In this document: positions 1-64,000 of the stretch, one piece after another
Position numbering within the stretch: position 1 is the stretch's first letter
Layout: the number at the start of each line of letters is the position of its first letter
Source of the DNA: Desulfobotulus pelophilus
GTDB lineage: Bacteria > Desulfobacterota > Desulfobacteria > Desulfobacterales > ASO4-4
DNA length: 64,000 nucleotides
Assembly (NCBI RefSeq): GCF_026155325.1
Contig: NZ_JAPFPW010000005.1
Span: 1-64,000 of the forward strand
Direction: 5' to 3'
Translations under genes and position numbers: made by a program
The notes under the pieces: model-generated
Databases searched by the model: none
What the model was told of the DNA's origin: nothing
What the model saw: only the letters and a program-made list of their open reading frames with translations

Positions 1-34
1 TTCTTGCCTTGAGGCTGCTTAAAAAAATCACGCT

Positions 35-346
35 TCAGGTGACATCTATCTTGACACCTACCGGTAATTTATATTCAATTTGATGCTTACCTATTGAAGC
101 GCAACCGTCTAAGCCGAGTAAGATGGTATAAAAAGCGTCAGTCAATGAATCATCCACGATTCCTTTAACTACATCCAATTGCTGTGCTTCAATGCCAGCT
201 TCTTTCAAAATAGTTAAACGAGATATATCTGAGTCTTCTGAAAAGTAGCCTTCAATTAGCTGACGTTTGAGCTCAGAGAACTCATTCACAAATTCCTCTG
301 AAGATATTGAGATTTTCACTTTTGTCACCATTCCTTCAAAACACAT
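35..346 (-). CDS. Integron-cassette hypothetical protein, about 100 aa
   Basis: I do not recognise this protein. It is a small soluble-looking product with no signal peptide or membrane segment, rich in acidic residues, lying leftmost in a leftward cassette array. The open frame extends upstream to 469, but that extension (about 41 residues) is the translation of an attC recombination site, so I place the start at the ATG at 346 or the ATG at 331; a GAAGGA purine run lies directly before the latter. Its stop (35-37) is close to the window edge, so its own downstream attC site cannot be seen. Function unknown. Confidence 0.6.
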   Translation of the reverse strand: MCFEGMVTKVKISISSEEFVNEFSELKRQLIEGYFSEDSDISRLTILKEAGIEAQQLDVVKGIVDDSLTDAFYTILLGLDGCASIGKHQIEYKLPVGVKIDVT

Positions 347-455
347 AACGCTTTGTACACCGGCCCAGCTGCGGCGTGCCAAAATGTGGTAAAAGAGCGC
401 AGCGACCGCATTTTGGTGCGCCGTAGCTGGGTCCGCGTGCTGCAACTTGTTAAGT
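343..455 (-). repeat. attC recombination site between cassettes
   Basis: Read on the minus strand, the segment begins with the core ACTTAAC (fits RYYYAAC) and ends with GTTATGT (close to GTTRRRY). Between them are long imperfect inverted arms such as CCCAGCTACGGCG and CGCCGCAGCTGGG, and a second pair around CAAAATG and CATTTTG. This is the folded-hairpin layout of integron attC sites. It lies exactly between the stop of the 247-residue gene and the start of the next gene, as expected for a cassette boundary. Confidence 0.85.
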
Positions 456-459
456 GATT

Positions 460-1203
460 TCATGCCCAATGTACTTCTACATGTTTATTATTGAAGTCCG
501 GATCTTCTTCGTTTCCTTTAACTTCACACCACATCGATTCTGGAAGACCTTCAATTTTTATCTTCTTACCATTCTCAATGACGCCTCCTAGTGCTTGAAA
601 TTCGATAAAACGATTTATCATTTCATGTACTGCTCTAGCGTGCTCTTCGGAGACGTCATGAACACTAATGTCTGGTCGTGCAAAAAGCCTTAACCCTCGA
701 GTGCGGTACCATTTTTTGCCATTTTCTTGGGAAGATACCAATATTGTGGTGTGCTGAAACGGTTTTGCCTCTTTTGGAAAAAACACAGATTCCCGCCATT
801 CAGTTGGGCTCCACCATTTAAACCGCTGCGGCTCATATACACAAACGCCACCGTTATCAAGAAAATAGGTTACCAACCCCACAATGTTGCGTAGGTAATC
901 CAGGGTTTCCTGATCTTTGATTTCTGTACGGATGACCATGCAACTTGATGCTTTTTTTATAGCTTTAGCCAATTTGGAGTCCATTCGGCATATTTCATTC
1001 CAAAGATAACCGGATCGAAATCCGTCTCTGTACTCTGGCGAGGCCCCGTCATGGTACTTTGCAATATCTGTATTATCCGGAACCTCAGTAAAATTGTACT
1101 TGGATGCTGAAATACTTGCCCCATTTTCAAACTCTCCGAAGAGGACGAAGAATGAGAATGCCTTTTCTTTAGATGGTAGAAAATATCTTCGATTCCAATT
1201 CAT
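460..1203 (-). CDS. Integron-cassette hypothetical protein, 247 aa
   Basis: Unrecognised protein of 247 residues starting MNWNRRYFL, with no evident signal peptide or transmembrane helix. The middle contains an aromatic-rich stretch (KWWSPTEWRESVFF), and the C-terminal 60 residues are acidic. It is the only gene of its cassette, with attC sites directly upstream and downstream; the stop at 460 falls just before the downstream attC core. Codon use and AT content match the other cassette genes and differ from the GC-richer chromosome to the right, which fits horizontal acquisition. Function cannot be assigned from sequence. Confidence 0.75.
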   Translation of the reverse strand: MNWNRRYFLPSKEKAFSFFVLFGEFENGASISASKYNFTEVPDNTDIAKYHDGASPEYRDGFRSGYLWNEICRMDSKLAKAIKKASSCMVIRTEIKDQETLDYLRNIVGLVTYFLDNGGVCVYEPQRFKWWSPTEWRESVFFPKEAKPFQHTTILVSSQENGKKWYRTRGLRLFARPDISVHDVSEEHARAVHEMINRFIEFQALGGVIENGKKIKIEGLPESMWCEVKGNEEDPDFNNKHVEVHWA

Positions 1204-1211
1204 ATAGTTTC

Positions 1212-1287
1212 ACTTAACGATTTGTTAAAGGGTCGGCTTTAGCCGGTCCCAGTGAGCGAAGCGAACGGTTTGAACTTCTTGTTAGGC
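1212..1287 (-). repeat. attC recombination site (short type)
   Basis: On the minus strand the site runs from GCCTAAC (core, fits RYYYAAC) to GTTAAGT (fits GTTRRRY), 76 bp. An internal hairpin is formed by GGCTAAAGCC, and TTCGCTTCGCTCACTGG occupies the middle. The stop codon TAA of the upstream cassette gene lies inside the first core, a common arrangement in cassette arrays. Confidence 0.85.
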
Positions 1288-1719
1288 ATTGCTTGGTCGG
1301 AAGTCTTCAAGCGACTTGGGAAGGTAGCCAAAAATCCGTACCACATCCCCTGAGGCCTCGTGCTCGAAACCAATTTCTCTTAGTTTTTTGAGAATCCATG
1401 GTGAGTGGTCAATTACCTCGTTTTTGATGAGGCGGCCCCTTGGCCTCTCTTGACGCAAGCCGATATCGAACCACTCAACGCCCATGAAGGGGAACGGTAG
1501 GTGATACCACCATTCGGTGTCCCAGCTTGAAATATGTCCATTTATCCATTTGAAACGATATGAAGGCCGCCACTCAACCTGCTGCCGCATAAAAGTTATT
1601 AATTCGTTCCACTTGGTATTGTTTGCTGCGCCACACAATCCTCTTCTAGCAACAGTTGCTCGAATATTTTCTTTTTCTTCAGATGTGCCGGTATCGGCAA
1701 GCAGCGCCTTGTTATGCAT
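1282..1719 (-). CDS. Integron-cassette hypothetical protein, 145 aa
   Basis: A 145-residue protein rich in tryptophan. From residue ~33 it reads NNTKWNEL, followed by SSWDTEWWYHLPF and VEWFDIGL. These motifs recall a family of small uncharacterised proteins often found in cassettes and toxin/immunity neighbourhoods (possibly DUF6678, from memory and untested). The ATG overlaps the stop of the upstream 438-residue gene (TAATG), indicating translational coupling. The first codons coincide with an attC-like half-site (GCATAAC then AAGGCGCTGC), so the true start may be a few codons further in. Confidence 0.65.
   Translation of the reverse strand: MHNKALLADTGTSEEKENIRATVARRGLCGAANNTKWNELITFMRQQVEWRPSYRFKWINGHISSWDTEWWYHLPFPFMGVEWFDIGLRQERPRGRLIKNEVIDHSPWILKKLREIGFEHEASGDVVRIFGYLPKSLEDFRPSNA
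1703..1719 (-). other. Orphan attC-like half-site at a gene junction
   Basis: On the minus strand, GCATAAC followed by AAGGCGCTGC matches the usual left half (core plus inner box) of an attC site. No matching GTTRRRY partner with inverted arms is seen within the next 150 bases. It sits at the TAATG junction of two genes, so it may be the relic of a cassette boundary that was lost when two cassettes fused. Confidence 0.45.
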
Positions 1720-3035
1720 TAAGACTTCCTGCCTTCGAGGCTATTCTCTACCTGGCTAGGGGTAAATAACCTTTTTGGTGTATGATCGAAAAATCTCATA
1801 TGATATGCTGAAGACCTTTTAGGTCTAATCCTAACCCAAGGATCTTCTATTTCCTCTTCTGAAAACAGCGCTGGAAAATTGGGGTCAATGCTGGTCGAAT
1901 CTATATTTATATCGTCCGACTTAATCTCTTGAAGCTTATAGCCGTTAGAGTAAACATGGATCGCAGTAATCTTTTCAGCTAATGACTTGTTTAGAAAAGG
2001 GAGAAACATTGCATCATCAAGGTCTCTCAAACTAATGACAGGAAAAAACCTAATAAAGCTGCTTTTACTGTAACTTATCGGTAAAAACTCTATTTCTTCT
2101 CTTCCTATAGATGACCCTGAGCCTACAGGAGACCACTTCTCATTCTCATCATCGGCTTCTTCAGTTTTATCGTTCGTCTCATCAAAGTCTATATGCTGCT
2201 CCCATTGACCCGATCCGATACCATATTTAATTCCAGCACGTTGCTCGGTGAAATCCGCTTCCTCATCATCTCTCATTCGATTTGATTTATCAGAAGCTCC
2301 AAATAGCATTGATAATATCTTATGTTTCGGTTCTTTAAGGGTTAGATAACAGAAAGCTCGAAAGTGCCCTATTTCATCCGCACTATATTTTTTATCAAGC
2401 TCAAAAGATACTGTTAAGCTAGCGATTGGATCATTTGACTCTTGAAGAAAAAGCACTCTATTTAGTGTTCCTTCTACTTTTTGAAAACCTGATGAGATAA
2501 CAGATTGAATGTCATCCCCCCAGCGAGAGAAGAAACTAGCTTGTTCTTCTTCAGAAAGGGTTATGTTCAAATATTGAAATCGAATTGAAAAACCATCAGG
2601 ACTATCAAGAACAATTCTGATTCTTTCCCGGTCATATATATCACAAAACAGGATCCCTTTATCCTTCGCGCTTTCAATAAGAGAATCTTTTTCTCCAATT
2701 GTGAGATTAATATTCGTAAAAAAAACAAAAGCCGTTAGGCTAGAGTCTGCGCTGATTGCATTTTCTAAGTCATCAGAAAACTTTTTCTTTATTGTTTTTT
2801 TCTGTTCATCTGAATCATTGCCTTGATTAACAAATCCGACTGCGCCAAATGCAGTTTGCTCGTCTCGATATACAGCTTGAATGTCGCGACCACCATCAGG
2901 ACCACCTCTTGGATGCCGTGGTCTTACATCAGAAAACCTCTTGTCATTAGCAAGAACAGCGCGACACATTTGCTCCCTGTGAAGCTGATTTGTGTCTAAA
3001 TAGCTTTTAAGTCTCTCATCAGTTTGATACGACAA
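1719..3035 (-). CDS. PD-(D/E)XK-like restriction endonuclease candidate, 438 aa
   Basis: The N-terminal ~100 residues look like a restriction-endonuclease-fold domain: REQMCRAVL, then RGGPDGGRDIQAVY (GxDGGRD is typical around the catalytic Asp), then a strand GAVGFVNQ where the usual (E/Q)xK would lie. The expected lysine is not in place, so catalysis is uncertain. The segment TAFVFFTNINLT to GILFCDIYDRERIRIVLD resembles the second half of such nuclease folds. Residues ~165-438 are a long unrecognised region. The gene opens a two-gene cassette unit and is coupled (TAATG) to the small 145-residue gene. Defence function is inferred, not shown. Confidence 0.6.
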   Translation of the reverse strand: MSYQTDERLKSYLDTNQLHREQMCRAVLANDKRFSDVRPRHPRGGPDGGRDIQAVYRDEQTAFGAVGFVNQGNDSDEQKKTIKKKFSDDLENAISADSSLTAFVFFTNINLTIGEKDSLIESAKDKGILFCDIYDRERIRIVLDSPDGFSIRFQYLNITLSEEEQASFFSRWGDDIQSVISSGFQKVEGTLNRVLFLQESNDPIASLTVSFELDKKYSADEIGHFRAFCYLTLKEPKHKILSMLFGASDKSNRMRDDEEADFTEQRAGIKYGIGSGQWEQHIDFDETNDKTEEADDENEKWSPVGSGSSIGREEIEFLPISYSKSSFIRFFPVISLRDLDDAMFLPFLNKSLAEKITAIHVYSNGYKLQEIKSDDINIDSTSIDPNFPALFSEEEIEDPWVRIRPKRSSAYHMRFFDHTPKRLFTPSQVENSLEGRKS

Positions 3036-3057
3036 TATTAAACTTCCTCAATTTTAT

Positions 3058-3184
3058 GCATAACGCCGCGTTAAGGGGTGAGCAACGCAACGACTAACTT
3101 ACCGCATTGCACTAAAAACTAATAAAATCAATGCATAACGAAAATGCTACGCGTTGCGAATCCCTCTTGAACGCTTTGTTAGCT
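3058..3184 (-). repeat. attC site of Vibrio-repeat (VCR) style, 127 bp
   Basis: On the minus strand it starts AGCTAACAAAGCGTTCAAGA and ends TTAACGCGGCGTTATGC: cores AGCTAAC and GTTATGC, with inner boxes CAAAGCG and CGCGGCG. The length and the AGCGTTCAAGAGGG start closely resemble the superintegron repeats of Vibrio. The stop of the 138-residue gene lies in the first core. This is the clearest attC in the array. Confidence 0.92.
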
Positions 3185-3595
3185 GATAGACTTGAAGAAA
3201 TCCGCCATTAGATTCCCCATCAAAGAGAATGGTAAAGGCCTTACACCTTCAAGAAAGTACTGACCGAAAGATTTCTTTTCACTATCTGCAAATTTCGGCA
3301 CCGAGTTTAACGCATTCAAGCCTTTTTGAGTCAGAACGATACGGCATACACCACTAATAAAAGATTGTTCGATAATGATAAATCCTTCTTGATTCAGCCA
3401 CTTTATCGTTGCGTGACAAGTGTGAAACAAAGATTGAGAATCTAGATCATTCTCTTCATTTTCGATGAAATAGTCCCTAACTCGATCCGCAATATCATTT
3501 GGATCTACGACAACTAAATTTGGGAATTTTTCCAAACTAGTATGCATAATCTCTAAAGCAGCACAATTAAAAATGTCTAAGTTTCTCATCATCAT
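3179..3595 (-). CDS. Integron-cassette hypothetical protein, 138 aa
   Basis: A 138-residue soluble protein with the look of a winged-helix fold: IADRVRDYF, then FHTCHATIKWLNQEGFIII, then CRIVLTQKGLNALN (the TxKG pattern is typical of the helix after a wing). I cannot assign a family. It is the first recognisable cassette gene from the right and ends inside the core of the VCR-like attC site. Starts MMMRN; any of the three Met codons could be used. Confidence 0.65.
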   Translation of the reverse strand: MMMRNLDIFNCAALEIMHTSLEKFPNLVVVDPNDIADRVRDYFIENEENDLDSQSLFHTCHATIKWLNQEGFIIIEQSFISGVCRIVLTQKGLNALNSVPKFADSEKKSFGQYFLEGVRPLPFSLMGNLMADFFKSIS

Positions 3596-3602
3596 CCTCT
3601 TC

Positions 3603-3768
3603 AGCTAACGGGGCGGCGGATCAGCTGCAAAGCCGTAGGCAAGCTTGCTTGCCGGAGGATTTGTCTGCTGAATCCGCGTGATGGTCGGCGCGGAGCGCCG
3701 GGCAGCATGCGGATGGTATACGCCGCCCCGATGGCGCGGCGCGAAGCGTCCGCGCCATCAAGTTATTG
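3603..3768 (-). repeat. Degenerate attC-like palindrome at right end of array
   Basis: The minus-strand element ends in GTTAGCT. Its arms GGGGCGGCG (3610-3618) and CGCCGCCCC (3721-3729) pair, and GGATCAGC (3618-3625) and GCTGATCC (3770-3777) form a second, mutually exclusive pairing. A separate GC-rich hairpin (GATGGCGCGG/CCGCGCCATC) occupies 3730-3760. The left core is poor, so the site is probably decayed or interrupted. No integrase or attI is seen to its right. The remaining 3769-4035 shows no gene or clear signal. Confidence 0.45.
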
Positions 3769-4035
3769 TGCTGATCCGTATAACCTTCAGATCTCTTTGA
3801 AATCAGCCAGGTCAATAGGCACAAGACCATAAACTTCTATCTGGATAACACATCATTTTGTTTGTTAATTAGAAAACCATACAACTCCGGACTGACGGTT
3901 TTAAAAGTATTTTTCACCAAAAAACAGAAACCTCATTTTTGATCCATAAAACACTCTTCCTCTGACTACAAGTTTTCTTTTTCCGGGTATCATCCTGCCG
4001 CAAGCCTGCTTTCCCCATGCTATCCAGCTCCGGTT

Positions 4036-4848
4036 TTATTCCAAATCCAGATCCTGAGCCGATACAAAATCCATGACTTCCTTCCACCATGGGAGATTCG
4101 GGGATACGGGCATGGCATTGTGGCGTGCACCGTCAAAAATCCAGAGCTTTTTTTCCATACCAAGGGACTGGTAGAGCCGTTTTCCATGTTTGATGGGAAT
4201 AATCTCGTCTTCTCCCGCAAGAAGAACCGCCACCCTGCCTTCAAAGTTTTTCAGGTTTTCCATGCTGTTGTATCTATCTTTTGCCAGCAGGCGGGCGGGA
4301 AGAAACCAGTAATGACTCTGGGCAAGATCCGGAAGGCTGTCCCAGGGGAGAAAAAGAACTGCACCTTTGACGGGAATGTCCGTTTTTTTCAGGGCCGCTG
4401 CCACCACGCCGCAGCCTAAGGATTCGCCCCAGAGATAAAGGGGACCGCCATAGGATTCATGGGCAAGGCGGATGCTCTGCAGGGCATCTTCCACTAAGGT
4501 TGTCTCGGAAATCTTGCCCCTGCGGCCGCCATAGCCCGGATATTCGGCCAGAATTACCCGGAAGTTATGTCTGGAAAGGGCTGTGGTGTAAAATGTCCTG
4601 TGCCAGGCGGACCCTGCATTGCCGTGGAACAGAAGTACGGTTCCGGCCGGTTTATCAGGCTCCGGACTGGCGATGAAACCACGGTATTCCTTTTCTTCTG
4701 GCCAGTGGCGAAGACCCTGAGTGATTGCCTGTTTCGGTGAAAGGGCCTGTTTGTCCGGCATATAAAGAAGGCTTCTCTGCATGGCAAAAAGCAGAAGGCA
4801 GAAAAGTACATAACCCGCAAGGATATACAACACTATTTTTTCCATCAC
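4036..4848 (-). CDS. Membrane-anchored alpha/beta hydrolase (ABHD12/13-like)
   Basis: A 270-residue serine hydrolase with an N-terminal membrane anchor (residues ~4-22, IVLYILAGYVLFCLLLFAM). Oxyanion motif LLFHGNAG, YPGYGG loop, nucleophile elbow GESLG, acid GEDEIIP, and histidine DGARHN complete the triad in the expected order. The family includes depalmitoylases and lysolipid or thioester hydrolases; the exact substrate is unknown. It follows the PfaA-like synthase by 38 bases on the same strand and is probably the last gene of that operon, so a role in product release or lipid remodelling is plausible but inferred. Confidence 0.8.
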   Translation of the reverse strand: MMEKIVLYILAGYVLFCLLLFAMQRSLLYMPDKQALSPKQAITQGLRHWPEEKEYRGFIASPEPDKPAGTVLLFHGNAGSAWHRTFYTTALSRHNFRVILAEYPGYGGRRGKISETTLVEDALQSIRLAHESYGGPLYLWGESLGCGVVAAALKKTDIPVKGAVLFLPWDSLPDLAQSHYWFLPARLLAKDRYNSMENLKNFEGRVAVLLAGEDEIIPIKHGKRLYQSLGMEKKLWIFDGARHNAMPVSPNLPWWKEVMDFVSAQDLDLE

Positions 4849-4886
4849 GACTCCAGAGAATTTTTAAAGTCAGGGGCAATGGATTT

Positions 4887-7800
4887 TCATCCCGCGGATC
4901 GCTGCCTGTCCGGAAGGGAAAAGGAGCCGTCCGCTGAGGATGCATGGTCACCTTCCATGCAGGGGCTAAGGGTGATGCCCCCTGTTTTGAAGTTTTCCGC
5001 CATGGCCTCACTGCCTGTCATGGTCAGGCCCCTTATTTCCATGCAGGGCATATCATCGTTGTCCAGAAAGGAGATGTTGCCTAAAAGCATATGACTGCTG
5101 CCGTTTTCCGCTGTATAAATCAGTCCCTTTACCTTGTCCGGAGTAAAGGATGAAGTCGTAAAAGAATGGGGCAGATGAAGGGACTTCACATGGGTGGGCA
5201 GGCAGACGCTGCCCCTGCTTTCAAAGCCGAAGAGGCAGGCCAGTTGCATGGCACTGTCCAGAATCAGGGATAATGGATCGGGATGGGCCTTGAGAACTTC
5301 CGGAGCAAGGCTGGCTTTCATGCCATTATCTCCCATGATCTCAATTTTCTGCAGTACCTGATAGGCTCTGCCGTGGAAAAGGATCTCATCATATACGATC
5401 CGGCAGTCTCTGGGATAGGACCGGGGATGGATGAGGACAGGGGATAGCTGGGGGCGGACACTGCCGGAACGGATGGTGCAGCGCATCCGGGGGGTAGCCG
5501 GTTTTCTTTCCAGAGATACCAGCGTCCGCTCACGGCCTTTTTTTTGCACTTCCAGAGGAAGAAGGCTGTCTTCATTCAGAATACAGCCCTTTAACAGGCG
5601 AAGATCCTCAAGAATCCGGAAGTCAGTATCCGGATTTGGGCGAAAATCCGGCCTTTCTTCCTGACGCAGGATTTCACAGGCAAGGGAGGCAAAGGGAACC
5701 ACTGCTTTGCCTGCAATGCTGTGGTCCGTAAATTCAGGCCGGGTTCTGACGGAAAAGATGCGCAGGGTTTCAGGCGCACTGTCTGGGGTTTTCTCTGTTT
5801 TCAGAGTTTTTTTTTCCGCCTCCCTGCCTGCTGCCAGCAGTACTTCAGGGTCATTGCCGGAAAGAATTTCGTGGGAGAAGGCTTCGCTGCCCTTATCCAG
5901 AGGAATCAGACCCACACCCTGTCGCTGAAAGTGCCGTGCCAGAGCAGGGGTGACCATGCCCCCTTCCCAGGGGCCCCAGCAGATGGATAGAGCCCGGCAA
6001 TTTTTGCGTGTGAGGTTTTCTCTCCGGGCGAGGGCGTTGAGAACGCCATTGGCCATGGCATAGTCCGCCTGTCCGGGATTGCCCTCCAGACTGGCAACGG
6101 AGGAAAAGAAAATCATGGCCTTCATGGGCATATCTTTCAGTGCCTCGGCCATATGCTTTGCAAAAAGGGCTTTCACGGAAAAGACTTTGCTGAAATCCTC
6201 TGCGCTTTTATCCACCATGGCCTTATCCGACAGTACACCGGCTCCGTGAACCCAGAGGGAGGGCAGGGTATTTTCTTCCTTTAGTTTTTTGAAAAGCCCT
6301 TCAATGGCATCCGGCTTTTCAAGGTCCATGGAAAGGTAGCGGGCATCGCAGCCAAGGCTTTTCATTTTTTTGAGGGTGTCACGGATGGCGCGACCGTTTT
6401 TTATCCGGTTGAACTCCGTATCCAGCTCTCTGGGCGTGGGAGTTTTTTCTGCAAAATGGTGGCGCAGCAGGGCTTTCCGGATGTCTTCTTTTTTCTGGAT
6501 GCCGGACAGCCAGAGGGGTTCGGGGCCGGGTTCCGGAGATCGGCCCGTAAAGAGCATGCGGCAGGGCCAGGAACGGGCCAGAGCTTCCACACAGGCTGCT
6601 GTTACGCCGTAGGCTCCGCCGGTGATGAGCATGAGATCGTCCTTGGCAGGGGGCGCAAGGGCTGGATTCTTTTCTTCGGCGGAACATTCCTTGAGAAGGG
6701 GGGTGCGGATGTGGCCTGAGGCATCGCATCCAAGGATCAGGGGGCCACGGCTGAAGAGGAGCTTTTTCATCAGAGGCTCCGCTGCGCCTGCTTCTCCGGA
6801 AAGATCCGCAAGGCGAAGGGCCATATCCGGCCATTCCTTCTGCAGGGTTCTCATGAGTCCTGCAAGGCTCTGGGTTTCAGGGGAAGCGCTGAAAGGATCA
6901 CTGGACCCAAGGCTTCCGTCACTCCGGGTGATGATGCAGAGGGAGCAGGCCTTAGAAGATGCAAGGGCTTTTTTGCCCCATGACCCAAGAAAGACGAACA
7001 GCTTTTGCAGGGCTTTTTCATCGTTATGGGCTGCCCATGGCACAATCAGGCTGGGCTGAAAGGAGGCGAGGGCTTCTTCGGCACGGCAGAGTTTCGGAGT
7101 TTTTCCGATGAGGGATTGCTTTATGGGAAAAAGGCCTGTTTCATCGCAAAAGTCCTGCAGCAGAGCCAGAGAAGCGGGAATGTTTTCATCCTCAGGATCA
7201 AAGGCCTCCCAGTGGATGGTGCTTCGGATAAGGGAGATTTCCTCCGCAGACGGCTCTGTGTCAGCGGAGGACTGTCTGCTTTCTGAAGCTGGGGAAGCTG
7301 TTTCCTTTATTGCAGTGATGGGAGAAGGCAGGTCTTTTTCCGGTGCAGGATCTGAAATCAGAGCTGCGATGGCCTGCACGCTGCGGCACTCCTGCAGGGT
7401 TTCTGCGGGAATCGTGGCCAGAGAGGGATAGATGCCTTCCAGCTCCGAGAGAATTTCTACTCTTTTGATGGAGTCTATGCCCAGATCCGCTTCCAGATCC
7501 ATGTCTGCCTGAATCATCTCTTCGGGGTAACCCGTATGGCGGGCGATGATGGAACGGATCGCTGCGGCGGCATCTGCAGGAAATACATTTTCCTGTACTT
7601 TATGGCTGTTATGGGATTTTTCATGGGTTGGCTGTGCATCCGGAACCACAAGGGCCGCTATGGCGGATATGCTGCGGGCTGTGGCAAGAATTTCCTGGGC
7701 CAGGGTGGCGAGGCCGGGATAAATGCCTTCCAGTTCGGAGAGAATTTCCACCCTTTTGATGGAGTCTATGCCCAGATCTGCTTCCAGATCCATGTCTGCC

Positions 7801-10800
7801 TGAATCATGTCTTCGGGGTAACCCGTATGGCGGGATACCAGCTCCGTGATGACAGGGATGGGGGATGCGCTGGCTGGAGATGTCGTGCTACTGGTTTTTT
7901 CCGGTACGGAAAGGGAGGCCGGAGAATGGTCTGTCAGAAGATCGGCAAAGGCCTGTAGGCTGCGGGCTTCGGCCAGTACTTCCGGTGCAAAACCGGCCAT
8001 GGCCGGGAAGTGTCCTTCCAGCTCCGAGAGAATTTCCACCCTTTTGATGGAGTCTATGCCCAGATCCGCTTCCAGATCCATGTCCGCCTGAATCATGTCT
8101 TCGGGATAACCCGTATGACGGGATACGGTGCTCACCAGAAGGGACAGAATGTTTTTTTCCTGCTGGCTGGAATTTTCCATGGTCTCAGGGGCTCTGGCTG
8201 CGGCTGCCTCAGGGACAGGTCGCGCCGGAACCGGGGGAGCCGGGGCGGGATCAGGTGAAAGATTTCTGGCCGGAGTTGAAAGATTCTCTGCAACAGGGGC
8301 AAGGCTTCCGGCTTCGGAAAAGGGTTTTTCAGGGTATTCCTGAAGGGAAAATCCTTCGCCCCTTCCCATGGAATGGACCAGTCTTTCCAGTGTGCGGCCC
8401 GCTTCGGACTGCAGGGATAAAAACTGTTCGTGGGCACGGGTGGTCTGTTCCTGAAGGGCTTTCAAGGTTTGGAAACCTTCCATCAGAACCCTTGAATCCA
8501 TGGGGGTACCTCGTTTCTGTAAAGTCTCAGTGGGTCTATGGGGGAGGGAATGCATGGCCACATCAACAGAATCTTGACGGGTGCCGGCCGGAGTTGTCGC
8601 AGCAGCAAGTTGTCGGGTGGATGCAGGTGCCACATCTGCAGAATTTGTATGGGCCTCTGCCGGGGTCTTTGCTGCTGGTTCAGGCCGGTGGATTGTTTCC
8701 CTGCTCCGGGCAGGGGCCAGATTCTCAGCGGAAAGGAGTCTGCTGTCAGCTGCCCGTAAAAGGGGCTTTTTTTCTGCGGCCTTTTTCCCCTGTTCCGGTT
8801 TGATATTGGCTCCGGAAAGCCAGATGGTCATCCGCCGCTCCGGGTTGGGCGGTGGCTCCGGGATGCCGGACCAGTCCACTCCATAGCCAAGGGCAGCCAG
8901 CTGGCAGAGAAGAATGAGAAGATCCATATCTCCTGAATTTTTTCCGGCGGAAGCATCCATGGCAAAACAATGCACGGATTCCTGTTCCAGAATGGCGGAA
9001 GCAAGGCCAGTGAGAACATTTTTAGGGCCTGTTTCCACAAAGGTGCGCACACCTTTATCATAAAGATATTTTATATTGCTGATGAAACGAACAGGAGAAA
9101 GGAGCTGGGAAGAAAGGGTCTGGCGGATGGCATCCCCATCCTTTTCATAGGCAAGGCCTGTGCCGTTGGCCATGACTTCCATGGAGGGAGCTTTGGGGGT
9201 GATGCCCTGCAGGGCCTCTGCAAAGGGTTTGGCCGCATCTTCCACAAGGGGGCTGTGGAAGGCGGCGGCAACGGGCAGCCTTATTCCCCTGATTTTGTGG
9301 CTCTTCAGCACCTTGGCCGCATGATCCAGAGCCTCTTTTCCACCGGAGAGCACGCACTGGGAAGGGCTGTTTTCATTGGCCAGCACCACATTCAGGTTTT
9401 CTTTTTCAATGAGGCTTTTCAGGGTTTCCACATCAGCCCGTACGGCCATCATTGCGCCCCGGTCCCTTGGGTCATCGGGGTCACCTGCCATGTAGCGGCC
9501 CCGGAGGACGGAAAGCTGCATGCATTCCGTTTCCTGAAACACACCGGCGCAGCAGAGGGCCGGGAGTTCTCCGTAACTGTGTCCGCATGTGGCATGGGGA
9601 CGGATGCCGAAACGTTCCAGTATGCGGGCCATGCCAAGGCTGACGCAGCCGATGGCGGGCTGGGCCAGATCCGTGGACCGCAGGGTTTCTTCCTCTTCTT
9701 TGCCCTCACCTGTAAAGGGATGGATAAAAGGGGAAAGGAGATGTTCTTTGCGGTGAGGGGCAGCGTATTCGGCCAGAGTGGCATTCCCCAGCTCAAGGCT
9801 TTCCAGCATTTCCGGGAAAATACAGGCAAGGCTTTTTCCCATGCCGGGATACTGGCTGCCCTGTCCGGGAAAGAGAAAGGCAAGTTTTCCGGGCGACTCC
9901 CCTTTGCCGAAAAAAATCTGGCCATGCTGGCCTTCCTTTTCTTCCCCGATAATGGCTCTGGCTTCTTTGATGGTACCTGCCATATCCCCATCTTTTTCCA
10001 GAAGGAGCAGCAGACGAAAGCTGTGGGCGGAGGAGAAATCTGATCGGGAACGGCGGCAGACTTCCTGCAGCATCCGGGGTTCCTTCAGTTCTGTTTTTTC
10101 CAGATCCGCAAGCTTGTGAAGAAGGGTATCCGTGTCTGGGCCGGAAACAGAGAAGATATCCGTATGAAAATCCCAGACCCATTCGTTTCGTTTTTTGCCA
10201 TATTCTTCCAGCACGGCATGGTAATCCGCTCCGCCAAAGCCAAAGGCACTGACCGCGGCCCGACGTGGGCGGTCTTTTTCTGTCGTCCATGGCATGGCTT
10301 GGGAAAGCATGCAAAAGCCGGAGGAGGGAATGTCCAGATCCGGATCCGGGGGAAGGTGTTTCAGTGCCGGGGGCAGCACCTTGTTATAAAGGCAGAGTAC
10401 GATTTTGATGAAACCAGCCATGCCCGCTGCGGCTTTGGTATGGCCGATGTTGGCCTTGACGGAGGAGAGAATGCAGGGCCTTGTGTCCCTTTCTTTGCCG
10501 TACACCGCCTGCAGGGCCTTGAATTCCACGGCGTCGCCCACACGGGTGCCGGTGCCGTGGGCTTCCACCAGATCCACGCTGGAGGGATGAAAGCCAGCCT
10601 CTTCACAGGCCTTTTCCAGGGCACGAATCTGACCTTCCGCTCCCGGTGCGTAGATGCTCTGGCTTCTGCCATCGCTGGCCGTACCCATGCCCTTGATGAC
10701 CGCATAGATACGGTCGCCATCTTTTTCGGCATCTTCAAGGCGTTTGAGAACGGCCATGCCCACGCCTTCTCCCAGTACGGTGCCGTCGGCCTTTTCGGAA

Positions 10801-11594
10801 AAGGGTCTGGCATCGCCGGAGTGGGAAAGAACGCCGGTCTGGGCAAAGCACATGTGCATGAAAATATCGTTTAAGGTATCCACGCCGCCGGTGATCACCA
10901 TGTCGGCTTTGCCCGTCTGCAGTTCCAGCACAGCCATGTGTACGGCGGCAAGGGAGCTGCCGCAGGCCGCATCCACAACGCAGTTGCTGCCCCCAAGGTT
11001 GAGGCGGTTGGCAATGCGTCCGGCAATGACATTGCCCAGAAGACCGGGGAATGCATTTTCCTGCCATGCTGTATGACCGGCCGCCATGCGTTCCATAATG
11101 GCGGTCTGGATATCTTCCGGGATTCCTTCGGCTTCCAGTGCTTCTTTCCACAGGGGATGGCTGAGTCGGGAAGCCAGCGGCACCACCAGCTCCTGAGTAC
11201 CCGTGGCACCGAGAATCACACTGGTGCGGGAACTGTCATATTCCCTCTGCTGGGGGTAGCCTGCGTCATCTAAGGCGCAGCGGGCCGTGACCAGACCCAG
11301 AAGCTGGGATGTATCCGTCACTTCAAGGAGATTGGGCGGAATGCCAAAGGCGGATGGATCAAAGGGATAGGGAGAAAGATAGCCTCCCCGGGTGCAGTAG
11401 GTTTTGTCCGGCGCACCGGGGGAGGGAGTAAAGTAGGCTTCCCTGGACCAGTGACTTTCGGGAACCTCACCGATGGCATCGAGGTTACGGAAAATCAGCC
11501 GCCAGAAAGCCAGCCTGTCCGGTGATTTTGGAAAAAGGCAGGCCATGCCGATCACGGCCAGATCACAGGGTTTGGATATGGAAGAAGGGGTCAT
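4887..11594 (-). CDS. pfaA: PfaA-like iterative polyketide/polyunsaturated fatty acid synthase
   Basis: A 2235-residue type I synthase. Domain order: ketosynthase (~10-450; active Cys ~211 in DAACGSS, His in VEAHGTGT and NIGHTKAAAG), acyltransferase (~575-880; Ser ~673 in GHSYGE), Ala/Pro linker, three tandem acyl carrier domains with LGIDSIKR (phosphopantetheine serines ~1181, 1278, 1375, spaced 97 residues), ketoreductase (ITGGAYGVTAA ~1655; Tyr ~1845 in DYAMANG), and a C-terminal dehydratase-like hot-dog region (DHSIAGKAVVPFA ~1960). This order is that of PfaA of bacterial PUFA synthases. The neighbouring PfaD supplies enoyl reduction. No PfaB, PfaC or phosphopantetheinyl transferase is in the window, so the set is minimal, or partners lie elsewhere. 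The product is unknown. Lies 18 bases after pfaD. Confidence 0.9.
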   Translation of the reverse strand: MTPSSISKPCDLAVIGMACLFPKSPDRLAFWRLIFRNLDAIGEVPESHWSREAYFTPSPGAPDKTYCTRGGYLSPYPFDPSAFGIPPNLLEVTDTSQLLGLVTARCALDDAGYPQQREYDSSRTSVILGATGTQELVVPLASRLSHPLWKEALEAEGIPEDIQTAIMERMAAGHTAWQENAFPGLLGNVIAGRIANRLNLGGSNCVVDAACGSSLAAVHMAVLELQTGKADMVITGGVDTLNDIFMHMCFAQTGVLSHSGDARPFSEKADGTVLGEGVGMAVLKRLEDAEKDGDRIYAVIKGMGTASDGRSQSIYAPGAEGQIRALEKACEEAGFHPSSVDLVEAHGTGTRVGDAVEFKALQAVYGKERDTRPCILSSVKANIGHTKAAAGMAGFIKIVLCLYNKVLPPALKHLPPDPDLDIPSSGFCMLSQAMPWTTEKDRPRRAAVSAFGFGGADYHAVLEEYGKKRNEWVWDFHTDIFSVSGPDTDTLLHKLADLEKTELKEPRMLQEVCRRSRSDFSSAHSFRLLLLLEKDGDMAGTIKEARAIIGEEKEGQHGQIFFGKGESPGKLAFLFPGQGSQYPGMGKSLACIFPEMLESLELGNATLAEYAAPHRKEHLLSPFIHPFTGEGKEEEETLRSTDLAQPAIGCVSLGMARILERFGIRPHATCGHSYGELPALCCAGVFQETECMQLSVLRGRYMAGDPDDPRDRGAMMAVRADVETLKSLIEKENLNVVLANENSPSQCVLSGGKEALDHAAKVLKSHKIRGIRLPVAAAFHSPLVEDAAKPFAEALQGITPKAPSMEVMANGTGLAYEKDGDAIRQTLSSQLLSPVRFISNIKYLYDKGVRTFVETGPKNVLTGLASAILEQESVHCFAMDASAGKNSGDMDLLILLCQLAALGYGVDWSGIPEPPPNPERRMTIWLSGANIKPEQGKKAAEKKPLLRAADSRLLSAENLAPARSRETIHRPEPAAKTPAEAHTNSADVAPASTRQLAAATTPAGTRQDSVDVAMHSLPHRPTETLQKRGTPMDSRVLMEGFQTLKALQEQTTRAHEQFLSLQSEAGRTLERLVHSMGRGEGFSLQEYPEKPFSEAGSLAPVAENLSTPARNLSPDPAPAPPVPARPVPEAAAARAPETMENSSQQEKNILSLLVSTVSRHTGYPEDMIQADMDLEADLGIDSIKRVEILSELEGHFPAMAGFAPEVLAEARSLQAFADLLTDHSPASLSVPEKTSSTTSPASASPIPVITELVSRHTGYPEDMIQADMDLEADLGIDSIKRVEILSELEGIYPGLATLAQEILATARSISAIAALVVPDAQPTHEKSHNSHKVQENVFPADAAAAIRSIIARHTGYPEEMIQADMDLEADLGIDSIKRVEILSELEGIYPSLATIPAETLQECRSVQAIAALISDPAPEKDLPSPITAIKETASPASESRQSSADTEPSAEEISLIRSTIHWEAFDPEDENIPASLALLQDFCDETGLFPIKQSLIGKTPKLCRAEEALASFQPSLIVPWAAHNDEKALQKLFVFLGSWGKKALASSKACSLCIITRSDGSLGSSDPFSASPETQSLAGLMRTLQKEWPDMALRLADLSGEAGAAEPLMKKLLFSRGPLILGCDASGHIRTPLLKECSAEEKNPALAPPAKDDLMLITGGAYGVTAACVEALARSWPCRMLFTGRSPEPGPEPLWLSGIQKKEDIRKALLRHHFAEKTPTPRELDTEFNRIKNGRAIRDTLKKMKSLGCDARYLSMDLEKPDAIEGLFKKLKEENTLPSLWVHGAGVLSDKAMVDKSAEDFSKVFSVKALFAKHMAEALKDMPMKAMIFFSSVASLEGNPGQADYAMANGVLNALARRENLTRKNCRALSICWGPWEGGMVTPALARHFQRQGVGLIPLDKGSEAFSHEILSGNDPEVLLAAGREAEKKTLKTEKTPDSAPETLRIFSVRTRPEFTDHSIAGKAVVPFASLACEILRQEERPDFRPNPDTDFRILEDLRLLKGCILNEDSLLPLEVQKKGRERTLVSLERKPATPRMRCTIRSGSVRPQLSPVLIHPRSYPRDCRIVYDEILFHGRAYQVLQKIEIMGDNGMKASLAPEVLKAHPDPLSLILDSAMQLACLFGFESRGSVCLPTHVKSLHLPHSFTTSSFTPDKVKGLIYTAENGSSHMLLGNISFLDNDDMPCMEIRGLTMTGSEAMAENFKTGGITLSPCMEGDHASSADGSFSLPDRQRSAG

Positions 11595-11612
11595 GGAATA
11601 TCCTGATCCTCT

Positions 11613-13265
11613 TTAAGACATCATGGGTTCAAGGGTGTTAAGGCCCAGTGGTGAGAAATTGCCGATATGGGCCGGAATCTCCGGATACTGGGCTTTTAGC
11701 ATGGAGAAACGGGTAAGGGTGGCGGCTCCGGCCAGAAGATTGAAGGCCACGGTGCGGATGCGGCGTTCGGATACCTCCTCCAGAAAACTGTTTTTGGTCC
11801 AGGCATTGAAAGCACCCATGGCCGGGCCGCACCAGACCTGATAATCCACCTTGCGGTCCGGATTTCCCTGTATGGCCCAGAGGGAGGCCTGACCGAGATA
11901 GGAGCGGAAGAGCAGGGCCATGTGGTGGCGGGGATCTTCTTCGGCCCGTTTCAGCTGGGATGGATCCCGTTCCATGAAAAAGCGGCGGGTGGATTCCCAT
12001 TCCTCTGCTATGCTTTTCTGAAAGATCTTGTCTTCAAGGAAGCGGATGGCATCCTCCGGCAGGGCTTCCATGGAAGGATACTCCCTGTAAAGGGTGTAGA
12101 GTTTCTGCGCCCGTAAGGCAAACATGGTTTCCCTTTTCAGCACCTGCACCCTGCCACCCATCTCAAACATGTCCGCCGCAGCGGTCATGGTGACATCGGC
12201 CTGTCCGCAGCGGGCCAGCATCTCCCGCACCGTATCTGAGGTGCCGGATTCCACGCAGGCCTGATGGACGGAGCCCACCAGTATATAATCCGCTCCCAGA
12301 GCAAAGGCCGCCGCCGCAGAAGCCGGAGTGGCAATGCCGCCCCCAAGACCCACGCAGGGGATGTGGACATACTCCCTTGCAGCCATGGCCGCATCCCTTG
12401 CCGCTTTGATGGCGGGAAGAAGGGCCATGGCCGGACGGTTGTCCGTATGTCCGCCGGAATCCGCTTCTGCCGTGATGTCATCGGCCATGGGAAGTAAGGC
12501 CCCGAGTCGGGCTTCATCTTCACTTAGCAGCCCTTGGCTGAGCAGTTGCGTAAGAATTTTCTCCGGAGGGGGCGCAAGGAATTTTTCAGCAATTTCCACC
12601 CTGGAAACCTTGGCTATGATGCGGTTTTTCGGCAGGGGACGGCCCTTTTCATCCGCCGTGACGCCCCTTACCCTGTACAGAACAATGGCCGGGGTCATGC
12701 GCATGAAGGCGGCGGCACAGACGCTGGTGATGCCGGATTTTAGATAAAGTTCCGCAAGGGCCATTTCCCCTTCCGGGGAGCCGGGCTGGTGCAGAAAATT
12801 AAAGCCAAAGGGAAAGGGGCTGGATTCTGCCGCTTTTTTCAGGGTGGCAATGGCCTTTTCAATGCGGGCAAGGGTGCAGCCGCCAGCCCCGAAAAAGCCC
12901 ATGCCTCCGGCCCGGCCCGCTTCCATCACCATGGCTTCCGATGTGATGCCGTTGGCCATGGCTCCTGCTATGTAGGGGTATTTCAATCCGTGTCGCCGGA
13001 GAAAATCCCGGCTGCCGAGGTTTTCAGGCGGAAGGGGGGGAACAAAGGCAAGAAGAGGCAGTGCGTTTTCACCGGAAAGGACACCTCCCAGAATCGCCTG
13101 CCCGTATGTGCGGAGCTGGGGTTTGCCGTTTTCTCCCAGCACAAGAAAAAGGGGACTGCGCAAGGCGAGCAGTGCCGTTTTTGGATCGTTTGTCTCAGGA
13201 AAGGCTTTATCAGAAGGGCCGGGTTGCCACCAGCCCATGGAAGAATTTGTCATATCTGTTGTCAT
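11613..13265 (-). CDS. pfaD: PfaD-like FMN-dependent trans enoyl reductase
   Basis: A 550-residue TIM-barrel protein of the 2-nitropropane dioxygenase-like PfaD family. Visible features are PYIAGAMANGITSEAMVMEAGRAG (given in part), GGMGFFGAGG, the substrate-side DITAEADSGGHTDNRP and the FMN phosphate-binding VGLGGGIATPASAAAAFALGAD. PfaD enzymes act in trans on acyl chains held by PUFA or polyketide synthases. It is the first gene of the pfaD-pfaA-hydrolase operon; the length is typical for PfaD. GNAT gene 41 bases upstream on the same strand may be co-transcribed. Confidence 0.9.
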   Translation of the reverse strand: MTTDMTNSSMGWWQPGPSDKAFPETNDPKTALLALRSPLFLVLGENGKPQLRTYGQAILGGVLSGENALPLLAFVPPLPPENLGSRDFLRRHGLKYPYIAGAMANGITSEAMVMEAGRAGGMGFFGAGGCTLARIEKAIATLKKAAESSPFPFGFNFLHQPGSPEGEMALAELYLKSGITSVCAAAFMRMTPAIVLYRVRGVTADEKGRPLPKNRIIAKVSRVEIAEKFLAPPPEKILTQLLSQGLLSEDEARLGALLPMADDITAEADSGGHTDNRPAMALLPAIKAARDAAMAAREYVHIPCVGLGGGIATPASAAAAFALGADYILVGSVHQACVESGTSDTVREMLARCGQADVTMTAAADMFEMGGRVQVLKRETMFALRAQKLYTLYREYPSMEALPEDAIRFLEDKIFQKSIAEEWESTRRFFMERDPSQLKRAEEDPRHHMALLFRSYLGQASLWAIQGNPDRKVDYQVWCGPAMGAFNAWTKNSFLEEVSERRIRTVAFNLLAGAATLTRFSMLKAQYPEIPAHIGNFSPLGLNTLEPMMS

Positions 13266-13306
13266 TCACTATCCATAAGAGGCTGTTTTGGCCTGATTGC
13301 AGGTTG

Positions 13307-13726
13307 TTATGTGCTCATCCTGTATTCCTCATGCCCGGTATGCCTGTCTGTCTGCTCACCGATGAGTGAAAAACCCTGGGAACGATAAAACTGGTACCCG
13401 GCTTTGTTGGCTTTATATACGGATAAGGTCAATCTGGGCCTTTGTTGTCTGGCATGCAGCAGCAGCTGTTTGCCCATTCCCATGCCCTGAAATGGAGGGG
13501 AAATAAAAACAGCCGCAAGCTCATTTCCGGAAAGGGCATAAAAACCTGTTATCTCCGAGTCTTTTTCAAAAACGAATACCTCTGAAGAAGGCAGGTGGAC
13601 GTGGCGCATGTTGTCTGTCTGCGATTCCCAGAATGAGGCTTCCATAAAATCATGGGAAGCTGCGGATGCGGACAACCATATATCCAGAACCCTGTCCATG
13701 TCCGATTCACAGAATTTCCTTATCAT
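13307..13726 (-). CDS. GNAT-family N-acetyltransferase
   Basis: A 139-residue single-domain acetyltransferase. The order MIRKFCESDMDRVLDIW, ITGFYAL, AAVFISPPFQGMGMGKQLL (acetyl-CoA pyrophosphate loop, here QGMGMG in place of the consensus Q/RxxGxG/A), and KANKAGYQFYRSQGF is that of YiaC/YjgM-like GNATs. The acceptor is unknown; small-molecule or protein N-acetylation are both possible. It lies directly upstream of pfaD on the same strand, but a functional link with the synthase is only positional. Confidence 0.85.
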   Translation of the reverse strand: MIRKFCESDMDRVLDIWLSASAASHDFMEASFWESQTDNMRHVHLPSSEVFVFEKDSEITGFYALSGNELAAVFISPPFQGMGMGKQLLLHARQQRPRLTLSVYKANKAGYQFYRSQGFSLIGEQTDRHTGHEEYRMST

Positions 13727-13864
13727 TTCAGATCAGATCCCTTACATTTTTCATATGCTTCCATCCTGCACGCTGTCTGTATTTCAGTACCATAAACCTA
13801 TACTCTATACCCAAAGGGAGGAAGACTGTCAAGGTGGGCATGAACGCTGTTCCTGATGCAAACA

Positions 13865-14764
13865 TTATTGGCTTCTTGGGTGAAAGCGTTTGTGAACTTC
13901 CTTGAGGCCTTTGCGGTTCACATGGGTATAGATCTGGGTGGTGGCAATATCCGCATGGCCCAGCAGGGCCTGCACCACCCGCAGATCCGCTCCACCCTCC
14001 AGAAGGTGGGTGGCAAAGGCATGGCGAAGGCTGTGGGGCGTAATCAGTCTGGTAATCCCCGCTTTCAGGCGGTAGCGCTTCAGGTTTTTCCAGAAGGCCT
14101 GACGGGTGAGGGGCTTTCCCGTTCCTCCTACAAAGAGATAATCACTGGTGCGGGTTGTCAGAATACGGGGGCGGCCCTCCCGGATATAGATATGCACTGC
14201 CTGCCCTGCTTTTTCATGGAAGGGTACCACCCTCTCCCGGTTTCCCTTGCCATGCACCCGTAAAAAACCAGCATCCATACGAAGATCTGTAACTTTTAGC
14301 CCCATGAGCTCTGAAACCCTCAGCCCTGTTGCATAGAGCAGTTCCAGCATGGCCCTGTCCCGGAGCCCCAGAGCCGTATCCACAGCCGGTGCGGAAAGAA
14401 GTGCTTCCATTTCCGTAAACGAAGGCACATCCGGGAGTTTCCGGCCTGTACGGGGCAGGCGAACAATGCGGGAAGGATCCTTTTCCAGGGTTTCTTTTGA
14501 TGCAAGAAAGGTGAAAAAACCCCGGATACTGACCAGATGCCGCCCCCGGCTGCGGGCGGCAAGTCCTTCCTTTTCAAGATGAACAAGGTAGGCCAGAAGA
14601 TCCATGGGTGCAAGTTCTTCCACCTCAAGATCATTTTCTTTTACATAATGAAGAAAACGGCCAAGATCTTCCGCATAGGCGCTCAGGGTCAGCTCCGCCA
14701 GACCCTTTTCGATCAGAAGATACCGCAGATAGGCATCCAGCAGGGGGTGCGGTTCCGGGTTCAT
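13865..14764 (-). CDS. xerD: Tyrosine recombinase XerD
   Basis: A 299-residue site-specific recombinase with a SAM-like N-terminal core-binding domain (~8-90) and a catalytic domain holding the full set of residues: R149 in ATGLRVSEL, K173 in the beta-hairpin VHGKGNRER, H244 and R247 in HSLRHAF, H270 in LLGHADI, and Y279 in QIYTHV. Length and motifs fit XerD, which with XerC resolves chromosome dimers at dif. Its start overlaps the stop of the upstream M24 peptidase by four bases (ATGA). It is a housekeeping recombinase and not the missing integron integrase, since the IntI-specific insert between the second and third motifs is absent. Confidence 0.92.
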   Translation of the reverse strand: MNPEPHPLLDAYLRYLLIEKGLAELTLSAYAEDLGRFLHYVKENDLEVEELAPMDLLAYLVHLEKEGLAARSRGRHLVSIRGFFTFLASKETLEKDPSRIVRLPRTGRKLPDVPSFTEMEALLSAPAVDTALGLRDRAMLELLYATGLRVSELMGLKVTDLRMDAGFLRVHGKGNRERVVPFHEKAGQAVHIYIREGRPRILTTRTSDYLFVGGTGKPLTRQAFWKNLKRYRLKAGITRLITPHSLRHAFATHLLEGGADLRVVQALLGHADIATTQIYTHVNRKGLKEVHKRFHPRSQ

Positions 14765-15876
14765 TGCGGCAGAAATTCCTCCACAGTGGTGCTGTTGAGA
14801 ACTTCCGGCCCGTCTTTACGGACCACCACCATGTTCTCGAGGCGGATGCCACCCCATTCAGGAAGGTAAATCCCCGGCTCTATCGTTACCACCATGCCGC
14901 TTTTCAGGGGGATATCCTGCATGGGGCTGAGCCTTGGAGCTTCGTGGATGGCAAGGCCCACACCATGGCCTAGACCGTGGCCGAAGAAATCTCCATATCC
15001 CTTTTCCTTGATGTAATCCCTTGCCAGTGAGTCAATTTCCTTTGTACTCACACCCTCGCGGATGGCGGCCGTGGCCCTTTCCTGAGCGGTTTTCACCACG
15101 TCAAAAATTTCCATGAAGCGTCCATCGGGTTTGTCCAGAAAAAAGGTGCGGGTGATGTCGGAGCAGTATCCTTTGAGTTTGATGCCCCAGTCAAAGAGAA
15201 CGGGTGCTCTGGTGGTGAAAAGATGATCCGAGGGATGGGCGTGGGGTTTGGCAGTATTCACTCCGCAGGCAACTATGCTGGGAAAGGAAAGGCCTTCTGC
15301 ACCCATTTCCCGGAGTTTTTTCTCAAGGAGCCAGGCTGCTTCTTTCTCGCTCATGCCCGGTACAAGGGATGGAAGCAGATTTTGTAAGGCCTGTTCCGTA
15401 ATGGCAAGTGCCCGGCGAATGATGTCAATTTCTTCTTCATCCTTGATGATGCGCAAGGACTCCACCAGATCGCTGATCGGAGCCAGTTTTACGGAGGATC
15501 CCGACGCATCGAGAGATTGCTTCATCCGTTCATGGTCTTTCACGGAAAGTTTTGCCGGTTCAAATCCCAGAATCTGGGTATTCAACTGTGCCAGAATATC
15601 GGGTAGTTCTGCAGCCAGGCCTTTTTTATAGCCGTAAATATCATAGCCCGGGGCTTCGGTTTTGGCCTGAAAGACAAAGCGGGAGTCCGTGGCCAGAAGG
15701 AGTTTGTTTTGGGTGATGAAAAGTACACCGGAAGACTCATCATAGCCGTTGTCTTCGCCGGTGAAACCGCTGAGGTAACGCCGGTTTTCTTCCACAAGAA
15801 CCATCATGGTGTCTATGCCATGATCTGCCATGCGGTTGCGAAAAGTCTCTATTCGTGAGGAAAGGGAAGGATTCAA
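14761..15876 (-). CDS. M24 metallopeptidase, Xaa-Pro aminopeptidase-like
   Basis: A 371-residue creatinase/aminopeptidase-fold protein: N-terminal creatinase-like domain (~5-135) and a pita-bread catalytic domain. Metal ligands are visible as two Asp in FDWGIKLKGYCSDITRTF, His in GHGLGHGVGLAIHEAP, and two Glu in TIEPGIYLP and IRLENMVVV. It probably removes N-terminal residues before proline or cleaves Xaa-Pro dipeptides (PepP/PepQ type). The 3' end overlaps xerD by four bases, so the two form an operon. Confidence 0.88.
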   Translation of the reverse strand: MNPSLSSRIETFRNRMADHGIDTMMVLVEENRRYLSGFTGEDNGYDESSGVLFITQNKLLLATDSRFVFQAKTEAPGYDIYGYKKGLAAELPDILAQLNTQILGFEPAKLSVKDHERMKQSLDASGSSVKLAPISDLVESLRIIKDEEEIDIIRRALAITEQALQNLLPSLVPGMSEKEAAWLLEKKLREMGAEGLSFPSIVACGVNTAKPHAHPSDHLFTTRAPVLFDWGIKLKGYCSDITRTFFLDKPDGRFMEIFDVVKTAQERATAAIREGVSTKEIDSLARDYIKEKGYGDFFGHGLGHGVGLAIHEAPRLSPMQDIPLKSGMVVTIEPGIYLPEWGGIRLENMVVVRKDGPEVLNSTTVEEFLPQ

Positions 15877-16330
15877 AGCAGGGTCTCCTTGAACATGAAA
15901 GAATGGGGAACTTGAAAACAGTGAAAGTGCAGTGCCAGCCTGCGGACTGTCTGGGTAGCTGCCTGTATGGCTTTTTCTCTATAGCATCAATGAAAAAAAG
16001 GGAGCAATGGAGAGAGGTGTTTTTTTAAAGGAGACATTCCGCACCTGCTGACTGAATGGTGTGGAGGCAGAGAAAAAGATTTTTTGATTCGGGTTTGTTC
16101 AGGTATCATTGGGTTGGGGATGGCCTGCCATGGTCGTTTTGTCTGATTTTTGGGGTACGAGGCAAGATCCATGGATTTTTCAGGGATGCAAAGAACGTTG
16201 TTGGCTGAACAGTGGACATGGAACCAGAACAGATCCCCTGACCGGCTATTCATCCTGTGGAGCGCATTCATAGGGACGGCGGGAATTCATCCTTATGGTC
16301 AGGAATATCTCTGATTGAAGAGAGGAAAAA
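15877..16330. other. Divergent intergenic region, 454 bp
   Basis: Separates the leftward M24/xerD operon from the rightward methyltransferase cluster and so should hold promoters for both. No convincing -35/-10 pair, riboswitch or repeat was identified. Short open frames on either strand here have no coding character. Confidence 0.5.
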
Positions 16331-16984
16331 ATGTTTGCCTGCCCTTTATGTCATTCCGCTGATTCCGCCGTTTTTTTTCGGGGTAAGCGCCGTCTTTATC
16401 TGCGGTGTGGTGAATGCCTGCTGGTTTTTGTGGATCCTGTGTTTCATCTGTCTTCCAGTGCGGAAAAAGCTGTTTATGAATTGCATGAGAATGATCCGGA
16501 GGATGAGGGGTACCGCCGGTTTATCAGCCGCCTTGTTATACCCTTGAATCAAAAACTGGGGGAGCGGGGACGGAAGGGGCTGGATTTCGGCTGTGGTCCC
16601 GGACCTGCTCTGCCACGGATGATGGCGGAAGCCGGGCACAGCATGGCTGTGTATGATCCTTTTTTTGCACCGGATGCCAGCGTTCTTGAAGAACTGTATG
16701 ATTTTATAACCTGTACGGAAGTTGTGGAACATTGGAATGTACCGGCATGGACCTGGCCATTTGTTCTGGGCATGCTTCGTCCCGGCGGATGGCTTGGGAT
16801 TATGACCAAACTGGTCCTTGATGGGGAAGCCTTTGCAAGGTGGCACTATAAAAATGACCCCACCCATGTCAGTTTTTTCAGCAGGGAGACCTTTTCCTAT
16901 CTGGCACAAAAGGGTGGCCTCCGGGTTATTTTTGAAGGAAAGGATGTCATTCTTATGCAGAAACCTGTCCTGACAGATGAATGA
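16331..16984 (+). CDS. Class I SAM methyltransferase with N-terminal zinc ribbon
   Basis: A 217-residue protein. An N-terminal zinc-ribbon-like CPLC...CGEC (residues ~4-30) precedes a Rossmann methyltransferase with motif I LDFGCGPGPALPRM, and post-motifs ITCTEVVEHW and LRPGGWLGIMTK. The layout matches the Methyltransf_23-like group, whose members act on diverse small molecules or sugars. It heads a compact rightward cluster (methyltransferase, short ORF, unknown, MinD-like ATPase). Substrate unknown. Confidence 0.85.
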   Translation: MFACPLCHSADSAVFFRGKRRLYLRCGECLLVFVDPVFHLSSSAEKAVYELHENDPEDEGYRRFISRLVIPLNQKLGERGRKGLDFGCGPGPALPRMMAEAGHSMAVYDPFFAPDASVLEELYDFITCTEVVEHWNVPAWTWPFVLGMLRPGGWLGIMTKLVLDGEAFARWHYKNDPTHVSFFSRETFSYLAQKGGLRVIFEGKDVILMQKPVLTDE

Positions 16985-17159
16985 TGGGAAAAAAGGGCTG
17001 GATGTGGTAAACAGAAATTTTTTTGAGGCCCCATTTTCGGGCTCTCGTTTTTCAGGAGCGTATGCGGAGAATGCGGCGGAAGCTGTTCCGCTGATATCCG
17101 GTTTTTTTGAGATAGAGGCTTTTGTTTTATTTCCGGGGAAGGGAAGGATAGGGGTATGA
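16977..17159 (+). CDS. Possible short coupled ORF, 60 aa
   Basis: A 60-residue frame that overlaps the methyltransferase stop by 8 bases and the following gene's ATG by 4 bases (ATGA). Such double overlap suggests translational coupling, but the peptide (MNDGKKGLDVVNRNF...) has no recognisable feature, and the region could simply be a spacer. Kept as tentative. Confidence 0.3.
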   Translation: MNDGKKGLDVVNRNFFEAPFSGSRFSGAYAENAAEAVPLISGFFEIEAFVLFPGKGRIGV

Positions 17160-17938
17160 TTGAGGCCATAATCTTAAGCCATGGTAAGGGAGAGCTGGAA
17201 CAGATACTGAAGGATGTGGCCACCGTTTGTGATATTGCAGTGCACTATGTGGAAATATCCGGTACCCTGCCGGAAAAAATGGAAGGCGCTGAAAAGACAG
17301 CGGAGCGGGAAGACGGACTGCTGTTTTTCACCGAGGATCCGGATGCGGAATCCGTAGCTTCCCTGCGTGGACGTGTTGGTTCAGATGGAAGAGCATGGCT
17401 CAGCCTGCCACCTGACGAAGATGCGGTTCATGCGCTGGCAGCCCGATGCAGGGACTGGGTTTATGAAAAAGGGATTGTGTGGCTGCGGATTGATTCCGAT
17501 GTTTCTCCCCGGCATTTCCCCGTTTGCCGTGATATCGTAAAAGCCCTTTTTGCCATGTGTCTGCTTCGTACCCGCCCGGAACGGCTTCAGCATGTTCTGA
17601 GAGCAAGGCTTCCTTCCGAAGGAGGCAATCCTTTTCCAGACATGGAGTCGGTGCTGAGGGATCTGGAAGCGGGTCTTTCGCTGAGGGACAGGGTGGCACT
17701 GGCCCATTTTGAAGGCGGCTATCCGGATCTCACGGATTCGGCTCTGGCTGTTTATATTCTGGGCCATTATCTCTGGCCACCCAATCCCGATCTTTTGAAA
17801 GACTGCGCCCTTGTGGAAGGTATTCCCGAAGATCAGATGGATGATACCATAGCCGTATCCATGATTATCGCAGCACTGACGGAAAAACTCAGGCAGACCC
17901 ACAGGCTGCGTGTTGTTCCTGGTGGCAGGAATGTGTGA
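17156..17938 (+). CDS. Hypothetical protein, 260 aa, upstream of MinD-like ATPase
   Basis: I do not recognise this protein. Soluble, 260 residues, no signal peptide. The first 60 residues read like a small alpha/beta domain (MIEAIILSHGKGELEQILKD). The rest is mostly helical and holds acidic patches (PEDQMDDTIAV near the C-terminus). A strong purine-rich ribosome site (AAGGATAGGGGT) precedes the ATG. It sits 75 bases before the MinD/FlhG-like gene, in the same direction, so it may be a partner of that ATPase. Confidence 0.7.
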   Translation: MIEAIILSHGKGELEQILKDVATVCDIAVHYVEISGTLPEKMEGAEKTAEREDGLLFFTEDPDAESVASLRGRVGSDGRAWLSLPPDEDAVHALAARCRDWVYEKGIVWLRIDSDVSPRHFPVCRDIVKALFAMCLLRTRPERLQHVLRARLPSEGGNPFPDMESVLRDLEAGLSLRDRVALAHFEGGYPDLTDSALAVYILGHYLWPPNPDLLKDCALVEGIPEDQMDDTIAVSMIIAALTEKLRQTHRLRVVPGGRNV

Positions 17939-18013
17939 AGAAAGGTTCAGGAGGCAGTTTGCCGGGCAGGAGCAGGGAGAGCTTCCGGTCATTCATGAAT
18001 AAAAGGGGAATAT

Positions 18014-18904
18014 ATGGGTGATATCATAGCCTTTGGGGGAGGAAAGGGAGGAAGCGGCAAGAGTTTTCTGACGTCCCTTACGGGAAGTGTCCTTGCTGCG
18101 GCCGGTAAAGAGGTAGTGCTGGTGGATCTGGATCTGGGAGCTGCCAATCTTCATTCCTTTCTGGGTATTACCGCATCCCGGCCGGGTCTTCAGGATTTTA
18201 TGGAAGGTCGCATTGCAAACCTTTCGGAATGCTGCATGGAAACCTCTCTTCCTCGCCTCTTTCTTATATCTTCCAAGGGCTGCGCAGGCCATGTGGCTGA
18301 TTTGCCTGCAGGTTGGGTACTGCGCTTGATTCAGGGTTTCAGAAGCCTCCCCCATGACTTCATCTTGCTGGATCTGGGAGCCGGAACCTATAAAAATAAT
18401 ATGGATTTTTTTCTGGCTGCATCCCGTGGGGTGGTCGTGACCACACCGGAGCCAACGGCTGTGGAAAATCTTTTCCGTTTCATTCATGCCCTTTTCATTC
18501 GAAAAATACGCGCTCATGTGGGAGATTCCGGGCTTCGTGATCTGACCCGCATCTGTCTTGCCTCGAAGTCCGCCGCTTCCATACGGCCTTTCGATATGGC
18601 AGAAGCCCTTACAGCGAAGGATTCCGAAGCCGGAAACAGGCTGTTGGCGGATCTTGAATCCATACACCTCTATCTGCTTCTTAATCAGGTAAGAAAAACC
18701 ATGGATGCGGAAGTGGCTGCGCAGCTGATGGGGTTTTACCCCAGGTTTTTCGGCCCTGTTTTCACCCTTGGTGCTGTGGTGAGCCATCATGATGTGGTGA
18801 ATGATGCCATCATGAGCCGGGAACCTTTTCTGAAAAAATACCGGAGTCATACCATAACCCGCCAGGTGATGGGCCTTGCCCGCCAGCTTCTCTCGCACAG
18901 GTAG
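18014..18904 (+). CDS. MinD/FlhG-like P-loop ATPase
   Basis: A 296-residue ParA/MinD-superfamily ATPase. The deviant Walker A GGGKGGSGKS (residues ~8-17), switch I LVDLDLGAANLH and Walker B FILLDLGAG are all present, followed by TTPEPTAVENLF, typical of FlhG/MinD. No C-terminal amphipathic membrane helix like that of MinD is obvious (ends VMGLARQLLSHR). FlhG-type ATPases set flagellum number; other members place chemoreceptor or secretion machines. No flagellar gene is nearby, so the role is open. Confidence 0.85.
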   Translation: MGDIIAFGGGKGGSGKSFLTSLTGSVLAAAGKEVVLVDLDLGAANLHSFLGITASRPGLQDFMEGRIANLSECCMETSLPRLFLISSKGCAGHVADLPAGWVLRLIQGFRSLPHDFILLDLGAGTYKNNMDFFLAASRGVVVTTPEPTAVENLFRFIHALFIRKIRAHVGDSGLRDLTRICLASKSAASIRPFDMAEALTAKDSEAGNRLLADLESIHLYLLLNQVRKTMDAEVAAQLMGFYPRFFGPVFTLGAVVSHHDVVNDAIMSREPFLKKYRSHTITRQVMGLARQLLSHR

Positions 18905-18977
18905 CGAGATTCTTGCGGTTGTAGGAATGTTTTTTCGCCATAATGGAGCACTGCGTTTTTCAGTGAGTCATTAAAAC

Positions 18978-18997
18978 TAAAGTTGACTTTAACTTTA
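18978..18997 (+). promoter_or_regulatory. MerR-type operator and promoter of the regulator gene
   Basis: A perfect dyad TAAAGTT-N6-AACTTTA lies 20 bases before the MerR-family ATG. It contains a -35-like TTGACT (18983-18988); a -10-like TATTCA sits 17 bases further (19006-19011). The predicted transcription start would then fall at or near the ATG, and no Shine-Dalgarno sequence is visible, so the message may be leaderless. Autoregulation is inferred from position. Confidence 0.65.
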
Positions 18998-19017
18998 TTT
19001 GTGAGTATTCATTCACC

Positions 19018-19404
19018 ATGAATTCAATCAAGATGTACGCCATATCCGAGCTGGCTGCTGAGCTGGAAATCAGTCCTTCCACCATTCGTTTCTATGAGGA
19101 TAAGGGGCTGATCTCTCCTGAACGCAGTGCTGGCAACCAGCGGCTGTATTCTAGAAAACACAAAGCAAGGCTCAAGCTGATTCTCCGGGGTAAGCGTTTC
19201 GGATTTTCTCTGGCAGAAATTGCGGAAATGATCGGATATGCGGATGTTCCCCTCCATGAGGCGGATCAGATTCGTAAAAGCCTTGCCTTTGGCAGGGAAA
19301 AGCTTGAGGAAATCCGAAGAAAAAAAGAGGATCTGGCCCTTTTGGAGGCGGACATTCTTTCCATGCAGGAGTTTCTGGAAAAACGGCTGCAATCCATAAA
19401 ATAA
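19018..19404 (+). CDS. MerR-family transcriptional regulator
   Basis: A 128-residue regulator: N-terminal winged helix-turn-helix (AISELAAELEISPSTIRFYEDKG given in part; RLYSRKH wing) and a C-terminal coiled coil (~75-125). No cysteine cluster for metal sensing is present, so it is not a CueR/ZntR-type metal sensor. The sequence and its acyl-CoA dehydrogenase neighbour suggest the LiuR-like group that controls branched-chain amino acid or fatty acid catabolism; this is an inference. Preceded by a perfect dyad operator. Confidence 0.85.
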   Translation: MNSIKMYAISELAAELEISPSTIRFYEDKGLISPERSAGNQRLYSRKHKARLKLILRGKRFGFSLAEIAEMIGYADVPLHEADQIRKSLAFGREKLEEIRRKKEDLALLEADILSMQEFLEKRLQSIK

Positions 19405-19412
19405 TGGAATGG

Positions 19413-19747
19413 TTCAGCACATTTTTTTAACTTTCATGCCTGCCAGATAAATGCAGAGGCATCCAAGCTATTTACCCGTGACGCAATCTTATTCTTAGAG
19501 CTTCTTGCCCTGTACGGAAGCGGCAAAAACTCCCCGCCACAGGCAGGATAAGCTTTTTGATTGTCATAGCAAGCGTAAGCACGTTGCCTTTGTGGCGGCT
19601 CAGACAGTTTGCCGCTTCTTTCGCACAGGGCTTCAAAGCTCTGATCCGAAACGATTGCAACGTCACTTGCAAATAGCCAGGATGCCTTGCAGCCGTACGA
19701 AGCTGTTGAAATTAGAGCGGTGACAATTTTGAATAAAATGTGCTGAA
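19413..19747. repeat. Long palindromic dispersed element, copy A
   Basis: The core 19457-19687 (231 bp) is one imperfect inverted repeat. The left arm runs AGGCATCC...GACGCAATC...AGAGCTT...GGAAGCGGCAAA...CCGCCACAGGC and the right arm is its complement, leaving a loop of about 45 bases near 19547-19590. Outside, TTCAGCACATTTT (19413-19425) and AAAATGTGCTGAA (19735-19747) form a perfect 13-bp outer pair. A second 231-bp copy with no indels lies at 52393-52623 (about 91% identical by hand count). It fills the gap between merR and the acyl-CoA dehydrogenase gene. It could be a MITE-like element or a structured RNA; no transposase is present. Confidence 0.85.
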
Positions 19748-19833
19748 CAGTTACAAAATAATAAATGATGCCCAGAAAAAGCCTTCCGGAACAGGTTGCC
19801 ATTCCCAATTGATTCCCCTTAAAGGAGACCGCC

Positions 19834-21078
19834 ATGTATGATTTTCTTTTGTCCGATGAAGCCAGAGCTCTGCGCAGTGAAGTCCGGGATTTTGTAAAGA
19901 CCATTCCAAGGCAGCTTCTGCTGGATATGGATGCGGATAAGGTGCAGTTTCCCAAAGAATTTCTTGCAGAAGCCGGGAAACGGAACCTCATGGGCTGCCG
20001 GTATCCCAGGGAGTGGGGCGGCCGAGGGCTGGACTGGGTGAGTACGGTTATGGTCATGGAAGAAATCGGAACCCTTGGTTATATTATGGCCTGTACCTTT
20101 GGCGTGGGGGCGGAGCTGGTCTGTGACGCCATTATCCGCCATGGAACGGATAGGCAGAAGGAAAAATATGTCAGGCCCCTGCTGAAGGGGGAGATCTTTG
20201 CAGCGGAATGTCTTACGGAACCCAGGGGCGGATCGGATTTCTTCGCAACAAACACCACGGCCGAAGATAAGGGAGATCATTATGTCATCAATGGCCAGAA
20301 GCGTTTTATCGTGGGTGGTGAAGGTGCGGATTATTTTCTGGTATACGCAAAGACCGATCCCGAAGCCAAGGCCCACAAGTCCCTGACCTGTTTTATCGTA
20401 GATCGCAGCGAAGGCGTGATGGTGGATTATATTTACGGACTCATGGGCTGCCGGGGTGGTGGTGCCGCGCGGATTATCTTTAAAGACGCAAAGGTTCCCA
20501 AGGAAAATATTGTGGGAAGCCTCCATGGGGGATATGCGGTTTTCAATACCATGATGATACCGGAGCGGCTGGGTACGGCAGCCATGACCATAGGTGCTGC
20601 CCGTCCGGCTCTGGAAGTAGCTACGGGTTACACCACAAGGCGCAAGGCCTTTGGCCGGGAAATTGCCCGTTATCAGGGTGTCAGTTTTCAGGTGGCAGAA
20701 GCGGCCATGCTGCTGGATGCCTGCCGTAGCATGGCCTACACCACCAGCCGGGCGGTGGATACGGGAGTTTCTGAAAACGAGATCCGCAGGCTGGTTTCCG
20801 AATCCAAAAAATTCATCACGGAATCCTGCCAGAAAGTGGTGCATAACAGCATGCAGGTGATGGGCGGCATTGGTTACACCAATGTTTTTCCCGTGGAGCG
20901 GATTTTTCGGGATGTGCGTCTGGCCTCCATCTGGACCGGCACCAATGAGGTCATGAGTCTTATCATCGCCAGTGAATGGTACAGAAAATATATGGAAGAC
21001 AGGGCTTTAGGCATTACCCGGGACTGCGAAAACGATGCGGCAGAAGCCTTTGCCGAAGGAGAAAAGATTTACGAATAG
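19834..21078 (+). CDS. Acyl-CoA dehydrogenase family protein
   Basis: A 414-residue FAD enzyme with the usual three-part fold: helical N-domain, beta middle domain (AECLTEPRGGSDFFATNT, FAD/substrate loop) and helical C-domain with RKAFGREIARYQGVSFQVAE and MQVMGGIGYTNVFPVER. The SIWTGTNEVM segment holds the position of the usual catalytic Glu. Oxidises an acyl-CoA to the enoyl-CoA, passing electrons to ETF; chain specificity cannot be read. A purine-rich site (AAAGGAGA) precedes the ATG. May be controlled by the upstream MerR protein. Confidence 0.9.
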   Translation: MYDFLLSDEARALRSEVRDFVKTIPRQLLLDMDADKVQFPKEFLAEAGKRNLMGCRYPREWGGRGLDWVSTVMVMEEIGTLGYIMACTFGVGAELVCDAIIRHGTDRQKEKYVRPLLKGEIFAAECLTEPRGGSDFFATNTTAEDKGDHYVINGQKRFIVGGEGADYFLVYAKTDPEAKAHKSLTCFIVDRSEGVMVDYIYGLMGCRGGGAARIIFKDAKVPKENIVGSLHGGYAVFNTMMIPERLGTAAMTIGAARPALEVATGYTTRRKAFGREIARYQGVSFQVAEAAMLLDACRSMAYTTSRAVDTGVSENEIRRLVSESKKFITESCQKVVHNSMQVMGGIGYTNVFPVERIFRDVRLASIWTGTNEVMSLIIASEWYRKYMEDRALGITRDCENDAAEAFAEGEKIYE

Positions 21079-21080
21079 GG

Positions 21081-21118
21081 GCCGGGTGCTTGAGATTTCT
21101 GCCCGGCAGTCTGTCTGT
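21081..21118 (+). terminator. Possible terminator after the acyl-CoA dehydrogenase
   Basis: GCCGGG (21081-21086) and CCCGGC (21102-21107) form a 6-bp GC stem with a 15-base loop, followed by the T-rich CTGTCTGTTT. The loop is long and the T tract weak, so it is only probable. The convergent MFS gene ends ~65 bases further on. Confidence 0.4.
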
Positions 21119-21181
21119 TTGTGCAGCCATCAGAACATCATGCAGATGCAAGGTAAACGGTTTTGCATTTGAAAATCAAGG

Positions 21182-22372
21182 TCAGGTACTTACGATGCGG
21201 CGCATGGCAAGGCCTGAAACAAAGGCAAGTATACAGAAAGCCGCTGCTCCGGGCAGTATCCATGAAAAACTGAAATTGGAAGCAATCAGCCAGCCAAAAA
21301 GAGCCGGACTGAGTGCCGTACTGAAAACCACCACCATGGCACTCAGGCTTTTGACCTGCCCCAGAACATCCACGCCATATACTTCTGCCCACACGGCTGT
21401 GGCAAGGATACCCGAAATCCCCTGAGAAGCTCCCGCCAGAATAAAAAAGAGATAGATGCACCCGATGCCCGACTGTGTCCATAGCACAAGAAGCCCCATA
21501 AAAAGAGGTACTATCGAAAAGGGAAACAATCGGATTCCGCCCATACGGTCTATCCATGGACCCACGGCAATGGAGCTGAACATGCGCATTACCGCATAGG
21601 CCGTAAATCCGGAAGCCATAAGAGCGGGTGTATAGCCTTTGAAATCGGCAAGGCTGGTTTGATAGAGAAAAATGCCGGTAAGCAGAAAGGGTACGGCCAT
21701 AACACCCGGCAGAATCAGATAAAAGCGGGCATCGCCGAGAAGCTGCACGGGTGACCATGTTTCCGTTGTTTCCGTTGTTCCCTGCGCCGGTGTCCCGGCA
21801 TCCTTAATCAGAAAAATTGAAAGGGGCAGAAAAACCAAAGCAATACAAAAACCTGCCATGAGCCAGGTGGTATGCCATCCGAAGGTATGCAGTATCAGTA
21901 CGGTAAGAAGGGGCAGAAGCCCTTCCCCCAAAGCATAACCCGTAGCAGAAATGCTTAAGGCCCGTCCCCGGAACCTGGTAAAAAGCCTTGCCATGGCCGT
22001 TGAAGCCGTAAGACCCATCAGTCCCTGTCCGGAAATTCGCAGGCCCAGCAGTGCGGCAAACAGAAAGGCAACTCCCGGAGACAGGGCCATAAGCCAGCAG
22101 GATACAAGCAGTGCCAGCCCCGTACCTAAGGCAAAGGAACCGATGCTGCTTTTGTCCAGAAGCCTGCCGAAAAAGGGAAGAAAAGCAGCACTGCACAGGG
22201 TGGCAAGGGAGTAAATGGTTCCGAACTGTCCGCTGTTCAGTGAGAATTTTGTCAGAATATGGGGAACAAAGACGGAGATCAGAAAGGTCTGGCCAAAGCT
22301 TGAAAAAAAGGTAAGCAAAACTCCGAAGAGTAAAAGCTTTTGATTTTGAAAGAAAAAATTCAGATATGCCAT
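21182..22372 (-). CDS. MFS transporter, 12 TM
   Basis: A 396-residue major facilitator with about 12 hydrophobic segments. The first-half loop 2-3 signature appears as FFGRLLDKSSIG. I start at ATG 22372 (MAYLNFFFQNQ) and not at the longer frame from 22531, because the extra ~53 residues are not membrane-like and MFS proteins normally begin this close to TM1. Overall layout recalls the oxalate:formate antiporter/monocarboxylate-type group, but the substrate is unknown. It is convergent with the acyl-CoA dehydrogenase gene. Confidence 0.82.
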   Translation of the reverse strand: MAYLNFFFQNQKLLLFGVLLTFFSSFGQTFLISVFVPHILTKFSLNSGQFGTIYSLATLCSAAFLPFFGRLLDKSSIGSFALGTGLALLVSCWLMALSPGVAFLFAALLGLRISGQGLMGLTASTAMARLFTRFRGRALSISATGYALGEGLLPLLTVLILHTFGWHTTWLMAGFCIALVFLPLSIFLIKDAGTPAQGTTETTETWSPVQLLGDARFYLILPGVMAVPFLLTGIFLYQTSLADFKGYTPALMASGFTAYAVMRMFSSIAVGPWIDRMGGIRLFPFSIVPLFMGLLVLWTQSGIGCIYLFFILAGASQGISGILATAVWAEVYGVDVLGQVKSLSAMVVVFSTALSPALFGWLIASNFSFSWILPGAAAFCILAFVSGLAMRRIVST

Positions 22373-22757
22373 GGCCTGCCCACATGATAAAAGGATAAAA
22401 AAGTTGGAGTAACGGTCTATAAAGAGAAAGACCAACGGTGTTACCCGATGGTCTCTGAACGGTTTCAACAGATTGTATGCAGAGAAGAGTTGTTTCCCTT
22501 TTGCATTGAAAACAGTATAGGCCTCCGGCAATATAAAAGTAAACCCCGAATCTCCCCGCTGTTTTCATAGAACCCGTATCATCCCTGATACAGGGTGTCA
22601 TCATAATATTCTGCTCGTACCGTTCCCGTGGAATGGCGAGGCAGAAGTGGAACGGAGGATTCTGCGCATTGCGGGTCCTGCTTTTGGAAAGGCCTGTTCA
22701 GAGGGAAGGAGAACAGGCACGGGTGGCTGGACCGGATGCGGGCCAGCCCATGTAGTT
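22373..22757. other. Intergenic region upstream of the MFS gene, 385 bp
   Basis: Between the YchF gene stop (22758) and the MFS start, both leftward. On the minus strand GCCTGTTC (22718-22711) and GAACAGGC (22699-22692) form an 8-bp hairpin followed by CTTTCC, a weak terminator candidate for ychF. The rest should hold the MFS promoter, but no clear hexamers were found. Confidence 0.45.
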
Positions 22758-23828
22758 TCAGACTTTGAAGCGGATATTAAGAATATCGCCGTCTTCTACC
22801 TTGTAATCTTTGCCGTTAACAGAGAGTTTTCCGGCTTTTTTAACTTCTGCTTCACTGCCAAGGGCCATGAGTTCATCGTATTTGATGACTTCCGCACGGA
22901 TAAAGCCCCTTTCCAGATCGGAATGGATCACACCGGCAGCTTTGGGGGCTGGTGCATCTTTGCGGACCAGCCACTGCCGGACCTCATCCTTGCCCACGGT
23001 AAAAAAGGAAATCCGGCCAAGGGCTTTCAGGGCCGCACGGGTCAGCAGGCCCAGTGCCGGTTCAGCGATTCCAAGGTCCTCCAGAAAGGCCGTTTTTTCC
23101 TCCGCATCATCCAGAAGGGCGATTTCCGCCTCCATGCCGGCACAGATGCACAACGCCTGCATCTGGTCTTTTTCACATCTTGTTTGAATGGGCTCCGGGA
23201 TGGAGGCACTACCGATTTCCGTTTCGCCTGTATTGAGCACCAGCAGCATTTCCTTACGGGTAATCAGAGGATAGCTGCGGATCAGGGCTTCCTCTTCATC
23301 CGAGATATCAAAAAGGCGCAGGGGTTTTTCTTCTTCCAGATGGGTCTGCATACGCTGGAGCAGGGCGAATTCCTTTTTCTGATCCTCATCTTTTATTTTT
23401 TTGAGGGTGATTTCCAGTCGTTCCAGTCGCTTTTCCACAAAAATCTGATCATGGATGATCAGTTCGGAACAGACCATTTCCGCATCCCGTACCCCATCCA
23501 CATGACCGTCCACATGGAAGATGGCCTCGTCTTCAAAGGCCCGTACCACAAGGCAGATGGCATCCATGTCCGCAATGTCCTGAAATATGCTGCCTTTGGA
23601 TATGGTTTCCTTTTCCATTTTAGGAAGCAGTACAAAGTCGATACGTGCTGGCTGTTGTTTTTTGGGTTCATACATGGCCACGAGACGGTCAAATCGGGGA
23701 TCCAGTATGTCCGCCGTTCCGGGCAGGGGTTTGGCAAGCTGGCTGCCCTCGGGAATCCGGGTTCCCGTGAGTACGGTAAATAAGGTTTTTTTGCCGCTCT
23801 GGGGCAGGCCGATGATCCCGACTTTCAT
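22758..23828 (-). CDS. ychF: YchF/OLA1-family ATPase/GTPase
   Basis: A 356-residue Obg-related P-loop protein starting at MKVGIIGLPQSGKKT (P-loop GLPQSGKKT). A coiled-coil insertion (~130-190, KRLERLEITLKKIKDEDQKKEF in part) and a C-terminal TGS domain ending EDGDILNIRFKV fit YchF. The usual guanine-specific NKxD is absent, with LNTGE in that place as in YchF, which prefers ATP. YchF binds ribosomes and the stress response. The P-loop has QSGKKT in place of VGKST and sequence divergence from canonical YchF is considerable. An ORF extending upstream to 24170 has no support; the ATG at 23828 is preferred. Confidence 0.8.
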   Translation of the reverse strand: MKVGIIGLPQSGKKTLFTVLTGTRIPEGSQLAKPLPGTADILDPRFDRLVAMYEPKKQQPARIDFVLLPKMEKETISKGSIFQDIADMDAICLVVRAFEDEAIFHVDGHVDGVRDAEMVCSELIIHDQIFVEKRLERLEITLKKIKDEDQKKEFALLQRMQTHLEEEKPLRLFDISDEEEALIRSYPLITRKEMLLVLNTGETEIGSASIPEPIQTRCEKDQMQALCICAGMEAEIALLDDAEEKTAFLEDLGIAEPALGLLTRAALKALGRISFFTVGKDEVRQWLVRKDAPAPKAAGVIHSDLERGFIRAEVIKYDELMALGSEAEVKKAGKLSVNGKDYKVEDGDILNIRFKV

Positions 23829-23898
23829 GTGACGTTTCCTTTTTTCTTCAGGGGACGTTTGGGTCCCTGTATAACGCCCTGATGGCGGTGAGTTCCAT

Positions 23899-23935
23899 AA
23901 AAAGCTGAAAAAGCCTGCCCCCGGTCCGGGGCGGC
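23899..23935 (-). terminator. Rho-independent terminator of the que operon
   Basis: On the minus strand the stem GCC-GCCCCGG / CCGGGG-GCAGGC (a near-perfect GC hairpin around GGACC) is followed by CTTTTTCAGCTTTTT. It lies about 75 bases after the queF stop and closes the queD-queE-queC-queF transcript before ychF. Confidence 0.8.
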
Positions 23936-24006
23936 CTTCCTGTCTTTGCCACAAAATCCCTGCAGACTCAAGTCCGGTGGCAGGCATGGGGGAAGAAAGC
24001 GGCTGC

Positions 24007-24828
24007 TTACTGCCGGAAATCCCTGTGATTGGGCAATGCTTCCTCGTGGGTGCTGCGGAAGGGATTGATATCGATGCCGCCTCTGCGGGTAAACCGGGCA
24101 TGGACGGAAAGTTGTTCCGGGTTGCAGGTATCCAGAATCCGGCAGAAAAGAGCTTCGGCGCAGGATTCATGAAAACCCGTATGTTCCCTCATGCTGACAA
24201 TATACCTGAGCAGGCTTTCATGGCAGATGGGCTGGCCTGTGTAGCTTATGTGCAGTGTTGCCCAGTCCGGTTGACCGGTTACGGGGCAGTGGCTGCGGAG
24301 AAGGCGGGAAAAGAGCCGTTCGGAAGTGATTGTATCCGGACTTTTTACTTCCGGCACCGGCGCTTTGGCAGCATTAAGGGGCAGGGTGTCAATGCACTGA
24401 CCTTCGGGTTCTCTGGGCATGAGTTTTGAGAATTCATGCGGTAGGAAGATGCGAAGGCCAACGGGTGCCTGAACAATGCTGCCAACATCATGGATCAGCC
24501 GTTCTCGGAGTTCGGCGATGCCGGAAACAGGGGTCATGTTGAAGCTGTTGAGATACAGTTTCAAGGATTTTGATTCCACTAGAAAGGGGCTGGTAGCTGG
24601 AATGCGGAATTCGGCTACGGCCACTTCCGGTTTGCCCGCAGGGTCCAGCCATGACAGTTCCCAGCAGTTCCAGATGTCTTCTCCGGAAAAGGGCAGGGAT
24701 TTTTCCCCGATGCCCAGGGTTTTTCTGGCGAGGCTGCGGGGCACGGGGCAGAGCTGGGTTGGGTCATATCGGGGGCTGAATGTCACGGTTCTGCCCAAGG
24801 GCAGGGCGGAAAGAAACTTATCTTCCAT
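24007..24828 (-). CDS. queF: NADPH-dependent preQ0 (7-cyano-7-deazaguanine) reductase
   Basis: A 273-residue QueF of the long, two-domain (type II) form. The nucleophilic Cys sits in SHCPVTGQPDW, the NADPH-binding region includes ESKSLKLYLNSFN, and the C-terminus shows EHTGFHESCAE and RRGGIDINPFR. It reduces preQ0 to preQ1 in the cytoplasm, the step before tRNA insertion. The ATG at 24828 lies inside the end of queC (11-bp overlap), implying coupling; an upstream extension to 25182 is only the shadow of queC. Last gene of the operon. Confidence 0.93.
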   Translation of the reverse strand: MEDKFLSALPLGRTVTFSPRYDPTQLCPVPRSLARKTLGIGEKSLPFSGEDIWNCWELSWLDPAGKPEVAVAEFRIPATSPFLVESKSLKLYLNSFNMTPVSGIAELRERLIHDVGSIVQAPVGLRIFLPHEFSKLMPREPEGQCIDTLPLNAAKAPVPEVKSPDTITSERLFSRLLRSHCPVTGQPDWATLHISYTGQPICHESLLRYIVSMREHTGFHESCAEALFCRILDTCNPEQLSVHARFTRRGGIDINPFRSTHEEALPNHRDFRQ

Positions 24829-25528
24829 GATGTTCTCCCTGATCTTCATAGAGGGTGGGATCCAGACCCTCTGAGCGCTTGAGTGCCTGACTGCGTTCCA
24901 CACAGGCACTGCAGCGGCCGCAGTGCCGGTTGCCACCTTTGTAGCAGGTCCAGGTAAGGGTGAAGTCCACACCCAGCCTGCGCCCGATTTCTGCAATCTG
25001 CCCCTTGTCCAGTCCAGCATAGGGAAAGGAAAGGTGAACGGCATTGTCCGTTCCCAGACGCACGGCCTGATCAAAGGCTTCGTTAAAGGTTTTTCGGCAG
25101 TCCGGATAGAGAGCATGGTCGCCGCTGTGGGAGGCCAGCAGCACTTCCTTTGCGCCGATGGAGGCCGCATAGCCCACGGCAATACTCATGAGGATGGGGT
25201 TGCGGAAGGGTACAACAGTCTGGGACAGGTTGGCCGTATCATAGGAACCTTCCGGTATGGGGGGGCCTGTTTTGAGCAGGGCAGAGGAAAAAAGCTCACC
25301 GATGAAAGGAAGCCGGATGATCCGGTGGATGACACCCAGCTTTTCACAGGTGGCGGCGGCCATGGGCAGCTCTCTGTGGTTATGCCGGGAACCGTAATCA
25401 AAACTGATGGCAGCGGTTTGTCTTTTTTTTGCCATCAGGTCATAGAGTAGCACCGTGGAATCCATACCCCCGGAAAGCACCAGTACGGATTCTATGGATG
25501 AAGTCATGGGGGTTTCATTTTCTTGCAT
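24818..25528 (-). CDS. queC: 7-cyano-7-deazaguanine synthase
   Basis: A 236-residue PP-loop ATPase: SGGMDST near the N-terminus, SFDYGSRHNHRE, and a C-terminal zinc site CYKGGNRHCGRCSACVER (four cysteines). QueC converts 7-carboxy-7-deazaguanine to preQ0 using ATP and ammonia. Start chosen at the ATG 25528; five bases separate it from the queE stop. Operon order queD-queE-queC-queF covers four consecutive steps from carboxy-tetrahydropterin to preQ1. FolE and Tgt are not in the window. Confidence 0.95.
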   Translation of the reverse strand: MQENETPMTSSIESVLVLSGGMDSTVLLYDLMAKKRQTAAISFDYGSRHNHRELPMAAATCEKLGVIHRIIRLPFIGELFSSALLKTGPPIPEGSYDTANLSQTVVPFRNPILMSIAVGYAASIGAKEVLLASHSGDHALYPDCRKTFNEAFDQAVRLGTDNAVHLSFPYAGLDKGQIAEIGRRLGVDFTLTWTCYKGGNRHCGRCSACVERSQALKRSEGLDPTLYEDQGEHHGR

Positions 25529-25533
25529 AGGGG

Positions 25534-26151
25534 TCAGACTCCTTTTTTCCGGTCATGGACAAGGATATGAAGTCTTGGGCAGAAATGGTACCCGTACCGG
25601 GTACAGATCTCCCATAAAAGGGGCATACGCTGAAGCTGTTCCTCCCGGCTGGCTCCCAGGGCCATGAGCCATATTTTTTCCGGTGGCAGTCCGGAACGGT
25701 AAATTTCTCTGAGAACGATTTCCGGCTTATCGCCCATCAGGGGTTTGACGGCAAAGGCTTTACCCAGTACCGATGGGGGGGGCCACTGGCCGGGCTTGGG
25801 AGAAAGGACCACCTGGCCCTGCACGCCATCGGGTACACCAGCCCGACCGCTGCTTTCGTATTGGATTTCCATACCTTTTTGCAGGAGGGCGGCTTCCAGT
25901 TCCTTCAGGCCGCTTTCCCACTGCAGGAAGGGTTCACCTCCGGTAATCACAGCAAGGCCCGGGCCTCCGGAAGTCATCTGTTCCACCAGTTCTTCCACCG
26001 GTATGCTCTTTCCTTTTCCCAAGGCTTCGGGTGTATCACAGAAGGGACAGTGGGGTTGCACACAGCCGGAAAGGCGCAGAAAAACAGCCGGTCGTCCGGC
26101 GAAGGGGCCTTCTCCCTGTATAGAGCGGAAGAGTTCATGAATCTGCAGCAC
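25534..26151 (-). CDS. queE: 7-carboxy-7-deazaguanine synthase (radical SAM)
   Basis: QueE converts carboxy-tetrahydropterin to 7-carboxy-7-deazaguanine using a [4Fe-4S] cluster and SAM. The N-terminus HELFRSIQGEG is characteristic, followed by the cluster motif GCVQPHCPFCDT, which is CX4CX2C and not the usual CX3CX2C. VITGGEPFLQW is the SAM-binding GGEP motif. I prefer the GTG at 26151 (about 205 aa), which has GGGAGG at proper spacing and places SIQGEG near the start as in known QueE. ATG codons further upstream (to 26196) lie deep in queD. Overlaps queD by 17 bases. Confidence 0.9.
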   Translation of the reverse strand: MLQIHELFRSIQGEGPFAGRPAVFLRLSGCVQPHCPFCDTPEALGKGKSIPVEELVEQMTSGGPGLAVITGGEPFLQWESGLKELEAALLQKGMEIQYESSGRAGVPDGVQGQVVLSPKPGQWPPPSVLGKAFAVKPLMGDKPEIVLREIYRSGLPPEKIWLMALGASREEQLQRMPLLWEICTRYGYHFCPRLHILVHDRKKGV

Positions 26152-26551
26152 AGGGGTCCTCCCAGCTGGCCCAGGCATCCTGGGTTTCATAGACACAAAC
26201 CCGCAGGAGCCTGTAGTTAGGGCCCCTGAGATGGGGCTTGAGCCGGTGAAAAATGGCTGTAGCCATACTTTCAGCCGTGGGCAGTACCTCCTGGTATTCT
26301 TCCAGCTCGTTCAGACAGGCATGATCATAAAGGCGCAGGACGTGGAGGGTAACAATTTTTTTCAGGTCAGAAAAATTCAGCAGCCAGCCGTATTCGTTGG
26401 GTGTGCCGCAGAGGGTCACCCGCAGCCGGTAGCTGTGGCCGTGAATACGGGAACAGGGTCCGTAGATGGTGTGGTTCTCTTCGTCCGTCAGGTGGGCAAG
26501 GGCCAGACGGTGGGCCGCTTCAAAGCGGAACTCGCGGGTAATGGTAAGCAT
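26135..26551 (-). CDS. queD: 6-carboxy-5,6,7,8-tetrahydropterin synthase
   Basis: A 138-residue PTPS-family enzyme. Zinc-binding histidines appear in FEAAHRL and RIHGHSYRL; the acid/histidine pair is in LYDHACLNE, and PTAESMA is the family substrate-binding Glu region. The catalytic cysteine expected before HGH is in GPCSRIHGH. Makes carboxy-tetrahydropterin from dihydroneopterin triphosphate. Start at ATG 26551, preceded by AGAGGTGG; an upstream in-frame extension to 26608 lacks support. First gene of the queuosine-precursor operon. Confidence 0.93.
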   Translation of the reverse strand: MLTITREFRFEAAHRLALAHLTDEENHTIYGPCSRIHGHSYRLRVTLCGTPNEYGWLLNFSDLKKIVTLHVLRLYDHACLNELEEYQEVLPTAESMATAIFHRLKPHLRGPNYRLLRVCVYETQDAWASWEDPCAADS

Positions 26552-27041
26552 GGGGCCACCTCTTTCTTCCAGAGCAGGGGAGGGAGAATTTGTAAAGCGG
26601 GCTGCCACTCGTCCGCTGAAACCGGGTATTCATATAAGAAAAGAAATGAATTGGCAATGACCTTATGAGCAGGAAACACTATCCTTTACAGGATATCAAA
26701 AAAACAAAAAAAGAGAGGAAAGATCCACTCCATGAACCTCCCCATGGCGAAAGTCAGGGGCTTTACGGTGACTTGGGGTAAGTCCCCGGCCGCATTATAT
26801 AAAAATAAGGTACCACAGGGAGCACTGCCGGGAAAACAGTTTTTCTCCTGCTCCAACCCTGTGTTGGGCTTGTAAAATGTTCTGGCACTGTCGTCAGCCA
26901 GGCTGTTCAGGGTATGAACTGGTTGCAGAAATACCTTTTGGTTTGCTGGTACCTGCCGGCCTGTGTGTTCATGGGAACAAGGTTGGATCAGGAAACAGTC
27001 CGTGTCGTATGGTACGCGGTGGGAACCTGAAAAGAGCCGTC
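26552..27041. other. Intergenic region upstream of queD, 490 bp
   Basis: Lies between the UDP-sugar dehydrogenase stop and queD, both leftward. I looked for a preQ1 riboswitch (short H-type pseudoknot) before queD and did not find a convincing one. A hairpin pairs GGGGCTTTAC (~26757-26766) with GTAAGTCCCC (~26779-26788), and CCAACCCTGTGTTGG (~26855) forms a small stem. Open frames here have poor coding character. Confidence 0.45.
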
Positions 27042-28448
27042 TTATGATGCTTGGGCCGTACACTCCAGTATGTCTTGACCGGCGTCCATTCTCCCCCTTC
27101 CAATGCCTTTATAATCAAAGCCTTTTTTTGCCAGTTCCTCAGGGTCAAACTGATTCCGGCCATCAAAAATAACGGGTTGCTTCATCAGTCTTTTCATGGC
27201 GGCGAAATCCGGTTGGCGGAAGGGCTTCCATTCTGTAACGAGGAAAAGAGCATCCACACCCTGAAGGGCCGCGTACTGGTGCTCGGCCATAGCCATCCTG
27301 CCCGATGCCAGCCAGGAGGAGGGAAGTATGGCTTTGGCCGTATCCATGGCCACGGGATCATAGGCTACAAGGGAAGCACCGGCTTCCATGAGGCTTTGTA
27401 TCAGGCTCAGGGAGGGGGCTTCCCGCATGTCGTCCGTACCGGGCTTAAAGGCCAGTCCCCAGATAGCAAAATGCCTGCCCGAAAGATTGCCACCAAAGAA
27501 GGCAAGGGCTTTTTCAAAAAGCCGTTTTTTCTGGGTGAAATTCCGTTTTTCAACGGCTTTCAAAATGTCAGGAGTAATGCCCATGTCTTCGGCAGCACGG
27601 ATCAGGGCCTGAATGTCTTTTGGAAAACAGGAACCGCCATAGCCGCAGCCTGCATAGATGAAATCATAGCCTATACGGCTGTCCGCACCCATTCCCCTGC
27701 GCACCCTTTCCACATCCGCTCCCACGTTTTCACAGATGGAGGCCATTTCATTCATAAAGGATATTTTGGTTGCCAGCATGCAGTTGGCTGCATATTTGGT
27801 CATCTCCGCATCCCGCATACCCATGAAAATAATTTTATGGTGATTCCGGGAAAAAGGTGCGTAGAGGCGGGAGAGGATTTCCTGACTCTGTATTTCCGGA
27901 ATGGCTGCAGCCTTCTGTTGGCTCAGCCCTATGATGATGCGGTCCGGCCGCATGAAGTCTGCCACGGCATCGCCTTCCTTGAGAAATTCCGGATTACTGG
28001 CCACATCAAAAGTGATGGTTTTGTTCCGTGCGGCGAGTCCCATACGGATCTGCCGGATGATGGCATCACAGGTTCCTACGGGCGCCGTTGTTTTATTGAC
28101 AACAAGGACAGGAGCCTTCATGTGACGGGCGATATCATCAGCAACGGACATGACCTGTCGGATATCGGCGGCTCCATTGGTCCGGGGGGGCGTACCCACG
28201 GCAATGAAGCACAGGCAGGGAGAATTCATGGTCCCTGTAAGGTTTGTGGTGAAAAAAAGGTTTTTGGATGCCATGTTCCTCTGCATCATTTCCCCAAGGC
28301 CGGGTTCATAAATGGGAAGAAGTCCTTTTTCCAGAGCCTGAATTTTTTCAGGGTTTCTGTCCACGCAGGTGACCCTGTTCCCCATCTCAGCCAAGCAGAC
28401 ACCCGTGACCAGTCCCACATAACCTGTTCCGATTACAATGATATCCAT
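27042..28448 (-). CDS. ugd: UDP-glucose/UDP-sugar 6-dehydrogenase
   Basis: A 468-residue NAD-dependent sugar-nucleotide dehydrogenase: Rossmann MDIIVIGTGYVGLVTG, EPGLGEM, the VGTPP motif, FLKEGDAV, the central GADSRIGYDFIYAGCGYGGSCFPKD with the catalytic Cys, and a C-terminal NAD-domain half with WGLAFKPGTDDMREAPS. Oxidises UDP-glucose to UDP-glucuronate for polysaccharides or LPS. Start at ATG 28448, preceded by AAAGGA; the longer frame to 28490 is not needed. No sugar operon surrounds it. Confidence 0.92.
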   Translation of the reverse strand: MDIIVIGTGYVGLVTGVCLAEMGNRVTCVDRNPEKIQALEKGLLPIYEPGLGEMMQRNMASKNLFFTTNLTGTMNSPCLCFIAVGTPPRTNGAADIRQVMSVADDIARHMKAPVLVVNKTTAPVGTCDAIIRQIRMGLAARNKTITFDVASNPEFLKEGDAVADFMRPDRIIIGLSQQKAAAIPEIQSQEILSRLYAPFSRNHHKIIFMGMRDAEMTKYAANCMLATKISFMNEMASICENVGADVERVRRGMGADSRIGYDFIYAGCGYGGSCFPKDIQALIRAAEDMGITPDILKAVEKRNFTQKKRLFEKALAFFGGNLSGRHFAIWGLAFKPGTDDMREAPSLSLIQSLMEAGASLVAYDPVAMDTAKAILPSSWLASGRMAMAEHQYAALQGVDALFLVTEWKPFRQPDFAAMKRLMKQPVIFDGRNQFDPEELAKKGFDYKGIGRGRMDAGQDILECTAQAS

Positions 28449-28589
28449 GATGGTCCTTTCTCTGTGGCAATCGTTGATGGTTTCGTTCAAGGAATAAGCT
28501 GCGTGTATTCAGAAAAGATTGCAGAAAGGTTGCCTTTTTGTGCAGAGGAGCCTGGTGAGAAAAAAGCCGTCTTTTGGGTTCTTTTCTCA

Positions 28590-28898
28590 CAAGATCTGAA
28601 TAAATCCCCTGTATGCAGACCGTGCTTGCATCATCGAACGGTTGTTTGGGCCATCATGGAAAAGGCAGAAAACCATGGCAGGAAAGTGCTGCTTGCGGGA
28701 TTTGCGGACAGTCATGGTGACCATCGTTATAATCAGGAGTTGTCCCTGAAGCGGGCTGTGGTGGTGGCCGATGCCCTGAAGGCCAGAGGGGTGCATCGGG
28801 TAAGGGGCCTTGGAGTGGGGCAGGAGTTGCCCGTGGCATCCAACGAAAATCCTGAAGGAAGGGCCAGAAACCGACGTGTGGAAATCTGGGTGAGGTAG
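28590..28898 (+). pseudogene. Remnant of an OmpA-domain protein (C-terminal part only)
   Basis: The C-terminal ~80 residues (from MEKAENHGRKV at 28656) read as the second half of an OmpA-like peptidoglycan-binding domain: LLAGFADSHGDHRYNQELS, RAVVVADALKARGV, SNENPEGRARNRRVEIWV. This version resembles OmpA domains fused to phosphate-binding (PstS-like) proteins. The expected first strand (FDFDSxxL type) and any signal peptide are missing; the frame upstream runs antisense through ugd without coding sense. A strong terminator follows, suggesting a once complete gene truncated at its 5' end, possibly when the ugd end was joined here. Confidence 0.7.
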
Positions 28899-28936
28899 GG
28901 ATTCTTTACCGCCTGACTCTGTATTCAAACAGGACC

Positions 28937-28975
28937 GGCGCAGTGGAAAGAGACCATTTCCTGCGCCATTTTTTA
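28937..28975 (+). terminator. Rho-independent terminator
   Basis: GGCGCAG-TGGAAA pairs with TTTCC-TGCGCC around the loop GAGACCA, followed by ATTTTTTAT. The T tract follows on the plus strand, so it serves the OmpA-domain remnant; the leftward ABC ATPase gene ends at its edge. Confidence 0.85.
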
Positions 28976-29668
28976 TCCGGGTCTTGGCAGGGCCGTAGGT
29001 CCCGTAGCTGTGACCCCTTCAGGGGCGGCGGAAGGAATTCTCCGGGGAAGGGCATGCAGCGTGTCGGGGGCGGTGAGGGTGTAGAGAGTATCGGCGGTGT
29101 GAATCATTCCCTCCGCATCGTGGGTAACATGAATTAGGGTGGTCGTTTTTTGGGAAAGGGCACTTTCCATGTGGTGGCAGATTGAATCCCGTAAATTGGG
29201 GTCAAGGCCTGTAAAGGGTTCGTCAAGAAGAAGGAGATCCGGTTCAATGACCAGGGCTCTGGCAATGGAAACCCGCTGTTTCATGCCGCCGGAAAGCTGA
29301 TCGGGGTAATGCTGTTCAAATCCTGAAAGGCCCATTTTGGCAAGACATTCTCTCCCTGCTTCACTGGCATGATGTTGCCTCTCTCCCCTGGCAAGGAGTG
29401 GAAAAATTACGTTTTTGAGGGCCGTTTCCCATGGCAGGAGGCGGGGCTCCTGAAAAACATAGCCGATCTTGCGACTGTGGCGAATGATTCTGCCGGAGGT
29501 TGGCGTAATAAGGCCTGCAATGATTTTCAGGATGGTGGATTTCCCCGCACCACTGGGACCTGTAAGGGCCATACGCTGGCCTTCCGGAATGACCAGGTTG
29601 ATATGTTGTAATATCTCCCTGTTTTGGAAGGTCATGCACACATTGATGAGCTCCACGGCCGGGTTCAT
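28973..29668 (-). CDS. ABC transporter ATP-binding protein (Ssu/Tau/nitrate type)
   Basis: A 231-residue ATPase: Walker A GPSGAGKST, Q-loop FQEPRLLPW (typical of the SsuB/TauB/NrtD group), signature LSGGMKQR, Walker B LLLLDEPF and H-loop HVTHD. Energises uptake by the adjacent permease. Overlaps the permease by four bases. Last gene of the TonB receptor-methyltransferase-binding protein-permease-ATPase operon. The last ~30 residues are a low-complexity tail. Confidence 0.9.
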   Translation of the reverse strand: MNPAVELINVCMTFQNREILQHINLVIPEGQRMALTGPSGAGKSTILKIIAGLITPTSGRIIRHSRKIGYVFQEPRLLPWETALKNVIFPLLARGERQHHASEAGRECLAKMGLSGFEQHYPDQLSGGMKQRVSIARALVIEPDLLLLDEPFTGLDPNLRDSICHHMESALSQKTTTLIHVTHDAEGMIHTADTLYTLTAPDTLHALPRRIPSAAPEGVTATGPTALPRPG

Positions 29669-30432
29669 GCTTTTCTCCCCATGTATTTCTGCTTTAACGG
29701 TTTCAGCAGGAAAAACTCAATTCCTCCGACGATGGACATACTGATAAGGGCCAGGGCGTAAAGCTCGGGTGTGTCAAGGTTGGTACGGGAAATGGCCAGG
29801 CGGTGGCCGATGCCGTTGCTGGCTCCGAGTACCTCGGCCAGTACCACCACCCGGATTCCGTTTCCCACGGCAATAACCACAGCGGAAAAAAACGGACCGG
29901 CAAGGGTCATGACATAGATGTGGCGCAGTTTCATACTAAGGGGAAACCGATAAATTCCGGCCATTTCCAGAAGGGATTTGTCCACGGACGACATGGCCTG
30001 GGATACATTGATATACATTACAGGAGCAATGGTGCAGGCTGTGATGCTGATGACCATGAGATCTCCCATACCGAACCAGAGCATGAAGACCACAACGATG
30101 ACCACTCCGGGAATGGTCATCAGCATCCAGCGGAGGGGGTCGATCATCAGCCTCAGGGGTTCCGAAAAACCGGCTAGAAGGCCCAGAACTCCACCGGCAA
30201 GAACTCCGAACAGGAGGGCCAGGGCGATCCGTTTCAGACTTACGGCAAAGTGCCCGGAAATAAAGGATGGATCCGAGAGGAGCCTGCCTGCGGCAGAAAG
30301 GGTTTCCAGAGGTGAGGCTACCACAAGGCCGGAGTAATGGCGGGCGATGAGATACCAGGCAAAGACCAGAAGAAATATTCCTGAGAACCGGAAAAGGAGA
30401 TGCCCGGTGCGGCGTTGGCTCCATGCCTTCAT
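29665..30432 (-). CDS. ABC transporter permease (SsuC/TauC type)
   Basis: A 255-residue inner-membrane permease with about six helices and the binding-protein-dependent transport EAA loop region (MAGIYRFPLSMKLRHIYV). Residues near VVLAEVLGASNGIGHRLA match the SsuC/TauC group. Overlaps the upstream binding protein gene and the downstream ATPase by four bases each, so the three are tightly coupled. Confidence 0.88.
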   Translation of the reverse strand: MKAWSQRRTGHLLFRFSGIFLLVFAWYLIARHYSGLVVASPLETLSAAGRLLSDPSFISGHFAVSLKRIALALLFGVLAGGVLGLLAGFSEPLRLMIDPLRWMLMTIPGVVIVVVFMLWFGMGDLMVISITACTIAPVMYINVSQAMSSVDKSLLEMAGIYRFPLSMKLRHIYVMTLAGPFFSAVVIAVGNGIRVVVLAEVLGASNGIGHRLAISRTNLDTPELYALALISMSIVGGIEFFLLKPLKQKYMGRKA

Positions 30433-31448
30433 TGCGTCACCAGAAAAAAGTCTTCTCCGGGCAGAGGGCCTCCCATGGCCCGGGGAGCCTGTTCAGAGAG
30501 TTTATTCAGGAAAAAGAGGGTATCGGAAAAGGCCTCTTGGCCACGGGTTATACGGATATTCCCACCGGGCAGGCTGCCATTATCAGACTGAGCGGCCAGG
30601 GCGGGAAAGTTTTTTTGAGCCATGGCAAGGGCTCTTTCGGGGTGGTCTGCCATAAGGACAAGGCCTTTCTCGTACTCCAGAAGGATGCGATGGACCATGG
30701 CGGGGTTGGCAAGGGTATCTCCGATAACAGCAAAACCGCTGACATAGAGGGGTTTTCCCAGGAATTTCTGTTCCCAGAGTGTGCGCAGATCGAGGTGCTT
30801 GATCAGGGCAGGGACTCCTTTTGCGGCCATCTCCCCGGAGCGGACAAGGGCAAGGCTTGCGGCTGGTTCGGCCAGAAGGGCATGGTGACCTCTGCCGAGC
30901 AGCAGGAGGTTTACCGCTTCAAGGGCTCCACCGGTGTGGTGCCGGGTGAGTTCAGAAGATTGCGGCCCCATGAGAACGTTGAAGATCAGTTCGGGCATTT
31001 CCCGGTGGCCAAAGGGAAAAAGAATGGTGCCAGTGAGACTATTCAGGCCGGTATCTCCGGAATCTGCCGTGGATACAATCCAGAGGGATGTTTCAAAGAG
31101 AGCCGCCAGTCTGATACGGACACCCCGGTTGTAGAAAAGGGATGCCGATGCCGTGGTGATGATGGCACCCTCCACCTGTCCCCCTGCGATCATGGCCCGG
31201 ATCTGATCCGGGGAGTTCCATGGGATAAATCGAACGGTCATGGCCGGGTTGTCGAAGGTCATGCCGGACATCATGGCAAAGGGCAGACTTTCGGCTATGG
31301 GAGGGCCGGAAATTCGGAAGACCGGCCGATCGTCTGCCCATGTGCTGCCGGGCCATGGGACTGCCATCCATGGCAGAATCAGCAGCCAGAGCAGGCTCCG
31401 GCAATCAGTCATCCCGCTAAACCAGCGGGAGGGCAGGACCCAGGTCAT
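30429..31448 (-). CDS. ABC transporter periplasmic binding protein (NMT1/SsuA-like)
   Basis: A 339-residue secreted solute-binding protein. Signal peptide probably begins at MTDCRSLLWLLIL (12 residues into the frame) and ends near GSTWADDRP. The mature part has the alternating domain pattern of the nitrate/sulfonate/thiamine-precursor class (GGQVEGAIITTASA, HHALLAEPAAS, PERALAMAQKNFP). The ligand is unknown. The operon partner TonB receptor suggests a scarce, large or chelated solute. Confidence 0.85.
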   Translation of the reverse strand: MTWVLPSRWFSGMTDCRSLLWLLILPWMAVPWPGSTWADDRPVFRISGPPIAESLPFAMMSGMTFDNPAMTVRFIPWNSPDQIRAMIAGGQVEGAIITTASASLFYNRGVRIRLAALFETSLWIVSTADSGDTGLNSLTGTILFPFGHREMPELIFNVLMGPQSSELTRHHTGGALEAVNLLLLGRGHHALLAEPAASLALVRSGEMAAKGVPALIKHLDLRTLWEQKFLGKPLYVSGFAVIGDTLANPAMVHRILLEYEKGLVLMADHPERALAMAQKNFPALAAQSDNGSLPGGNIRITRGQEAFSDTLFFLNKLSEQAPRAMGGPLPGEDFFLVTQ

Positions 31449-31451
31449 GAT

Positions 31452-32486
31452 TTATCCTTTCTCTTTTCTTGCGATGGTCAGCTCCACCTCACCAACGGGC
31501 AGGACAAAGGGGGATGTTTCCACCGACTGAAACCCTGCGCGCCGGAGGTGGTTGGCAATCTCTTTCTGCCTGAATACATAGTTCTGGCCCTCAAGGGCGA
31601 GGGAGAGTCTGGAGAGCACAACATGCTCCGGAATCGTCCCCTCGGCGGAGGTACCTTCGTGAAGGCTGACAAAGACACCGCCATCGTTGAGGGCTGCATG
31701 GAGGCGCAGGAAGAAGGTGGAAAAGTCCTGAACGTAATAAAGGTTGTGGCTGGCCCAGATGATGTCATAACCTTTGCCGAAGTCCGTGGTATTATAATCC
31801 CCCTGGATATAAGAGATTCTTTTTTCCATGCCCTCTTTTTGTACTTCTTTTTCTGCCAGACGGATGATGCCCGGCAGGTCAAAGAGAACTCCTTTCATGC
31901 CCGGATGACGTTGGAGAATTTCCATGCACATGAGCCCGGGGCCGCATCCGATATCCATAATGGTTGAGGCCGTCCTGGATTCCGGAAGGGTATCAATAAT
32001 GTCTGCGGCAAGGGCGGCTATGCCAGCCCGCTGATAGGAAGCCAGGTGACGGACGGAGGCCTCCCATCTGCTTTCCTTACTGAGACAGTCTTCCTGTTTC
32101 ACCGGAGGAGGTCCTGTGCGGACCAGCTCTTCGATGCGGTGGATATTCCGGTGCTGCATGCGGGATAGATTCAGGACCAGACTCCCCAGATAGACGGGAC
32201 TTTCCTTACGAAGGAACGTGCTGGCAAATTCCGAATTGACATATCGACCATCCTGTTTTACCGCCAGACCTATACCTGCCATGCTGTCCAGAAAATGAAC
32301 CAGATTTTCAGGATGGATTTCTGTGTCCATGGCGGCGGCTATATCTTCCGGTGCGGAAGCCTGAGTGAGGATATCGGCCATACCTGTTTCAACAGCTGTT
32401 TGGAGGACGGCCATACGGACCGGTGCCTGAAGGGCTTCGAAAATGGAGGCCATGGGATTTTGAGACTTGTCTGCGAAGAAAGTCAT
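31452..32486 (-). CDS. SAM-dependent O-methyltransferase-like protein
   Basis: A 344-residue class I methyltransferase of the acetylserotonin/hydroxyneurosporene O-methyltransferase build: an N-terminal winged-helix dimerisation domain (~15-90) and a Rossmann domain with IMDIGCGPGLMCMEIL, GVLFDLPGI, and ISYIQGDY. Lies two bases after the TonB receptor stop (32488) and three before the binding protein gene. Its placement inside a transport operon is unusual; it may modify the imported compound or an own-made carrier. Substrate unknown. Confidence 0.88.
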   Translation of the reverse strand: MTFFADKSQNPMASIFEALQAPVRMAVLQTAVETGMADILTQASAPEDIAAAMDTEIHPENLVHFLDSMAGIGLAVKQDGRYVNSEFASTFLRKESPVYLGSLVLNLSRMQHRNIHRIEELVRTGPPPVKQEDCLSKESRWEASVRHLASYQRAGIAALAADIIDTLPESRTASTIMDIGCGPGLMCMEILQRHPGMKGVLFDLPGIIRLAEKEVQKEGMEKRISYIQGDYNTTDFGKGYDIIWASHNLYYVQDFSTFFLRLHAALNDGGVFVSLHEGTSAEGTIPEHVVLSRLSLALEGQNYVFRQKEIANHLRRAGFQSVETSPFVLPVGEVELTIARKEKG

Positions 32487-32487
32487 G

Positions 32488-34551
32488 TTACAGCCTCCAG
32501 CTGAGCGTCAGTCCAAAGGTGAGCGGTTCACCGTCTTCTACCATGGTGAAGCCCTGCATGTTTTTCACTTTTTTGGTGGCATATTTCTCATCAAGGAGAT
32601 TGTGGCAGTAAAAGGAGATATCCATGTGCGGCAGGGCGTAGCCCAGCTTGAGGTTGACGAGGGCATGGCTGTCATCCCTCAGGGTGTTGGCTGCATCAAA
32701 ATACTGTTTTCCCGCACCGGATACATCGGCGATTCCGTAAAACCCGTTGTTCATGTAGTAGCCGACACCCACATTCCAGGTGAATTCCGGTGCCCATGGC
32801 AGGGAGTTGCCGGAGTAATCAAAGGGAGTGCCATCGGTGGTTCCCTGCCAGGTATCGATTTCCGTGCTGGCCAGGCCGATGCTGGTGAAAACTTCGAGAT
32901 TGCCTAAGGGCAGCGCCGTGACGTCCAGCTCTATCCCCTTACTGTGGGCTTTGGCTGCATTGGAGAACCGCCACACACCGGGCCCACCCCCGGGGACTTC
33001 CTCTCTGATCTGTTTGTCGTCAATATCAATGTAAAAAACGGAGAGGTCGGCCTTGAGTCGTCGGTCAAAGAAGTTTGTTTTGATGCCTGCCTCGTAATTG
33101 ATGGTGTATTCGGGGTCGTAGCCGAAGGACTCCTGAGAGTTTGCCGAAAAATAGTTGTATCCTCCGGCAAGCCAGCCTCTGGCACAGGTGGCGTAGGCAG
33201 TCAGGTTATCGGCAAGGACGTAAGAGGCCGCAACCATGGGAAGCCACTCGGTGCTGGAAAGTTTTTCGTCGAAGGTGACGGGACCCAGATTGCTGGTGAA
33301 GGTCTGGGTGCCTGTGGCGGATGCGTATTCTCCCCTCAGGCCACCGGTGAGTTTCAACCGCTCCGTTATCTGGTAGGTAAGCTGGCCGAATACGGCGAAT
33401 CCCTCGTGTTTTGAATCTGTGACCCTGTTTTTGGCCATCAGGGGGGATACGTGGTTTAAGGCGATGGATGTATCGATGTCTTCGGTATACCCGAACAGAC
33501 CTATCAACCAGGAGTGATGAGTGTTTCCGCTGGATGCGGCGCGAAATTCCTGACTCCGGTTGTCCTGATCGATATGCATGTCGGTGGTTCCCAGTTTAAC
33601 GGGAGTACGGTCGAAATCGTGAAGAAAGTCTTTCGTAAAACGGCGGTTGCTGGTGATGGAGGTGAAAAGGGCCTGATCTCCCTGCCAGCTCATTTTCACC
33701 ACGCCCCCGGTTTCTTTCTCATCGGTCCGGTCTTTTTCATCGGACCGGACTTTGTGTCTGCCCGATGCGTAGGGGCCGTCTTCGAACCGAAGGGTGCTGA
33801 TGCCCCTGTCCCGGTAGGTGCCGTCAAGGATGGTCACAAGTTCAAATCGATCTCCAGCAGCCCACCGAAGGGTACCTCTGGCCGATGAAGATTCTTCGTC
33901 AGCCACATTGTCCTTGCCCGTCACTTCGTTGGTGATGAACCCATCACTTTTGCGTCCTGTGACCGAGAGCCCCAGGAAAAGGCTGTCCTCCATGACGGGC
34001 CCGCTCACGGAAGCATGGCCATTCCAGCTGGCATAGTTACCGGCGGACAGGCTGGCGGAAGCCCTGATTTCATCTCCCGGTTCTTCCAGAACAACGTTGA
34101 TGACTCCGGATTCGCTGTTGCGGCCATACAAAGTGCCCTGAGGACCGCGTAATACCTCCACGCGTTTTATGTCGGTGAGCAGCTGATTCTGCATAAAGGC
34201 CAGCGGGTAGGAGACATCATTGATGTACAGGCCCATGGGACTGAACAGAGACGTGTCTATGGTTGAGATACCCCGGGTGACAATGGCATCTCCTGAGTTT
34301 GCCTTTTTAAAATAGACGTTGGGGATAAAACGGGTCAGCCCGGAGATGTCTTTGATATCATGGTCCATAAGAAATTGACCGTCCTTGACACTGATACTGC
34401 CGGCAAACTCATCCAGTGAAGATTCCCTCTTACTTGCGGTGATGACCATGTCCTCCAGAACCCGTGCGGGTTCATTTCCGGCGAAAACCGGAGTATGGAG
34501 CAGCAGGAAAAGTGAGCATACTGCAAGGGCTGTATTCAATGTTAATTTCAC
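32488..34551 (-). CDS. TonB-dependent outer-membrane receptor
   Basis: An outer-membrane beta-barrel receptor. I prefer the GTG start at 34551 (AAAGGAAC spacing good; 687 aa) over the ATG at 34599, because VKLTLNTALAVCSLFLLLH then forms a normal signal peptide ending near VFAGNEP. A TonB-box-like EDMVITAS follows the signal, then the plug (RGISTIDTSL, RVEVLRGPQGTLYGRN), and a barrel ending in LTFGLTLSWRL with a C-terminal aromatic-rich strand. Plug wording is that of the siderophore/cobalamin/other group; substrate unknown. First gene of the uptake operon. Confidence 0.92.
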   Translation of the reverse strand: MKLTLNTALAVCSLFLLLHTPVFAGNEPARVLEDMVITASKRESSLDEFAGSISVKDGQFLMDHDIKDISGLTRFIPNVYFKKANSGDAIVTRGISTIDTSLFSPMGLYINDVSYPLAFMQNQLLTDIKRVEVLRGPQGTLYGRNSESGVINVVLEEPGDEIRASASLSAGNYASWNGHASVSGPVMEDSLFLGLSVTGRKSDGFITNEVTGKDNVADEESSSARGTLRWAAGDRFELVTILDGTYRDRGISTLRFEDGPYASGRHKVRSDEKDRTDEKETGGVVKMSWQGDQALFTSITSNRRFTKDFLHDFDRTPVKLGTTDMHIDQDNRSQEFRAASSGNTHHSWLIGLFGYTEDIDTSIALNHVSPLMAKNRVTDSKHEGFAVFGQLTYQITERLKLTGGLRGEYASATGTQTFTSNLGPVTFDEKLSSTEWLPMVAASYVLADNLTAYATCARGWLAGGYNYFSANSQESFGYDPEYTINYEAGIKTNFFDRRLKADLSVFYIDIDDKQIREEVPGGGPGVWRFSNAAKAHSKGIELDVTALPLGNLEVFTSIGLASTEIDTWQGTTDGTPFDYSGNSLPWAPEFTWNVGVGYYMNNGFYGIADVSGAGKQYFDAANTLRDDSHALVNLKLGYALPHMDISFYCHNLLDEKYATKKVKNMQGFTMVEDGEPLTFGLTLSWRL

Positions 34552-34673
34552 AGGCTGGGTTCCTTTTTCATGGGGGCTGTGTAAAAGCCATGCCCACAAT
34601 TGCCTCTGACCTCTGTTCCTGACGCTTGAGCAGTGATGCGGAAGAGTACGAAAAGGGGGAATCGGAGATTGTG

Positions 34674-34733
34674 GAGAATGGTCATTGTCAACCTTTTATG
34701 GATGTCTGATGCCGGAATGAACATTATACCAGG
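34674..34733 (-). promoter_or_regulatory. Promoter and possible operator of the TonB-receptor operon
   Basis: On the minus strand, an extended -10 TGGTATAAT (34731-34723) lies about 170 bases before the receptor start. About 35 bases downstream of it is the dyad GACAATG-N2-CATTCTC (34689-34674), which resembles a shortened Fur-type inverted repeat. Iron or metal control is therefore possible but not shown. No cobalamin, TPP or moco riboswitch was seen. The stretch 34734-35184, up to the alkaline phosphatase gene, is AT-rich and holds no gene. Confidence 0.4.
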
Positions 34734-35184
34734 AACCATGGTTTCTCAGGATGGATCCTTTAGGGCGATATGTTGTTTATTCGCGCGCATTCCGCTGACG
34801 TGTTCTCTGCTTTAACGCCCGTCTTTTTTTAAGTCAACATTTTTTTAGGCAAGCTTAATATTATTTATAATGGCTGTATTTTTACAAATATAAAAAAAGT
34901 CGCGTTTTATGCGTGCTGATCCAAAATATTTGCAATAAAATAAGAGTATTGTCAGGGTGGTTTCTGAATCATGGAAGGCTTGTGCCGGTTGGCAGGAGAT
35001 GGGTAGGTATCCTGATAATGGGTGCGTGGGAGGCTCTGTGACGTTATGTTTTTGGGAAAAATGTGAAAACACACAATTCTTTCATATTTCCCAAATCTTT
35101 TTCGCCTAGTCTTCTTTCATCTCTTTTTTTGTTTGGTTTTCACCTTTATACTGATGAACAACCTTTTGGCAGGGGAGGAACAAA

Positions 35185-37722
35185 ATGCTGAACCATATGC
35201 GCCTTCTGTTGCAGGCCATGGCTTTTTGTGCGGTCATGCTGCTGGCATCGCATGCGATGGCGGCAAAAAACGTGGTTCTTATGATCAGTGATGGCATGGG
35301 GTTTGGAACGGTGATGGCAACGGATTATTATTATGGTGATAAACCCGTTTATGCCTCATTTCCTGAAAAATATTTCATGACAACTCACAGTGCCATCGGT
35401 GACTACAGGCCGGAGGCAGGATGGAAGGTGTTCGGAGCCCACAAACTGAATCCCACGGATTCCGCGGCGGCTTCCACAGCCATGGCTACGGGAGTGAAAA
35501 CCATTCCCGGCATGATAGGCAGGAACTCTGCTGGTACCAGCATCAAAAATATTGTGGAGACAGCCGCAGGTCAGGGTATGACCACGGGTCTTGTTACCTC
35601 GGTTCCCATCAGCCATGCCACACCTGCGGGGATGGTGGCCCATGTGCTTTCGAGGAACCAATACGAAGATATTGCTCAGGAGATGCTGTATGCCAGTGAC
35701 CTGGATGTGCTCATGGGCGCAGGTCACCCCCTGTACGACAACAATGGCAATCTGAAAATTTCAGGCCAGGAATATAAATACGTGGGCGGTGAAGGGGTCT
35801 TTCACCAGCTGATGAGCGAAGAGGGGCTTTCCGGCAAGGATGGTCGCATCTGGCATTTCATGGATGACAAAGCGGATTTTGAGGCTTTGGCCAGAGGTGA
35901 TCGGGTGCATGCCAAAGTGCTGGGGCTTGCAAGGGCCGCGACCACCCTGCAGCAGGCACGACCCGGCAACAGGCAGATTGTGGACAGATCCAGCCCCAAC
36001 CCTGAAACTCCAACCCTTGCCGTGATGAGTCTGGGGGCTTTGAACGCCCTTTCCGCAAACGGGAAGAATTTTTTTCTCATGGTGGAAGGGGGCGCTGTGG
36101 ACTGGGCGGCCCATAGCAACGAAAAGGGACGGCTGATAGAAGAACAACGGGATTTCAACGAGGCCGTTGCCGCCGTGACGGACTGGGTGGAAAACCACAG
36201 CAGCTGGGAGGAAACCCTCCTCATTGTCACATCGGATCACGAATGCGGCTATCTCTGGGGATCGGAAAGTCGCCGTTTCACACCGGTACAGGATCGCGGG
36301 GCCGGGAACATGCCGGAGATGGCCTTTCACTCCGATGGTCACAGCAACCTGCCCGTTCCCCTGTACGTGAAAGGAGAAGGGGTTTCCGGCCTGCTGAAAA
36401 GCTTTGTGGATGGCAGGGACAGCTATTTGGCAGGGCTGATTGCAGCCTTTGATCCGGATTTCACGGGAGAGTACATCGACAACACGGATCTCTTTCTTTT
36501 CATGAACCAGTGGATTTCGGAAGAGAAGGGCAGTCATGGAAAAGGCCTGTGGTTGAAAGGGGATCTCCACGCCCATTCCCTTTACAGCGACGGCAACGCC
36601 CCTCTGGCTGCGGTGATCCGGGAAGCCGAAGCAAGGGGTTTTGACTTTTTCAGTTTGACGGATCACGACAGTTATCTTTTTGATCGTGGTATCTATGAGG
36701 ACATCTTTCCGGCGCACTGGGAGGATCGGGACCATGTGTCCCGCAGCATGCAGCTCCTTTACGGCGTGGAATGGACATCGGCCAGGGGGCACGCCAATGT
36801 CTGGGCGGCGGCCCCCTTTGATTATGGTCCCCTGTGGCAGGCCAATGACGAGTTGAATGCCACGGCAGCCCTTTACGGAGCGCATCGGGGACAGGCCCTT
36901 TTTTCCATCAACCATCCTGCGGCGGTGTTCTGCTGCCCCTGGAAATATGATGTGGATCATCTGGTGGATACGGTGGAGGTATGGAACAGCATGTACCGTT
37001 TTCCTAACTTCAACGTCTGGGCCAGCCATCCCTTCTGGGATGCCCAGCTGATTCAGGGCCGGCGCCTCACCGCTGTGGGCGGGTCGGACACCCACAAGCT
37101 TTCCGCATACGCATCCGGTCTTGCGGCAAAGGTGGAAGCTTCCCTCTTTGGTCTTGGCAATCCCACCACCTGGGTATACGCGGAGGAAAGATCTCCGGAA
37201 GCCATTCTGGCGGCCATCAGGAAAGGGCATGTGACGTTGAGCCATGCACCGGATAAGGAACGGCTCGAGCTGTTGGCTGACCGCGACGGAGACGGTTATT
37301 TTGAAACGATAATGGGAGATAATATTGTGCGGACAGATACCGCACCGGTCACTTTCCGGCTGCAGGTTCATAACCCTGAGTCAGCAGGACGTTTTGCAAA
37401 ACCTGCAGTGGAAGAACTTGATGTGGACAGGCTTATGGCCCTTGTCTCCGGAGAGACGGACTGGAAAACGCTGGCCCTCAGGTTGCAGAAAAAAGGCAGC
37501 TATCTGGCCTGTATTCTGAAAAATGGCATACTGCACAGAGCCTGGATTCTAAGTGGCGGGGCCAGTGAGGTTCTATTCACCGATACGCCTTCAGGGAGAG
37601 GCCGCACCTATTACCGGGCTCAACTCCTCGGCTCTCCGGAAAACCGATTGGCCGAACGTCTTCTGCACGGTCGTGTTACAGCCATTACCAATCCCATTTA
37701 TATCAATTTCCCTGTACGGTAG
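35185..37722 (+). CDS. Alkaline phosphatase fused to a PHP phosphoesterase domain
   Basis: An 845-residue secreted fusion. A signal peptide (1-26, ending SHAMAA) precedes a PhoA-fold domain: metal-site ISDGMGFG, nucleophile S93 in TDSAAAS, VPISHATPAGM, GGAVDWAAHSN, VTSDHECG and FHSDGHSNLPVP. From about residue 455 a PHP domain follows: KGDLHAHSLYSDG (H462, H464), SLTDHDSY, FSINHPAAVF and VGGSDTHKLS. Two hydrolases of different fold acting on phosphoesters in one periplasmic protein is uncommon. It likely frees phosphate or glycerophosphate from organic esters. AAAATG preceded by GGGGAGG. Confidence 0.9.
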   Translation: MLNHMRLLLQAMAFCAVMLLASHAMAAKNVVLMISDGMGFGTVMATDYYYGDKPVYASFPEKYFMTTHSAIGDYRPEAGWKVFGAHKLNPTDSAAASTAMATGVKTIPGMIGRNSAGTSIKNIVETAAGQGMTTGLVTSVPISHATPAGMVAHVLSRNQYEDIAQEMLYASDLDVLMGAGHPLYDNNGNLKISGQEYKYVGGEGVFHQLMSEEGLSGKDGRIWHFMDDKADFEALARGDRVHAKVLGLARAATTLQQARPGNRQIVDRSSPNPETPTLAVMSLGALNALSANGKNFFLMVEGGAVDWAAHSNEKGRLIEEQRDFNEAVAAVTDWVENHSSWEETLLIVTSDHECGYLWGSESRRFTPVQDRGAGNMPEMAFHSDGHSNLPVPLYVKGEGVSGLLKSFVDGRDSYLAGLIAAFDPDFTGEYIDNTDLFLFMNQWISEEKGSHGKGLWLKGDLHAHSLYSDGNAPLAAVIREAEARGFDFFSLTDHDSYLFDRGIYEDIFPAHWEDRDHVSRSMQLLYGVEWTSARGHANVWAAAPFDYGPLWQANDELNATAALYGAHRGQALFSINHPAAVFCCPWKYDVDHLVDTVEVWNSMYRFPNFNVWASHPFWDAQLIQGRRLTAVGGSDTHKLSAYASGLAAKVEASLFGLGNPTTWVYAEERSPEAILAAIRKGHVTLSHAPDKERLELLADRDGDGYFETIMGDNIVRTDTAPVTFRLQVHNPESAGRFAKPAVEELDVDRLMALVSGETDWKTLALRLQKKGSYLACILKNGILHRAWILSGGASEVLFTDTPSGRGRTYYRAQLLGSPENRLAERLLHGRVTAITNPIYINFPVR

Positions 37723-37822
37723 CAGGGAAAAATTTTCTCCATGGTACATCTGCTCACTCAAGTTCCGGGTCTGTCTGATGAAAGCAGGCCAGGCGGCAGA
37801 CGGTCCCGACTCAAAAAGAACG

Positions 37823-37868
37823 GTGCACGGGAAGGGTATGATCCCTGTGCACTGTTCTTTTTGTTTTT
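37823..37868 (+). terminator. Rho-independent terminator after the phosphatase-PHP gene
   Basis: GTGCACGGG (37823-37831) pairs with CCCTGTGCAC (37843-37852), followed by TGTTCTTTTTGTTTTT. A clean stem with a U-rich tail, 100 bases after the stop. The remaining bases to 38019 hold no gene; an in-frame extension of the next gene through this hairpin is rejected. Confidence 0.85.
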
Positions 37869-38019
37869 GCAGGGGTGGCAGATGGCCATGGGAGTACTTT
37901 TTTTTACTGAAACCTTTCCAAACGAAAAAAAGATGTTCGTACAACATTTCTCCAACATAAATGGTGTTGGATCCTCCAGGCTGTTTTTTATTTTCAATGA
38001 CCCAGAAGGGAGAATCATC

Positions 38020-39570
38020 ATGTCCATTTTTTGTTCCGGAAAGGCCGGAGGAAAGCAATGTTTCTGTCTGCTTTTTGTGTTGGTCTTTGTTTTTTTATGC
38101 CTCCGTCTGCCCGCCTGGGCAGATATCTCCCTCCACAAGGGAAAACCTGCCAAATATGTTTTTGTGTTTGTGGGAGACGGTCTGGGTATCCCCCACCGTC
38201 AGGCTCCGGAGGCTTTTCTTGCCGCGATGGAAGGAAAGAACTTTGGTGATGTGAAAATGACCATGAACACCTTTCCGGTTCAGGGCGTCACCACCACCTA
38301 TGCTAATGATCGCTTCATTATCGGCTCTGCCGCTTCCGGCACCGCCCTTGCTTCGGGATTTATTACTAATATCGGTTTCATCGGCATGGGGCCGGATCTC
38401 AAACCCGTGCGCAGCATTGCCCACATGGCTAAGGAAAAGGGCATGAAGGTGGGAATTGTTTCCAGTGTTTCCATTGATCATGCCACACCGGCGGCTTTTT
38501 ACGCCAACCAGCCCCACCGCAGTATGTACCATGAAATTGCCCATGATCTTGCGGATAGCGGTTTTGATTATTTTGGCGGTGGAGGATTCAGAGATCCGGA
38601 AGGAACAAGATCCAAGGCTCCCAAAGGAGATGCTCTGGAGAAGGCCCGCAGAAACGGTTATGCCATTGCAACGGATCGTAGAGCCTTTGAAAGGGCTAAA
38701 TCCGGCCAGAGCCTCATTGCGTACAATGCCAATCTTCCCGATGGCAAGGCTCTTCCCTATGCCATGGATGCTTCCGAAGACGATATTTCCCTTGCGGAAT
38801 TTACCCGCAAGGGAATCGAGCTTTTGAACAATCCCAAGGGCTTTTTCATGATGGTGGAGGGTGGCAAGATTGACTGGGCCAGCCATGCCAATGATGCGGC
38901 GGCTACCATCCACGACACCCTGGCCTTTGATGCGGCCATTGCCGAAGCCGTTGCCTTTGCCAGAAAGCATCCTAAAGAAACCCTCATTGTCGTTACAGGC
39001 GATCATGAATGCGGTGGTATGACCATTGGTTTTGCGGGAACGAAATACGAGTCTGCCCACGAGATTCTTAAAAATCAGAAAATATCCTTTCAGCGATTTG
39101 AGACCATACTTGCGGACTACAGAAAAAGTCATCAGGGTAAAACCTCCTTTGAAGACATGATTCCCCTTGTGGAGGCCAATTTCGGGCTGAAGTTTGACGG
39201 AACCGGCCCCATGGGACTGAAGGATTACGAAATCCGCAGCCTTAAAGAAGCCTTTCTGCACAGCATGGCCGGACTCCGGGAAAAGGGACAGGGCGAATCC
39301 TACCTGCTTTATGGTGACTATGATCCCTTCAGCATCAAGGTCACCCACATTCTGAACCAGAAGGCGGGTATTGGCTGGACCTCCTACTCCCACACGGGCG
39401 CACCGGTTATCACCTCGGCCATGGGCGTAGGTGAAGAGGTGTTCAACGGCTACTACCACCAGTCCGATCTCGGTAAGAAGCTGCTTTCCACCATGGGCTT
39501 CAGTCCCCGCTACGCGGATGCTGCTCCCGGAGCAGGGGATATGCGTCAGGCTGCGGTTATCGGATTCTGA
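38020..39570 (+). CDS. Secreted alkaline phosphatase (PhoA fold)
   Basis: A 516-residue protein starting at ATG 38020 (AGGGAG site 8 bases upstream). Signal peptide ~1-36 ending LPAWAD. PhoA motifs: VFVGDGLG, SVSIDHATPAAF, MVEGGKIDWASHAND, VVTGDHECGG, and SYSHTGAPV for the last metal histidine. The active-site serine S103 lies in IGSAASGTA, where the residue before it is Gly and not the Asp of E. coli PhoA (D101); replacing that Asp is known to raise turnover in the E. coli enzyme. Likely releases phosphate from monoesters in the periplasm, next to a glycerol-3-phosphate uptake system. Confidence 0.92.
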   Translation: MSIFCSGKAGGKQCFCLLFVLVFVFLCLRLPAWADISLHKGKPAKYVFVFVGDGLGIPHRQAPEAFLAAMEGKNFGDVKMTMNTFPVQGVTTTYANDRFIIGSAASGTALASGFITNIGFIGMGPDLKPVRSIAHMAKEKGMKVGIVSSVSIDHATPAAFYANQPHRSMYHEIAHDLADSGFDYFGGGGFRDPEGTRSKAPKGDALEKARRNGYAIATDRRAFERAKSGQSLIAYNANLPDGKALPYAMDASEDDISLAEFTRKGIELLNNPKGFFMMVEGGKIDWASHANDAAATIHDTLAFDAAIAEAVAFARKHPKETLIVVTGDHECGGMTIGFAGTKYESAHEILKNQKISFQRFETILADYRKSHQGKTSFEDMIPLVEANFGLKFDGTGPMGLKDYEIRSLKEAFLHSMAGLREKGQGESYLLYGDYDPFSIKVTHILNQKAGIGWTSYSHTGAPVITSAMGVGEEVFNGYYHQSDLGKKLLSTMGFSPRYADAAPGAGDMRQAAVIGF

Positions 39571-39602
39571 TGCAAAAACCCTTATTGTAAGAAAAATCAT
39601 GG

Positions 39603-39629
39603 CAGGGAATGCCGGGCATTCCCTGTTTT
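39603..39629 (+). terminator. Hairpin terminator after the second alkaline phosphatase
   Basis: CAGGGAATGC and GCATTCCCTG form a perfect 10-bp stem with a CGG loop, followed by TTTTGG. It lies 33 bases after the stop; the short T run makes it moderately strong, so read-through into the YibE/F gene is possible. Confidence 0.75.
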
Positions 39630-39657
39630 GGTGAATACACAGCAGGGGAGAACGATC

Positions 39658-40875
39658 ATGCACAAAAGCAGAATCCGTTCCGAAGCCTTTCTTGTAGGCT
39701 TTTTTTTTCTGATGACTCTTATCCTGTTTTTTCTGCCAACGGGCTTTGAAGAACGCAAAGATCCGAACTCCCTTCGCTGTAGGGGCGAGATAGTAGAGGT
39801 GGATAATGCCTTTTTGCGTCAGTATGGCATGGTGCGTACGGGCAGCCAGAATATCGTGCTGCGCGTTGTTTCCGGGGAGAGAAAGGGAGAGCTTGTGAAT
39901 TCGGCGAACCACCTCCTCGGAAAACTGGATCTTGATCGCCTGTATCAGGTTGGTGACCGTGTACTTGTGGTGCTGACCCTGGAAAAAGATACAATCCGCC
40001 ATGCACAGGTCATGGATCATTACCGTCTTGGCATGCAGGCATGGCTGGCGGGGAGTTTTGCTCTTTTATTGGTGGCATTTGCCGGATGGACGGGAATGCG
40101 GGCCCTGCTTTCCTTTGTTTTCACAGGTCTTGTGGTCTGGAAAATTCTTATTCCCGGTTTTTTAAAAGGCTGGGACCCCATGGTGACCGCTCTTTTTGTG
40201 GTCATGCTGCTCAGTGCGGCCATCCTTTTTCTTGTGGCCGGATGGAACAGAAAAGGTTTTACGGCCTTTGCTGGCTGTCTTCTGGGTCTTGCCTGTACCG
40301 CCCTCCTTGCCCTTTTTGTGGCCCCTGTCTTCCAGCTTCACGGAGCCATCAAGCCCTTTTCGGAAACACTATTGTACACAGGTTATGCCCATCTGGATCT
40401 CACCCGTATTTTCCTTGCCACCATTATCATGGCCGCTTCGGGTGCGGTGATGGATCTGGCCATGGACATTGCCGCCAGCATGGATGAGGTGGTCTCCCAA
40501 AATCCACGGATCAGCCGCAGCGAAGCCATTCTTTCCGGCTTCCGGGTGGGACGGGCTGTCATGGGAACCATGAGTACCACTCTGCTTCTGGCTTACTCCA
40601 GCAGCTACCTCTCCCTGCTCATGGTTTTTATGGCTCAGGGTATTCCCATGGCCAACATGCTCAACCTCAATTACGTGACCGCAGAGTTTTTGAATACAAT
40701 GCTGGGGAGTTTTGGGCTGCTGGCCGTGGCTCCCTTCACCGCACTGGCCGGTGCTTTGTTTTTGGTTCCGGGAGACAGAACAGAAAGGCGGAGGAATGGG
40801 ATATGGGAGAAAGATACCCGGGAAGGAAGAGGTCTGGTTTCTTCCGCTGCACAGGCCGATGCGGTTCAGGCCTGA
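39658..40875 (+). CDS. YibE/F-family membrane protein
   Basis: A 405-residue inner-membrane protein with about eight hydrophobic helices. After one N-terminal helix comes a ~90-residue outside domain (RCRGEIVEVDN..., VGDRVLVVLTLEKD), then helices from ~125 on; the conserved MDIAASMDEV and FRVGRAVMGTMSTTLLLAY segment is the YibE/F signature. Function in the family is not established; transport has been suggested. I start at ATG 39658 (GGGGAG site), 30 bases inside the longest frame. It lies between phosphatase and glycerol-phosphate uptake genes. Confidence 0.85.
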   Translation: MHKSRIRSEAFLVGFFFLMTLILFFLPTGFEERKDPNSLRCRGEIVEVDNAFLRQYGMVRTGSQNIVLRVVSGERKGELVNSANHLLGKLDLDRLYQVGDRVLVVLTLEKDTIRHAQVMDHYRLGMQAWLAGSFALLLVAFAGWTGMRALLSFVFTGLVVWKILIPGFLKGWDPMVTALFVVMLLSAAILFLVAGWNRKGFTAFAGCLLGLACTALLALFVAPVFQLHGAIKPFSETLLYTGYAHLDLTRIFLATIIMAASGAVMDLAMDIAASMDEVVSQNPRISRSEAILSGFRVGRAVMGTMSTTLLLAYSSSYLSLLMVFMAQGIPMANMLNLNYVTAEFLNTMLGSFGLLAVAPFTALAGALFLVPGDRTERRRNGIWEKDTREGRGLVSSAAQADAVQA

Positions 40876-41089
40876 TGCACATGCGGGCTTTTCATATCAA
40901 GGCCGGCCTCCCTCACATATGAGCCGGGGTACAGGGGTGAAATGGCCGGGATAGTTGTATTCAAAGGCTGATCGCATCCCTCGCCGTATTCTGAACGAAA
41001 TACCCGTTCATTTATAACAAAAGCCAAACAGCAGCATGGCATGAAGATGGTATCGCTTTTTCGTCACACCTTATGAAGGAAGCCAGAAA

Positions 41090-42193
41090 ATGACAGGTCT
41101 AGTTGTTACCAATGTGGGAAAAAAACTGGGCGGCAGTCCCGTTCTTTCCGGTATCAATCTTGAGATTGCTTCCGGAGAACTTGTGGTTTGTGTCGGACCT
41201 TCGGGCAGCGGGAAGAGTACGCTTCTGCGGATTATCGCCGGACTGGAAATTCCGGATACGGGAGCCATATGGATGGGAGGCCGGGATGTGACAAAACGAT
41301 CTCCCGAAAAACGTAATGTAGCCATGGTTTTCCAGAGTTATGCCCTGTACCCCCATCTGAGCGTGGAAGAAAACATGGCTTTTCCCCTTCGGGCAAAGGG
41401 TATTCCTTCCGCAGAGCGCAAACAAATGATAGCCGAAACCGCTTCCATGCTGGGATTGAGAGAACTGCTGAAACGAAAACCGGCAGCCCTGTCTGGTGGT
41501 CAGCGTCAGCGTGTTGCCATGGGCCGCTGCCTTGTAAGAAACCCCTGTCTTTTCCTCATGGATGAGCCTCTTTCTAACCTGGATGCTTTTTTGCGCATGC
41601 AGGTTAGAATGGAGATTAAGAGTTTACAGCGCCGTCTGGGAACAACCATGGTGTATGTGACCCATGATCAGTCGGAGGCCATGACCATTGCGGATCGTAT
41701 TGCTGTGATGGAAACAGGGCAGATTATACAGCTTGCCAGCCCTCAGGATCTTTACCGATCTCCGGTGAATCGTTTTGTAGCCGGATTTATTGGTACGCCA
41801 GCCATGAATTTTTTCCCGGGAATGCGGGATACCAATGGTAGCGTTCATCTGGAAAACGGTGCCCGTATTGATCTTTCAAAGGAACGTCAGCGGGTTTTGA
41901 ACGGAGCAAAAAATCTCACTGTAGGCGTGAGGCCGGAGCACCTGTGTCCGGCAGAGGACGGTCCGGCCAAAGCCTCGGCCATGGCGGCGGATGTACGTCT
42001 TTTGGAACCTCTGGGCGGTGATGTGCTGGTGCATGGAGATATTGCGGGCAATCCTGTTCGTTTTCGGACTTCGGGGCGAAGGGTTCGGGAAGGAGAAACC
42101 CTTCACATCCATGCCCGTGAAGAAAATTTGTTTTTTTTTGATGAAAAAACCGGCAGATGTCTCAGTCCGGCACGGATGAGTTCTGCTGCCTAA
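41090..42193 (+). CDS. ugpC: Glycerol-3-phosphate-type ABC importer ATPase
   Basis: A 367-residue MalK/UgpC-class ATPase: Walker A GPSGSGKST, Q-loop FQSYALYPHL, signature LSGGQRQR, Walker B LFLMDEPLSNLD, H-loop VTHDQSEAM, and a C-terminal regulatory OB-type domain (TVGVRPEHL, LLEPLGGDVLVHGD). Gene order ugpC-ugpB-ugpA-ugpE differs from the E. coli order B-A-E-C. The class also serves disaccharides; phosphatase neighbours favour glycerol phosphate. Confidence 0.85.
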   Translation: MTGLVVTNVGKKLGGSPVLSGINLEIASGELVVCVGPSGSGKSTLLRIIAGLEIPDTGAIWMGGRDVTKRSPEKRNVAMVFQSYALYPHLSVEENMAFPLRAKGIPSAERKQMIAETASMLGLRELLKRKPAALSGGQRQRVAMGRCLVRNPCLFLMDEPLSNLDAFLRMQVRMEIKSLQRRLGTTMVYVTHDQSEAMTIADRIAVMETGQIIQLASPQDLYRSPVNRFVAGFIGTPAMNFFPGMRDTNGSVHLENGARIDLSKERQRVLNGAKNLTVGVRPEHLCPAEDGPAKASAMAADVRLLEPLGGDVLVHGDIAGNPVRFRTSGRRVREGETLHIHAREENLFFFDEKTGRCLSPARMSSAA

Positions 42194-42227
42194 CTACGGA
42201 TATCTTCAATGTAAAGGAGAAAGACCG

Positions 42228-43550
42228 ATGGGAAAATGGGGGCGTATTGCCTGTGTGTTTTTACTGGGATTCGCCATGGCAGGGAATGCTCTGGCAGCCG
42301 AAAAAAAAGTGGAGCTTGTTTTCTGGCATGCCCTGGGAGGAGGAAATATCGCCTTCATTGATCGCATGGTGGCGGATTTTAATTTTACTCACCCGCAGAT
42401 TGAGGTGAAGGCAGAATACAAAGGTTCCTACCGGGATACCCTCAATGCGGCCATTCTGGCCCATCGGCAGAAAAAATCTCCGCATATGGTGCACATTTTT
42501 GAAGTGGGCACCCAGATGGCACTGGATTCCGGTATTTTTACTCCCTTCGCTCAGGGACTGGATGCCTCAGCCCTGCGGGATCTTGAAGATTATATCCAGC
42601 CTGTAGCCAATTATTACACCATTAACGGGCAATTCTACTCTGTTCCCTGGAACTCCTCCAATCCTGTCCTCTATTACAACAAGGATATTTTTCGCAAAGC
42701 GGGCCTCGATCCGGACAACCCTCCCAAGACCTACGGGGAAGTGATGAAGGCGGCGGAACAAATTGTAAATTCGAAAGCGGCGGTCAAAGGAATTACCTGG
42801 CCTCTGCATTCCTGGTTTGTTGAACAGTGGCTGAGCATGCAGGGTGCGTTGCTGGCCAATAATGAAAATGGCAGGGCAGGGAGGGCAACGGAAACCTTTT
42901 TGAATTCTCCTGCGATGATCCGTATCGCCACCTGGTGGAAAGAACTCTACGACAAGGGTCTGTATGCCTATTCCGGCAGGCCGGAGGACTGGGACGGGGC
43001 CAACAAGCTCTTTGTTTCCGGTCAGACCGCTATGCTCATCACCTCCACATCGGATGTGGCCTTCCATCAGGCGGCAGCCTTTGAAAATGGTTATGCTCTG
43101 GGAACCGGTCCTCTTCCCGTCCCCGATGGCATGGAACGAAATGGTGTGGTAGTGGGAGGGGCTTCCATCTGGATGACCGGTGGCAGGACTTCAGAAGAGA
43201 TGGAAGCGACAAGAACCTTTCTTCTCTGGCTCACCAATACGGAAAACGGGGTTCGCTGGCATAAGGGAACGGGCTATTTCCCCGTTCGAACCAGTTCCTG
43301 TGATGTGGTGAAAAACCAGGGCTGGTTTGAAAAAAATCCCGCCTATACGGCAGCTTTTGAACAGCTCCTGTCTACCCGTGTCAACCGGGCATCTCAGGGG
43401 GCGTTGCTGGGGCCGTTTCCCGAGATTCGTACCATTGTGACCGATGCCATACAGCAGATTATCAGCGGAAAGAACGTGGAAACAGCCCTCAGGGAGGCGG
43501 ACAAGCGGGCGGATAAGGCTTTAATGGATTATAATCGTTCCGTTCGCTGA
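42228..43550 (+). CDS. ugpB: Glycerol-3-phosphate-binding periplasmic protein
   Basis: A 440-residue secreted binding protein. Signal peptide MGKWGRIACVFLLGFAM ending NALAAEKK. The start of the mature protein, VELVFWHALGGGN, and later SVPWNSSNPVLYYNKDIF, WPLHSWFVEQWLSMQG and KGTGYFPVRTS are characteristic of UgpB-like proteins; the tryptophan-rich WFVEQW segment lies in the known ligand pocket. Imports sn-glycerol-3-phosphate or its diesters. 34 bases after ugpC. Confidence 0.88.
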   Translation: MGKWGRIACVFLLGFAMAGNALAAEKKVELVFWHALGGGNIAFIDRMVADFNFTHPQIEVKAEYKGSYRDTLNAAILAHRQKKSPHMVHIFEVGTQMALDSGIFTPFAQGLDASALRDLEDYIQPVANYYTINGQFYSVPWNSSNPVLYYNKDIFRKAGLDPDNPPKTYGEVMKAAEQIVNSKAAVKGITWPLHSWFVEQWLSMQGALLANNENGRAGRATETFLNSPAMIRIATWWKELYDKGLYAYSGRPEDWDGANKLFVSGQTAMLITSTSDVAFHQAAAFENGYALGTGPLPVPDGMERNGVVVGGASIWMTGGRTSEEMEATRTFLLWLTNTENGVRWHKGTGYFPVRTSSCDVVKNQGWFEKNPAYTAAFEQLLSTRVNRASQGALLGPFPEIRTIVTDAIQQIISGKNVETALREADKRADKALMDYNRSVR

Positions 43551-43647
43551 AGTGTAGAAGGGCAAATAAAAGGTACCTTCTGGGTCGTTACCAGTTACTT
43601 CAGGGCAAGAAGCCGCTGTGGCCGTGATTTTCTTATTCAGCCCATTT

Positions 43648-43680
43648 CGCCCTCTTCCTCCGGGAGAGGGCGGGGTGAGG
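43648..43680. repeat. GC-rich palindrome of the CCCTCT...AGAGGG type
   Basis: CGCCCTCTTCC pairs with GGGAGAGGGCG around a three-base loop, with the flank GGGTGAGG. Sequences like this occur as dispersed intergenic hairpins in many proteobacterial genomes. It lies in the 306-bp gap between ugpB and ugpA, where it could terminate or stabilise the message; the rest of the gap shows no gene. Confidence 0.6.
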
Positions 43681-43856
43681 TAAGAGATGTTCACAACGGT
43701 ATATTTCCCATCGTTTTTTTGTTGTTTCAATGGTTTAAGGCAGAAGATTGCTTGCCGGACAGTAATGGACACCGGGTTGCGGAGTTTTCTCGTAGAGTAA
43801 CTTGCTGCGTTACTCAAAAGTTACAATAAAAACTGAGTAGTATATCAGGGGCTGCC

Positions 43857-44747
43857 ATGACATCTTTTTCATCCAACAGGTGGCTGGGTTTGTTGCTTTT
43901 GCTTCCCACCCTCCTGATTCTTATCGTTTTTCTGTACACCCCCATTCTGGAAACCCTGCGTCTTTCTTTTTATCAGGTCAGTTTTCTGGGGCTCAGGGAA
44001 GAATTCTGCGGACTTAGCAATTACCGGGATCTTTTTTTCGAGCCGGGATATCGCAGAATGTTCCGAGCCACCCTCATATTTACCTTCTTTACGGTTACAG
44101 GCAGCATGGGGCTGGGTCTGTTGCTGGCGATAATGATTCATAATGCAGGGGCATGGAAAGGATTGTACCGGCTGTTTCTTATCTGGCCCTATGCCCTGTC
44201 ACCGGCCGTTGCGGGTGTGATTTTTTTGTTTCTGTTCAGCAATCAGGTGGGCATTGTTAATGCAGGGCTGAATGCTGTTTTTGGTCGCCATCCGGACTGG
44301 CTGGCCCGTCCCGGTCTTGCCATGGGTGTTGTGGTGGGTGCTGCTATCTGGAAAAATGTGGGCTATAATGTGATTTTTTATCTTGCGGCCCTTTCGGCCC
44401 TTCCCCGTGATGTGCTGGAAGCCGCACGTATGGATGGTGCCGGAATGGGTATGCGTTTTGGGCGGGTACTGCTCCCGCTCCTTGCGCCCATGACCCTTTT
44501 TCTTTTGGTGGTGAATCTCATGTATGCGGTGTTTGATGTTTTTCCCGTGGTGGATCTCATAACCCGGGGCGGGCCTTCGGATGCTACACTGCTCATGATT
44601 TACAGTCTGTACAGGGATGGTTTCGAGTTTCTTAAAACCGGCATGGCAGCAGCTCAGTCCGTTCTGCTGCTGGGAGCCGTAGCCTTCCTCTCCTTTGTGA
44701 AATTCAGAATCTATGGAAAGGGAATTTATTACGGAGGGAGGCGATGA
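43857..44747 (+). CDS. ugpA: Glycerol-3-phosphate ABC permease, first subunit
   Basis: A 296-residue inner-membrane permease of the MalF/UgpA class with six helices. The EAA loop is EAARMDGAGMGMRFGRVLLPLLAP, given here in outline (EAARMDGAG then LLPLLAPM). N-terminal NRWLGLLLLLPTLLILIVFLYTP is helix 1. Overlaps ugpE by four bases. The large gap after ugpB is unusual for this operon. Confidence 0.88.
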   Translation: MTSFSSNRWLGLLLLLPTLLILIVFLYTPILETLRLSFYQVSFLGLREEFCGLSNYRDLFFEPGYRRMFRATLIFTFFTVTGSMGLGLLLAIMIHNAGAWKGLYRLFLIWPYALSPAVAGVIFLFLFSNQVGIVNAGLNAVFGRHPDWLARPGLAMGVVVGAAIWKNVGYNVIFYLAALSALPRDVLEAARMDGAGMGMRFGRVLLPLLAPMTLFLLVVNLMYAVFDVFPVVDLITRGGPSDATLLMIYSLYRDGFEFLKTGMAAAQSVLLLGAVAFLSFVKFRIYGKGIYYGGRR

Positions 44748-45598
44748 GAAAGCAGGCTTTATTATTTTTACAAAATAATGCTTTCCATGGAAAGAGATGG
44801 ATACGGCATCTGGTACTGCTTGCAGCTGTTTTTGTGATAGCAGCACCTGTGCTTTGCGCATTGATTTTTTCTACCCAGACACCCGCTCAGATATTCTCTT
44901 ACCCCCCGAAACTTTCCTTTGGCAGTGCCGCCATTGACAATTACACCATGGCCTGGGAGACCTACAAGCTGGGCCTCTACATGAAAAACTCCCTTTTCAT
45001 TGCCGTGACCGTAACACTGGGGAAAACCCTTACGGCCTTTCTGGCTGCAACAGCCTTTGTATATCTTCGCCTTCCATTTCGGGGGTTTTTTTTTGCTTTT
45101 GTCCTTATGACCCTCATGATGCCAACGGAAATTATGATCATAGCCCTGTTTGACAGGATCACGGATCTTGGCTGGGCGGACAGCTATCTTGCCCTGACCA
45201 TACCCTTTATGGCTTCAGCCACCAGTGTTTTTCTTTTCCGGCAGCATTTTTTACAGATTCCGCTGGAACTTGTGGACGCAGCCAGGGTGGATGGCATCGG
45301 TCTTCCTTCTTTTATGATACGGATTCTTCTGCCCATGAGCCGTCATGTGATTGCCGCCATGGCCCTCATTGATTTTGTGTATGTCTGGAATCAGTACCTA
45401 TGGCCGCTGGTGATCATTCGTGACGGGTCCAGACAGGTGGTACAGGTGGGCCTGCGCATGATGACGGCAGGTCAGGATGCTACCCACTGGGGTGTGGTCA
45501 TGGCCGGTGCTGTCATCACCCTTGTACCGCCGCTTCTTCTGTTTTTTATCTTGCAAAAAGTTCTTGTGCTGGGTGTGGGGCTGGGTCAGGAAAAGTAA
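44744..45598 (+). CDS. ugpE: Glycerol-3-phosphate ABC permease, second subunit
   Basis: A 284-residue permease of the MalG/UgpE class: helix 1 at ~22-42, six helices overall, EAA-like loop DAARVDGIG then RILLPMSRHV, and the late FVYVWNQYLWPLVII segment typical of UgpE. Together with UgpA it forms the channel. Last gene of the organophosphate block; no terminator obvious after the stop, but the next gene is convergent. Confidence 0.88.
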   Translation: MRKQALLFLQNNAFHGKRWIRHLVLLAAVFVIAAPVLCALIFSTQTPAQIFSYPPKLSFGSAAIDNYTMAWETYKLGLYMKNSLFIAVTVTLGKTLTAFLAATAFVYLRLPFRGFFFAFVLMTLMMPTEIMIIALFDRITDLGWADSYLALTIPFMASATSVFLFRQHFLQIPLELVDAARVDGIGLPSFMIRILLPMSRHVIAAMALIDFVYVWNQYLWPLVIIRDGSRQVVQVGLRMMTAGQDATHWGVVMAGAVITLVPPLLLFFILQKVLVLGVGLGQEK

Positions 45599-45776
45599 GC
45601 CCCTGCCGTTCCTATGGTTAATGCAAAAAAGCTGCTGAAGACAACTTTGCCAAGTATATGCACCTTAGTTTGATTCATCTTTTTTTACCGGTGTGGGGTT
45701 TCTGTTCTGTCATGGTAATGACTTTATGGTTCATGCAGCCCTGTTCAAAAGGGTCTTCCTCATTGGTAAATTTTGC

Positions 45777-47477
45777 CTATCCTGCATGGAGGAGTGCTGG
45801 TTTCTGGTTGCCAGCCTGAATGAGGGTGTAGGACAGCTCCTGCATGGAAAAGGGTTTTTCCAGTATGAAGTGGGGAATTTTTTTATCTCGGATCCAGTGG
45901 GGGCAGCCTGTTGTGAGAAGGATGGTAAGGTGCGGGTACCGTTCCCGTATCTGGGAGGCCAGTGTCAGGCCGTTCATGCCGGGCATGCCATAATCCATCA
46001 GAATCATATCGGCAAAGCTGTTTTCACTGAGCCATGCCAGTGCTTCTGCGGCATTGGGAACGGCATGTACCCCGTAGCCCAGGGATCCTATCATTTCTTT
46101 GACTATCGTCAGCAAAGAACCATCATCCTCCACAAGGAGTACAAAACCCTTTCCGTGGCAGATGGGCTGTTCCATCGTTTGGCTGTTGCCTGCCTTTATC
46201 CCGGCATGGGGCAGTTCAACGCGGAACAGGGCACCGGTGCCCGGGCTGCTTTCCACCGTAAGCAGGCCTCCGTGTTCTTCGACCACCTCTCTGACAAGGG
46301 TCAACCCCATTCCATGTCCTTCCCGGTTGGCACGGGTGGTAAAAAAGGGTTCAAAAATTCGTTGGTGGATGTCTTCGGAAATGCCGTGGCCTGAATCTTT
46401 TACACAGATACCCACCCATTGTACCGACTCCTTTGTACAGCGTTCTATACTCAGATGAAGAATTCCTCCGTTATCTTCCATGGCGTGGCAGGCATTGGTC
46501 ATAAGGTTGATGAGAAGCTGATGAAGACGGGTAGGATTCCCATGAATACAGGCATCGGAAGCTTCATTCTGACAGCGGACAACAATATGGGCTGGAAGCG
46601 AGGCCCCGATGAGGCGCAGGCTTTCCGTGATCAGAGGTTTCAGGGAAAAGGTATGAAAGCCCTTTCCATCGGGTCTGCTGAAGTCAAGAATCTGCTGAAT
46701 CAAATCCTTTGCCCGGTGCCCTGCTGTGACAATGGTATTCAGATGGTGGGCCTTTCGTTTTTCATCCTCTGTCATGGCAGCCAGCTGGGAAGCACCTAAA
46801 ATAGAAGAAAGAATATTGTTGAAATCATGGGATATACCTGCTGTTATGCGGCCTAGTGTTGCCAGCTGGGAAAGCTCCTGAAAACGGCGTCTGATGATCA
46901 TGAGCTCATCGGATTTATGCTCTGCCAGTTTACGATATTGCGCATTTTCCGTATTCAAGCGTACTTCTTTTTCTGCATAATCGCTGATGTCCAGACCCAG
47001 TCGCCATTTTCTGCCAAAGATGGAAAGGGGAATCCAGCAGAGGGTGGTTTTCCCATGGGTGCTGATTGTATGGCCCTGAAGATCGGGCCTGATACCGGGA
47101 AACTGAGAGATAAAACTGCCTGAAGGGTTTTTCCCGACCGCACGGATGGCTGCCGGAGAAGCTTTCTGAATCCGGCCGTCTGGTCCCGTGAGCAGCAGAG
47201 CATGGTTTCCGGCAAGGAGACCTTTTTCCTGCTGCCGCATGGATGTAAGCCATCTCCGGATTCTCCTTTCTTTCCGGGCAAGAAGCCTAGCATTTTTCCG
47301 ATGATGGCACAGGGCCATGCCGTGATAAAAAAACAGCGGGCCAAGACCGGCGGAAATAAGCATAAAAAAACGGGCTGCAAAGGAAAGATGCCAATATTCT
47401 GAAAGAATGCCTGCTAAAAAAAGCAGAGCACCGGTCAGGGTGCAGCCCATGAGAAAGTTCCCGGATAAAAAAATCAT
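45777..47477 (-). CDS. Hybrid sensor histidine kinase with C-terminal receiver
   Basis: A 566-residue membrane kinase. Two N-terminal helices (~8-25, ~33-52), a PAS-like region (~85-170, LLLTGPDGRIQKASPAAI), HisKA with phospho-accepting H217 in GISHDFNNILSS, HATPase_c with NLMTNACHAM (N box), VKDSGHGISEDI, FEPFFTTR and GHGMGLTLV, then a receiver domain (LLVEDDGSLL, phospho-Asp in LMDYGMPGM, Lys in ILEKPFS). Build is that of NtrB-like kinases that signal through a separate regulator or phosphorelay. The start overlaps the GGDEF gene stop by four bases. Confidence 0.9.
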   Translation of the reverse strand: MIFLSGNFLMGCTLTGALLFLAGILSEYWHLSFAARFFMLISAGLGPLFFYHGMALCHHRKNARLLARKERRIRRWLTSMRQQEKGLLAGNHALLLTGPDGRIQKASPAAIRAVGKNPSGSFISQFPGIRPDLQGHTISTHGKTTLCWIPLSIFGRKWRLGLDISDYAEKEVRLNTENAQYRKLAEHKSDELMIIRRRFQELSQLATLGRITAGISHDFNNILSSILGASQLAAMTEDEKRKAHHLNTIVTAGHRAKDLIQQILDFSRPDGKGFHTFSLKPLITESLRLIGASLPAHIVVRCQNEASDACIHGNPTRLHQLLINLMTNACHAMEDNGGILHLSIERCTKESVQWVGICVKDSGHGISEDIHQRIFEPFFTTRANREGHGMGLTLVREVVEEHGGLLTVESSPGTGALFRVELPHAGIKAGNSQTMEQPICHGKGFVLLVEDDGSLLTIVKEMIGSLGYGVHAVPNAAEALAWLSENSFADMILMDYGMPGMNGLTLASQIRERYPHLTILLTTGCPHWIRDKKIPHFILEKPFSMQELSYTLIQAGNQKPALLHAG

Positions 47478-49312
47478 ACAACACCTTTATCCAAAATTGA
47501 TTCTCCCGGAGCGGAAATCTGTCTTCTGTCGCGGACCCAGGAATTTCCCTTTCGGGATTTAGCATATCCTTTGATCTGAGCCACACGGAGGCTGAGTTGC
47601 GAAGAATCCATGCCCGGATGAAACTGACAGTCCACAATCCCCAGAGAAATGGACACCATGGGAAACGGACAGACTGTTCCGTCTCTGGATTTACCCTGAA
47701 AAAAACCCTGATTACGAATGCCATCCGGATAGAGAACCTGCGTTTCTCTCTCAAATTTTTCCGTAAGATCCTTTGCAAAGGATTCCGCCTCCGCCGGATG
47801 GGTGAAAATGACAAAATCATCCCCGCCCACATGGCCGATAAAGGTATTTTTGCCGCAGCAGATGGATGCGCTTTCCCGTATCAGACGGCTTGTGAACATG
47901 AGCATACGGTCACCGGCCTCAAAACCGAAGCAGTCATTATAGGCCTTAAAGTGATCCAGATCCGCATAGATCAGACTCATGCGTACCTGATTCTGCCGAT
48001 ATTCCGCCATGTTTTTTTCAATGCTGGTATTACCGGGCAGACCCGTTAAGGGATTTGCTCCCCTTGCGGTTTCTACCTGAATCCGGGCCATGACATCCAG
48101 CAGACTGCGAATGGATACCGTTCCTTTATACAGGCCGTTTTCCGTAATCAGAATATCATCATAAAGACGTTCCGCAGAGCGGGACATGGCAGCCCGGGCC
48201 ACTTCATCCAGAGGTGTCCCTGCATCCCTGATCACAGGTTCCGTATCCATGATTCGGGCAACGCTTTTTTTCAGAAAAAGGGCATTGCCATAGGGCGAGC
48301 TCAAGTGGCGGTCCAGATGATAGCGCATGAGAAGGCCCACAGGGCGTTTTTCCTTCAAAAGGCAGATGCTGTCCGTTGGTGAACGGTTTTTCAGTATCCG
48401 GCTGATCTCTTCAACGGTATCCGATACCAGAGCCGTTATTCCAGGGCTGGCCAGATAACCGACTCCCGAACCCTGAGACCCGGGAAAAACCGACCATTCA
48501 CGGCTACTACCCCCACCATTTTCTTCAATATGATGAAGGGAGGGCAGGGATGACTCCGGTGCAATGGCAGCTCCCTGCATCAGTGAAAAACCCAGCTCTT
48601 TAAAATAACGCCGATCCTTTATCTTATGAATATGGATAACACCCAGAACGCATTGTATACGGCGACAGGCATCTGACAGCAGGCCCACCATCAGAGCCGC
48701 ATGATCCTGCCCAGATACATGTTGCTGGAACGCGGAGGATTCCAGAAGAAAAAGATCCGGTTGCAGACCTGCAAGGCGGAGCAGGGAAAGACCATTTCCT
48801 GCACCGCCGCAGATGCAAAGGCCAGTACCTCTTTCGGTATGTATGAAAAGGGCTGAAGAGGACATGTCTGTCAGGGTATCCAGATCTTCTTCATGAATCC
48901 CGAGGAGTATACGCCGGGAAGAAACCTTTTTATTCTTGAGGGTTGTTCTGAGACTTTCAGAAAAATCAACATGGGCCATACTCTCCGGATGCAGAAAAAA
49001 AACCAGCCTGCCTTCTTCGGGCAGATGGTGGAAGGCATCCAGAGCTGTCTCAAGAAGGCGGATGTCCTCCAGCAATACCTGCGCCTTCTGTTCCCCTGAC
49101 CTGTGCCTGTCTGAAAGATAATCTGAAAAGCTTTCTTTCCGGACAATCCACAGCCGGATACGCCCTGTCATATCATCGGCAATGGGAGAAAAACGGATAT
49201 CCGGTTGTCCTAAAAGATCTTTGACCGGAAGCGTGGGGGGATTTTCCGGTATCATGCCTTTGTTTTTTATTCCGGTAACAGGACCCATGGACAGAACCTC
49301 CTGATGTTTCAT
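47474..49312 (-). CDS. Degenerate EAL - CBS - GGDEF protein, diguanylate cyclase candidate
   Basis: A 612-residue cytoplasmic protein. Residues ~40-270 follow the EAL fold but lack the catalytic EAL (IADDMTGRIRLWIVRK in that place; LQPDLFLLESS in place of the usual LKLD), so it is likely a sensor. Residues ~285-410 form a CBS pair. The C-terminal GGDEF domain keeps LIYADLDHFKAYND and VGGDDF, so c-di-GMP synthesis is plausible. This order (EAL-CBS-GGDEF) occurs in a known group of signalling proteins. Coupled upstream of the hybrid kinase. Confidence 0.88.
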   Translation of the reverse strand: MKHQEVLSMGPVTGIKNKGMIPENPPTLPVKDLLGQPDIRFSPIADDMTGRIRLWIVRKESFSDYLSDRHRSGEQKAQVLLEDIRLLETALDAFHHLPEEGRLVFFLHPESMAHVDFSESLRTTLKNKKVSSRRILLGIHEEDLDTLTDMSSSALFIHTERGTGLCICGGAGNGLSLLRLAGLQPDLFLLESSAFQQHVSGQDHAALMVGLLSDACRRIQCVLGVIHIHKIKDRRYFKELGFSLMQGAAIAPESSLPSLHHIEENGGGSSREWSVFPGSQGSGVGYLASPGITALVSDTVEEISRILKNRSPTDSICLLKEKRPVGLLMRYHLDRHLSSPYGNALFLKKSVARIMDTEPVIRDAGTPLDEVARAAMSRSAERLYDDILITENGLYKGTVSIRSLLDVMARIQVETARGANPLTGLPGNTSIEKNMAEYRQNQVRMSLIYADLDHFKAYNDCFGFEAGDRMLMFTSRLIRESASICCGKNTFIGHVGGDDFVIFTHPAEAESFAKDLTEKFERETQVLYPDGIRNQGFFQGKSRDGTVCPFPMVSISLGIVDCQFHPGMDSSQLSLRVAQIKGYAKSRKGNSWVRDRRQISAPGESILDKGVV

Positions 49313-49603
49313 TACCCTGACACCTTTTATCCTCAGATTATGAGAATTGTGTTAACGGGAATATAAATTTCATCATGGGTGCTGTGGAAATCCTTGGTGC
49401 CCTGTCCAGTCCGCATACAGCCATTGGAAAATCATTTGAAACAGCACGGCTGTCTGCATTCATATTCTTTGTAAGCTGTCGTAACGAAATGAAAAAATAA
49501 TAAAAAATCTTGAGTGCTTCCGGCTTTGCTGGTATCAATAGCTTCCCTCTGAAAACTTTGTTTAGCGGGGAAACTTACGAACTGCTTATGTGAAGGATGT
49601 CCC

Positions 49604-50533
49604 ATGCATATTACCCCCCTTGCCCGTATGAAAGGCTGTGCGGTTATTACGGCCGTTGTTGTGTCAACCCTTATGCATTCTGCTCCCCTTATTGCCGTCA
49701 CTTTTGTGAAGGTGCTGGTTCCGTGGCGGATCAGCCGTCTTCTATGCACCCGTATTATTATTGGCATCAGTACGTCATGGATCCATGTGAACAATTTTGT
49801 TTTTTCACTTTTTCACAAAACCCGATGGGAAATCCGTGGCGGTGACCATCTTTCACCGGAAGGCTGGTACCTGGTTCTCTGCAATCATCAGAGCTGGGTG
49901 GATATTTTTGCACTCCAGAGAAATTTATGCGGAAAAATTCCTTTTCTTAAATTCTTCTTAAAACAGGAGCTGATTTGGGTACCTGTCATGGGCCTTGTAT
50001 GGTGGGCCCAGGATTTTCCCTTCATGAAACGCTACTCCAAGGAATACATTCTGAAAAATCCCCATAAAAAAGGAAAGGATCTGGAGGTTACCCGCAAGGC
50101 TTGTGAGAAGTTTCGCACAACCCCGGTGTCTGTCATGAATTTTGTGGAGGGGACCCGTATTACGGAAGCGAAACATCTTCGCCAGAAAAGTCCTTTTCAG
50201 AGGCTTCTCAGACCCAAGTCCGCAGGGACCGCCTTTGTCCTTTCCGCCATGGGAAGGGAGATGAACACCATCGTGGATGTTACCATTGCTTATCCCCAGG
50301 GTGTGCCGTCTTTCTGGCAGTTCATTTGTGGGAATGTCTCCCTGATTCGCATGCACATACGGACCCTTGCCATCCATGAAGGACTGCGGGGTGACTATTT
50401 CAATGACAGGGATTTCAGGGAGTCCTTTCAGAAGGAACTCAATACCATGTGGGCGGAAAAGGATCTTCTCCTTGGGCAGATGATGGAGCCTGTCTGGCCG
50501 GAAACAGAAGATGAAATGCAAAAGGTTGCCTGA
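49604..50533 (+). CDS. PlsC-type acyltransferase (YihG-like)
   Basis: A 309-residue membrane acyltransferase. An N-terminal hydrophobic region (~10-45) precedes the catalytic NHQSWVDIF (the HX4D motif) and FVEGTR (phosphate-binding). Sequence pattern and length are those of E. coli YihG/YihG-like lysophospholipid acyltransferases, which put specific acyl chains on lysophosphatidic acid. Might use unusual fatty acids, but a link with the distant PfaA locus is speculation. 291 bases upstream hold no gene. Confidence 0.87.
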   Translation: MHITPLARMKGCAVITAVVVSTLMHSAPLIAVTFVKVLVPWRISRLLCTRIIIGISTSWIHVNNFVFSLFHKTRWEIRGGDHLSPEGWYLVLCNHQSWVDIFALQRNLCGKIPFLKFFLKQELIWVPVMGLVWWAQDFPFMKRYSKEYILKNPHKKGKDLEVTRKACEKFRTTPVSVMNFVEGTRITEAKHLRQKSPFQRLLRPKSAGTAFVLSAMGREMNTIVDVTIAYPQGVPSFWQFICGNVSLIRMHIRTLAIHEGLRGDYFNDRDFRESFQKELNTMWAEKDLLLGQMMEPVWPETEDEMQKVA

Positions 50534-50690
50534 TGGTTCTGTTTTCCCGACTGCTGCGATGATATAGTACCTACCGTTCATCAGGCTGAGCGAATCTTTA
50601 TGGTTCGCCATAGCCGGGTGCAGGGGAGCCCTTTATCATGGCAGCAGGCCTGGTTTGCTGTCTGTATACCGGATAAACCAGGAGCTATGC

Positions 50691-52271
50691 ATGTCTATCC
50701 AGCTAGAACTAATTGATTTTATAAAAAAAACCCTTCCAGTTGAAGCCGATGACCCCAAGGCAGGTAAAGAAAGCGAACCTCTGTCTCCATCCGGTTTCGG
50801 ATCGGATGTCAGCCGGGCTGTTCATTCCGCTCTGATCCTTCGACCCATCTTTGAGCTGGAAGCCCGTCGTTTCGGTCAGGGTGAAGAAGAACTCAGCGGC
50901 GAGATCTGGATGCGGGTTGATCTGATGTGGACGGCATTTGCCATTCTCGATGTCATCTCAGAGCTGACCGAATACCAGATCGGTGTCACCCGCAGTGAAG
51001 TAACGCAAAAAATCCTTCCCCTCCTCCGTCAGCAGGTTGCTGCAGAAAACAGATTTTTCCCCGATGAAGCCCTTGAAGAAGTAAGCTCTAAAATTTTTGA
51101 CCATCTCACAAACAGAAACAACCGCTACCTTCCCTTTTCCTGTCCCTTTTTTGATGCCGATGCAGGACGCTACCGCACCCGCCGCTTCTGGCTCATCAAA
51201 AATGTCTATACGGGCGAAGGCAGCGAGGCCCTGTTCGCCCTCACGGAAGAAGGCTACACAGCCTATTTCGGCCTGCACGAAACCAGTGCCCTGGATGCTG
51301 CTGCCATCGGCAACCTGCGCATCAAGCTGCTCATTGAAAGGGGCAATCTGGATGATGCCATTGCCGTGGCCGAAACCAACCGAAGGCATTGCGCCCGAAA
51401 GGCAGGAGAAGTGAGAACGGTGCGCCGCCAGATCAGCCGGAACATCAAGTCCGTGGGTTTTGACCGGGTTCAGGCCCTGGCCGAAGAGGGTGTCAATCAG
51501 GTCATGGATATCCAGAAGGAAGGCAACCGTCTGCACAACCTTGTCATCGAAAACCTGCATGGCGGCGGATACAGGGGCCACAGCAGCACCCTTTACAGGC
51601 TGGCCGACAAGCTTGAAGGCTTAAGTAACCAGCTGATGAAGCTTTCTGGCCAGCTCCAGAGCCTGCCCGAAGACTACCAGAAACACAGCCACAAACTTTT
51701 CAGAAAAGAAGCCAGCGGCGTATTTCCCGGCATGGATGAGGTCATGGAAAGGATTTTTTCTCTGGATGAGGAAAACGCCGCCCGCATGGGGAAGGAATTC
51801 ATCGCCCGCATAAATCCTCCGGCACAAAGGCCTCTTTTTGATCCGGCATCGGTGATGGAAGCCTGTGAACGCGCCCTGGAGCGCAGGAATCCGCCGGGCG
51901 ATCAGACCCAGGTGCTCCTGGAGGTGGACGGCGAACCCCTTATATGCTTTCAGCCGGAACTGAATGAGAAAGTAATGCAGCAGGCCTTTCACCTGATCCA
52001 TCATCTCCTTGGCCGCAAAAAAGAGCTGAGACTGGGGCAGGTTCTGGAACAGGCCCTGACGGAGTCCGATGAAAGCCTTTTCCCCGTTGCAACGGCCATG
52101 GCCGTTTTTCAGTGCCTTGTGGAAAAACGCATTGCAGACAGATACGGCATCCATGTGGACATGCCCGACCCGCAAAGCCGCATCACCATGGATCTCGGAA
52201 GCGGAAGACGCTACCGGGGCCATGAACTGCGGCTGAGGCAGCGGGTTCTTTCCGGCAACCCAAGGGAATAA
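50691..52271 (+). CDS. jetA: Wadjet-like JetA (kleisin/MukF-like subunit)
   Basis: A 526-residue protein starting at ATG 50691 (CCAGGAG site). Assignment rests on operon order and shape: an N-terminal helical/winged-helix region (RAVHSALILRPIFELEAR, DLMWTAFAILDVISEL), a middle with ALTEEGYTAYFG, a long helical arm (RNIKSVGFDRVQALAEEGVN), and a C-terminal winged-helix-like part. In Wadjet/MksBEFG systems this subunit bridges the SMC heads. Cannot separate JetA from MksF by eye. The downstream jetB is separated by 400 bases, which hold palindrome copy B. Confidence 0.72.
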   Translation: MSIQLELIDFIKKTLPVEADDPKAGKESEPLSPSGFGSDVSRAVHSALILRPIFELEARRFGQGEEELSGEIWMRVDLMWTAFAILDVISELTEYQIGVTRSEVTQKILPLLRQQVAAENRFFPDEALEEVSSKIFDHLTNRNNRYLPFSCPFFDADAGRYRTRRFWLIKNVYTGEGSEALFALTEEGYTAYFGLHETSALDAAAIGNLRIKLLIERGNLDDAIAVAETNRRHCARKAGEVRTVRRQISRNIKSVGFDRVQALAEEGVNQVMDIQKEGNRLHNLVIENLHGGGYRGHSSTLYRLADKLEGLSNQLMKLSGQLQSLPEDYQKHSHKLFRKEASGVFPGMDEVMERIFSLDEENAARMGKEFIARINPPAQRPLFDPASVMEACERALERRNPPGDQTQVLLEVDGEPLICFQPELNEKVMQQAFHLIHHLLGRKKELRLGQVLEQALTESDESLFPVATAMAVFQCLVEKRIADRYGIHVDMPDPQSRITMDLGSGRRYRGHELRLRQRVLSGNPRE

Positions 52272-52392
52272 AAAATATACCGTCTGAGTAGCTTCAAAAG
52301 TTACTTTACGACAAGACGCCGCAACACGGCGTGCGTTGCAATTCAGTACCATTTGCGCTTGGTTAACTGCTACAACTGTAAGGCCCGTGCAC

Positions 52393-52623
52393 AGGCACCC
52401 GCGCTATTTGATCGTGACGCAATCTTATTCGTAGAGCTTCTTGTCCTGTGCGGAAGCGGCAAAAACTCCCCGCCACAGGCAGGATAAGCTTTTTGATTAC
52501 CATAGCTGGCTTGAGCACGCTGCCTTTGTGGCGGCTCAGACAGTTTGCCGCTTCTTTCGCACAGGTCTTCGAAGCTCTGATCCGAAACGATTGCAACGTC
52601 ACTTACAAATAGCCTGGGTGCCT
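52393..52623. repeat. Long palindromic dispersed element, copy B, between jetA and jetB
   Basis: 231 bp, the same length as the core of copy A (19457-19687), about 21 differences by hand count. The ends are AGGCACCC and GGGTGCCT, whereas copy A has AGGCATCC and GGATGCCT: one base pair changed on both sides (T-A to C-G). The segments GGAAGCGGCAAAAACTCCCC and its partner GTTTGCCGCTTC are unchanged, while the loop (~52498-52523) varies. Sits in the 401-bp gap 52272-52672, which holds no gene; it splits what is normally a tight operon. Confidence 0.85.
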
Positions 52624-52672
52624 TACACTGAAACCAAACAACTAAAATTACAGTGAAGGGTGCACCTTTTTT

Positions 52673-53467
52673 ATGGAACACCATACAGAATCCTTTCATG
52701 GGGCCAGCCGCCTGATTTATTTAAGCCTCCTATACAGCAGCGGCAGCCGCAGGGCCATGGCCCCCTTCAGTGCCGAGATGGCCGAACTCATCCAGCGTTT
52801 TCAGTCCCAGGACAGCTTCCGCCAGATGGTGGAAACGGGCCTGAAGGCCATGGAGCTGAGGCTCCTTGCCCTGGAAGACAAGGGCCTTCGCCTTTCCGCC
52901 CGTCGCTCGGACAGTTTTTTTGCAGCCACCCTCACGGATTACGGAAAACTCCTTGCCAGAAGCGACCTCAAGGCAGCGGAAATCCTTCCCGTTCACTGCG
53001 CCATTGCCACGGCCTTTTTCCCGACGGAGGCGGATCTGGATGCTCCGGTGGAAGACCTCGGTGCCATTGTCATCATGGATGTCATGGATATCCTGAAACG
53101 CTTTGCCCTTGCAGAATCCGCCCTGCCCGATGGAGAAACAAGGCTGCATCCCCAGGTGAAGAGCGTTGCGGAACGCCTTCGCCTTCTGCCCGAAGACAAT
53201 CCGGACAGACAAAGGGCGGGCAGCGGTTCAAGCTGGGTGGAAATGATTGCCATCGTACTGGATCACATGGTGGAAACGGGCTATCTGCTGGCCTTTGAAG
53301 AAACACCTGGGGAGGTGGAATACAGGCCGACGCCTGCCTATCAGACCGCCCTGAGGGAAGGTATTGTCTATGCTTTCCACGCCTTCCGGGATATTGTGAC
53401 CACCGCTCCCCTTCAGGAAAAAAAGACAGCCGGAAATGCGGCCGGGGAAGGGAAACCCCATGTTTAG
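52673..53467 (+). CDS. jetB: Wadjet-like JetB (KITE/MukE-like subunit)
   Basis: A 264-residue mostly helical protein with winged-helix character (ELIQRFQSQDSFRQMVETGL, LRLLALEDKGLRLS, then SSWVEMIAIVLDHMVETGYLL). This matches the small KITE-type subunit (DUF4194/MksE-like) of SMC-kleisin systems by position and look. The 3' end overlaps jetC by 8 bases, so the two are coupled. The start is uncertain: only AAGGG at a long distance precedes ATG 52673, and the ATG at 52757 (MAPFSAEM) is possible. Confidence 0.7.
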   Translation: MEHHTESFHGASRLIYLSLLYSSGSRRAMAPFSAEMAELIQRFQSQDSFRQMVETGLKAMELRLLALEDKGLRLSARRSDSFFAATLTDYGKLLARSDLKAAEILPVHCAIATAFFPTEADLDAPVEDLGAIVIMDVMDILKRFALAESALPDGETRLHPQVKSVAERLRLLPEDNPDRQRAGSGSSWVEMIAIVLDHMVETGYLLAFEETPGEVEYRPTPAYQTALREGIVYAFHAFRDIVTTAPLQEKKTAGNAAGEGKPHV

Positions 53468-56400
53468 ACTCAATAAATTCTTTGTAAGCGATATCAAGGC
53501 AGGGGACAATATTCTGCGCAATGGCTTTGTGCCCGTATTCCGGGAGGATGGGGATGCGGATCATGGTGTTCTTTTTGCTGCCAACGGCACCTGTAAAACC
53601 ACCCTCTTATCCTTTATCCTCAGCGTGTTCAGCCCATCCAGACAGCGCTTTGTGCAGCACCTGCAATCCGGCGGGGACAAGAGTCTGGACCAGTATCTGA
53701 TTCCCGGCCGTCCTGCCATCGTCATGCTGGACCTTGCCATGGTACTGCAACCCACCCTCTTTGAGACAAAACCCGTGGATCATCTGGTTTTGGGCCAGCT
53801 TCTCTATCGCCACAGCAACACGCCGGACAAAGTTGATCGCACTTTTTTTCTGGCCAGATCCGCTGATTTTTTTGACACCCTGCGCAGCCAGTGGGACGGA
53901 CTTCTCGATCAGGAAAAGCCCTATCAGGCCCTGAAGGATTTCATGGCTCCGCTTATCCAGCAGACCTCCAGCCAGAAGGAATGGGAGGAAACCCTGGAAG
54001 AGCTTGGGCTTGATCCCTGGCTCATTGACCGTCAGGTGGATTTTGCCCGTACGGAAGGGGGCATCAAGGATGCCTTCCGCTTTAAATCCGAAGGGGATTT
54101 TTTAAGTTTCTTCCTTGGCTGCGTGACGGATATGGAAGCTGCCAAAGAATTGCGCGAACGCATGGATCAGGACTTAAGCAAAATGAAGGACCGCCCGAGA
54201 AAACGGGCCCAGCTTGATGCCGTACGCAGCCTAAAGGAGCGCATCGCCGACTTTGACACCATCGCCGCCCTCTGGCGCAGTGCAGGAAAGGCCATTGAAA
54301 AATGGCGGATGCAACTGGGAGAGGCCAGCCATCTTCTCCATGGTGCAGAAGCTTCTTCCCGGACAGAGCTGGAAGAACTTGAAAATGAGCAGAAACATGC
54401 CGAAGACTCTTTGCGGACCCTTCGGACCGGACTGGAAACCACCCGGAGCAATATCCTTTATCTGGAGCACTTCTGCATATCCAGTGCCGTAGAAGAAGGA
54501 GAAAAAAGCCTCCACAGAAATCATGGGGAAAGCGAGGCGCTAAAGGCTGAAAAAAACGCCCTCCTTGCTGCGGACTTCATGGCGGATATCCGTAAAAATC
54601 AGGCCGAAGCGGACACAAAGGATAAGGCTCTCGCCGAAGCAGGCAAAGAAATCAATCCCTTGCAGGAAAAATTAAAAACCCTTGCGGCCCAGTACCATCT
54701 GCGTCTGGATGCAGACCGCCACGGACTGAAAGCCGCCATGGAAAATCTGTGCCGGGAAGAGGAAGAAAGAAAGCAGCATCAAAGGGCTGTGGAAAAAAAA
54801 CAGCAGGCAGGGGAAATCCTCAGGCAAGCCCTTGAAAAGGAGCTTGAGAATCTGAACGGTCGCATCCGGGGAGCCGAAGCTGGCCGTACCTTGCTGCCCC
54901 TTGATCCTGGAGAAGAACCCTCCGCCGCCCTGGACCGGCTCCATGGGGAAAAAGCGGGCTTTGAAAACCGCATCATTATGGTTGAAAAGGAAATGAGCGC
55001 CGGAGAAGAGGCCCTGAAGGCCCAGGATCGCAACTGGCGTCGTTTGCTGGAAGAGTGTTCAAAAGCACAGGGAAAACGCAGCGAATCCCTCAAAGCCATG
55101 GAAGAAGAAGCGGATTTACGGCGGCATCTTCTGGAAGATCCCCATCTTGTGCGCATTGCCGGAACCCGTGATATGGAAATCAGCTCGGCAGAGCTCCTTT
55201 CCCGGCTGGATGACACCCTGGTGCGCAGCGAGGAACGTCTCAGGAAAAAGGAAAGGCAGACCCTTCAGCTGGAAGAAAAGCTGGAAGCTCTGGATCAGGG
55301 AGGCGGCCTTGCCGCCGATGACCTTACCCGCCGCCTTCTTTCCTATTATCATAAAAAAGGCCATGAAAAGGGTATTGCCCCCGGAGAACTCAAGTCCTAT
55401 CCCGAATACCTTGCGGATCTCTACCCTGCGCCGGAAATCCTGGCCCGGTACATCGAAGGGGATCCGGCGCGGTTCACGGGCATGATGGCGGCCAGTCAGG
55501 ATGTCATTGAAAGCATCCTTGAGATGCCACCACCTCCCTGGCTGCACCGGCCCGTGGTGATTTCCACCCCCTGTGCTCCGGAGGCGGTCAGCACTGTGGA
55601 GCAGACCCTGATCCGCCCCCTGACGCCCGAGGTCTATTCCAGACAGCACATGGAAAAGGTGAGGGAAGAATACCAAAAAACGCTGGAAAAGGTGGCAGAG
55701 GAAAGGGAAGAAGCCCGGAGCCTCCTTAAAGCCATGGAAGGCGTAAGCCGCAATCTCCATGCCTATCAGGAGCGTTTTCCCGATGCCGGAGCTGTGGCCG
55801 CCCTCCGTGAACGGGCAGATGCGGGGGAGAAAAAACTTTCTGAAATCAAAGCTGCCATTGCTGAGGCTGAAGCGGGCATGGAAGCCCTCAGCCGCTCAAA
55901 AACAGATCTGGAATCCCGCTACCGCCATCTGAAAGACCAACTCGCAGACCTTTCTCGGATGCTCCAGCAGGTGAACACCTGGGTTTCATCCTTTGCGGAT
56001 CTGGCCGCATGGGAGGAGGAAAGGGAAAAAAAGACCCTTGAAAAAGGAGCCGTGGAAAAGGCCATCCGGGCGGATGGAAAGACCCTTACGGAACTCAAGG
56101 AAAAAGAACTCCGGATTTTTAAGGATATCCACATATGCAAATCCGATCTCAAAGGGCTGGACGAAAAGGCCTCTGAAATCATGCGGCCTGAGGATACGGA
56201 ACTGAAGACCGAAGAGCAGGAAGAAGCCCTGTCCATGGATCTTCAGACCCTGCTCCATCTTCATAGGGCCGCAAGGGAAACCCTGAGACAGATGAGCCAT
56301 ACGCTCGGTATAGACCATCTTGGCAGAGAGCTTGAAGATCTTCAGGCACGCATTGCAAGGCTTCAGTCCGAATTCGAGGCCTTTGGCCGCAGCCACAGCT

Positions 56401-57881
56401 TTGATGGAAAAAGTGCGGAAAACTGGGCCACGCGGGGCTTCAGGGATAGAAAGGCGTACCTTGAAAGCCTTTCCGGGAAACTGGAAGGGCTGAAGGAAAG
56501 CCGCATCCGCATGGAAACGGAACTGGAACACAAAAAAAAGGATCAAATCCGCAGCGAGGCCCTTCTTTCGGAACAAAAAGCCAAAGGTTTTCCCCAGGAT
56601 CTTAGGGAAGAAAACCTGAAGGATCAGGACACAGATGCGCTGCTGCATCGTCTGGAAAGCGAAAAAAGAAGGCAGCAGACCGACTGCGAAACCCTTTTTT
56701 CCCGCTCTGAGCGCCTCAAAGAGAAGCTCAGCTTCCTTGAAAAATGGCGTCAGGAACTTCGCATTGCCATGGCGGAAAACCAGACCTTTGAACCCCTCTG
56801 GGATCAGGATTCTCCCCGTCATCCATGGCCGGACCTGCTGGAGCCGGGCAGAGACAGGATGGCTTCCATCCGGCAACTGCTGGAAGAAATAAGGGAAATG
56901 GCCGCAGCCGAAAGAAAGGAGCGGGAAACCGGAGAAAACGCCCGCAGACGGATGCGCAGTGCCTTTGACCGTCTCCAGACCCACCTTCAGGATGATGCCT
57001 GCCGCCATGACCTCCCCGCTGTGGTGGATGCCCTGAGAAGCCACGATGCCGAATCCTTAGGGCTTCAGGCCGAAGACCTGATCCGGCGCTGCGAAGATAT
57101 CGCCCGTAACATTGAAATGGATCTGAAAATTACCCAGCGCTTCATGGACAGTCTTGTGGACAGGCTGCTGCAGCACAGCCGGGATTATCACCAGAAACTG
57201 CAATCCGCCGCAAGGGAGCTTCTTCCGGAGACCGTTTTCATTTACGGCGGAAAACCCATTCTTCGCACAGGTGTCCGACTGGATTTTGCCCGCTACCAGG
57301 ATGCCTTCCGCCAGTCTGTGGAAAACTGGCTTTATCAGCTCATGCAGCAGAACCGCCTGCCGGAAGTCAATCCAAAGGCAGGCAACGGCCTTGGCTCTGA
57401 GCTGCTTTATCAGCTTCTGGGGGCCGCATCGGGCCGGGAGAATTTCGGTATCCGCATGCTGAAATGCGATGACTCCGGCAGCACCTACGAGCCCGTGGGA
57501 AAGGATCTCGGTTCCGGAGGCGAAGCCCTCACCATTGCGGTCATGCTCTACACCCTGCTCATCTCCATGCGAAAAAAGCGCAACAGTGCTTCCGAAGGCA
57601 GAATTCCCGCATTCCTCATTCTGGACAATCCCTTAGGCGTCTGCAACCGCTCGGACTTTGTGGATGCCCAGCTCAAGGTGGCGGGAAACATGGGCCTTCA
57701 GTGCGTCTATTTCACCGGCATCCATGACCGGGAATCCTTAGAACTTTTTGAACTGCGCACAGCCATCCGCAAAGGGGATAAAAAACTTGAAATCGACGGT
57801 ATTTCCTATAACTGCCTTGAAGTCACGGAGCTGAATGTGGAAAAAACAAAGAGGCAGGTGAACCACCATCAAGCCCCCTGA
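53460..57881 (+). CDS. jetC: Wadjet-like JetC, SMC/MukB-type ATPase with long coiled coil
   Basis: A 1473-residue SMC-like protein starting MFRLNKFFV at ATG 53460. Head halves flank ~1200 residues of charged heptad coiled coil. The Walker A is AANGTCKTT (residues 40-48): the lysine is kept, but the usual Gly before it is Cys and the first Gly is Ala. The ABC signature is SGGEALTIA (~1353) and the Walker B is FLILDNPLG (~1383), with Asn where the catalytic Glu normally follows Asp. Type I JetC is nearer 1100 residues, so this is a long, divergent member. Predicted to load on and extrude DNA with JetA/JetB. Confidence 0.78.
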   Translation: MFRLNKFFVSDIKAGDNILRNGFVPVFREDGDADHGVLFAANGTCKTTLLSFILSVFSPSRQRFVQHLQSGGDKSLDQYLIPGRPAIVMLDLAMVLQPTLFETKPVDHLVLGQLLYRHSNTPDKVDRTFFLARSADFFDTLRSQWDGLLDQEKPYQALKDFMAPLIQQTSSQKEWEETLEELGLDPWLIDRQVDFARTEGGIKDAFRFKSEGDFLSFFLGCVTDMEAAKELRERMDQDLSKMKDRPRKRAQLDAVRSLKERIADFDTIAALWRSAGKAIEKWRMQLGEASHLLHGAEASSRTELEELENEQKHAEDSLRTLRTGLETTRSNILYLEHFCISSAVEEGEKSLHRNHGESEALKAEKNALLAADFMADIRKNQAEADTKDKALAEAGKEINPLQEKLKTLAAQYHLRLDADRHGLKAAMENLCREEEERKQHQRAVEKKQQAGEILRQALEKELENLNGRIRGAEAGRTLLPLDPGEEPSAALDRLHGEKAGFENRIIMVEKEMSAGEEALKAQDRNWRRLLEECSKAQGKRSESLKAMEEEADLRRHLLEDPHLVRIAGTRDMEISSAELLSRLDDTLVRSEERLRKKERQTLQLEEKLEALDQGGGLAADDLTRRLLSYYHKKGHEKGIAPGELKSYPEYLADLYPAPEILARYIEGDPARFTGMMAASQDVIESILEMPPPPWLHRPVVISTPCAPEAVSTVEQTLIRPLTPEVYSRQHMEKVREEYQKTLEKVAEEREEARSLLKAMEGVSRNLHAYQERFPDAGAVAALRERADAGEKKLSEIKAAIAEAEAGMEALSRSKTDLESRYRHLKDQLADLSRMLQQVNTWVSSFADLAAWEEEREKKTLEKGAVEKAIRADGKTLTELKEKELRIFKDIHICKSDLKGLDEKASEIMRPEDTELKTEEQEEALSMDLQTLLHLHRAARETLRQMSHTLGIDHLGRELEDLQARIARLQSEFEAFGRSHSFDGKSAENWATRGFRDRKAYLESLSGKLEGLKESRIRMETELEHKKKDQIRSEALLSEQKAKGFPQDLREENLKDQDTDALLHRLESEKRRQQTDCETLFSRSERLKEKLSFLEKWRQELRIAMAENQTFEPLWDQDSPRHPWPDLLEPGRDRMASIRQLLEEIREMAAAERKERETGENARRRMRSAFDRLQTHLQDDACRHDLPAVVDALRSHDAESLGLQAEDLIRRCEDIARNIEMDLKITQRFMDSLVDRLLQHSRDYHQKLQSAARELLPETVFIYGGKPILRTGVRLDFARYQDAFRQSVENWLYQLMQQNRLPEVNPKAGNGLGSELLYQLLGAASGRENFGIRMLKCDDSGSTYEPVGKDLGSGGEALTIAVMLYTLLISMRKKRNSASEGRIPAFLILDNPLGVCNRSDFVDAQLKVAGNMGLQCVYFTGIHDRESLELFELRTAIRKGDKKLEIDGISYNCLEVTELNVEKTKRQVNHHQAP

Positions 57882-58097
57882 AAAAATAAAAGCCGTACTG
57901 GCTGCAGGAGACAAGGGGCTGGATCTGCTGATATACTCTGGGTGGTCATTCTTGATACATGGGGCAGTCTTGAAACGATATGAAAAAGTTCTTGACCCGT
58001 GTGTTTGAAATTTTCGAATGTTTCACGGTTGACCGCTTGGAGTAAAATAAAGATATACTGGAAAAACTGCTTTTCCTCACCACAAAAGGTGCAAGCC

Positions 58098-59849
58098 ATG
58101 AAAAAAAGAATCCTCTACGGCGAAGCCAATTATCCAGCCATTGTTCGTGAAAACGGCTACTTTGTGGACAAGACTGCCTACATCGAAAAACTGGAATTCG
58201 TTAAAAATCCCGTCTTTCTGCGTCCAAGGCGTTTTGGAAAATCCCTTCTCTGCACCATGCTGGAGTCCTACTATTCGGTTTTATACAAAGAAAACTTTGA
58301 AGAGCTTTTCGGCCACACATGGATTGGCAAAAACCCAACGCCCCTGCACAATACTTTGCTTGTGCTGCATCTGGATTTTTCCACCATTGAGACCGGTGAG
58401 CTGGAATTAATGGAAAAAAGTTTTGATCACACAGTGAACCTTGCCCTTCAATCCCTGGTGAACAGAAACATCTGTTTTTTAGAGGATAAGCCGCTGCTGA
58501 ATCCGGAAAACAGCTCCGTATCCAATCTCAAGGCCGTTATCAATAAGATCCAGGACAACAAGCTACCGCCCCTCTATGTCATCATCGATGAGTACGACAA
58601 TTTTGCCAACCAGCTCATCACAGGCCATAAAGACCTTCTTTATAAGCAGCTCATGGCCGATGACGGTTTTTTAAAAACCTTTTTCAAGCTTTTAAAAGAG
58701 GGCCGAAAAACCGGAACCATCCACAATGTTTTCATCACAGGCGTTCTGCCCGTCACCATGGATGAACTGGCTTCGGGCTTCAACATTGCCACCTTCATCA
58801 CCCTGAACCCCAATTTTGAAAACATGATCGGCTTCACCCAGTCCGAAGTGAATTTACTTCTCGATGACATTTACAGAGATTATGAAATCCGCCCGGATAC
58901 CCGCAATGAAGTACAGGATGTCATTAAAAATCAGTATAATGGCTATCATTTTATCGATCCTGAAGGCGAGGCCGTCTATAACTCCACCATTCTTCAATAT
59001 TTTCTGAGCTGGTTCTGTGAATTTAAAACCATGCCCAAACACTTAACGGACATGAACCTCAAAACCGATATCCTGTGGATCAAAAGAATCACCGGCTCCA
59101 ACCCTGAGCTTACCCAGGATTTTGTCACCCAGCTGACAACCCAGAACAGCATTGACTATGACGACACCCTGCTCACCCAGAAATTCAACATGTCCCGTTT
59201 TTTTGAAAAGAGCTTTTTTCCCATCTCCTTTTTTTATCTGGGGATGCTTACCCGAAAAAATGACTTTGCCCTAACTCTCCCCAACCTCAACATGAGAAGA
59301 ATCTTTGTGGAATACTTCAATGAACTCCACCACATTGACGTTTCCACCCGCTACGGGAACATGATGCAGCATTTTGTCAGAACCCTTGACCTGAAATCTC
59401 TGTTTGCTGGCTACTGGCAGGAATACGTTTCCCAACTTCCCGAAGCGGTCTTTTCCCAGGTAAACGAGAACTTCTATCGCACCACCTTCTATGAACTCTG
59501 TTCCCGCTATCTTTCCCGCTGGTTCACCTGGAATGTGGAAAGGTCCTACCCCAAGGGCAGAACAGATCTGGAGTTTGTGGGCAAATTCAATGAATGCTTT
59601 GCGGGCATCCGTATGGTCATCGAGTTCAAATACTTTTCCAATGCCGCCTTTAAAAAATTCAATACCAGCATTGAAAACTTCACCCTGATTCCTGAAGATA
59701 CGGAGCAGATGGCAGGCTATGTGGAAGGGCTTAAAAAGGAATACCCGGAAGCAAAGATCAGCCAGCATGTGATTTACTGTTTTGGCAATGGGGGATTCAG
59801 GGTATTTGATACGGACCCCCTTCCGGCATCAAATGAACCGGTAAGCTGA
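58098..59849 (+). CDS. AAA-ATPase-like protein with C-terminal PD-(D/E)XK nuclease domain
   Basis: A 583-residue protein of the AAA-ATPase_like + DUF1703 family, common in horizontally moved regions. N-terminal NGYFVDKTAYIEKL, then P-loop RPRRFGKSL (~45), Walker B-like VIIDEYDNF, VFITGVLPVT sensor region; the C-terminal nuclease-like part holds RTDLEFVG and MVIEFKYFS (D...ExK). Start at ATG 58098; an upstream frame extension from 57999 is not supported. Its presence between jetC and jetD suggests insertion; a role in the defence locus is only inferred. Confidence 0.85.
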   Translation: MKKRILYGEANYPAIVRENGYFVDKTAYIEKLEFVKNPVFLRPRRFGKSLLCTMLESYYSVLYKENFEELFGHTWIGKNPTPLHNTLLVLHLDFSTIETGELELMEKSFDHTVNLALQSLVNRNICFLEDKPLLNPENSSVSNLKAVINKIQDNKLPPLYVIIDEYDNFANQLITGHKDLLYKQLMADDGFLKTFFKLLKEGRKTGTIHNVFITGVLPVTMDELASGFNIATFITLNPNFENMIGFTQSEVNLLLDDIYRDYEIRPDTRNEVQDVIKNQYNGYHFIDPEGEAVYNSTILQYFLSWFCEFKTMPKHLTDMNLKTDILWIKRITGSNPELTQDFVTQLTTQNSIDYDDTLLTQKFNMSRFFEKSFFPISFFYLGMLTRKNDFALTLPNLNMRRIFVEYFNELHHIDVSTRYGNMMQHFVRTLDLKSLFAGYWQEYVSQLPEAVFSQVNENFYRTTFYELCSRYLSRWFTWNVERSYPKGRTDLEFVGKFNECFAGIRMVIEFKYFSNAAFKKFNTSIENFTLIPEDTEQMAGYVEGLKKEYPEAKISQHVIYCFGNGGFRVFDTDPLPASNEPVS

Positions 59850-60036
59850 GCCCTTCCTGGACATGACGGATAAGCGGCTCTCAGGCCAAACAGGTTTCTC
59901 TGTGCATACCCGGATAAAAGCAGGCTTTCAAGTTTACAAAGCCCACATGCCATGTTACATTTCTTAAAGTATTATCCCATAAACAACTATTATAAAATGA
60001 CATACATATTACATACACACTATCAGAAAGCAGAAC

Positions 60037-61161
60037 ATGAAGGAGTGCATGACATATAAATCCGGAAAATTCATTTTCCAGGAAAAATATGACTCTCAAA
60101 TAATAAGGGAGCTGTTTATCAGGGCAATGGTTCTGAATGAAACCATTGCAGAGCTGCCCGTTTTCTCCGGTCTGGCATCACGACTGGAACCAGAGATCAT
60201 GTACAGCTCCATTGCCGGGACCGCCGCCATCGAAGGCAACCCCATATCAGAAGCAGATGTCAGAAAAATATCAGAAGGCCATGATCTTATTGATTATTCT
60301 GCCAAAGATCAGCAGGAGATCAAAAATCTTATTGAGGCCTATGATTATCTCTCTGAGAAAAAAATCATCTCTCAGCCTTTTCTGATCAGCGAACAGCTCA
60401 TCCGGAATCTGCATAAAATCATTACCACTAATGTGCCCCATGAATACAACATACCTGGCAATTACCGAAACGGAAGGGTGGAAGTCGGTGACAAAGCCCA
60501 TGGCGGCGTATACAGGCCTCCCAAATGCCTGGATGACGTCAGCCTGCTGATGGCTGCCTTCACAGAATGGATGAACAGCCATGAAATACTGGAATTGCCC
60601 CCCCTCATAAGGGCACCCCTTGCACACTATTATTTATGTGCCATCCATCCCTTCTGGGACGGAAACGGAAGAACAGCCCGACTGCTGGAAGCCCTTATCT
60701 TGCAAACTGGCAAGCTGCAATACATACCCGGAGAATTATCAAACTATTATTACAGAAATATAGACAATTATTATAGTGCTTTTTCAAAAACAAACAAACT
60801 CGGAAACGATGCCACTCCTTTTTTAGAATTTTTTCTGGATGCTGCCATATTTTCCATGGAAAAAATTAAAAAAATAATAATTTCTTCCATAAAAATCTTT
60901 GCATTAAAAGATCATTACACAGACCAGAACCAGAAAAAAGAGATAAACAAAAGGCATTTTGAGCTGCTGACTCTTCTTCTCGATTATCCACCTGATTTTG
61001 TCTTTTGTATAAAAGATCTCATATCAAAAATGCCCTTCAGGCTTCTCTACAGCAGTATCAGCAGCCAGACAGCCCGAAGAGACCTCGCCAAATTATCAGA
61101 AATGGGGCTTCTCCTGAATAATAACGGTGAATACTCACTGAATTTTCGCTTTTCCGGGTAA
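60037..61161 (+). CDS. Fic-family AMP-transferase
   Basis: A 374-residue Fic protein: the active motif HPFWDGNGRTAR (H204) is intact. An N-terminal inhibitory helix motif TAAIEGN (E66) makes it a class II, self-inhibited Fic. An N-terminal Fic_N-like segment and a C-terminal winged-helix (~300-370, SSQTARRDLAKLSEMGLL) complete the common DUF4172-less architecture. Transfers AMP to target hydroxyls. AT-richer than its neighbours, with different codon use, suggesting recent arrival. Confidence 0.9.
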   Translation: MKECMTYKSGKFIFQEKYDSQIIRELFIRAMVLNETIAELPVFSGLASRLEPEIMYSSIAGTAAIEGNPISEADVRKISEGHDLIDYSAKDQQEIKNLIEAYDYLSEKKIISQPFLISEQLIRNLHKIITTNVPHEYNIPGNYRNGRVEVGDKAHGGVYRPPKCLDDVSLLMAAFTEWMNSHEILELPPLIRAPLAHYYLCAIHPFWDGNGRTARLLEALILQTGKLQYIPGELSNYYYRNIDNYYSAFSKTNKLGNDATPFLEFFLDAAIFSMEKIKKIIISSIKIFALKDHYTDQNQKKEINKRHFELLTLLLDYPPDFVFCIKDLISKMPFRLLYSSISSQTARRDLAKLSEMGLLLNNNGEYSLNFRFSG

Positions 61162-61277
61162 AATACCCAAAGGTCTTTTTTGGATTATTCTGCCAGCAGA
61201 AAAACACTTTTTTTCACCCCACCAATAGATTTCGATTGATTGTCAATTGAATTTGGCAAAGAAGCCGTAAAAAAATT

Positions 61278-61353
61278 TCCCACGGTATTTCCTATAACTG
61301 CCTCGAAATCACGGAGCTGAATGTGGAAAAAACAAAAAGACAGATAAACCATG
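61278..61353 (+). pseudogene. Remnant copy of the jetC 3' end
   Basis: Encodes GISYNCLEITELNVEKTKRQINHG followed by TGA (given here as GISYNCLE-ITELNVEK-TKRQINHG). The jetC end at ~57799-57867 encodes the same with Val for both Ile and HH for HG. The six or so base differences are silent or conservative, so it derives from a related jetC under selection and not from recent copying. The TGA overlaps the ATG of the next gene. Upstream homology fades at 61268-61280. Confidence 0.8.
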
Positions 61354-62064
61354 GGTGATATCATCTGTTCATGGAAGGTCTGTCTGCCTGGAGGTAAGTC
61401 CCTTGTCTGGCCCGATGGCTGCCGGGATCTGATTGCCATTCTTCCGAAAAATCAGGCTCCAGAGCTTATCTGCAGCGGGCTGGATGCCTCTCCGAGAATT
61501 GTGACCTGCCCGGAGGAAACCCGTTTTGTGGGCATCCGGCTTGCGCCGGGCCTGACCTTCCCATGGGAAAAGGATGACCCCGGCTCAACGTGCAGGGATC
61601 TGTCCATCTCCCCATACCTGCCATCCTGGAAGGGTTTCTGTTTTGCAGCAGATCATGATGAAATTCAGAATGCACTTTTAGAGGTGGTATCGCTGGCAAA
61701 CCCTGCCCCCCATTGGATTGCAGACTACCTGGCTGAAGTGAGGGCAGGGGGAAAGAAAAGGGCCACGGCACGTAGTCAGCGAAGCATCAGGAGACAGCTG
61801 GTTCGGTTCACGGGAGCATCATCCAGCTACTGGAAGGGGCTGGCCCGGGTACGGAAGGCAGGATCTGCCATCGCCACCTCGGCCATCTCCCTGGCCGATA
61901 TTGCCGCAGACCACGGTTTTTCAGATCAGGCCCATCTGAACAGGGAGATCAGACGCTGGTTCGGCTGCACCCCCAACATGCTTCGTGTGAACAGGGAGCT
62001 GTCCGCAACCCGGCTGACAGCTCCCGATGCATTCCCCAATCCTCAGCCAAGAATATACTGCTGA
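61351..62064 (+). CDS. AraC-family regulator with DUF6597-like sensor domain
   Basis: A 237-residue protein. N-terminal sensor part: SLVWPDGCRDLIAIL and FVGIRLAPGLTFPW are typical of the short DUF6597-type domain. C-terminal AraC HTH: RSQRSIRRQLVRFTG, then SLADIAADHGFSDQAHLNREIRRWFGCTPN (shown in part). The usual ~20 residues before the DUF6597 core are missing, and the start lies inside a jetC-tail remnant, so its N-terminus may have been cut by the rearrangement. Probably regulates the adjacent divergent VOC gene, overlapping it at the 3' end. Confidence 0.8.
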   Translation: MGDIICSWKVCLPGGKSLVWPDGCRDLIAILPKNQAPELICSGLDASPRIVTCPEETRFVGIRLAPGLTFPWEKDDPGSTCRDLSISPYLPSWKGFCFAADHDEIQNALLEVVSLANPAPHWIADYLAEVRAGGKKRATARSQRSIRRQLVRFTGASSSYWKGLARVRKAGSAIATSAISLADIAADHGFSDQAHLNREIRRWFGCTPNMLRVNRELSATRLTAPDAFPNPQPRIYC

Positions 62065-62444
62065 AACTCCGCTGCCGGAGGGATGGGATGGTAGCAGTAA
62101 ACAAGGGCACCGGAGGGATCCAGAAGCCCGAAGCCCCTGTCTCCCCATGGATGATCTTCCAGAGGCATGATGACAGACAGACCCGCCTGATCATGCAGCC
62201 TCTCGTACATGGCATCGGCATCCGTCACAAGGACATTCAGAAAGATACCTCCGGTAAAAGGAACCATGCCTTCCTGGGGCTTCATAAGGCAGATTTCCGG
62301 CCCGGACGGGGAAGCTCCAAGGCGAAGCACCACGTACCAGCCGCAGTCGAAGGCCGGGCGGGCATCAAAGTGTGAGATATAAAATCCCTTTGTTTCTTCA
62401 AGATTTTGCGTGACAATGGTTGTGCTGACGGATTGAATTTCCAT
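62043..62444 (-). CDS. VOC-family (glyoxalase/bleomycin-resistance-like) protein
   Basis: A 133-residue VOC protein: two beta-alpha-beta-beta-beta units, e.g. VTQNLEETKGFYISHFDARPAF and NVLVTDADAMYERLHDQAGL (shown in part), with RGFGLLDPSGALVYCY at the end. The family covers dioxygenases, glyoxalases and antibiotic-binding proteins; function cannot be told. Start at ATG 62444 with GGAGG just upstream. AraC-VOC pairs are common and suggest stress or xenobiotic handling. Confidence 0.85.
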   Translation of the reverse strand: MEIQSVSTTIVTQNLEETKGFYISHFDARPAFDCGWYVVLRLGASPSGPEICLMKPQEGMVPFTGGIFLNVLVTDADAMYERLHDQAGLSVIMPLEDHPWGDRGFGLLDPSGALVYCYHPIPPAAEFQQYILG

Positions 62445-62664
62445 GTCTTCCTCCAAGGGTTCCTGTTTTCCTCAATACAAAACGCTGATGGGCAGAATAG
62501 CTCAATATATGTGGCAGAATCTTGAATTTTTTGGCCAAAAAACCAGCTGTTCTGACAGGAATGCCCCTATACCTTCATGGCAATGGCAGGCTTTCAGCCA
62601 AAAAAAAGCTTTTTTAGTTTCTGACCGACAAAGAACTCTAATAACCCGGCAAAGGATATTCTCC

Positions 62665-63735
62665 ATGGAAAACATCCTCCATGAAGCTGTTTGGGAAGTG
62701 ATACGATGCAGCAAACGCAAAAAGATTGAAACGGTCCTTCTGCTTGAAACCATCAGAAGAAAAGCCCCTTCATCCATAGGGGATTTCGAACTCCCAAAAC
62801 GCCTTTTTGATATCCTGAAAACCCTTGAAAAAGAAAAACTGCTGCAAATTCCCAAAACTAAATCTGATTACAAAACCGGCCTTCCCCCTTATGTCACCGC
62901 ATTACGACCGGAAGAAGATGCCGCCCTAATTCAAAAAAAGACAGAACTTTACAATTTACGCCACCTGACCGCCTGGGAACCCACATACATGGCAGCCTTT
63001 GCCTGTCATCTGAAAACAGAAAAAGAACTGAAACAGGCCATCAGGGTCAACGATTATCTCCTGAACCGAAAAACCGATACAAAGATCATCCCCCACAGGG
63101 AAAGGGCCTTACAGATCTTTGAAAGTGAAAAGGCCCTGGATGGCTATAGCCGCAAGGGACTTTTTGGTGGCAGAATCACCCTTGAAAATCTGGACTGCTT
63201 TTACTGCCCGGAACCCCTTCCCTTCCAAAGCCCCTCACCGGATAAGGCCCTTCTTTCAGGAAAACCCCTTCTGGTTGTGGAAAACGCCAATACTTACTGG
63301 AGCTGCTGCCAGGCCAATGGGGATATGTGCATTTATGCAGCAGTGGTATATGGCAAGGGTTTCACGGTATCGGCCAATGCAGGGGAATATGCCAATGACG
63401 GGCTGGAACAGATCAGAGCAGATCTTGAAGCCATGGAAATCCTCTATTTTGGAGACCTTGATCCCACAGGCATTGCCATTCCCACCCGAATCAATGCCAT
63501 GAGGAAAGAAAAGGGCCTTCTTCCACTTCGACCAGCCCTTTCCCTTTATAAGGCCCTCCTTGAAAAAAACCTCCCTACGCCCTATGACAGATCCCAGACC
63601 AAGGATCACGATCCCATGGCTGCCAAGCAATGGCTGGGGGTTGAACTGGCAGAAATTTATCTTGAAAAAGCAGAAATTCTTCGCTGGCCCCAGGAGGGGC
63701 TGACCTCTGATGATATCCGCAGGATTTCGGTTTAA
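62665..63735 (+). CDS. jetD: Wadjet-like JetD (TOPRIM nuclease subunit)
   Basis: A 356-residue protein. N-terminal helical/winged region (MENILHEAVWEVIR, GDFELPKRLFDIL), then a C-terminal TOPRIM-like domain (DUF2220 type) with LLVVENANT (E206) and YFGDLDPTGIAI (D264, D266), matching JetD, the nuclease that cleaves plasmid DNA in Wadjet. The frame is open from 62443, but its first 74 codons look non-coding; the ATG at 62665 has AAGGA upstream. It lies 4.8 kb after jetC, in the same direction, so the jet operon is split by an insertion of four genes. Confidence 0.78.
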   Translation: MENILHEAVWEVIRCSKRKKIETVLLLETIRRKAPSSIGDFELPKRLFDILKTLEKEKLLQIPKTKSDYKTGLPPYVTALRPEEDAALIQKKTELYNLRHLTAWEPTYMAAFACHLKTEKELKQAIRVNDYLLNRKTDTKIIPHRERALQIFESEKALDGYSRKGLFGGRITLENLDCFYCPEPLPFQSPSPDKALLSGKPLLVVENANTYWSCCQANGDMCIYAAVVYGKGFTVSANAGEYANDGLEQIRADLEAMEILYFGDLDPTGIAIPTRINAMRKEKGLLPLRPALSLYKALLEKNLPTPYDRSQTKDHDPMAAKQWLGVELAEIYLEKAEILRWPQEGLTSDDIRRISV

Positions 63736-63880
63736 AAAACAATCTGATACTATCCTGCCCCATCAGCTACTTTTTTCTGACCCTATAGCTTGCAGACATA
63801 ATTGGGCCGGAGATCGGAATCTGGACAGGCGCAAGGCCTGACCCTTCATACCCTTACCCTTACAGGTGGAAAGATACCCC

Positions 63881-64000
63881 ATGACCATAACCGGCATCAT
63901 TGGAGGCTCAGGGCTGGACAACCCGGAAATCCTCGAATCTCCCAAAGATCTTCGTCTGGACACCCCCTACGGCCCGCCGTCTTCCCCCCTGCGCCGTGGC
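63881..64000 (+). CDS. mtnP: S-methyl-5'-thioadenosine phosphorylase, 5' part
   Basis: The first 40 codons of a gene running off the window. MTITGIIGGSGLDNPEIL and LDTPYGPPSSPL match the N-terminus of MTA phosphorylase (GxIGGSGL phosphate/substrate loop). Preceded by AGGTGG at good spacing. Functions in methionine salvage. Incomplete only because of the window end. Confidence 0.88.
   Translation, partial: MTITGIIGGSGLDNPEILESPKDLRLDTPYGPPSSPLRRG

Follow-up and report, generated by a model that had tools for sequence, protein, structure and literature searches.

We found that a 231-bp palindromic repeat present twice in the window (the whole stretch of DNA that was analysed, 64,000 nucleotides of a Desulfobotulus pelophilus contig) is the core of a longer mobile element. 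The family to which it belongs is a new, genus-restricted, high-copy family of foldback MITEs with IS66-type ends; it is an ordinary kind of element, notable for the size of its burst and for the palindromy that runs along its whole length. The feature is probably a non-autonomous MITE mobilised by an IS66-family transposase, its pairing being renewed among source copies and each copy decaying after insertion. A MITE-like mobile element was one of three possibilities raised in a preliminary description of this DNA, and the mobility of the MITE is demonstrated by its inverted ends, its 8-bp target duplications, the existence of empty sites and its high, dispersed copy number.

Two copies in the window and their sites

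Both 231-bp copies that had been described, 33 kb apart, were recovered, at 19457-19687 (copy A) and 52393-52623 (copy B), and together they make up a direct-repeat pair of 266 nt with 87% identity. The 231-bp core therefore stands as a unit, but not as the size of the whole element, since alignment of full copies places the core in the middle of a longer element and the full copy A measures 349 bp (19406-19754, plus strand). Copy A has terminal inverted repeats and an exact 8-bp target duplication, AAAATAAT, at 19398-19405 on the left and 19755-19762 on the right (both read on the plus strand). Its left terminal inverted repeat, GGAATGGTTCAGCACA (19406-19421, plus strand), is partly decayed and reads GTAATTGTTCAGCACA in the ortholog that copy A has at the identical site in the congener G002; its right terminal inverted repeat, read on the minus strand, is GTAACTGTTCAGCACA (19739-19754). 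The core, on the plus strand, extends from AGGCATCC to GGATGCCT, is exactly 231 bp long and is better conserved across the family than any other part. At 349 bp the element is too short for a transposase gene and has none of its own; it is a MITE by its size, its inverted ends, its target duplications and its empty sites.

A MerR-family gene (19018-19404; Pfam) has its stop codon in the left target duplication of copy A, and the gene downstream encodes an acyl-CoA dehydrogenase, a protein that places the host in the Desulfobacterota, near Desulfoluna. Between copy A and its ortholog in G002 the element itself shows 4.9% divergence and the next 79 bp downstream show 0 differences, whereas third codon positions of both flanking genes differ by 15-19% at this single site. 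Such slow evolution hints at some constraint on the sequence of this one site, and would speak against pure decay.

The core of copy B (plus strand, from AGGCACCC to GGGTGCCT) is likewise exactly 231 bp long and shares 90% identity with copy A across 52388-52627. To its left lies a decayed extra end module, which we call module b (52283-52349, plus strand; 84% match to a 75-nt module query). On its right side (52624-52672, plus strand) similarity fades near 52653, and we found no right terminal repeat between the core and the start of the next gene at 52673, which indicates that the right end has been lost. Copy B is not present at the corresponding place in either of the two congeners, G001 and G002.

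Copy B is hosted by a Wadjet-like operon, in which it lies between a jetA-like gene (50655-52271; PADLOC JetA3) and an unassigned gene that occupies the jetB position (52673-53467). These are followed by JetC3 (53436-57881; PADLOC) and, further on, by an ORF that is a candidate jetD partner by position and motif (62443-63735). Between the host and G002 the jetA genes share 99% identity, yet copy B is old and decayed. Note that the 3' end of jetC (57796-57865) is repeated 3.5 kb downstream at 61282-61351, and that these repeats flank an AAA-ATPase/PD-(D/E)XK ORF (57999-59849) and a Fic-like ORF (60037-61161; PADLOC SoFic); from its sequence, the segment between the repeats has the appearance of an insertion at the end of jetC. 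(Elsewhere in the window, a minus-strand ORF at 4887-11594, of 2235 aa, resembles a polyketide or fatty-acid synthase by motif reading and contains three 204-nt repeats, at 7340-8122, that read by motif as tandem acyl-carrier-protein-like stretches.)

Copy number, host range and mobility of the family

The preliminary description had proposed that further copies be sought in the genome and its relatives, and these proved to be numerous. A sequence search of the host genome (G000, a 3.66-Mb draft in 86 contigs) returned about 31 matches to the element, and the end pattern occurs 33 times in the host when up to 3 mismatches are allowed; under the stricter limit of 2 mismatches it occurs 371 times in G001 and 166 times in G002, and reversed-pattern controls gave 0-1. 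(The host genome and those of both congeners are draft assemblies and may lack some IS copies.) When 389 genomes of the order were searched with the end pattern, only the host, G001 and G002 had more than one isolated match. Outside the genus, five genomes gave a single isolated end match each, with no similarity beyond the end, and we rejected these as the autonomous parent because the similarity stops there. Phages and plasmids that were searched gave no match to the element; a match on a viral contig (L270), located at the edge of coding regions, was dismissed as fortuitous. With about 180 or more foldback copies in one 4-Mb genome and far fewer in congeners, the family amounts to a natural MITE-burst experiment.

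Elements of the family share the inverted ends GTAAyTgTTCAGCACA, which are 16-20 bp long across the family and have the 8-bp duplication directly outside them. Elements with these ends range from about 177 to 479 bp; some of the short variants are internal deletions, and the long variants contain inserts with the borders TCCGGCACTCAAG/CTTGAGTGCCGGA. The same borders mark the ends of a second palindromic repeat, with no obvious target duplication, that occurs at several positions within the MITE (L196, L197, L206, L214 and others). Many copies carry an additional 58-bp module, of the kind seen on the left of copy B, placed between the outer GTAACT and the remainder of the end, and copies with module b terminate in GTAACTTCTGAGCA. 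In at least seven module-bearing copies an exact 8-bp duplication was found outside the module, and because the duplications lie there, the module-bearing end also appears, on sequence grounds, to be a working end.

Target duplications matching at 7 or more of 8 positions flank 50 of 105 end pairs, and the match is exact in 30 of the 105; comparisons shifted outward gave 0-1, and shuffling of the flanks gave a mean of 1.24. To look for empty sites, the joined flanks of host copies were sought in G001 and G002 (L002 was not counted). For six host insertions G002 has a contiguous empty site with a single target, as in the case of AACTGATTACAGAAAAAG in G002 versus AACTGATTACAG, the element and GATTACAGAAAAAC in the host. 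Two of these six sites are likewise empty in G001, and the element is present there at the other four. The G001 copy L282 and the host copy L003 share a target and lie in opposite orientation, with 90% identity when one is flipped and 80% when it is not, as could result either from inversion in place or from an independent hit. Of 46 insertions, 20 are no more than 30 nt from a stop codon, compared to 34% of random non-ORF positions, which is only suggestive of an insertion preference for stop codons.

That the element is palindromic, mostly intergenic and present in high copy would also fit a repeat of the REP/BIME type that a Y1 (RAYT) transposase had spread. Y1-type REP elements, however, are not expected to produce inverted terminal repeats with 8-bp duplications, and the inverted terminal repeats, the 8-bp target duplications and the clean empty sites contradict this explanation, which we regard as extremely improbable.

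The transposase that may mobilise the MITE

The ends of IS66 elements are 20-30 bp long, start with GTAAGCG and are flanked by 8-bp repeats (PMC11946415). The MITE shares with the IS66 family the GTAA start of its ends and the 8-bp target duplication, although agreement between the published IS66 ends (GTAAGCG) and those of the MITE is limited to GTAA (PMC11946415). The sole IS66 (PF03050) element that we found in the genus, G001:C66:2927-4832, has the ends GTAACTTCTCAATAAGTG, with which the ends of the MITE agree in GTAACT and at a few other positions only; the module-b end shares GTAACTTCT with it. Beyond GTAACT the ends of the two diverge, their interiors are unrelated and the MITE is without a transposase. 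Because the PF03050 element found has other ends, we call the MITE IS66-like rather than IS66-derived. (G002 also has a separate 228-bp MITE, L299 at G002:C2:291032-291259, whose ends nearly match those of the IS66 element in G001 and which is flanked by an exact 8-bp duplication, CCATTTTT.)

The preliminary description had also suggested looking for a full transposon with the same ends. No autonomous element with the exact ends GTAACTGTTCAGCACA was found in the three genomes of the genus or in the 389 genomes of the order. Nor did we find the PF03050 transposase in G000 or G002, or the TnpB of IS66 in any of G000, G001 and G002. In the literature, too, we found no account of a comparable MITE with IS66 ends, which is weak evidence of novelty as most subscription papers lay outside the search. 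The lack of an autonomous partner with identical ends and of detectable IS66 transposases in G000 and G002 would be accounted for if the mobiliser came from another transposase family that also makes 8-bp duplications. We think this unlikely: GTAA ends together with 8-bp duplications are the published signature of IS66 (PMC11946415), and in the genus both an IS66 element and a MITE with IS66 ends open with GTAACT. An IS66-family transposase is thus the best inference for the mobiliser.

Pairing kept in the spreading family and lost in single copies

As had been described, the whole core of both copies folds into one long hairpin (-134.2 kcal/mol and z = -7.3 for copy A; -137.4 kcal/mol and z = -7.9 for copy B), and 0 of 100 shuffles folded as well in either case. 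The compensating change reported on both arms at the outer ends of the core is also real, AGGCATCC/GGATGCCT in copy A being AGGCACCC/GGGTGCCT in copy B, with T-A versus C-G. The covariation survives in a wider alignment of 31 core sequences, in which the pair takes CG, AU, UA, GC and UG forms. Two-sided changes occur in 28 pairs of this alignment (shuffles, 13.4 ± 2.6). Its covariation score of 0.111 exceeds the 0.086 of shuffles (0 of 500 reached it), and both excesses are inflated by the relatedness of the sequences. Controls in which the pairing partner was slid gave 13-28 two-sided pairs and scores of 0.039-0.056, and a slide of one column gave 28 pairs. Because much of the covariation consists of fixed differences between subfamilies, the independent events are fewer than the cells.

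We considered whether the core hairpin might be a functional RNA, such as a regulator, an attenuator or an RNase III substrate, carried by a mobile element and conserved because of its structure. The excess of two-sided changes over shuffles would be consistent with this idea, as would the slower evolution, relative to nearby third codon positions, of copy A and its 79-bp downstream flank, and the better conservation of the core, in which 4% (stems) and 6% (unpaired) of cells depart from the majority compared to 14-17% in the outer part. Relatedness, however, inflates the shuffle-based excess and the one-column slide matches its 28 pairs, and the private mutations of the core point the other way: these number 0.43 per stem column and 0.26 per unpaired column, and 48 of 72 core-stem singletons break a pair. 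Stems are thus hit no less often than loops, so the covariation does not show a structure maintained in each copy. Moreover, Rfam gave no match to the element, and the diverged host copies fold worse than the more uniform copies of G001 (81% mean pairwise identity and a mean of -121.8 kcal/mol in G000; 92% and -145.8 kcal/mol in G001; in both genomes the loci were picked by best match and are non-random). We therefore consider a functional RNA very unlikely. We found no evidence for the regulatory RNA that had been proposed, and none for a DNA-binding platform.

Given the private stem mutations and the worse folding of the diverged G000 copies, pairing has been kept along the amplifying line and then lost. 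The structure belongs to the spreading family and not to a gene maintained at the site of copy A, and compensatory changes within repeats are no proof of a functional RNA, since pairing can be kept across subfamilies and lost in single copies. A related reading, in which the 231-bp core acts as a passenger, a functional hairpin of RNA or DNA under family-level selection for spread or for less damage to the host, would accommodate a core common to subfamilies with different outer ends whose individual copies decay; it seems to us quite unlikely.

The covariation might instead be purely mutational, template switching between the arms rewriting pairs with no selection at any level. Template switching is known to yield compensatory changes and to maintain hairpins (PMC8794818), and in copies L012, L013 and L180 changes are clustered on the two arms. 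Mismatches and internal loops are nonetheless conserved from copy to copy, which implies that any correction of one arm by the other is incomplete, and we hold this account to be possible rather than probable. It bears only on the way in which pairing is maintained and does not conflict with reading the feature as a MITE; either template switching or better transposition of intact copies could keep pairing among amplifying copies.

We propose that an IS66-family DDE transposase, encoded elsewhere, would bind the GTAA ends of the MITE and insert it into AT-rich targets at gene borders. The near-complete palindrome would be a property of the amplifying copies, with the matching of the arms renewed among source copies, perhaps because intact copies transpose better or perhaps because template switching during replication copies one arm onto the other. 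Inserted copies would then decay, with no measurable selection on pairing. If transcribed together with its neighbours, a copy would give a long double-stranded hairpin. No host benefit is needed to explain the element.

ERIC and Correia elements are shorter than the MITE described here, and they have other hosts and different ends and duplications. Like the MITE, they are palindromic, mostly intergenic and present in tens to hundreds of copies (PMC10969869), and their transcripts form stable stem-loops (PMC10969869). The Chunjie MITE of Geobacter uraniireducens is likewise small and non-autonomous, with variants in size and sequence; its full length is 235 bp compared to 349 bp here, and we liken the two by description alone (PMC10969869). 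By analogy, the MITE may at most work like ERIC and Correia elements, and it is not a member of those families.

Follow-up and report, generated by a model that had tools for sequence, protein, structure and literature searches.

An intact type III Wadjet locus of Desulfobotulus pelophilus with probable passenger genes at the 3′ end of jetC

Introduction

Are the genes that separate jetD from jetABC in Desulfobotulus pelophilus working parts of a Wadjet system, or did they enter the locus as passengers? The question arises from a stretch of 64,000 nucleotides of this species, hereafter the window, in which intact homologues of jetA, jetB, jetC and jetD occur in order between positions 50691 and 63735. 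The four genes lie on a single strand, as expected for Wadjet type III, with jetD starting 4.8 kb after jetC. A previous reading made from the sequence alone had given this order, and the open frames are present at the places that it gave; it had further considered a new Wadjet subtype, possibly one that recruited an AAA-ATPase and a Fic gene. Wadjet type I, or MksBEFG, is presumed to restrict small circular DNA, and a review of 2023 noted that mostly type I had been studied, types II and III being still to be characterised (PMC10586767). Kleisin, KITE, SMC and Toprim nuclease subunits are found in type I as they are here. The reading that we favour, with a probability of about 0.82, is that of an intact type III Wadjet whose intervening genes are passengers and not subunits, and whose jetC 3′ end is a repeated landing site.

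Results

The core genes and their assignment

The first gene, jetA (50691..52271, + strand), codes for 526 amino acids, a kleisin-type subunit by family, and matched the PADLOC profile JetA3 at 1.6e-30. The product of jetB (52673..53467, +; 264 aa) is a KITE-type subunit by position and homology, that of jetC (53460..57881, +; 1473 aa) an SMC-type ATPase (JetC3, 1.7e-73), and that of jetD (62665..63735, +; 356 aa) a Toprim nuclease by family (JetD3, 5.4e-56). The JetC3 match spans residues 40-1441, i.e. nearly the full length of the protein, in which the ABC signature SGGE and the Walker B motif LDNP are both intact. The PADLOC type I and type II models scored far behind type III for JetA, JetC and JetD; on JetD, the type I models fell far below JetD3. 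Furthermore, JetD matched Pfam JetD_C at 24.2 bits, above the cut-off of 22 bits, and its Toprim motifs are intact, the catalytic E and the DxD (VENA and GDLD) being aligned in 23 sequences. These profile matches, much stronger than chance would give, show that JetA, JetC and JetD belong to Wadjet type III, and they bear out the sequence-only reading both in its Wadjet assignment and in its identification of jetD.

That reading had counted the length of JetC, about 1473 residues, as an oddity by comparison with type I (around 1100 residues). Type I JetC/MksB indeed has about 1111 aa (PMC10123090). The JetC3 models that were matched are 1451-1486 positions long, so that 1473 residues is a normal size for type III, and the argument from size to a new subtype was rejected. 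With normal JetC size and with A, C and D falling in type III by PADLOC profiles, the proposed subtype did not hold. The same subunits in the same order are found in the type III locus of Polaromonas plasmid pPNAP03, where JetA has around 500, JetB 240, JetC 1440 and JetD 335 residues; the genes of that locus overlap, and jetC and jetD have no intervening DNA, whereas the window has 4.8 kb of cargo there.

JetB of the window gave no direct match to any PADLOC JetB3 model. It is homologous to the JetB proteins of 21 syntenic loci (E values down to 1e-117, and 1e-17 to 1e-9 for outgroups), and JetB3 models were reached by three of the 21 aligned syntenic JetB proteins, its own not among them. 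Prediction of the JetB fold, from one and then three sequences, gave a mean pLDDT of 44-46, too poor for a fold search, and sequence searches of the PDB with JetA, B, C and D returned no usable relatives.

The start of jetD was placed at the ATG at 62665. An earlier start at 62443, giving a frame of 430 aa, is too early: the JetD proteins of both congeners begin at the codon equivalent to 62665, the upstream 222 bases are not JetD, and the extension overlaps the start of the VOC gene. At the other end of the locus, the gap of 401 bp between jetA and jetB contains an interspersed genome repeat (52388..52627, +). This intergenic repeat of about 240 bp is matched, in full or in part, at around 40 further places in the 3.66-Mb genome, the best match being 92% identical over 240 bp; one lies in the window at 19452-19691.

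Selection on the core was estimated among three congeners (G000, G001 and G002). The genes jetA to jetD contain no stops, and omega ranges from 0.14 to 0.34 (0.15-0.25 for jetA), which shows purifying selection on all four. Because jetD has no stops, a low omega and intact motifs, its displacement in Desulfobotulus has taken place without loss of constraint. The JetA, JetC and JetD trees, built from 20 loci, had 12 to 15 of 17 splits in common. Well-supported conflicts of JetD with JetA/C fall mainly within one genus, g296, where JetD pairs locus L063 with L066 and JetC pairs L064 with L066; on one deep branch, JetD disagrees with JetA/C with moderate support.

The Walker A motif of JetC

The canonical Walker A motif, with glycine before lysine, is absent from JetC of the window, in which a cysteine (Cys45) replaces this glycine to give NGTCKTT. 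The motif NG[T/S]CKTT was found in 18 of 18 complete JetC proteins of the Desulfobacterota clade. Identities between these proteins go down to 33% and the cysteine is kept throughout; its conservation over such divergence argues against decay. Glycine occupies the position in four outgroup JetC proteins and in three further relatives from plasmid records, and the Polaromonas motif reads NGGGKTT as against NGTCKTT in the window. The type III profiles, which JetC of the window passes, do not require the Walker A glycine. Since the usual glycine before the lysine is missing, ATPase activity cannot be assumed, and a cysteine in the P-loop could change the ATPase kinetics or confer thiol sensitivity. 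Departures in the P-loop are not unheard of in the superfamily, as the type I MksB of Pseudomonas aeruginosa PA14 was reported as seeming to lack Walker A (PMC10123090).

The genes between jetC and jetD

The four unrelated genes noted earlier between jetC and jetD were confirmed by Pfam. Two of them form the cargo proper, an AAA-ATPase_like and PDDEXK_9 protein (58098..59849, +; PF09820 at 5.8e-49, PF08011 at 4.9e-17) and a Fic protein with a C-terminal HTH (60037..61161, +; PF02661 at 1.6e-16). An AraC-type regulator (61351..62064, +; PF12833 at 8.8e-14) and a VOC/glyoxalase-fold protein (62043..62456, − strand; PF00903 at 1e-8) make up an older insert. The G+C content of the AAA and Fic genes is 42-45%, against 54-57% for jetABC.

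The AraC and VOC genes occupy the same place in all three congeners, and in G001 a 5′ fragment of araC still follows on from an intact jetC. For these two reasons jetC-araC-VOC-jetD was probably the ancestral order in Desulfobotulus. The remaining content varies. The G001 locus holds a 1129-residue PKD-type protein found only there, together with AAA and without Fic. In G002, AAA is cut to around 310 bp and followed by a transposase, Fic lies on another contig, and a second Fic/Doc gene, present only in this genome, precedes jetD. The AAA/PDDEXK_9 gene belongs to a dispersed multicopy family, with three copies 86-92% identical on another G002 contig. The four intervening genes are cargo and not Wadjet subunits on three comparative grounds: they vary among the three congeners, AAA is multicopy elsewhere, and 11 of 17 related loci have jetC next to jetD. 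The AAA, AraC and VOC genes have nevertheless been retained since before the split of G000 and G001, and omega for AAA is about 0.2 (0.21 among congeners); they are therefore somehow useful to the cell.

One region of G002 (L099; G002:C2:127000-146000) carries three close AAA/PDDEXK_9 relatives within 12 kb, among frames of 545-549 aa, and successive copies likewise occur in genomes G573 and G008.

The insertion site at the 3′ end of jetC

The far side of the insert in the window is marked by an orphan copy of the end of jetC. This 70-bp copy (61282..61351, +) is 91% identical to positions 57796-57865 inside jetC (57796..57865, +; repeat family D1) and is the sole extra jetC match in the genome. 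G002 has exactly the same orphan copy; the G001 repeat is longer (220 bp, 84%) and reaches across the junction of jetC and araC. A comparable arrangement was found in g296. At L063 and L066, an insert of 3.5 kb begins directly past the jetC stop codon and codes on the opposite strand for an ATPase of 899 aa and a protein of 151 aa; its far side bears a 38-bp copy of the jetC end (89%). Locus L062 provides the empty site, being contiguous across this point without the 3.5-kb insert.

The alignments thus show duplicated jetC ends and an empty site. Because Desulfobotulus and g296 are set apart on the trees by lineages in which jetC and jetD are adjacent, insertion at the end of jetC took place at least twice among these sulfate-reducing bacteria. 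By this sequence comparison foreign DNA has landed repeatedly at the 3′ end of jetC, an independent genus having the same footprint with different cargo. No recombinase genes were seen in the inserts; the cargo may have come in by integration at the 3′ end of a gene, by homologous import or by duplication.

Spacing of jetC and jetD in related loci

We compared 17 fetched Desulfobacterota loci outside Desulfobotulus with intact jetC and jetD, a sample and not a survey. The two genes are adjacent, from overlapping to 42 bp apart, in 11 of them (L055, L056, L058, L061, L065, L067, L068, L069, L070, L079 and L080), and 356 bp separate them in one (L059). The other five, all from g296, carry cargo at the junction, with gaps of 1.1-6.0 kb and with HipBA, SixA-like and NUDIX genes in varying combinations. 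Outside Desulfobacterota the gap data consist of three plasmid loci, from Polaromonas, Rhodococcus and Streptomyces, in all of which jetC and jetD are contiguous. Scans with JetC alignments recovered two loci in genome contigs and none in viral contigs, and phage records gave no match. In the scan of the phylum, a single JetC3 model was insensitive and JetD3 performed better.

Four of the g296 loci (L060, L063, L064 and L066) have genes for a SixA-like phosphatase and a NUDIX protein directly ahead of jetD. The NUDIX stop overlaps the jetD start, so that jetD looks translationally coupled to the cargo in this genus. A type III-like JetABC in genome G048 (L021:5195-11713) had no JetD homologue within the 18-kb stretch searched. 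In G002, jetABC and jetD lie on separate contigs (L018 and L019; contigs C6 and C17); the transposase after the AAA remnant contains an N and is followed by aroE-type genes, and the split may reflect either a real separation at an IS or the way the assembly was joined. In the same genome jetA is separated from jetB by a nucleotidyltransferase gene (NTP_transf_5/AbiEii-like; L018:2996-3460), so inserts are taken up at the A-B junction as well.

Discussion

The locus is an ordinary type III Wadjet core in which the jetC-jetD junction and the P-loop are unusual. By analogy with type I (PMC10586767), JetA, JetB and JetC would form an SMC-type complex expected to extrude DNA loops; once a small circle was fully reeled in, the Toprim nuclease JetD would cut it, resulting in plasmid restriction. 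Passenger DNA most likely arrived between jetC and jetD in an ancestor of Desulfobotulus, the AraC and VOC genes first, followed by AAA/PDDEXK_9 and, in some species, by Fic and others, and the orphan copy of the end of jetC was left behind. The jetD gene would then be expressed separately from jetABC. Given the continued purifying selection on the core genes, JetD is most likely still in use even though its gene lies 4.8 kb downstream of jetC.

Could the AAA/PDDEXK_9 and Fic proteins be working subunits or regulators of the complex, and the locus a new subtype after all? Both genes are flanked by core genes and share their orientation, and AAA is itself under purifying selection. We nevertheless hold this to be very unlikely, because AAA is truncated in G002 and Fic missing in G001 with jetA-D intact, close AAA copies occur away from jet loci, jetC is followed directly by jetD in most of the related type III loci (11 of 17), and g296 carries different genes there; the suggested recruitment is not supported, the two genes not being conserved even within the genus. 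It is doubtful, too, that the insertion uncoupled jetD from jetABC in a system being lost, which would make the locus a decaying remnant. Within g296, jetC is broken at L062 and only jetD remnants persist at L082, and the contig split in G002 could be read in the same way; all four jet genes are, however, open and constrained in three Desulfobotulus species. More ambitious, and in our opinion improbable, is the combined proposal that the thiol P-loop of the clade makes a redox-controlled or kinetically altered extruder and that the 3′ end of jetC serves specifically to receive defence or toxin cassettes, with JetD set apart and acting in trans.

Two further possibilities concern how the cargo arrived and what it does. 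The duplicated jetC ends could stem from local tandem duplication, or from homologous import of a stretch with the jetC-araC junction, rather than from targeted integration at a gene end. The varying repeat length (38, 70 and 220 bp), the inserts without a recombinase gene and the G001 repeat, which spans the jetC-araC junction on both sides, all speak for such an origin. The same gene end is, however, affected in two unrelated lineages, and the L063/L066 insert starts right after the jetC stop, like integration at gene 3′ ends; we regard duplication or import as a real contender at somewhat less than even odds. Compatible with our preferred reading, and put forward tentatively, is the idea that the cargo forms an embedded second line of defence, toxin-antitoxin or anti-phage modules that gain from the setting of a defence operon. 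The cargo includes HipBA, Fic, a PD-(D/E)XK nuclease with an AAA domain and an AbiEii-like nucleotidyltransferase; the VOC, AraC, PKD-type, NUDIX and SixA-like proteins are, on the other hand, not obviously defensive. A precedent is TgvAB, an anti-phage pair of extra genes embedded in the type I restriction cluster of a Vibrio (PMC11411939). Both loci have extra genes inserted among the subunit genes of a defence operon; unlike the TgvAB case, the insert of the window lies at the jetC 3′ end with a footprint of duplicated sequence, and the defence role of its cargo is putative.

In place of a new subtype, the type III reading raises the questions of why insertions recur at the end of an SMC motor gene and whether a Wadjet nuclease can still work when its gene stands apart from that of its motor. 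With the P-loop glycine before the lysine lost throughout the clade, the tolerance of an SMC ATPase can also be put to a simple test.

The g296 cargo at L063 belongs to a two-gene module, a protein of about 900 aa with a KGGVGRT P-loop accompanied by one of 145-151 aa (L063:8631-11783 and L101:2977-6122), neither occurrence giving a confident Pfam match. A related module stands between housekeeping genes in genome G475 and the module is therefore independent of Wadjet; it is a candidate for an uncharacterised defence or conflict module.

Follow-up and report, generated by a model that had tools for sequence, protein, structure and literature searches.

A 70-bp stretch of DNA lying in front of an AraC-like regulator gene in a Desulfobotulus genome repeats the end of the Wadjet gene jetC. 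The element to which it belongs (61281-61358) is probably the stranded native 3' end of jetC, displaced by passenger DNA, with one-sided recombination as the most likely route. Taken part by part, the repeat is very probably an insertion scar of an ancestral jetC-AraC junction, and the chances that one-sided recombination was the mechanism appear about even.

Gene Map of the Wadjet Locus

The window covers the first 64 kb of contig C5 in the Desulfobotulus genome under study (G000), and it was compared with D. alkaliphilus ASO4-4 (G001, NZ_VLLC01000007.1) and with a close sister of the window genome (G002), whose JetC is 98% identical to that of the window. Wadjet (JetABCD) is a plasmid-defence operon with the cleavage of circular plasmids as its defining activity, which is predicted for the locus here. 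Homologues of JetA, JetC and JetD occur together in the window, corresponding to the Wadjet of PADLOC group 3 (Table 1), while the putative jetB, without a match to the PADLOC or Pfam profiles, showed in tblastn 54-69% identity to the gene that intervenes between jetA and jetC in outgroup loci. jetC probably starts at an internal ATG (53460), its G002 orthologue beginning MFRLNKFF, and the likely start of jetD is the ATG at 62665. With the PADLOC JetC3 model applied across the phylum, the window genome alone gave a match at E <= 1e-60, and plasmids yielded no type III JetC.

All three Desulfobotulus genomes have an intact AraC-like gene. The window gene differs from that of G002 by 7 silent and 25 amino-acid-changing codons, an unusually high share of the latter, and this substitution pattern suggests relaxed or positive selection.

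Table 1. Features of the Wadjet locus in the window.
Feature	Coordinates	Strand	Basis and remarks
jetA (Wadjet)	50655..52271	+	PADLOC JetA3 E=2e-30
jetB (putative)	52673..53467	+	Position, shared with its orthologues in other Wadjet loci (jetA on one side, jetC on the other)
jetC (JetC3)	53436..57881	+	PADLOC JetC3 E=2e-73
Upstream repeat copy, 3' end of jetC	57796..57865	+	70-bp alignment with downstream copy
Rpn-like remnant (59 bp), from the C-terminal coding end of a dispersed gene	57875..57933	+	Supplies the present stop of jetC
MITE-like dispersed repeat (114 bp)	57938..58051	.	8-bp duplication GATATACT at 57930-57937 and 58052-58059
Cargo gene 1, AAA-ATPase_like and PDDEXK_9 nuclease domain protein	58098..59849	+	Pfam PF09820 E=7e-49, PF08011 E=5e-17
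Cargo gene 2, Fic-domain protein	60037..61161	+	Pfam PF02661 E=2e-16; PADLOC SoFic E=2e-50
Probable stranded jetC tail (native 3' end), read in frame to the ancestral TGA 61356-61358	61281..61358	+	Repeat and comparison with D. alkaliphilus
AraC-like regulator	61351..62064	+	Pfam HTH_18 E=9e-14
VOC/glyoxalase-fold protein, convergent with the AraC-like gene	62043..62456	-	Pfam PF00903 E=1e-8
jetD (JetD3)	62443..63735	+	PADLOC JetD3 E=5e-56, match from residue 81

Two Copies of the jetC End in the Window

The two copies form a direct repeat (57796-57865 and 61282-61351, spacing 3486) in which 64 of the 70 bases are identical (91%), the six differences falling in five codons, three of them silent and two exchanging V and I. 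The local alignment score of the pair is 110, against a maximum of 27 among 200 shuffles of the downstream sequence, and BLAST of the 64-kb window against itself returned the repeat with E = 2e-21 as the sole isolated direct repeat among the matches listed. The downstream copy stays in the jetC frame and reads HGISYNCLEITELNVEKTKRQINHG up to its stop, a TGA at 61356-61358 that overlaps the ATG of the AraC-like gene as ATGGGTGA. Its 70 bp are identical in the window and G002, and it has no evident start codon upstream. jetC itself lacks its native stop in the window and now ends in NHHQAP on the TGA 57879-57881, inside the Rpn-like remnant, and the native C-terminus of the window's JetC survives solely in the stranded copy; the D. 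alkaliphilus protein ends in KKQVNNG.

A first-pass annotation, made from the letters of the window alone, had reported a diverged copy of the jetC 3' end downstream of jetC, which the in-frame alignment bears out. It had located the copy at 61268-61353, the right site, but with a 5' end set slightly too far upstream, homology beginning at 61282, and with the stop that extends it to 61358 missed. Its argument that the silent and V/I changes betray a once functional gene proved weak: the pattern is mildly non-neutral (P = 0.019), but the corresponding copy in D. alkaliphilus carries a stop and three radical changes, and such mild constraint would equally be expected of a young or donor-derived pair.

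The Rpn-like remnant that follows the upstream copy is 80-85% identical to gene ends reading PEKVKAVLAAGDKGLDLL in G001 and G002. Next to it, the MITE-like repeat is not at this place in G002, and many partial copies of it lie elsewhere in G001 and G002. Genes of the AAA-ATPase/PDDEXK_9 type number 15-16 in each of these two genomes, versus two in the window genome, one of them a fragment; on contig C2 of G002 they form a tandem array, alternating with another AAA gene. An AAA/PDDEXK_9 remnant on contig C4 of the window genome (L089, 5255-5632), between epimerase-like and AMP-ligase-like genes, lies where synteny with the sister genomes breaks and yielded no empty site. On contig C10 of G001 (L085), an Rpn-like remnant and two AAA genes lie between two copies (118 bp, 96%; 7524-7641 and 13029-13146) of a segment from within a dynamin-like GTPase gene, possibly an insertion scar of like kind; since this part of the genome has been rearranged in G002 and is missing from G000, the comparison gave no direction of change.

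The jetC-AraC Junction in Desulfobotulus Relatives

In D. alkaliphilus (L020), the order of genes is intact jetC, about 120 bp of AraC head, a gene for a 1129-aa lipoprotein-like protein, AAA/PDDEXK_9, a second jetC tail, AraC, VOC and jetD. Here the repeat is longer, a 220-bp direct repeat (84%) that comprises jetC tail and AraC head. Its left copy (9727-9945) joins the intact jetC tail to the AraC head, a remnant that overlaps jetC and whose protein is no longer made, before the cargo intervenes, and its right copy (15542-15761) joins a broken jetC tail to the intact AraC gene. Each half-copy thus holds as a fragment what the other holds whole, from which it follows that the passenger genes entered the jetC-AraC junction and that the native tail was stranded; duplication of that junction also accounts for the position of the window's tail copy against the AraC start. 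The second tail of D. alkaliphilus, with its in-frame stop and radical changes (11 changes in 66 bp relative to its own jetC), is therefore a decaying stranded fragment and no maintained gene.

Two further claims of the first-pass annotation were borne out by this locus: that the copy marks the original downstream boundary of jetC, and that the 57.9-61.3 kb segment is foreign, since jetC directly overlaps the AraC-head remnant and the second tail precedes the intact AraC gene. The same flanks enclose an orthologue of cargo gene 1 (89.5% DNA identity) in D. alkaliphilus; the Fic gene is not at this site there. An uninterrupted jetC-AraC junction was not found in any Desulfobotulus genome examined, and for this reason the ancestral order is reconstructed from the two half-copies; of the undisturbed junctions that the annotation proposed to look for in relatives, jetC beside jetD was met in outgroups, but jetC directly followed by AraC was not met in Desulfobotulus.

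In G002, jetC is truncated slightly earlier, ending GQKTVTEPKTP, with a longer Rpn-like end behind it. The Wadjet locus of this genome is split by an IS630-type element (L019 9545-10640, L083), jetABC and jetD being on separate contigs. A tree of the AAA copies unites those at the jet loci of G000 and G002, places extra G002 copies nested beside them and leaves D. alkaliphilus outside. This topology fits vertical descent at the jet locus after an insertion that would predate the species split, although recombination among copies blurs it. The left and right tail copies are too short for a tree, one site grouping them by position and one by species.

Comparable Insertions in Other Wadjet Loci

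Among outgroups, the closest Wadjet loci (G255, G261, G279 and G375, with JetC about 50% identical) have jetC abutting or overlapping jetD, and everything between the two genes in Desulfobotulus is therefore inserted, the AraC/VOC pair having come earlier. A similar AraC/VOC pair occurs elsewhere in the order (G083). The jetC-jetD interval has thus acquired genes more than once.

Two genomes of genus g82 (G297 and G298) repeat the last 38 bp of jetC 3.5 kb downstream, and between the tails lies a candidate defence cassette of two minus-strand genes, the larger matching PADLOC PDC-M28. In their sisters without the cassette (G280 and G369), jetC is directly followed by a hipB leader; the right-hand tail copy of G297 and G298 continues into that leader in the same way and is therefore again the native tail, left stranded. 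Between G297 and G298 the cassette shows about 99% identity, against 6-11% difference in the outer jetC and downstream flanks; divergence runs at about 12% across jetC, 5-7% at its end and 0-1% within the cassette. Near-identity between diverged flanks shows that loci recently exchanged the cassette as one block. In G362 the gene concerned is jetD: 75 bp of its end are found both before and after GNAT and LysE-like genes, the right copy preceding a helicase gene that immediately follows jetD in the sister genome G279. The G362 JetD (L152 1176-2348, reverse complement coordinates) seems to carry a GNAT acetyltransferase domain fused to its C-terminus.

The anatomy of 3'-end displacement, namely an intact upstream gene with its old 3' end left downstream of the new genes, by the old neighbour, is thus found in the window, D. 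alkaliphilus, g82 and G362. Desulfobotulus, g82 and G362 represent three independent cases at two Wadjet genes, jetC and jetD. A scan of the genome contigs for the tail pattern gave nothing outside the window genome.

Discussion

In the ancestor of the known Desulfobotulus genomes, jetC would have overlapped the AraC-like gene via ATGGGTGA. Passenger DNA, comprising the AAA-ATPase/PD-(D/E)XK gene, an Rpn-like gene and later the Fic gene, would then have entered between jetC and AraC, the locus of D. alkaliphilus additionally gaining the large lipoprotein gene. Entry is proposed to have duplicated the junction, leaving on the left the whole jetC with an AraC-head fragment and on the right a jetC-tail fragment with the whole AraC gene. 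In later decay, the window and G002 lost the left AraC head together with the stop of jetC, which now ends in other sequence, and the right jetC tail of D. alkaliphilus carries a stop codon. The mechanism proposed is homology-facilitated illegitimate recombination (HFIR) with 3'-end displacement, in which donor DNA carrying a jetC end and the cargo would have undergone a homologous crossover inside jetC and an illegitimate joint just upstream of the native tail. Once established, cassettes can pass from strain to strain when ordinary homologous recombination takes place in jetC and in the gene downstream. One-sided recombination explains why the tail alone is duplicated, why the repeat varies in length and why an integrase is absent. 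No donor DNA with a jetC tail and the cargo was identified for Desulfobotulus, and any microhomology at the joints is masked by the age of the scar. The further claim of the first-pass annotation, that the segment was acquired by recombination between homologous Wadjet loci, was partly right, by analogy with the g82 cassette and its contrast to the flanks.

The main rival to one-sided recombination is duplication in situ, in which passenger DNA arrives at a staggered break or through template switching and 38-220 bp of the recipient's own target are duplicated with no donor jetC involved. We consider it possible but rather unlikely, even though a staggered-break insertion with a long target duplication would leave the same anatomy. 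Several observations speak for it, namely that (i) repeat lengths vary (38, 70-75 and 220 bp) and the cargo differs, (ii) the left copy in G362 has no stop and runs straight into the GNAT gene, a fusion that resembles a direct join more than a donor tail ending on a stop of its own, (iii) the 220-bp repeat of D. alkaliphilus spans the junction symmetrically and is about equally well accommodated, (iv) the 118-bp repeat flanking AAA genes in G001 derives from an unrelated GTPase gene, and (v) an Rpn-like remnant is present at this locus, Rpn nucleases having been proposed as promoters of joining by primer-template switching (PMC5350276). Nonetheless, an unusually long duplication would be required every time, and the g82 cassette is an actual exchange between species with homologous flanks. 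Under either mechanism, selection may have acted as a filter, because with overlapping genes only those insertions that duplicate the junction keep both genes intact. The AAA-PDDEXK_9 gene was also considered as a mobile gene making long target duplications and rejected, as most of the approximately 30 other copies in G001 and G002 have no flanking repeat; the duplication is therefore not tied to this gene.

Retention of the downstream copy for a function, as a translational leader of the AraC-like gene or a small peptide, is improbable. It would agree with the 70 bp unchanged between the window and G002 and with the g82 tail, which after AAAGGA-ATG could encode a 14-aa peptide M(N/S)IKFETVHIHVEG (L148 ~4371-4415, L150 ~4430-4474), but not with the broken and diverged copy of D. 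alkaliphilus or with the missing start codon in the window. Even less credit can be given to a complete second jetC, from a tandem Wadjet duplication or a lost second locus, of which the tail alone would survive; loss of a second jetC was the first-pass annotation's other suggestion. The purely silent or V/I differences of the window pair would suit it, but no genome has more than the last 38-100 bp of jetC duplicated, duplication of a short tail and nothing more is seen again in unrelated lineages, the copy in D. alkaliphilus contains a stop as well as radical changes, and a search of the window genome and its sisters for a second gene gave one jetC per genome. The odds are equally slight for a site-specific integrative element that targets and restores the jetC 3' end, with the repeats as its attachment sites. 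The position of the repeats at gene 3' ends, with the gene rebuilt, would be as expected, but repeat lengths differ, one case concerns jetD and one includes 120 bp of AraC. Moreover, none of the three insertions has an integrase or recombinase gene between the repeats, the cargo consisting of AAA/PDDEXK_9, Fic, lipoprotein, PDC-M28-like, GNAT and LysE-like genes. A transposon or insertion sequence was dismissed, the window cargo having no transposase and the repeats, of 38 to 220 bp, not being of the fixed and short kind.

The insertion scar at jetC shows how passengers can enter a tightly packed defence operon and leave the operon unbroken. It has a detectable signature, the last 12-30 codons of a gene stranded before its former neighbour, which permits a genome-wide search for insertions in overlapping operon genes and for loci that trade defence genes by recombination. 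It also calls for caution, as genes found between jetC and jetD are not necessarily Wadjet components. More tentatively, and with the balance somewhat against it, the 3' ends of Wadjet genes might be a recurrent docking slot, where passengers related to defence or otherwise enter with duplication of the gene end and where the two-sided homology so created then permits cassette swaps between strains.

No report of a stranded-tail scar at Wadjet loci was found in a limited open-access search of the literature. One-sided recombination with displacement of 3' ends, the best mechanism for the Wadjet case, is known from Rhs and type VI secretion (T6SS) loci. In the T6SS of Vibrio cholerae, new effector modules enter beside a conserved gene and the old 3' end is shifted back as a fragment, for which the authors propose homology-facilitated illegitimate recombination (PMC5361080). 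The likeness to jetC lies in the old 3' end left as a displaced fragment; C-terminal domains change and immunity genes pile up in the T6SS loci, whereas at the jetC locus the JetC protein stays nearly the same and the gain is limited to passenger genes. As far as the account of Rhs loci cited in PMC5361080 goes, displaced ends there likewise persist downstream as orphan fragments, but the Rhs tails are variable toxin domains, whereas the jetC tail is the conserved end of an SMC-like ATPase. HFIR (PMC3240628 and references in PMC5361080) shares with the jetC case one homologous anchor, one illegitimate joint and the gain of foreign DNA, although here it is read from an old scar. Finally, the window resembles the PADLOC group of JetA3, JetC3 and JetD3 in having jetA, a putative jetB and jetC in order with jetD downstream, and departs from the outgroups, where jetC and jetD are adjacent, in that AraC, VOC and the cargo genes separate the two.
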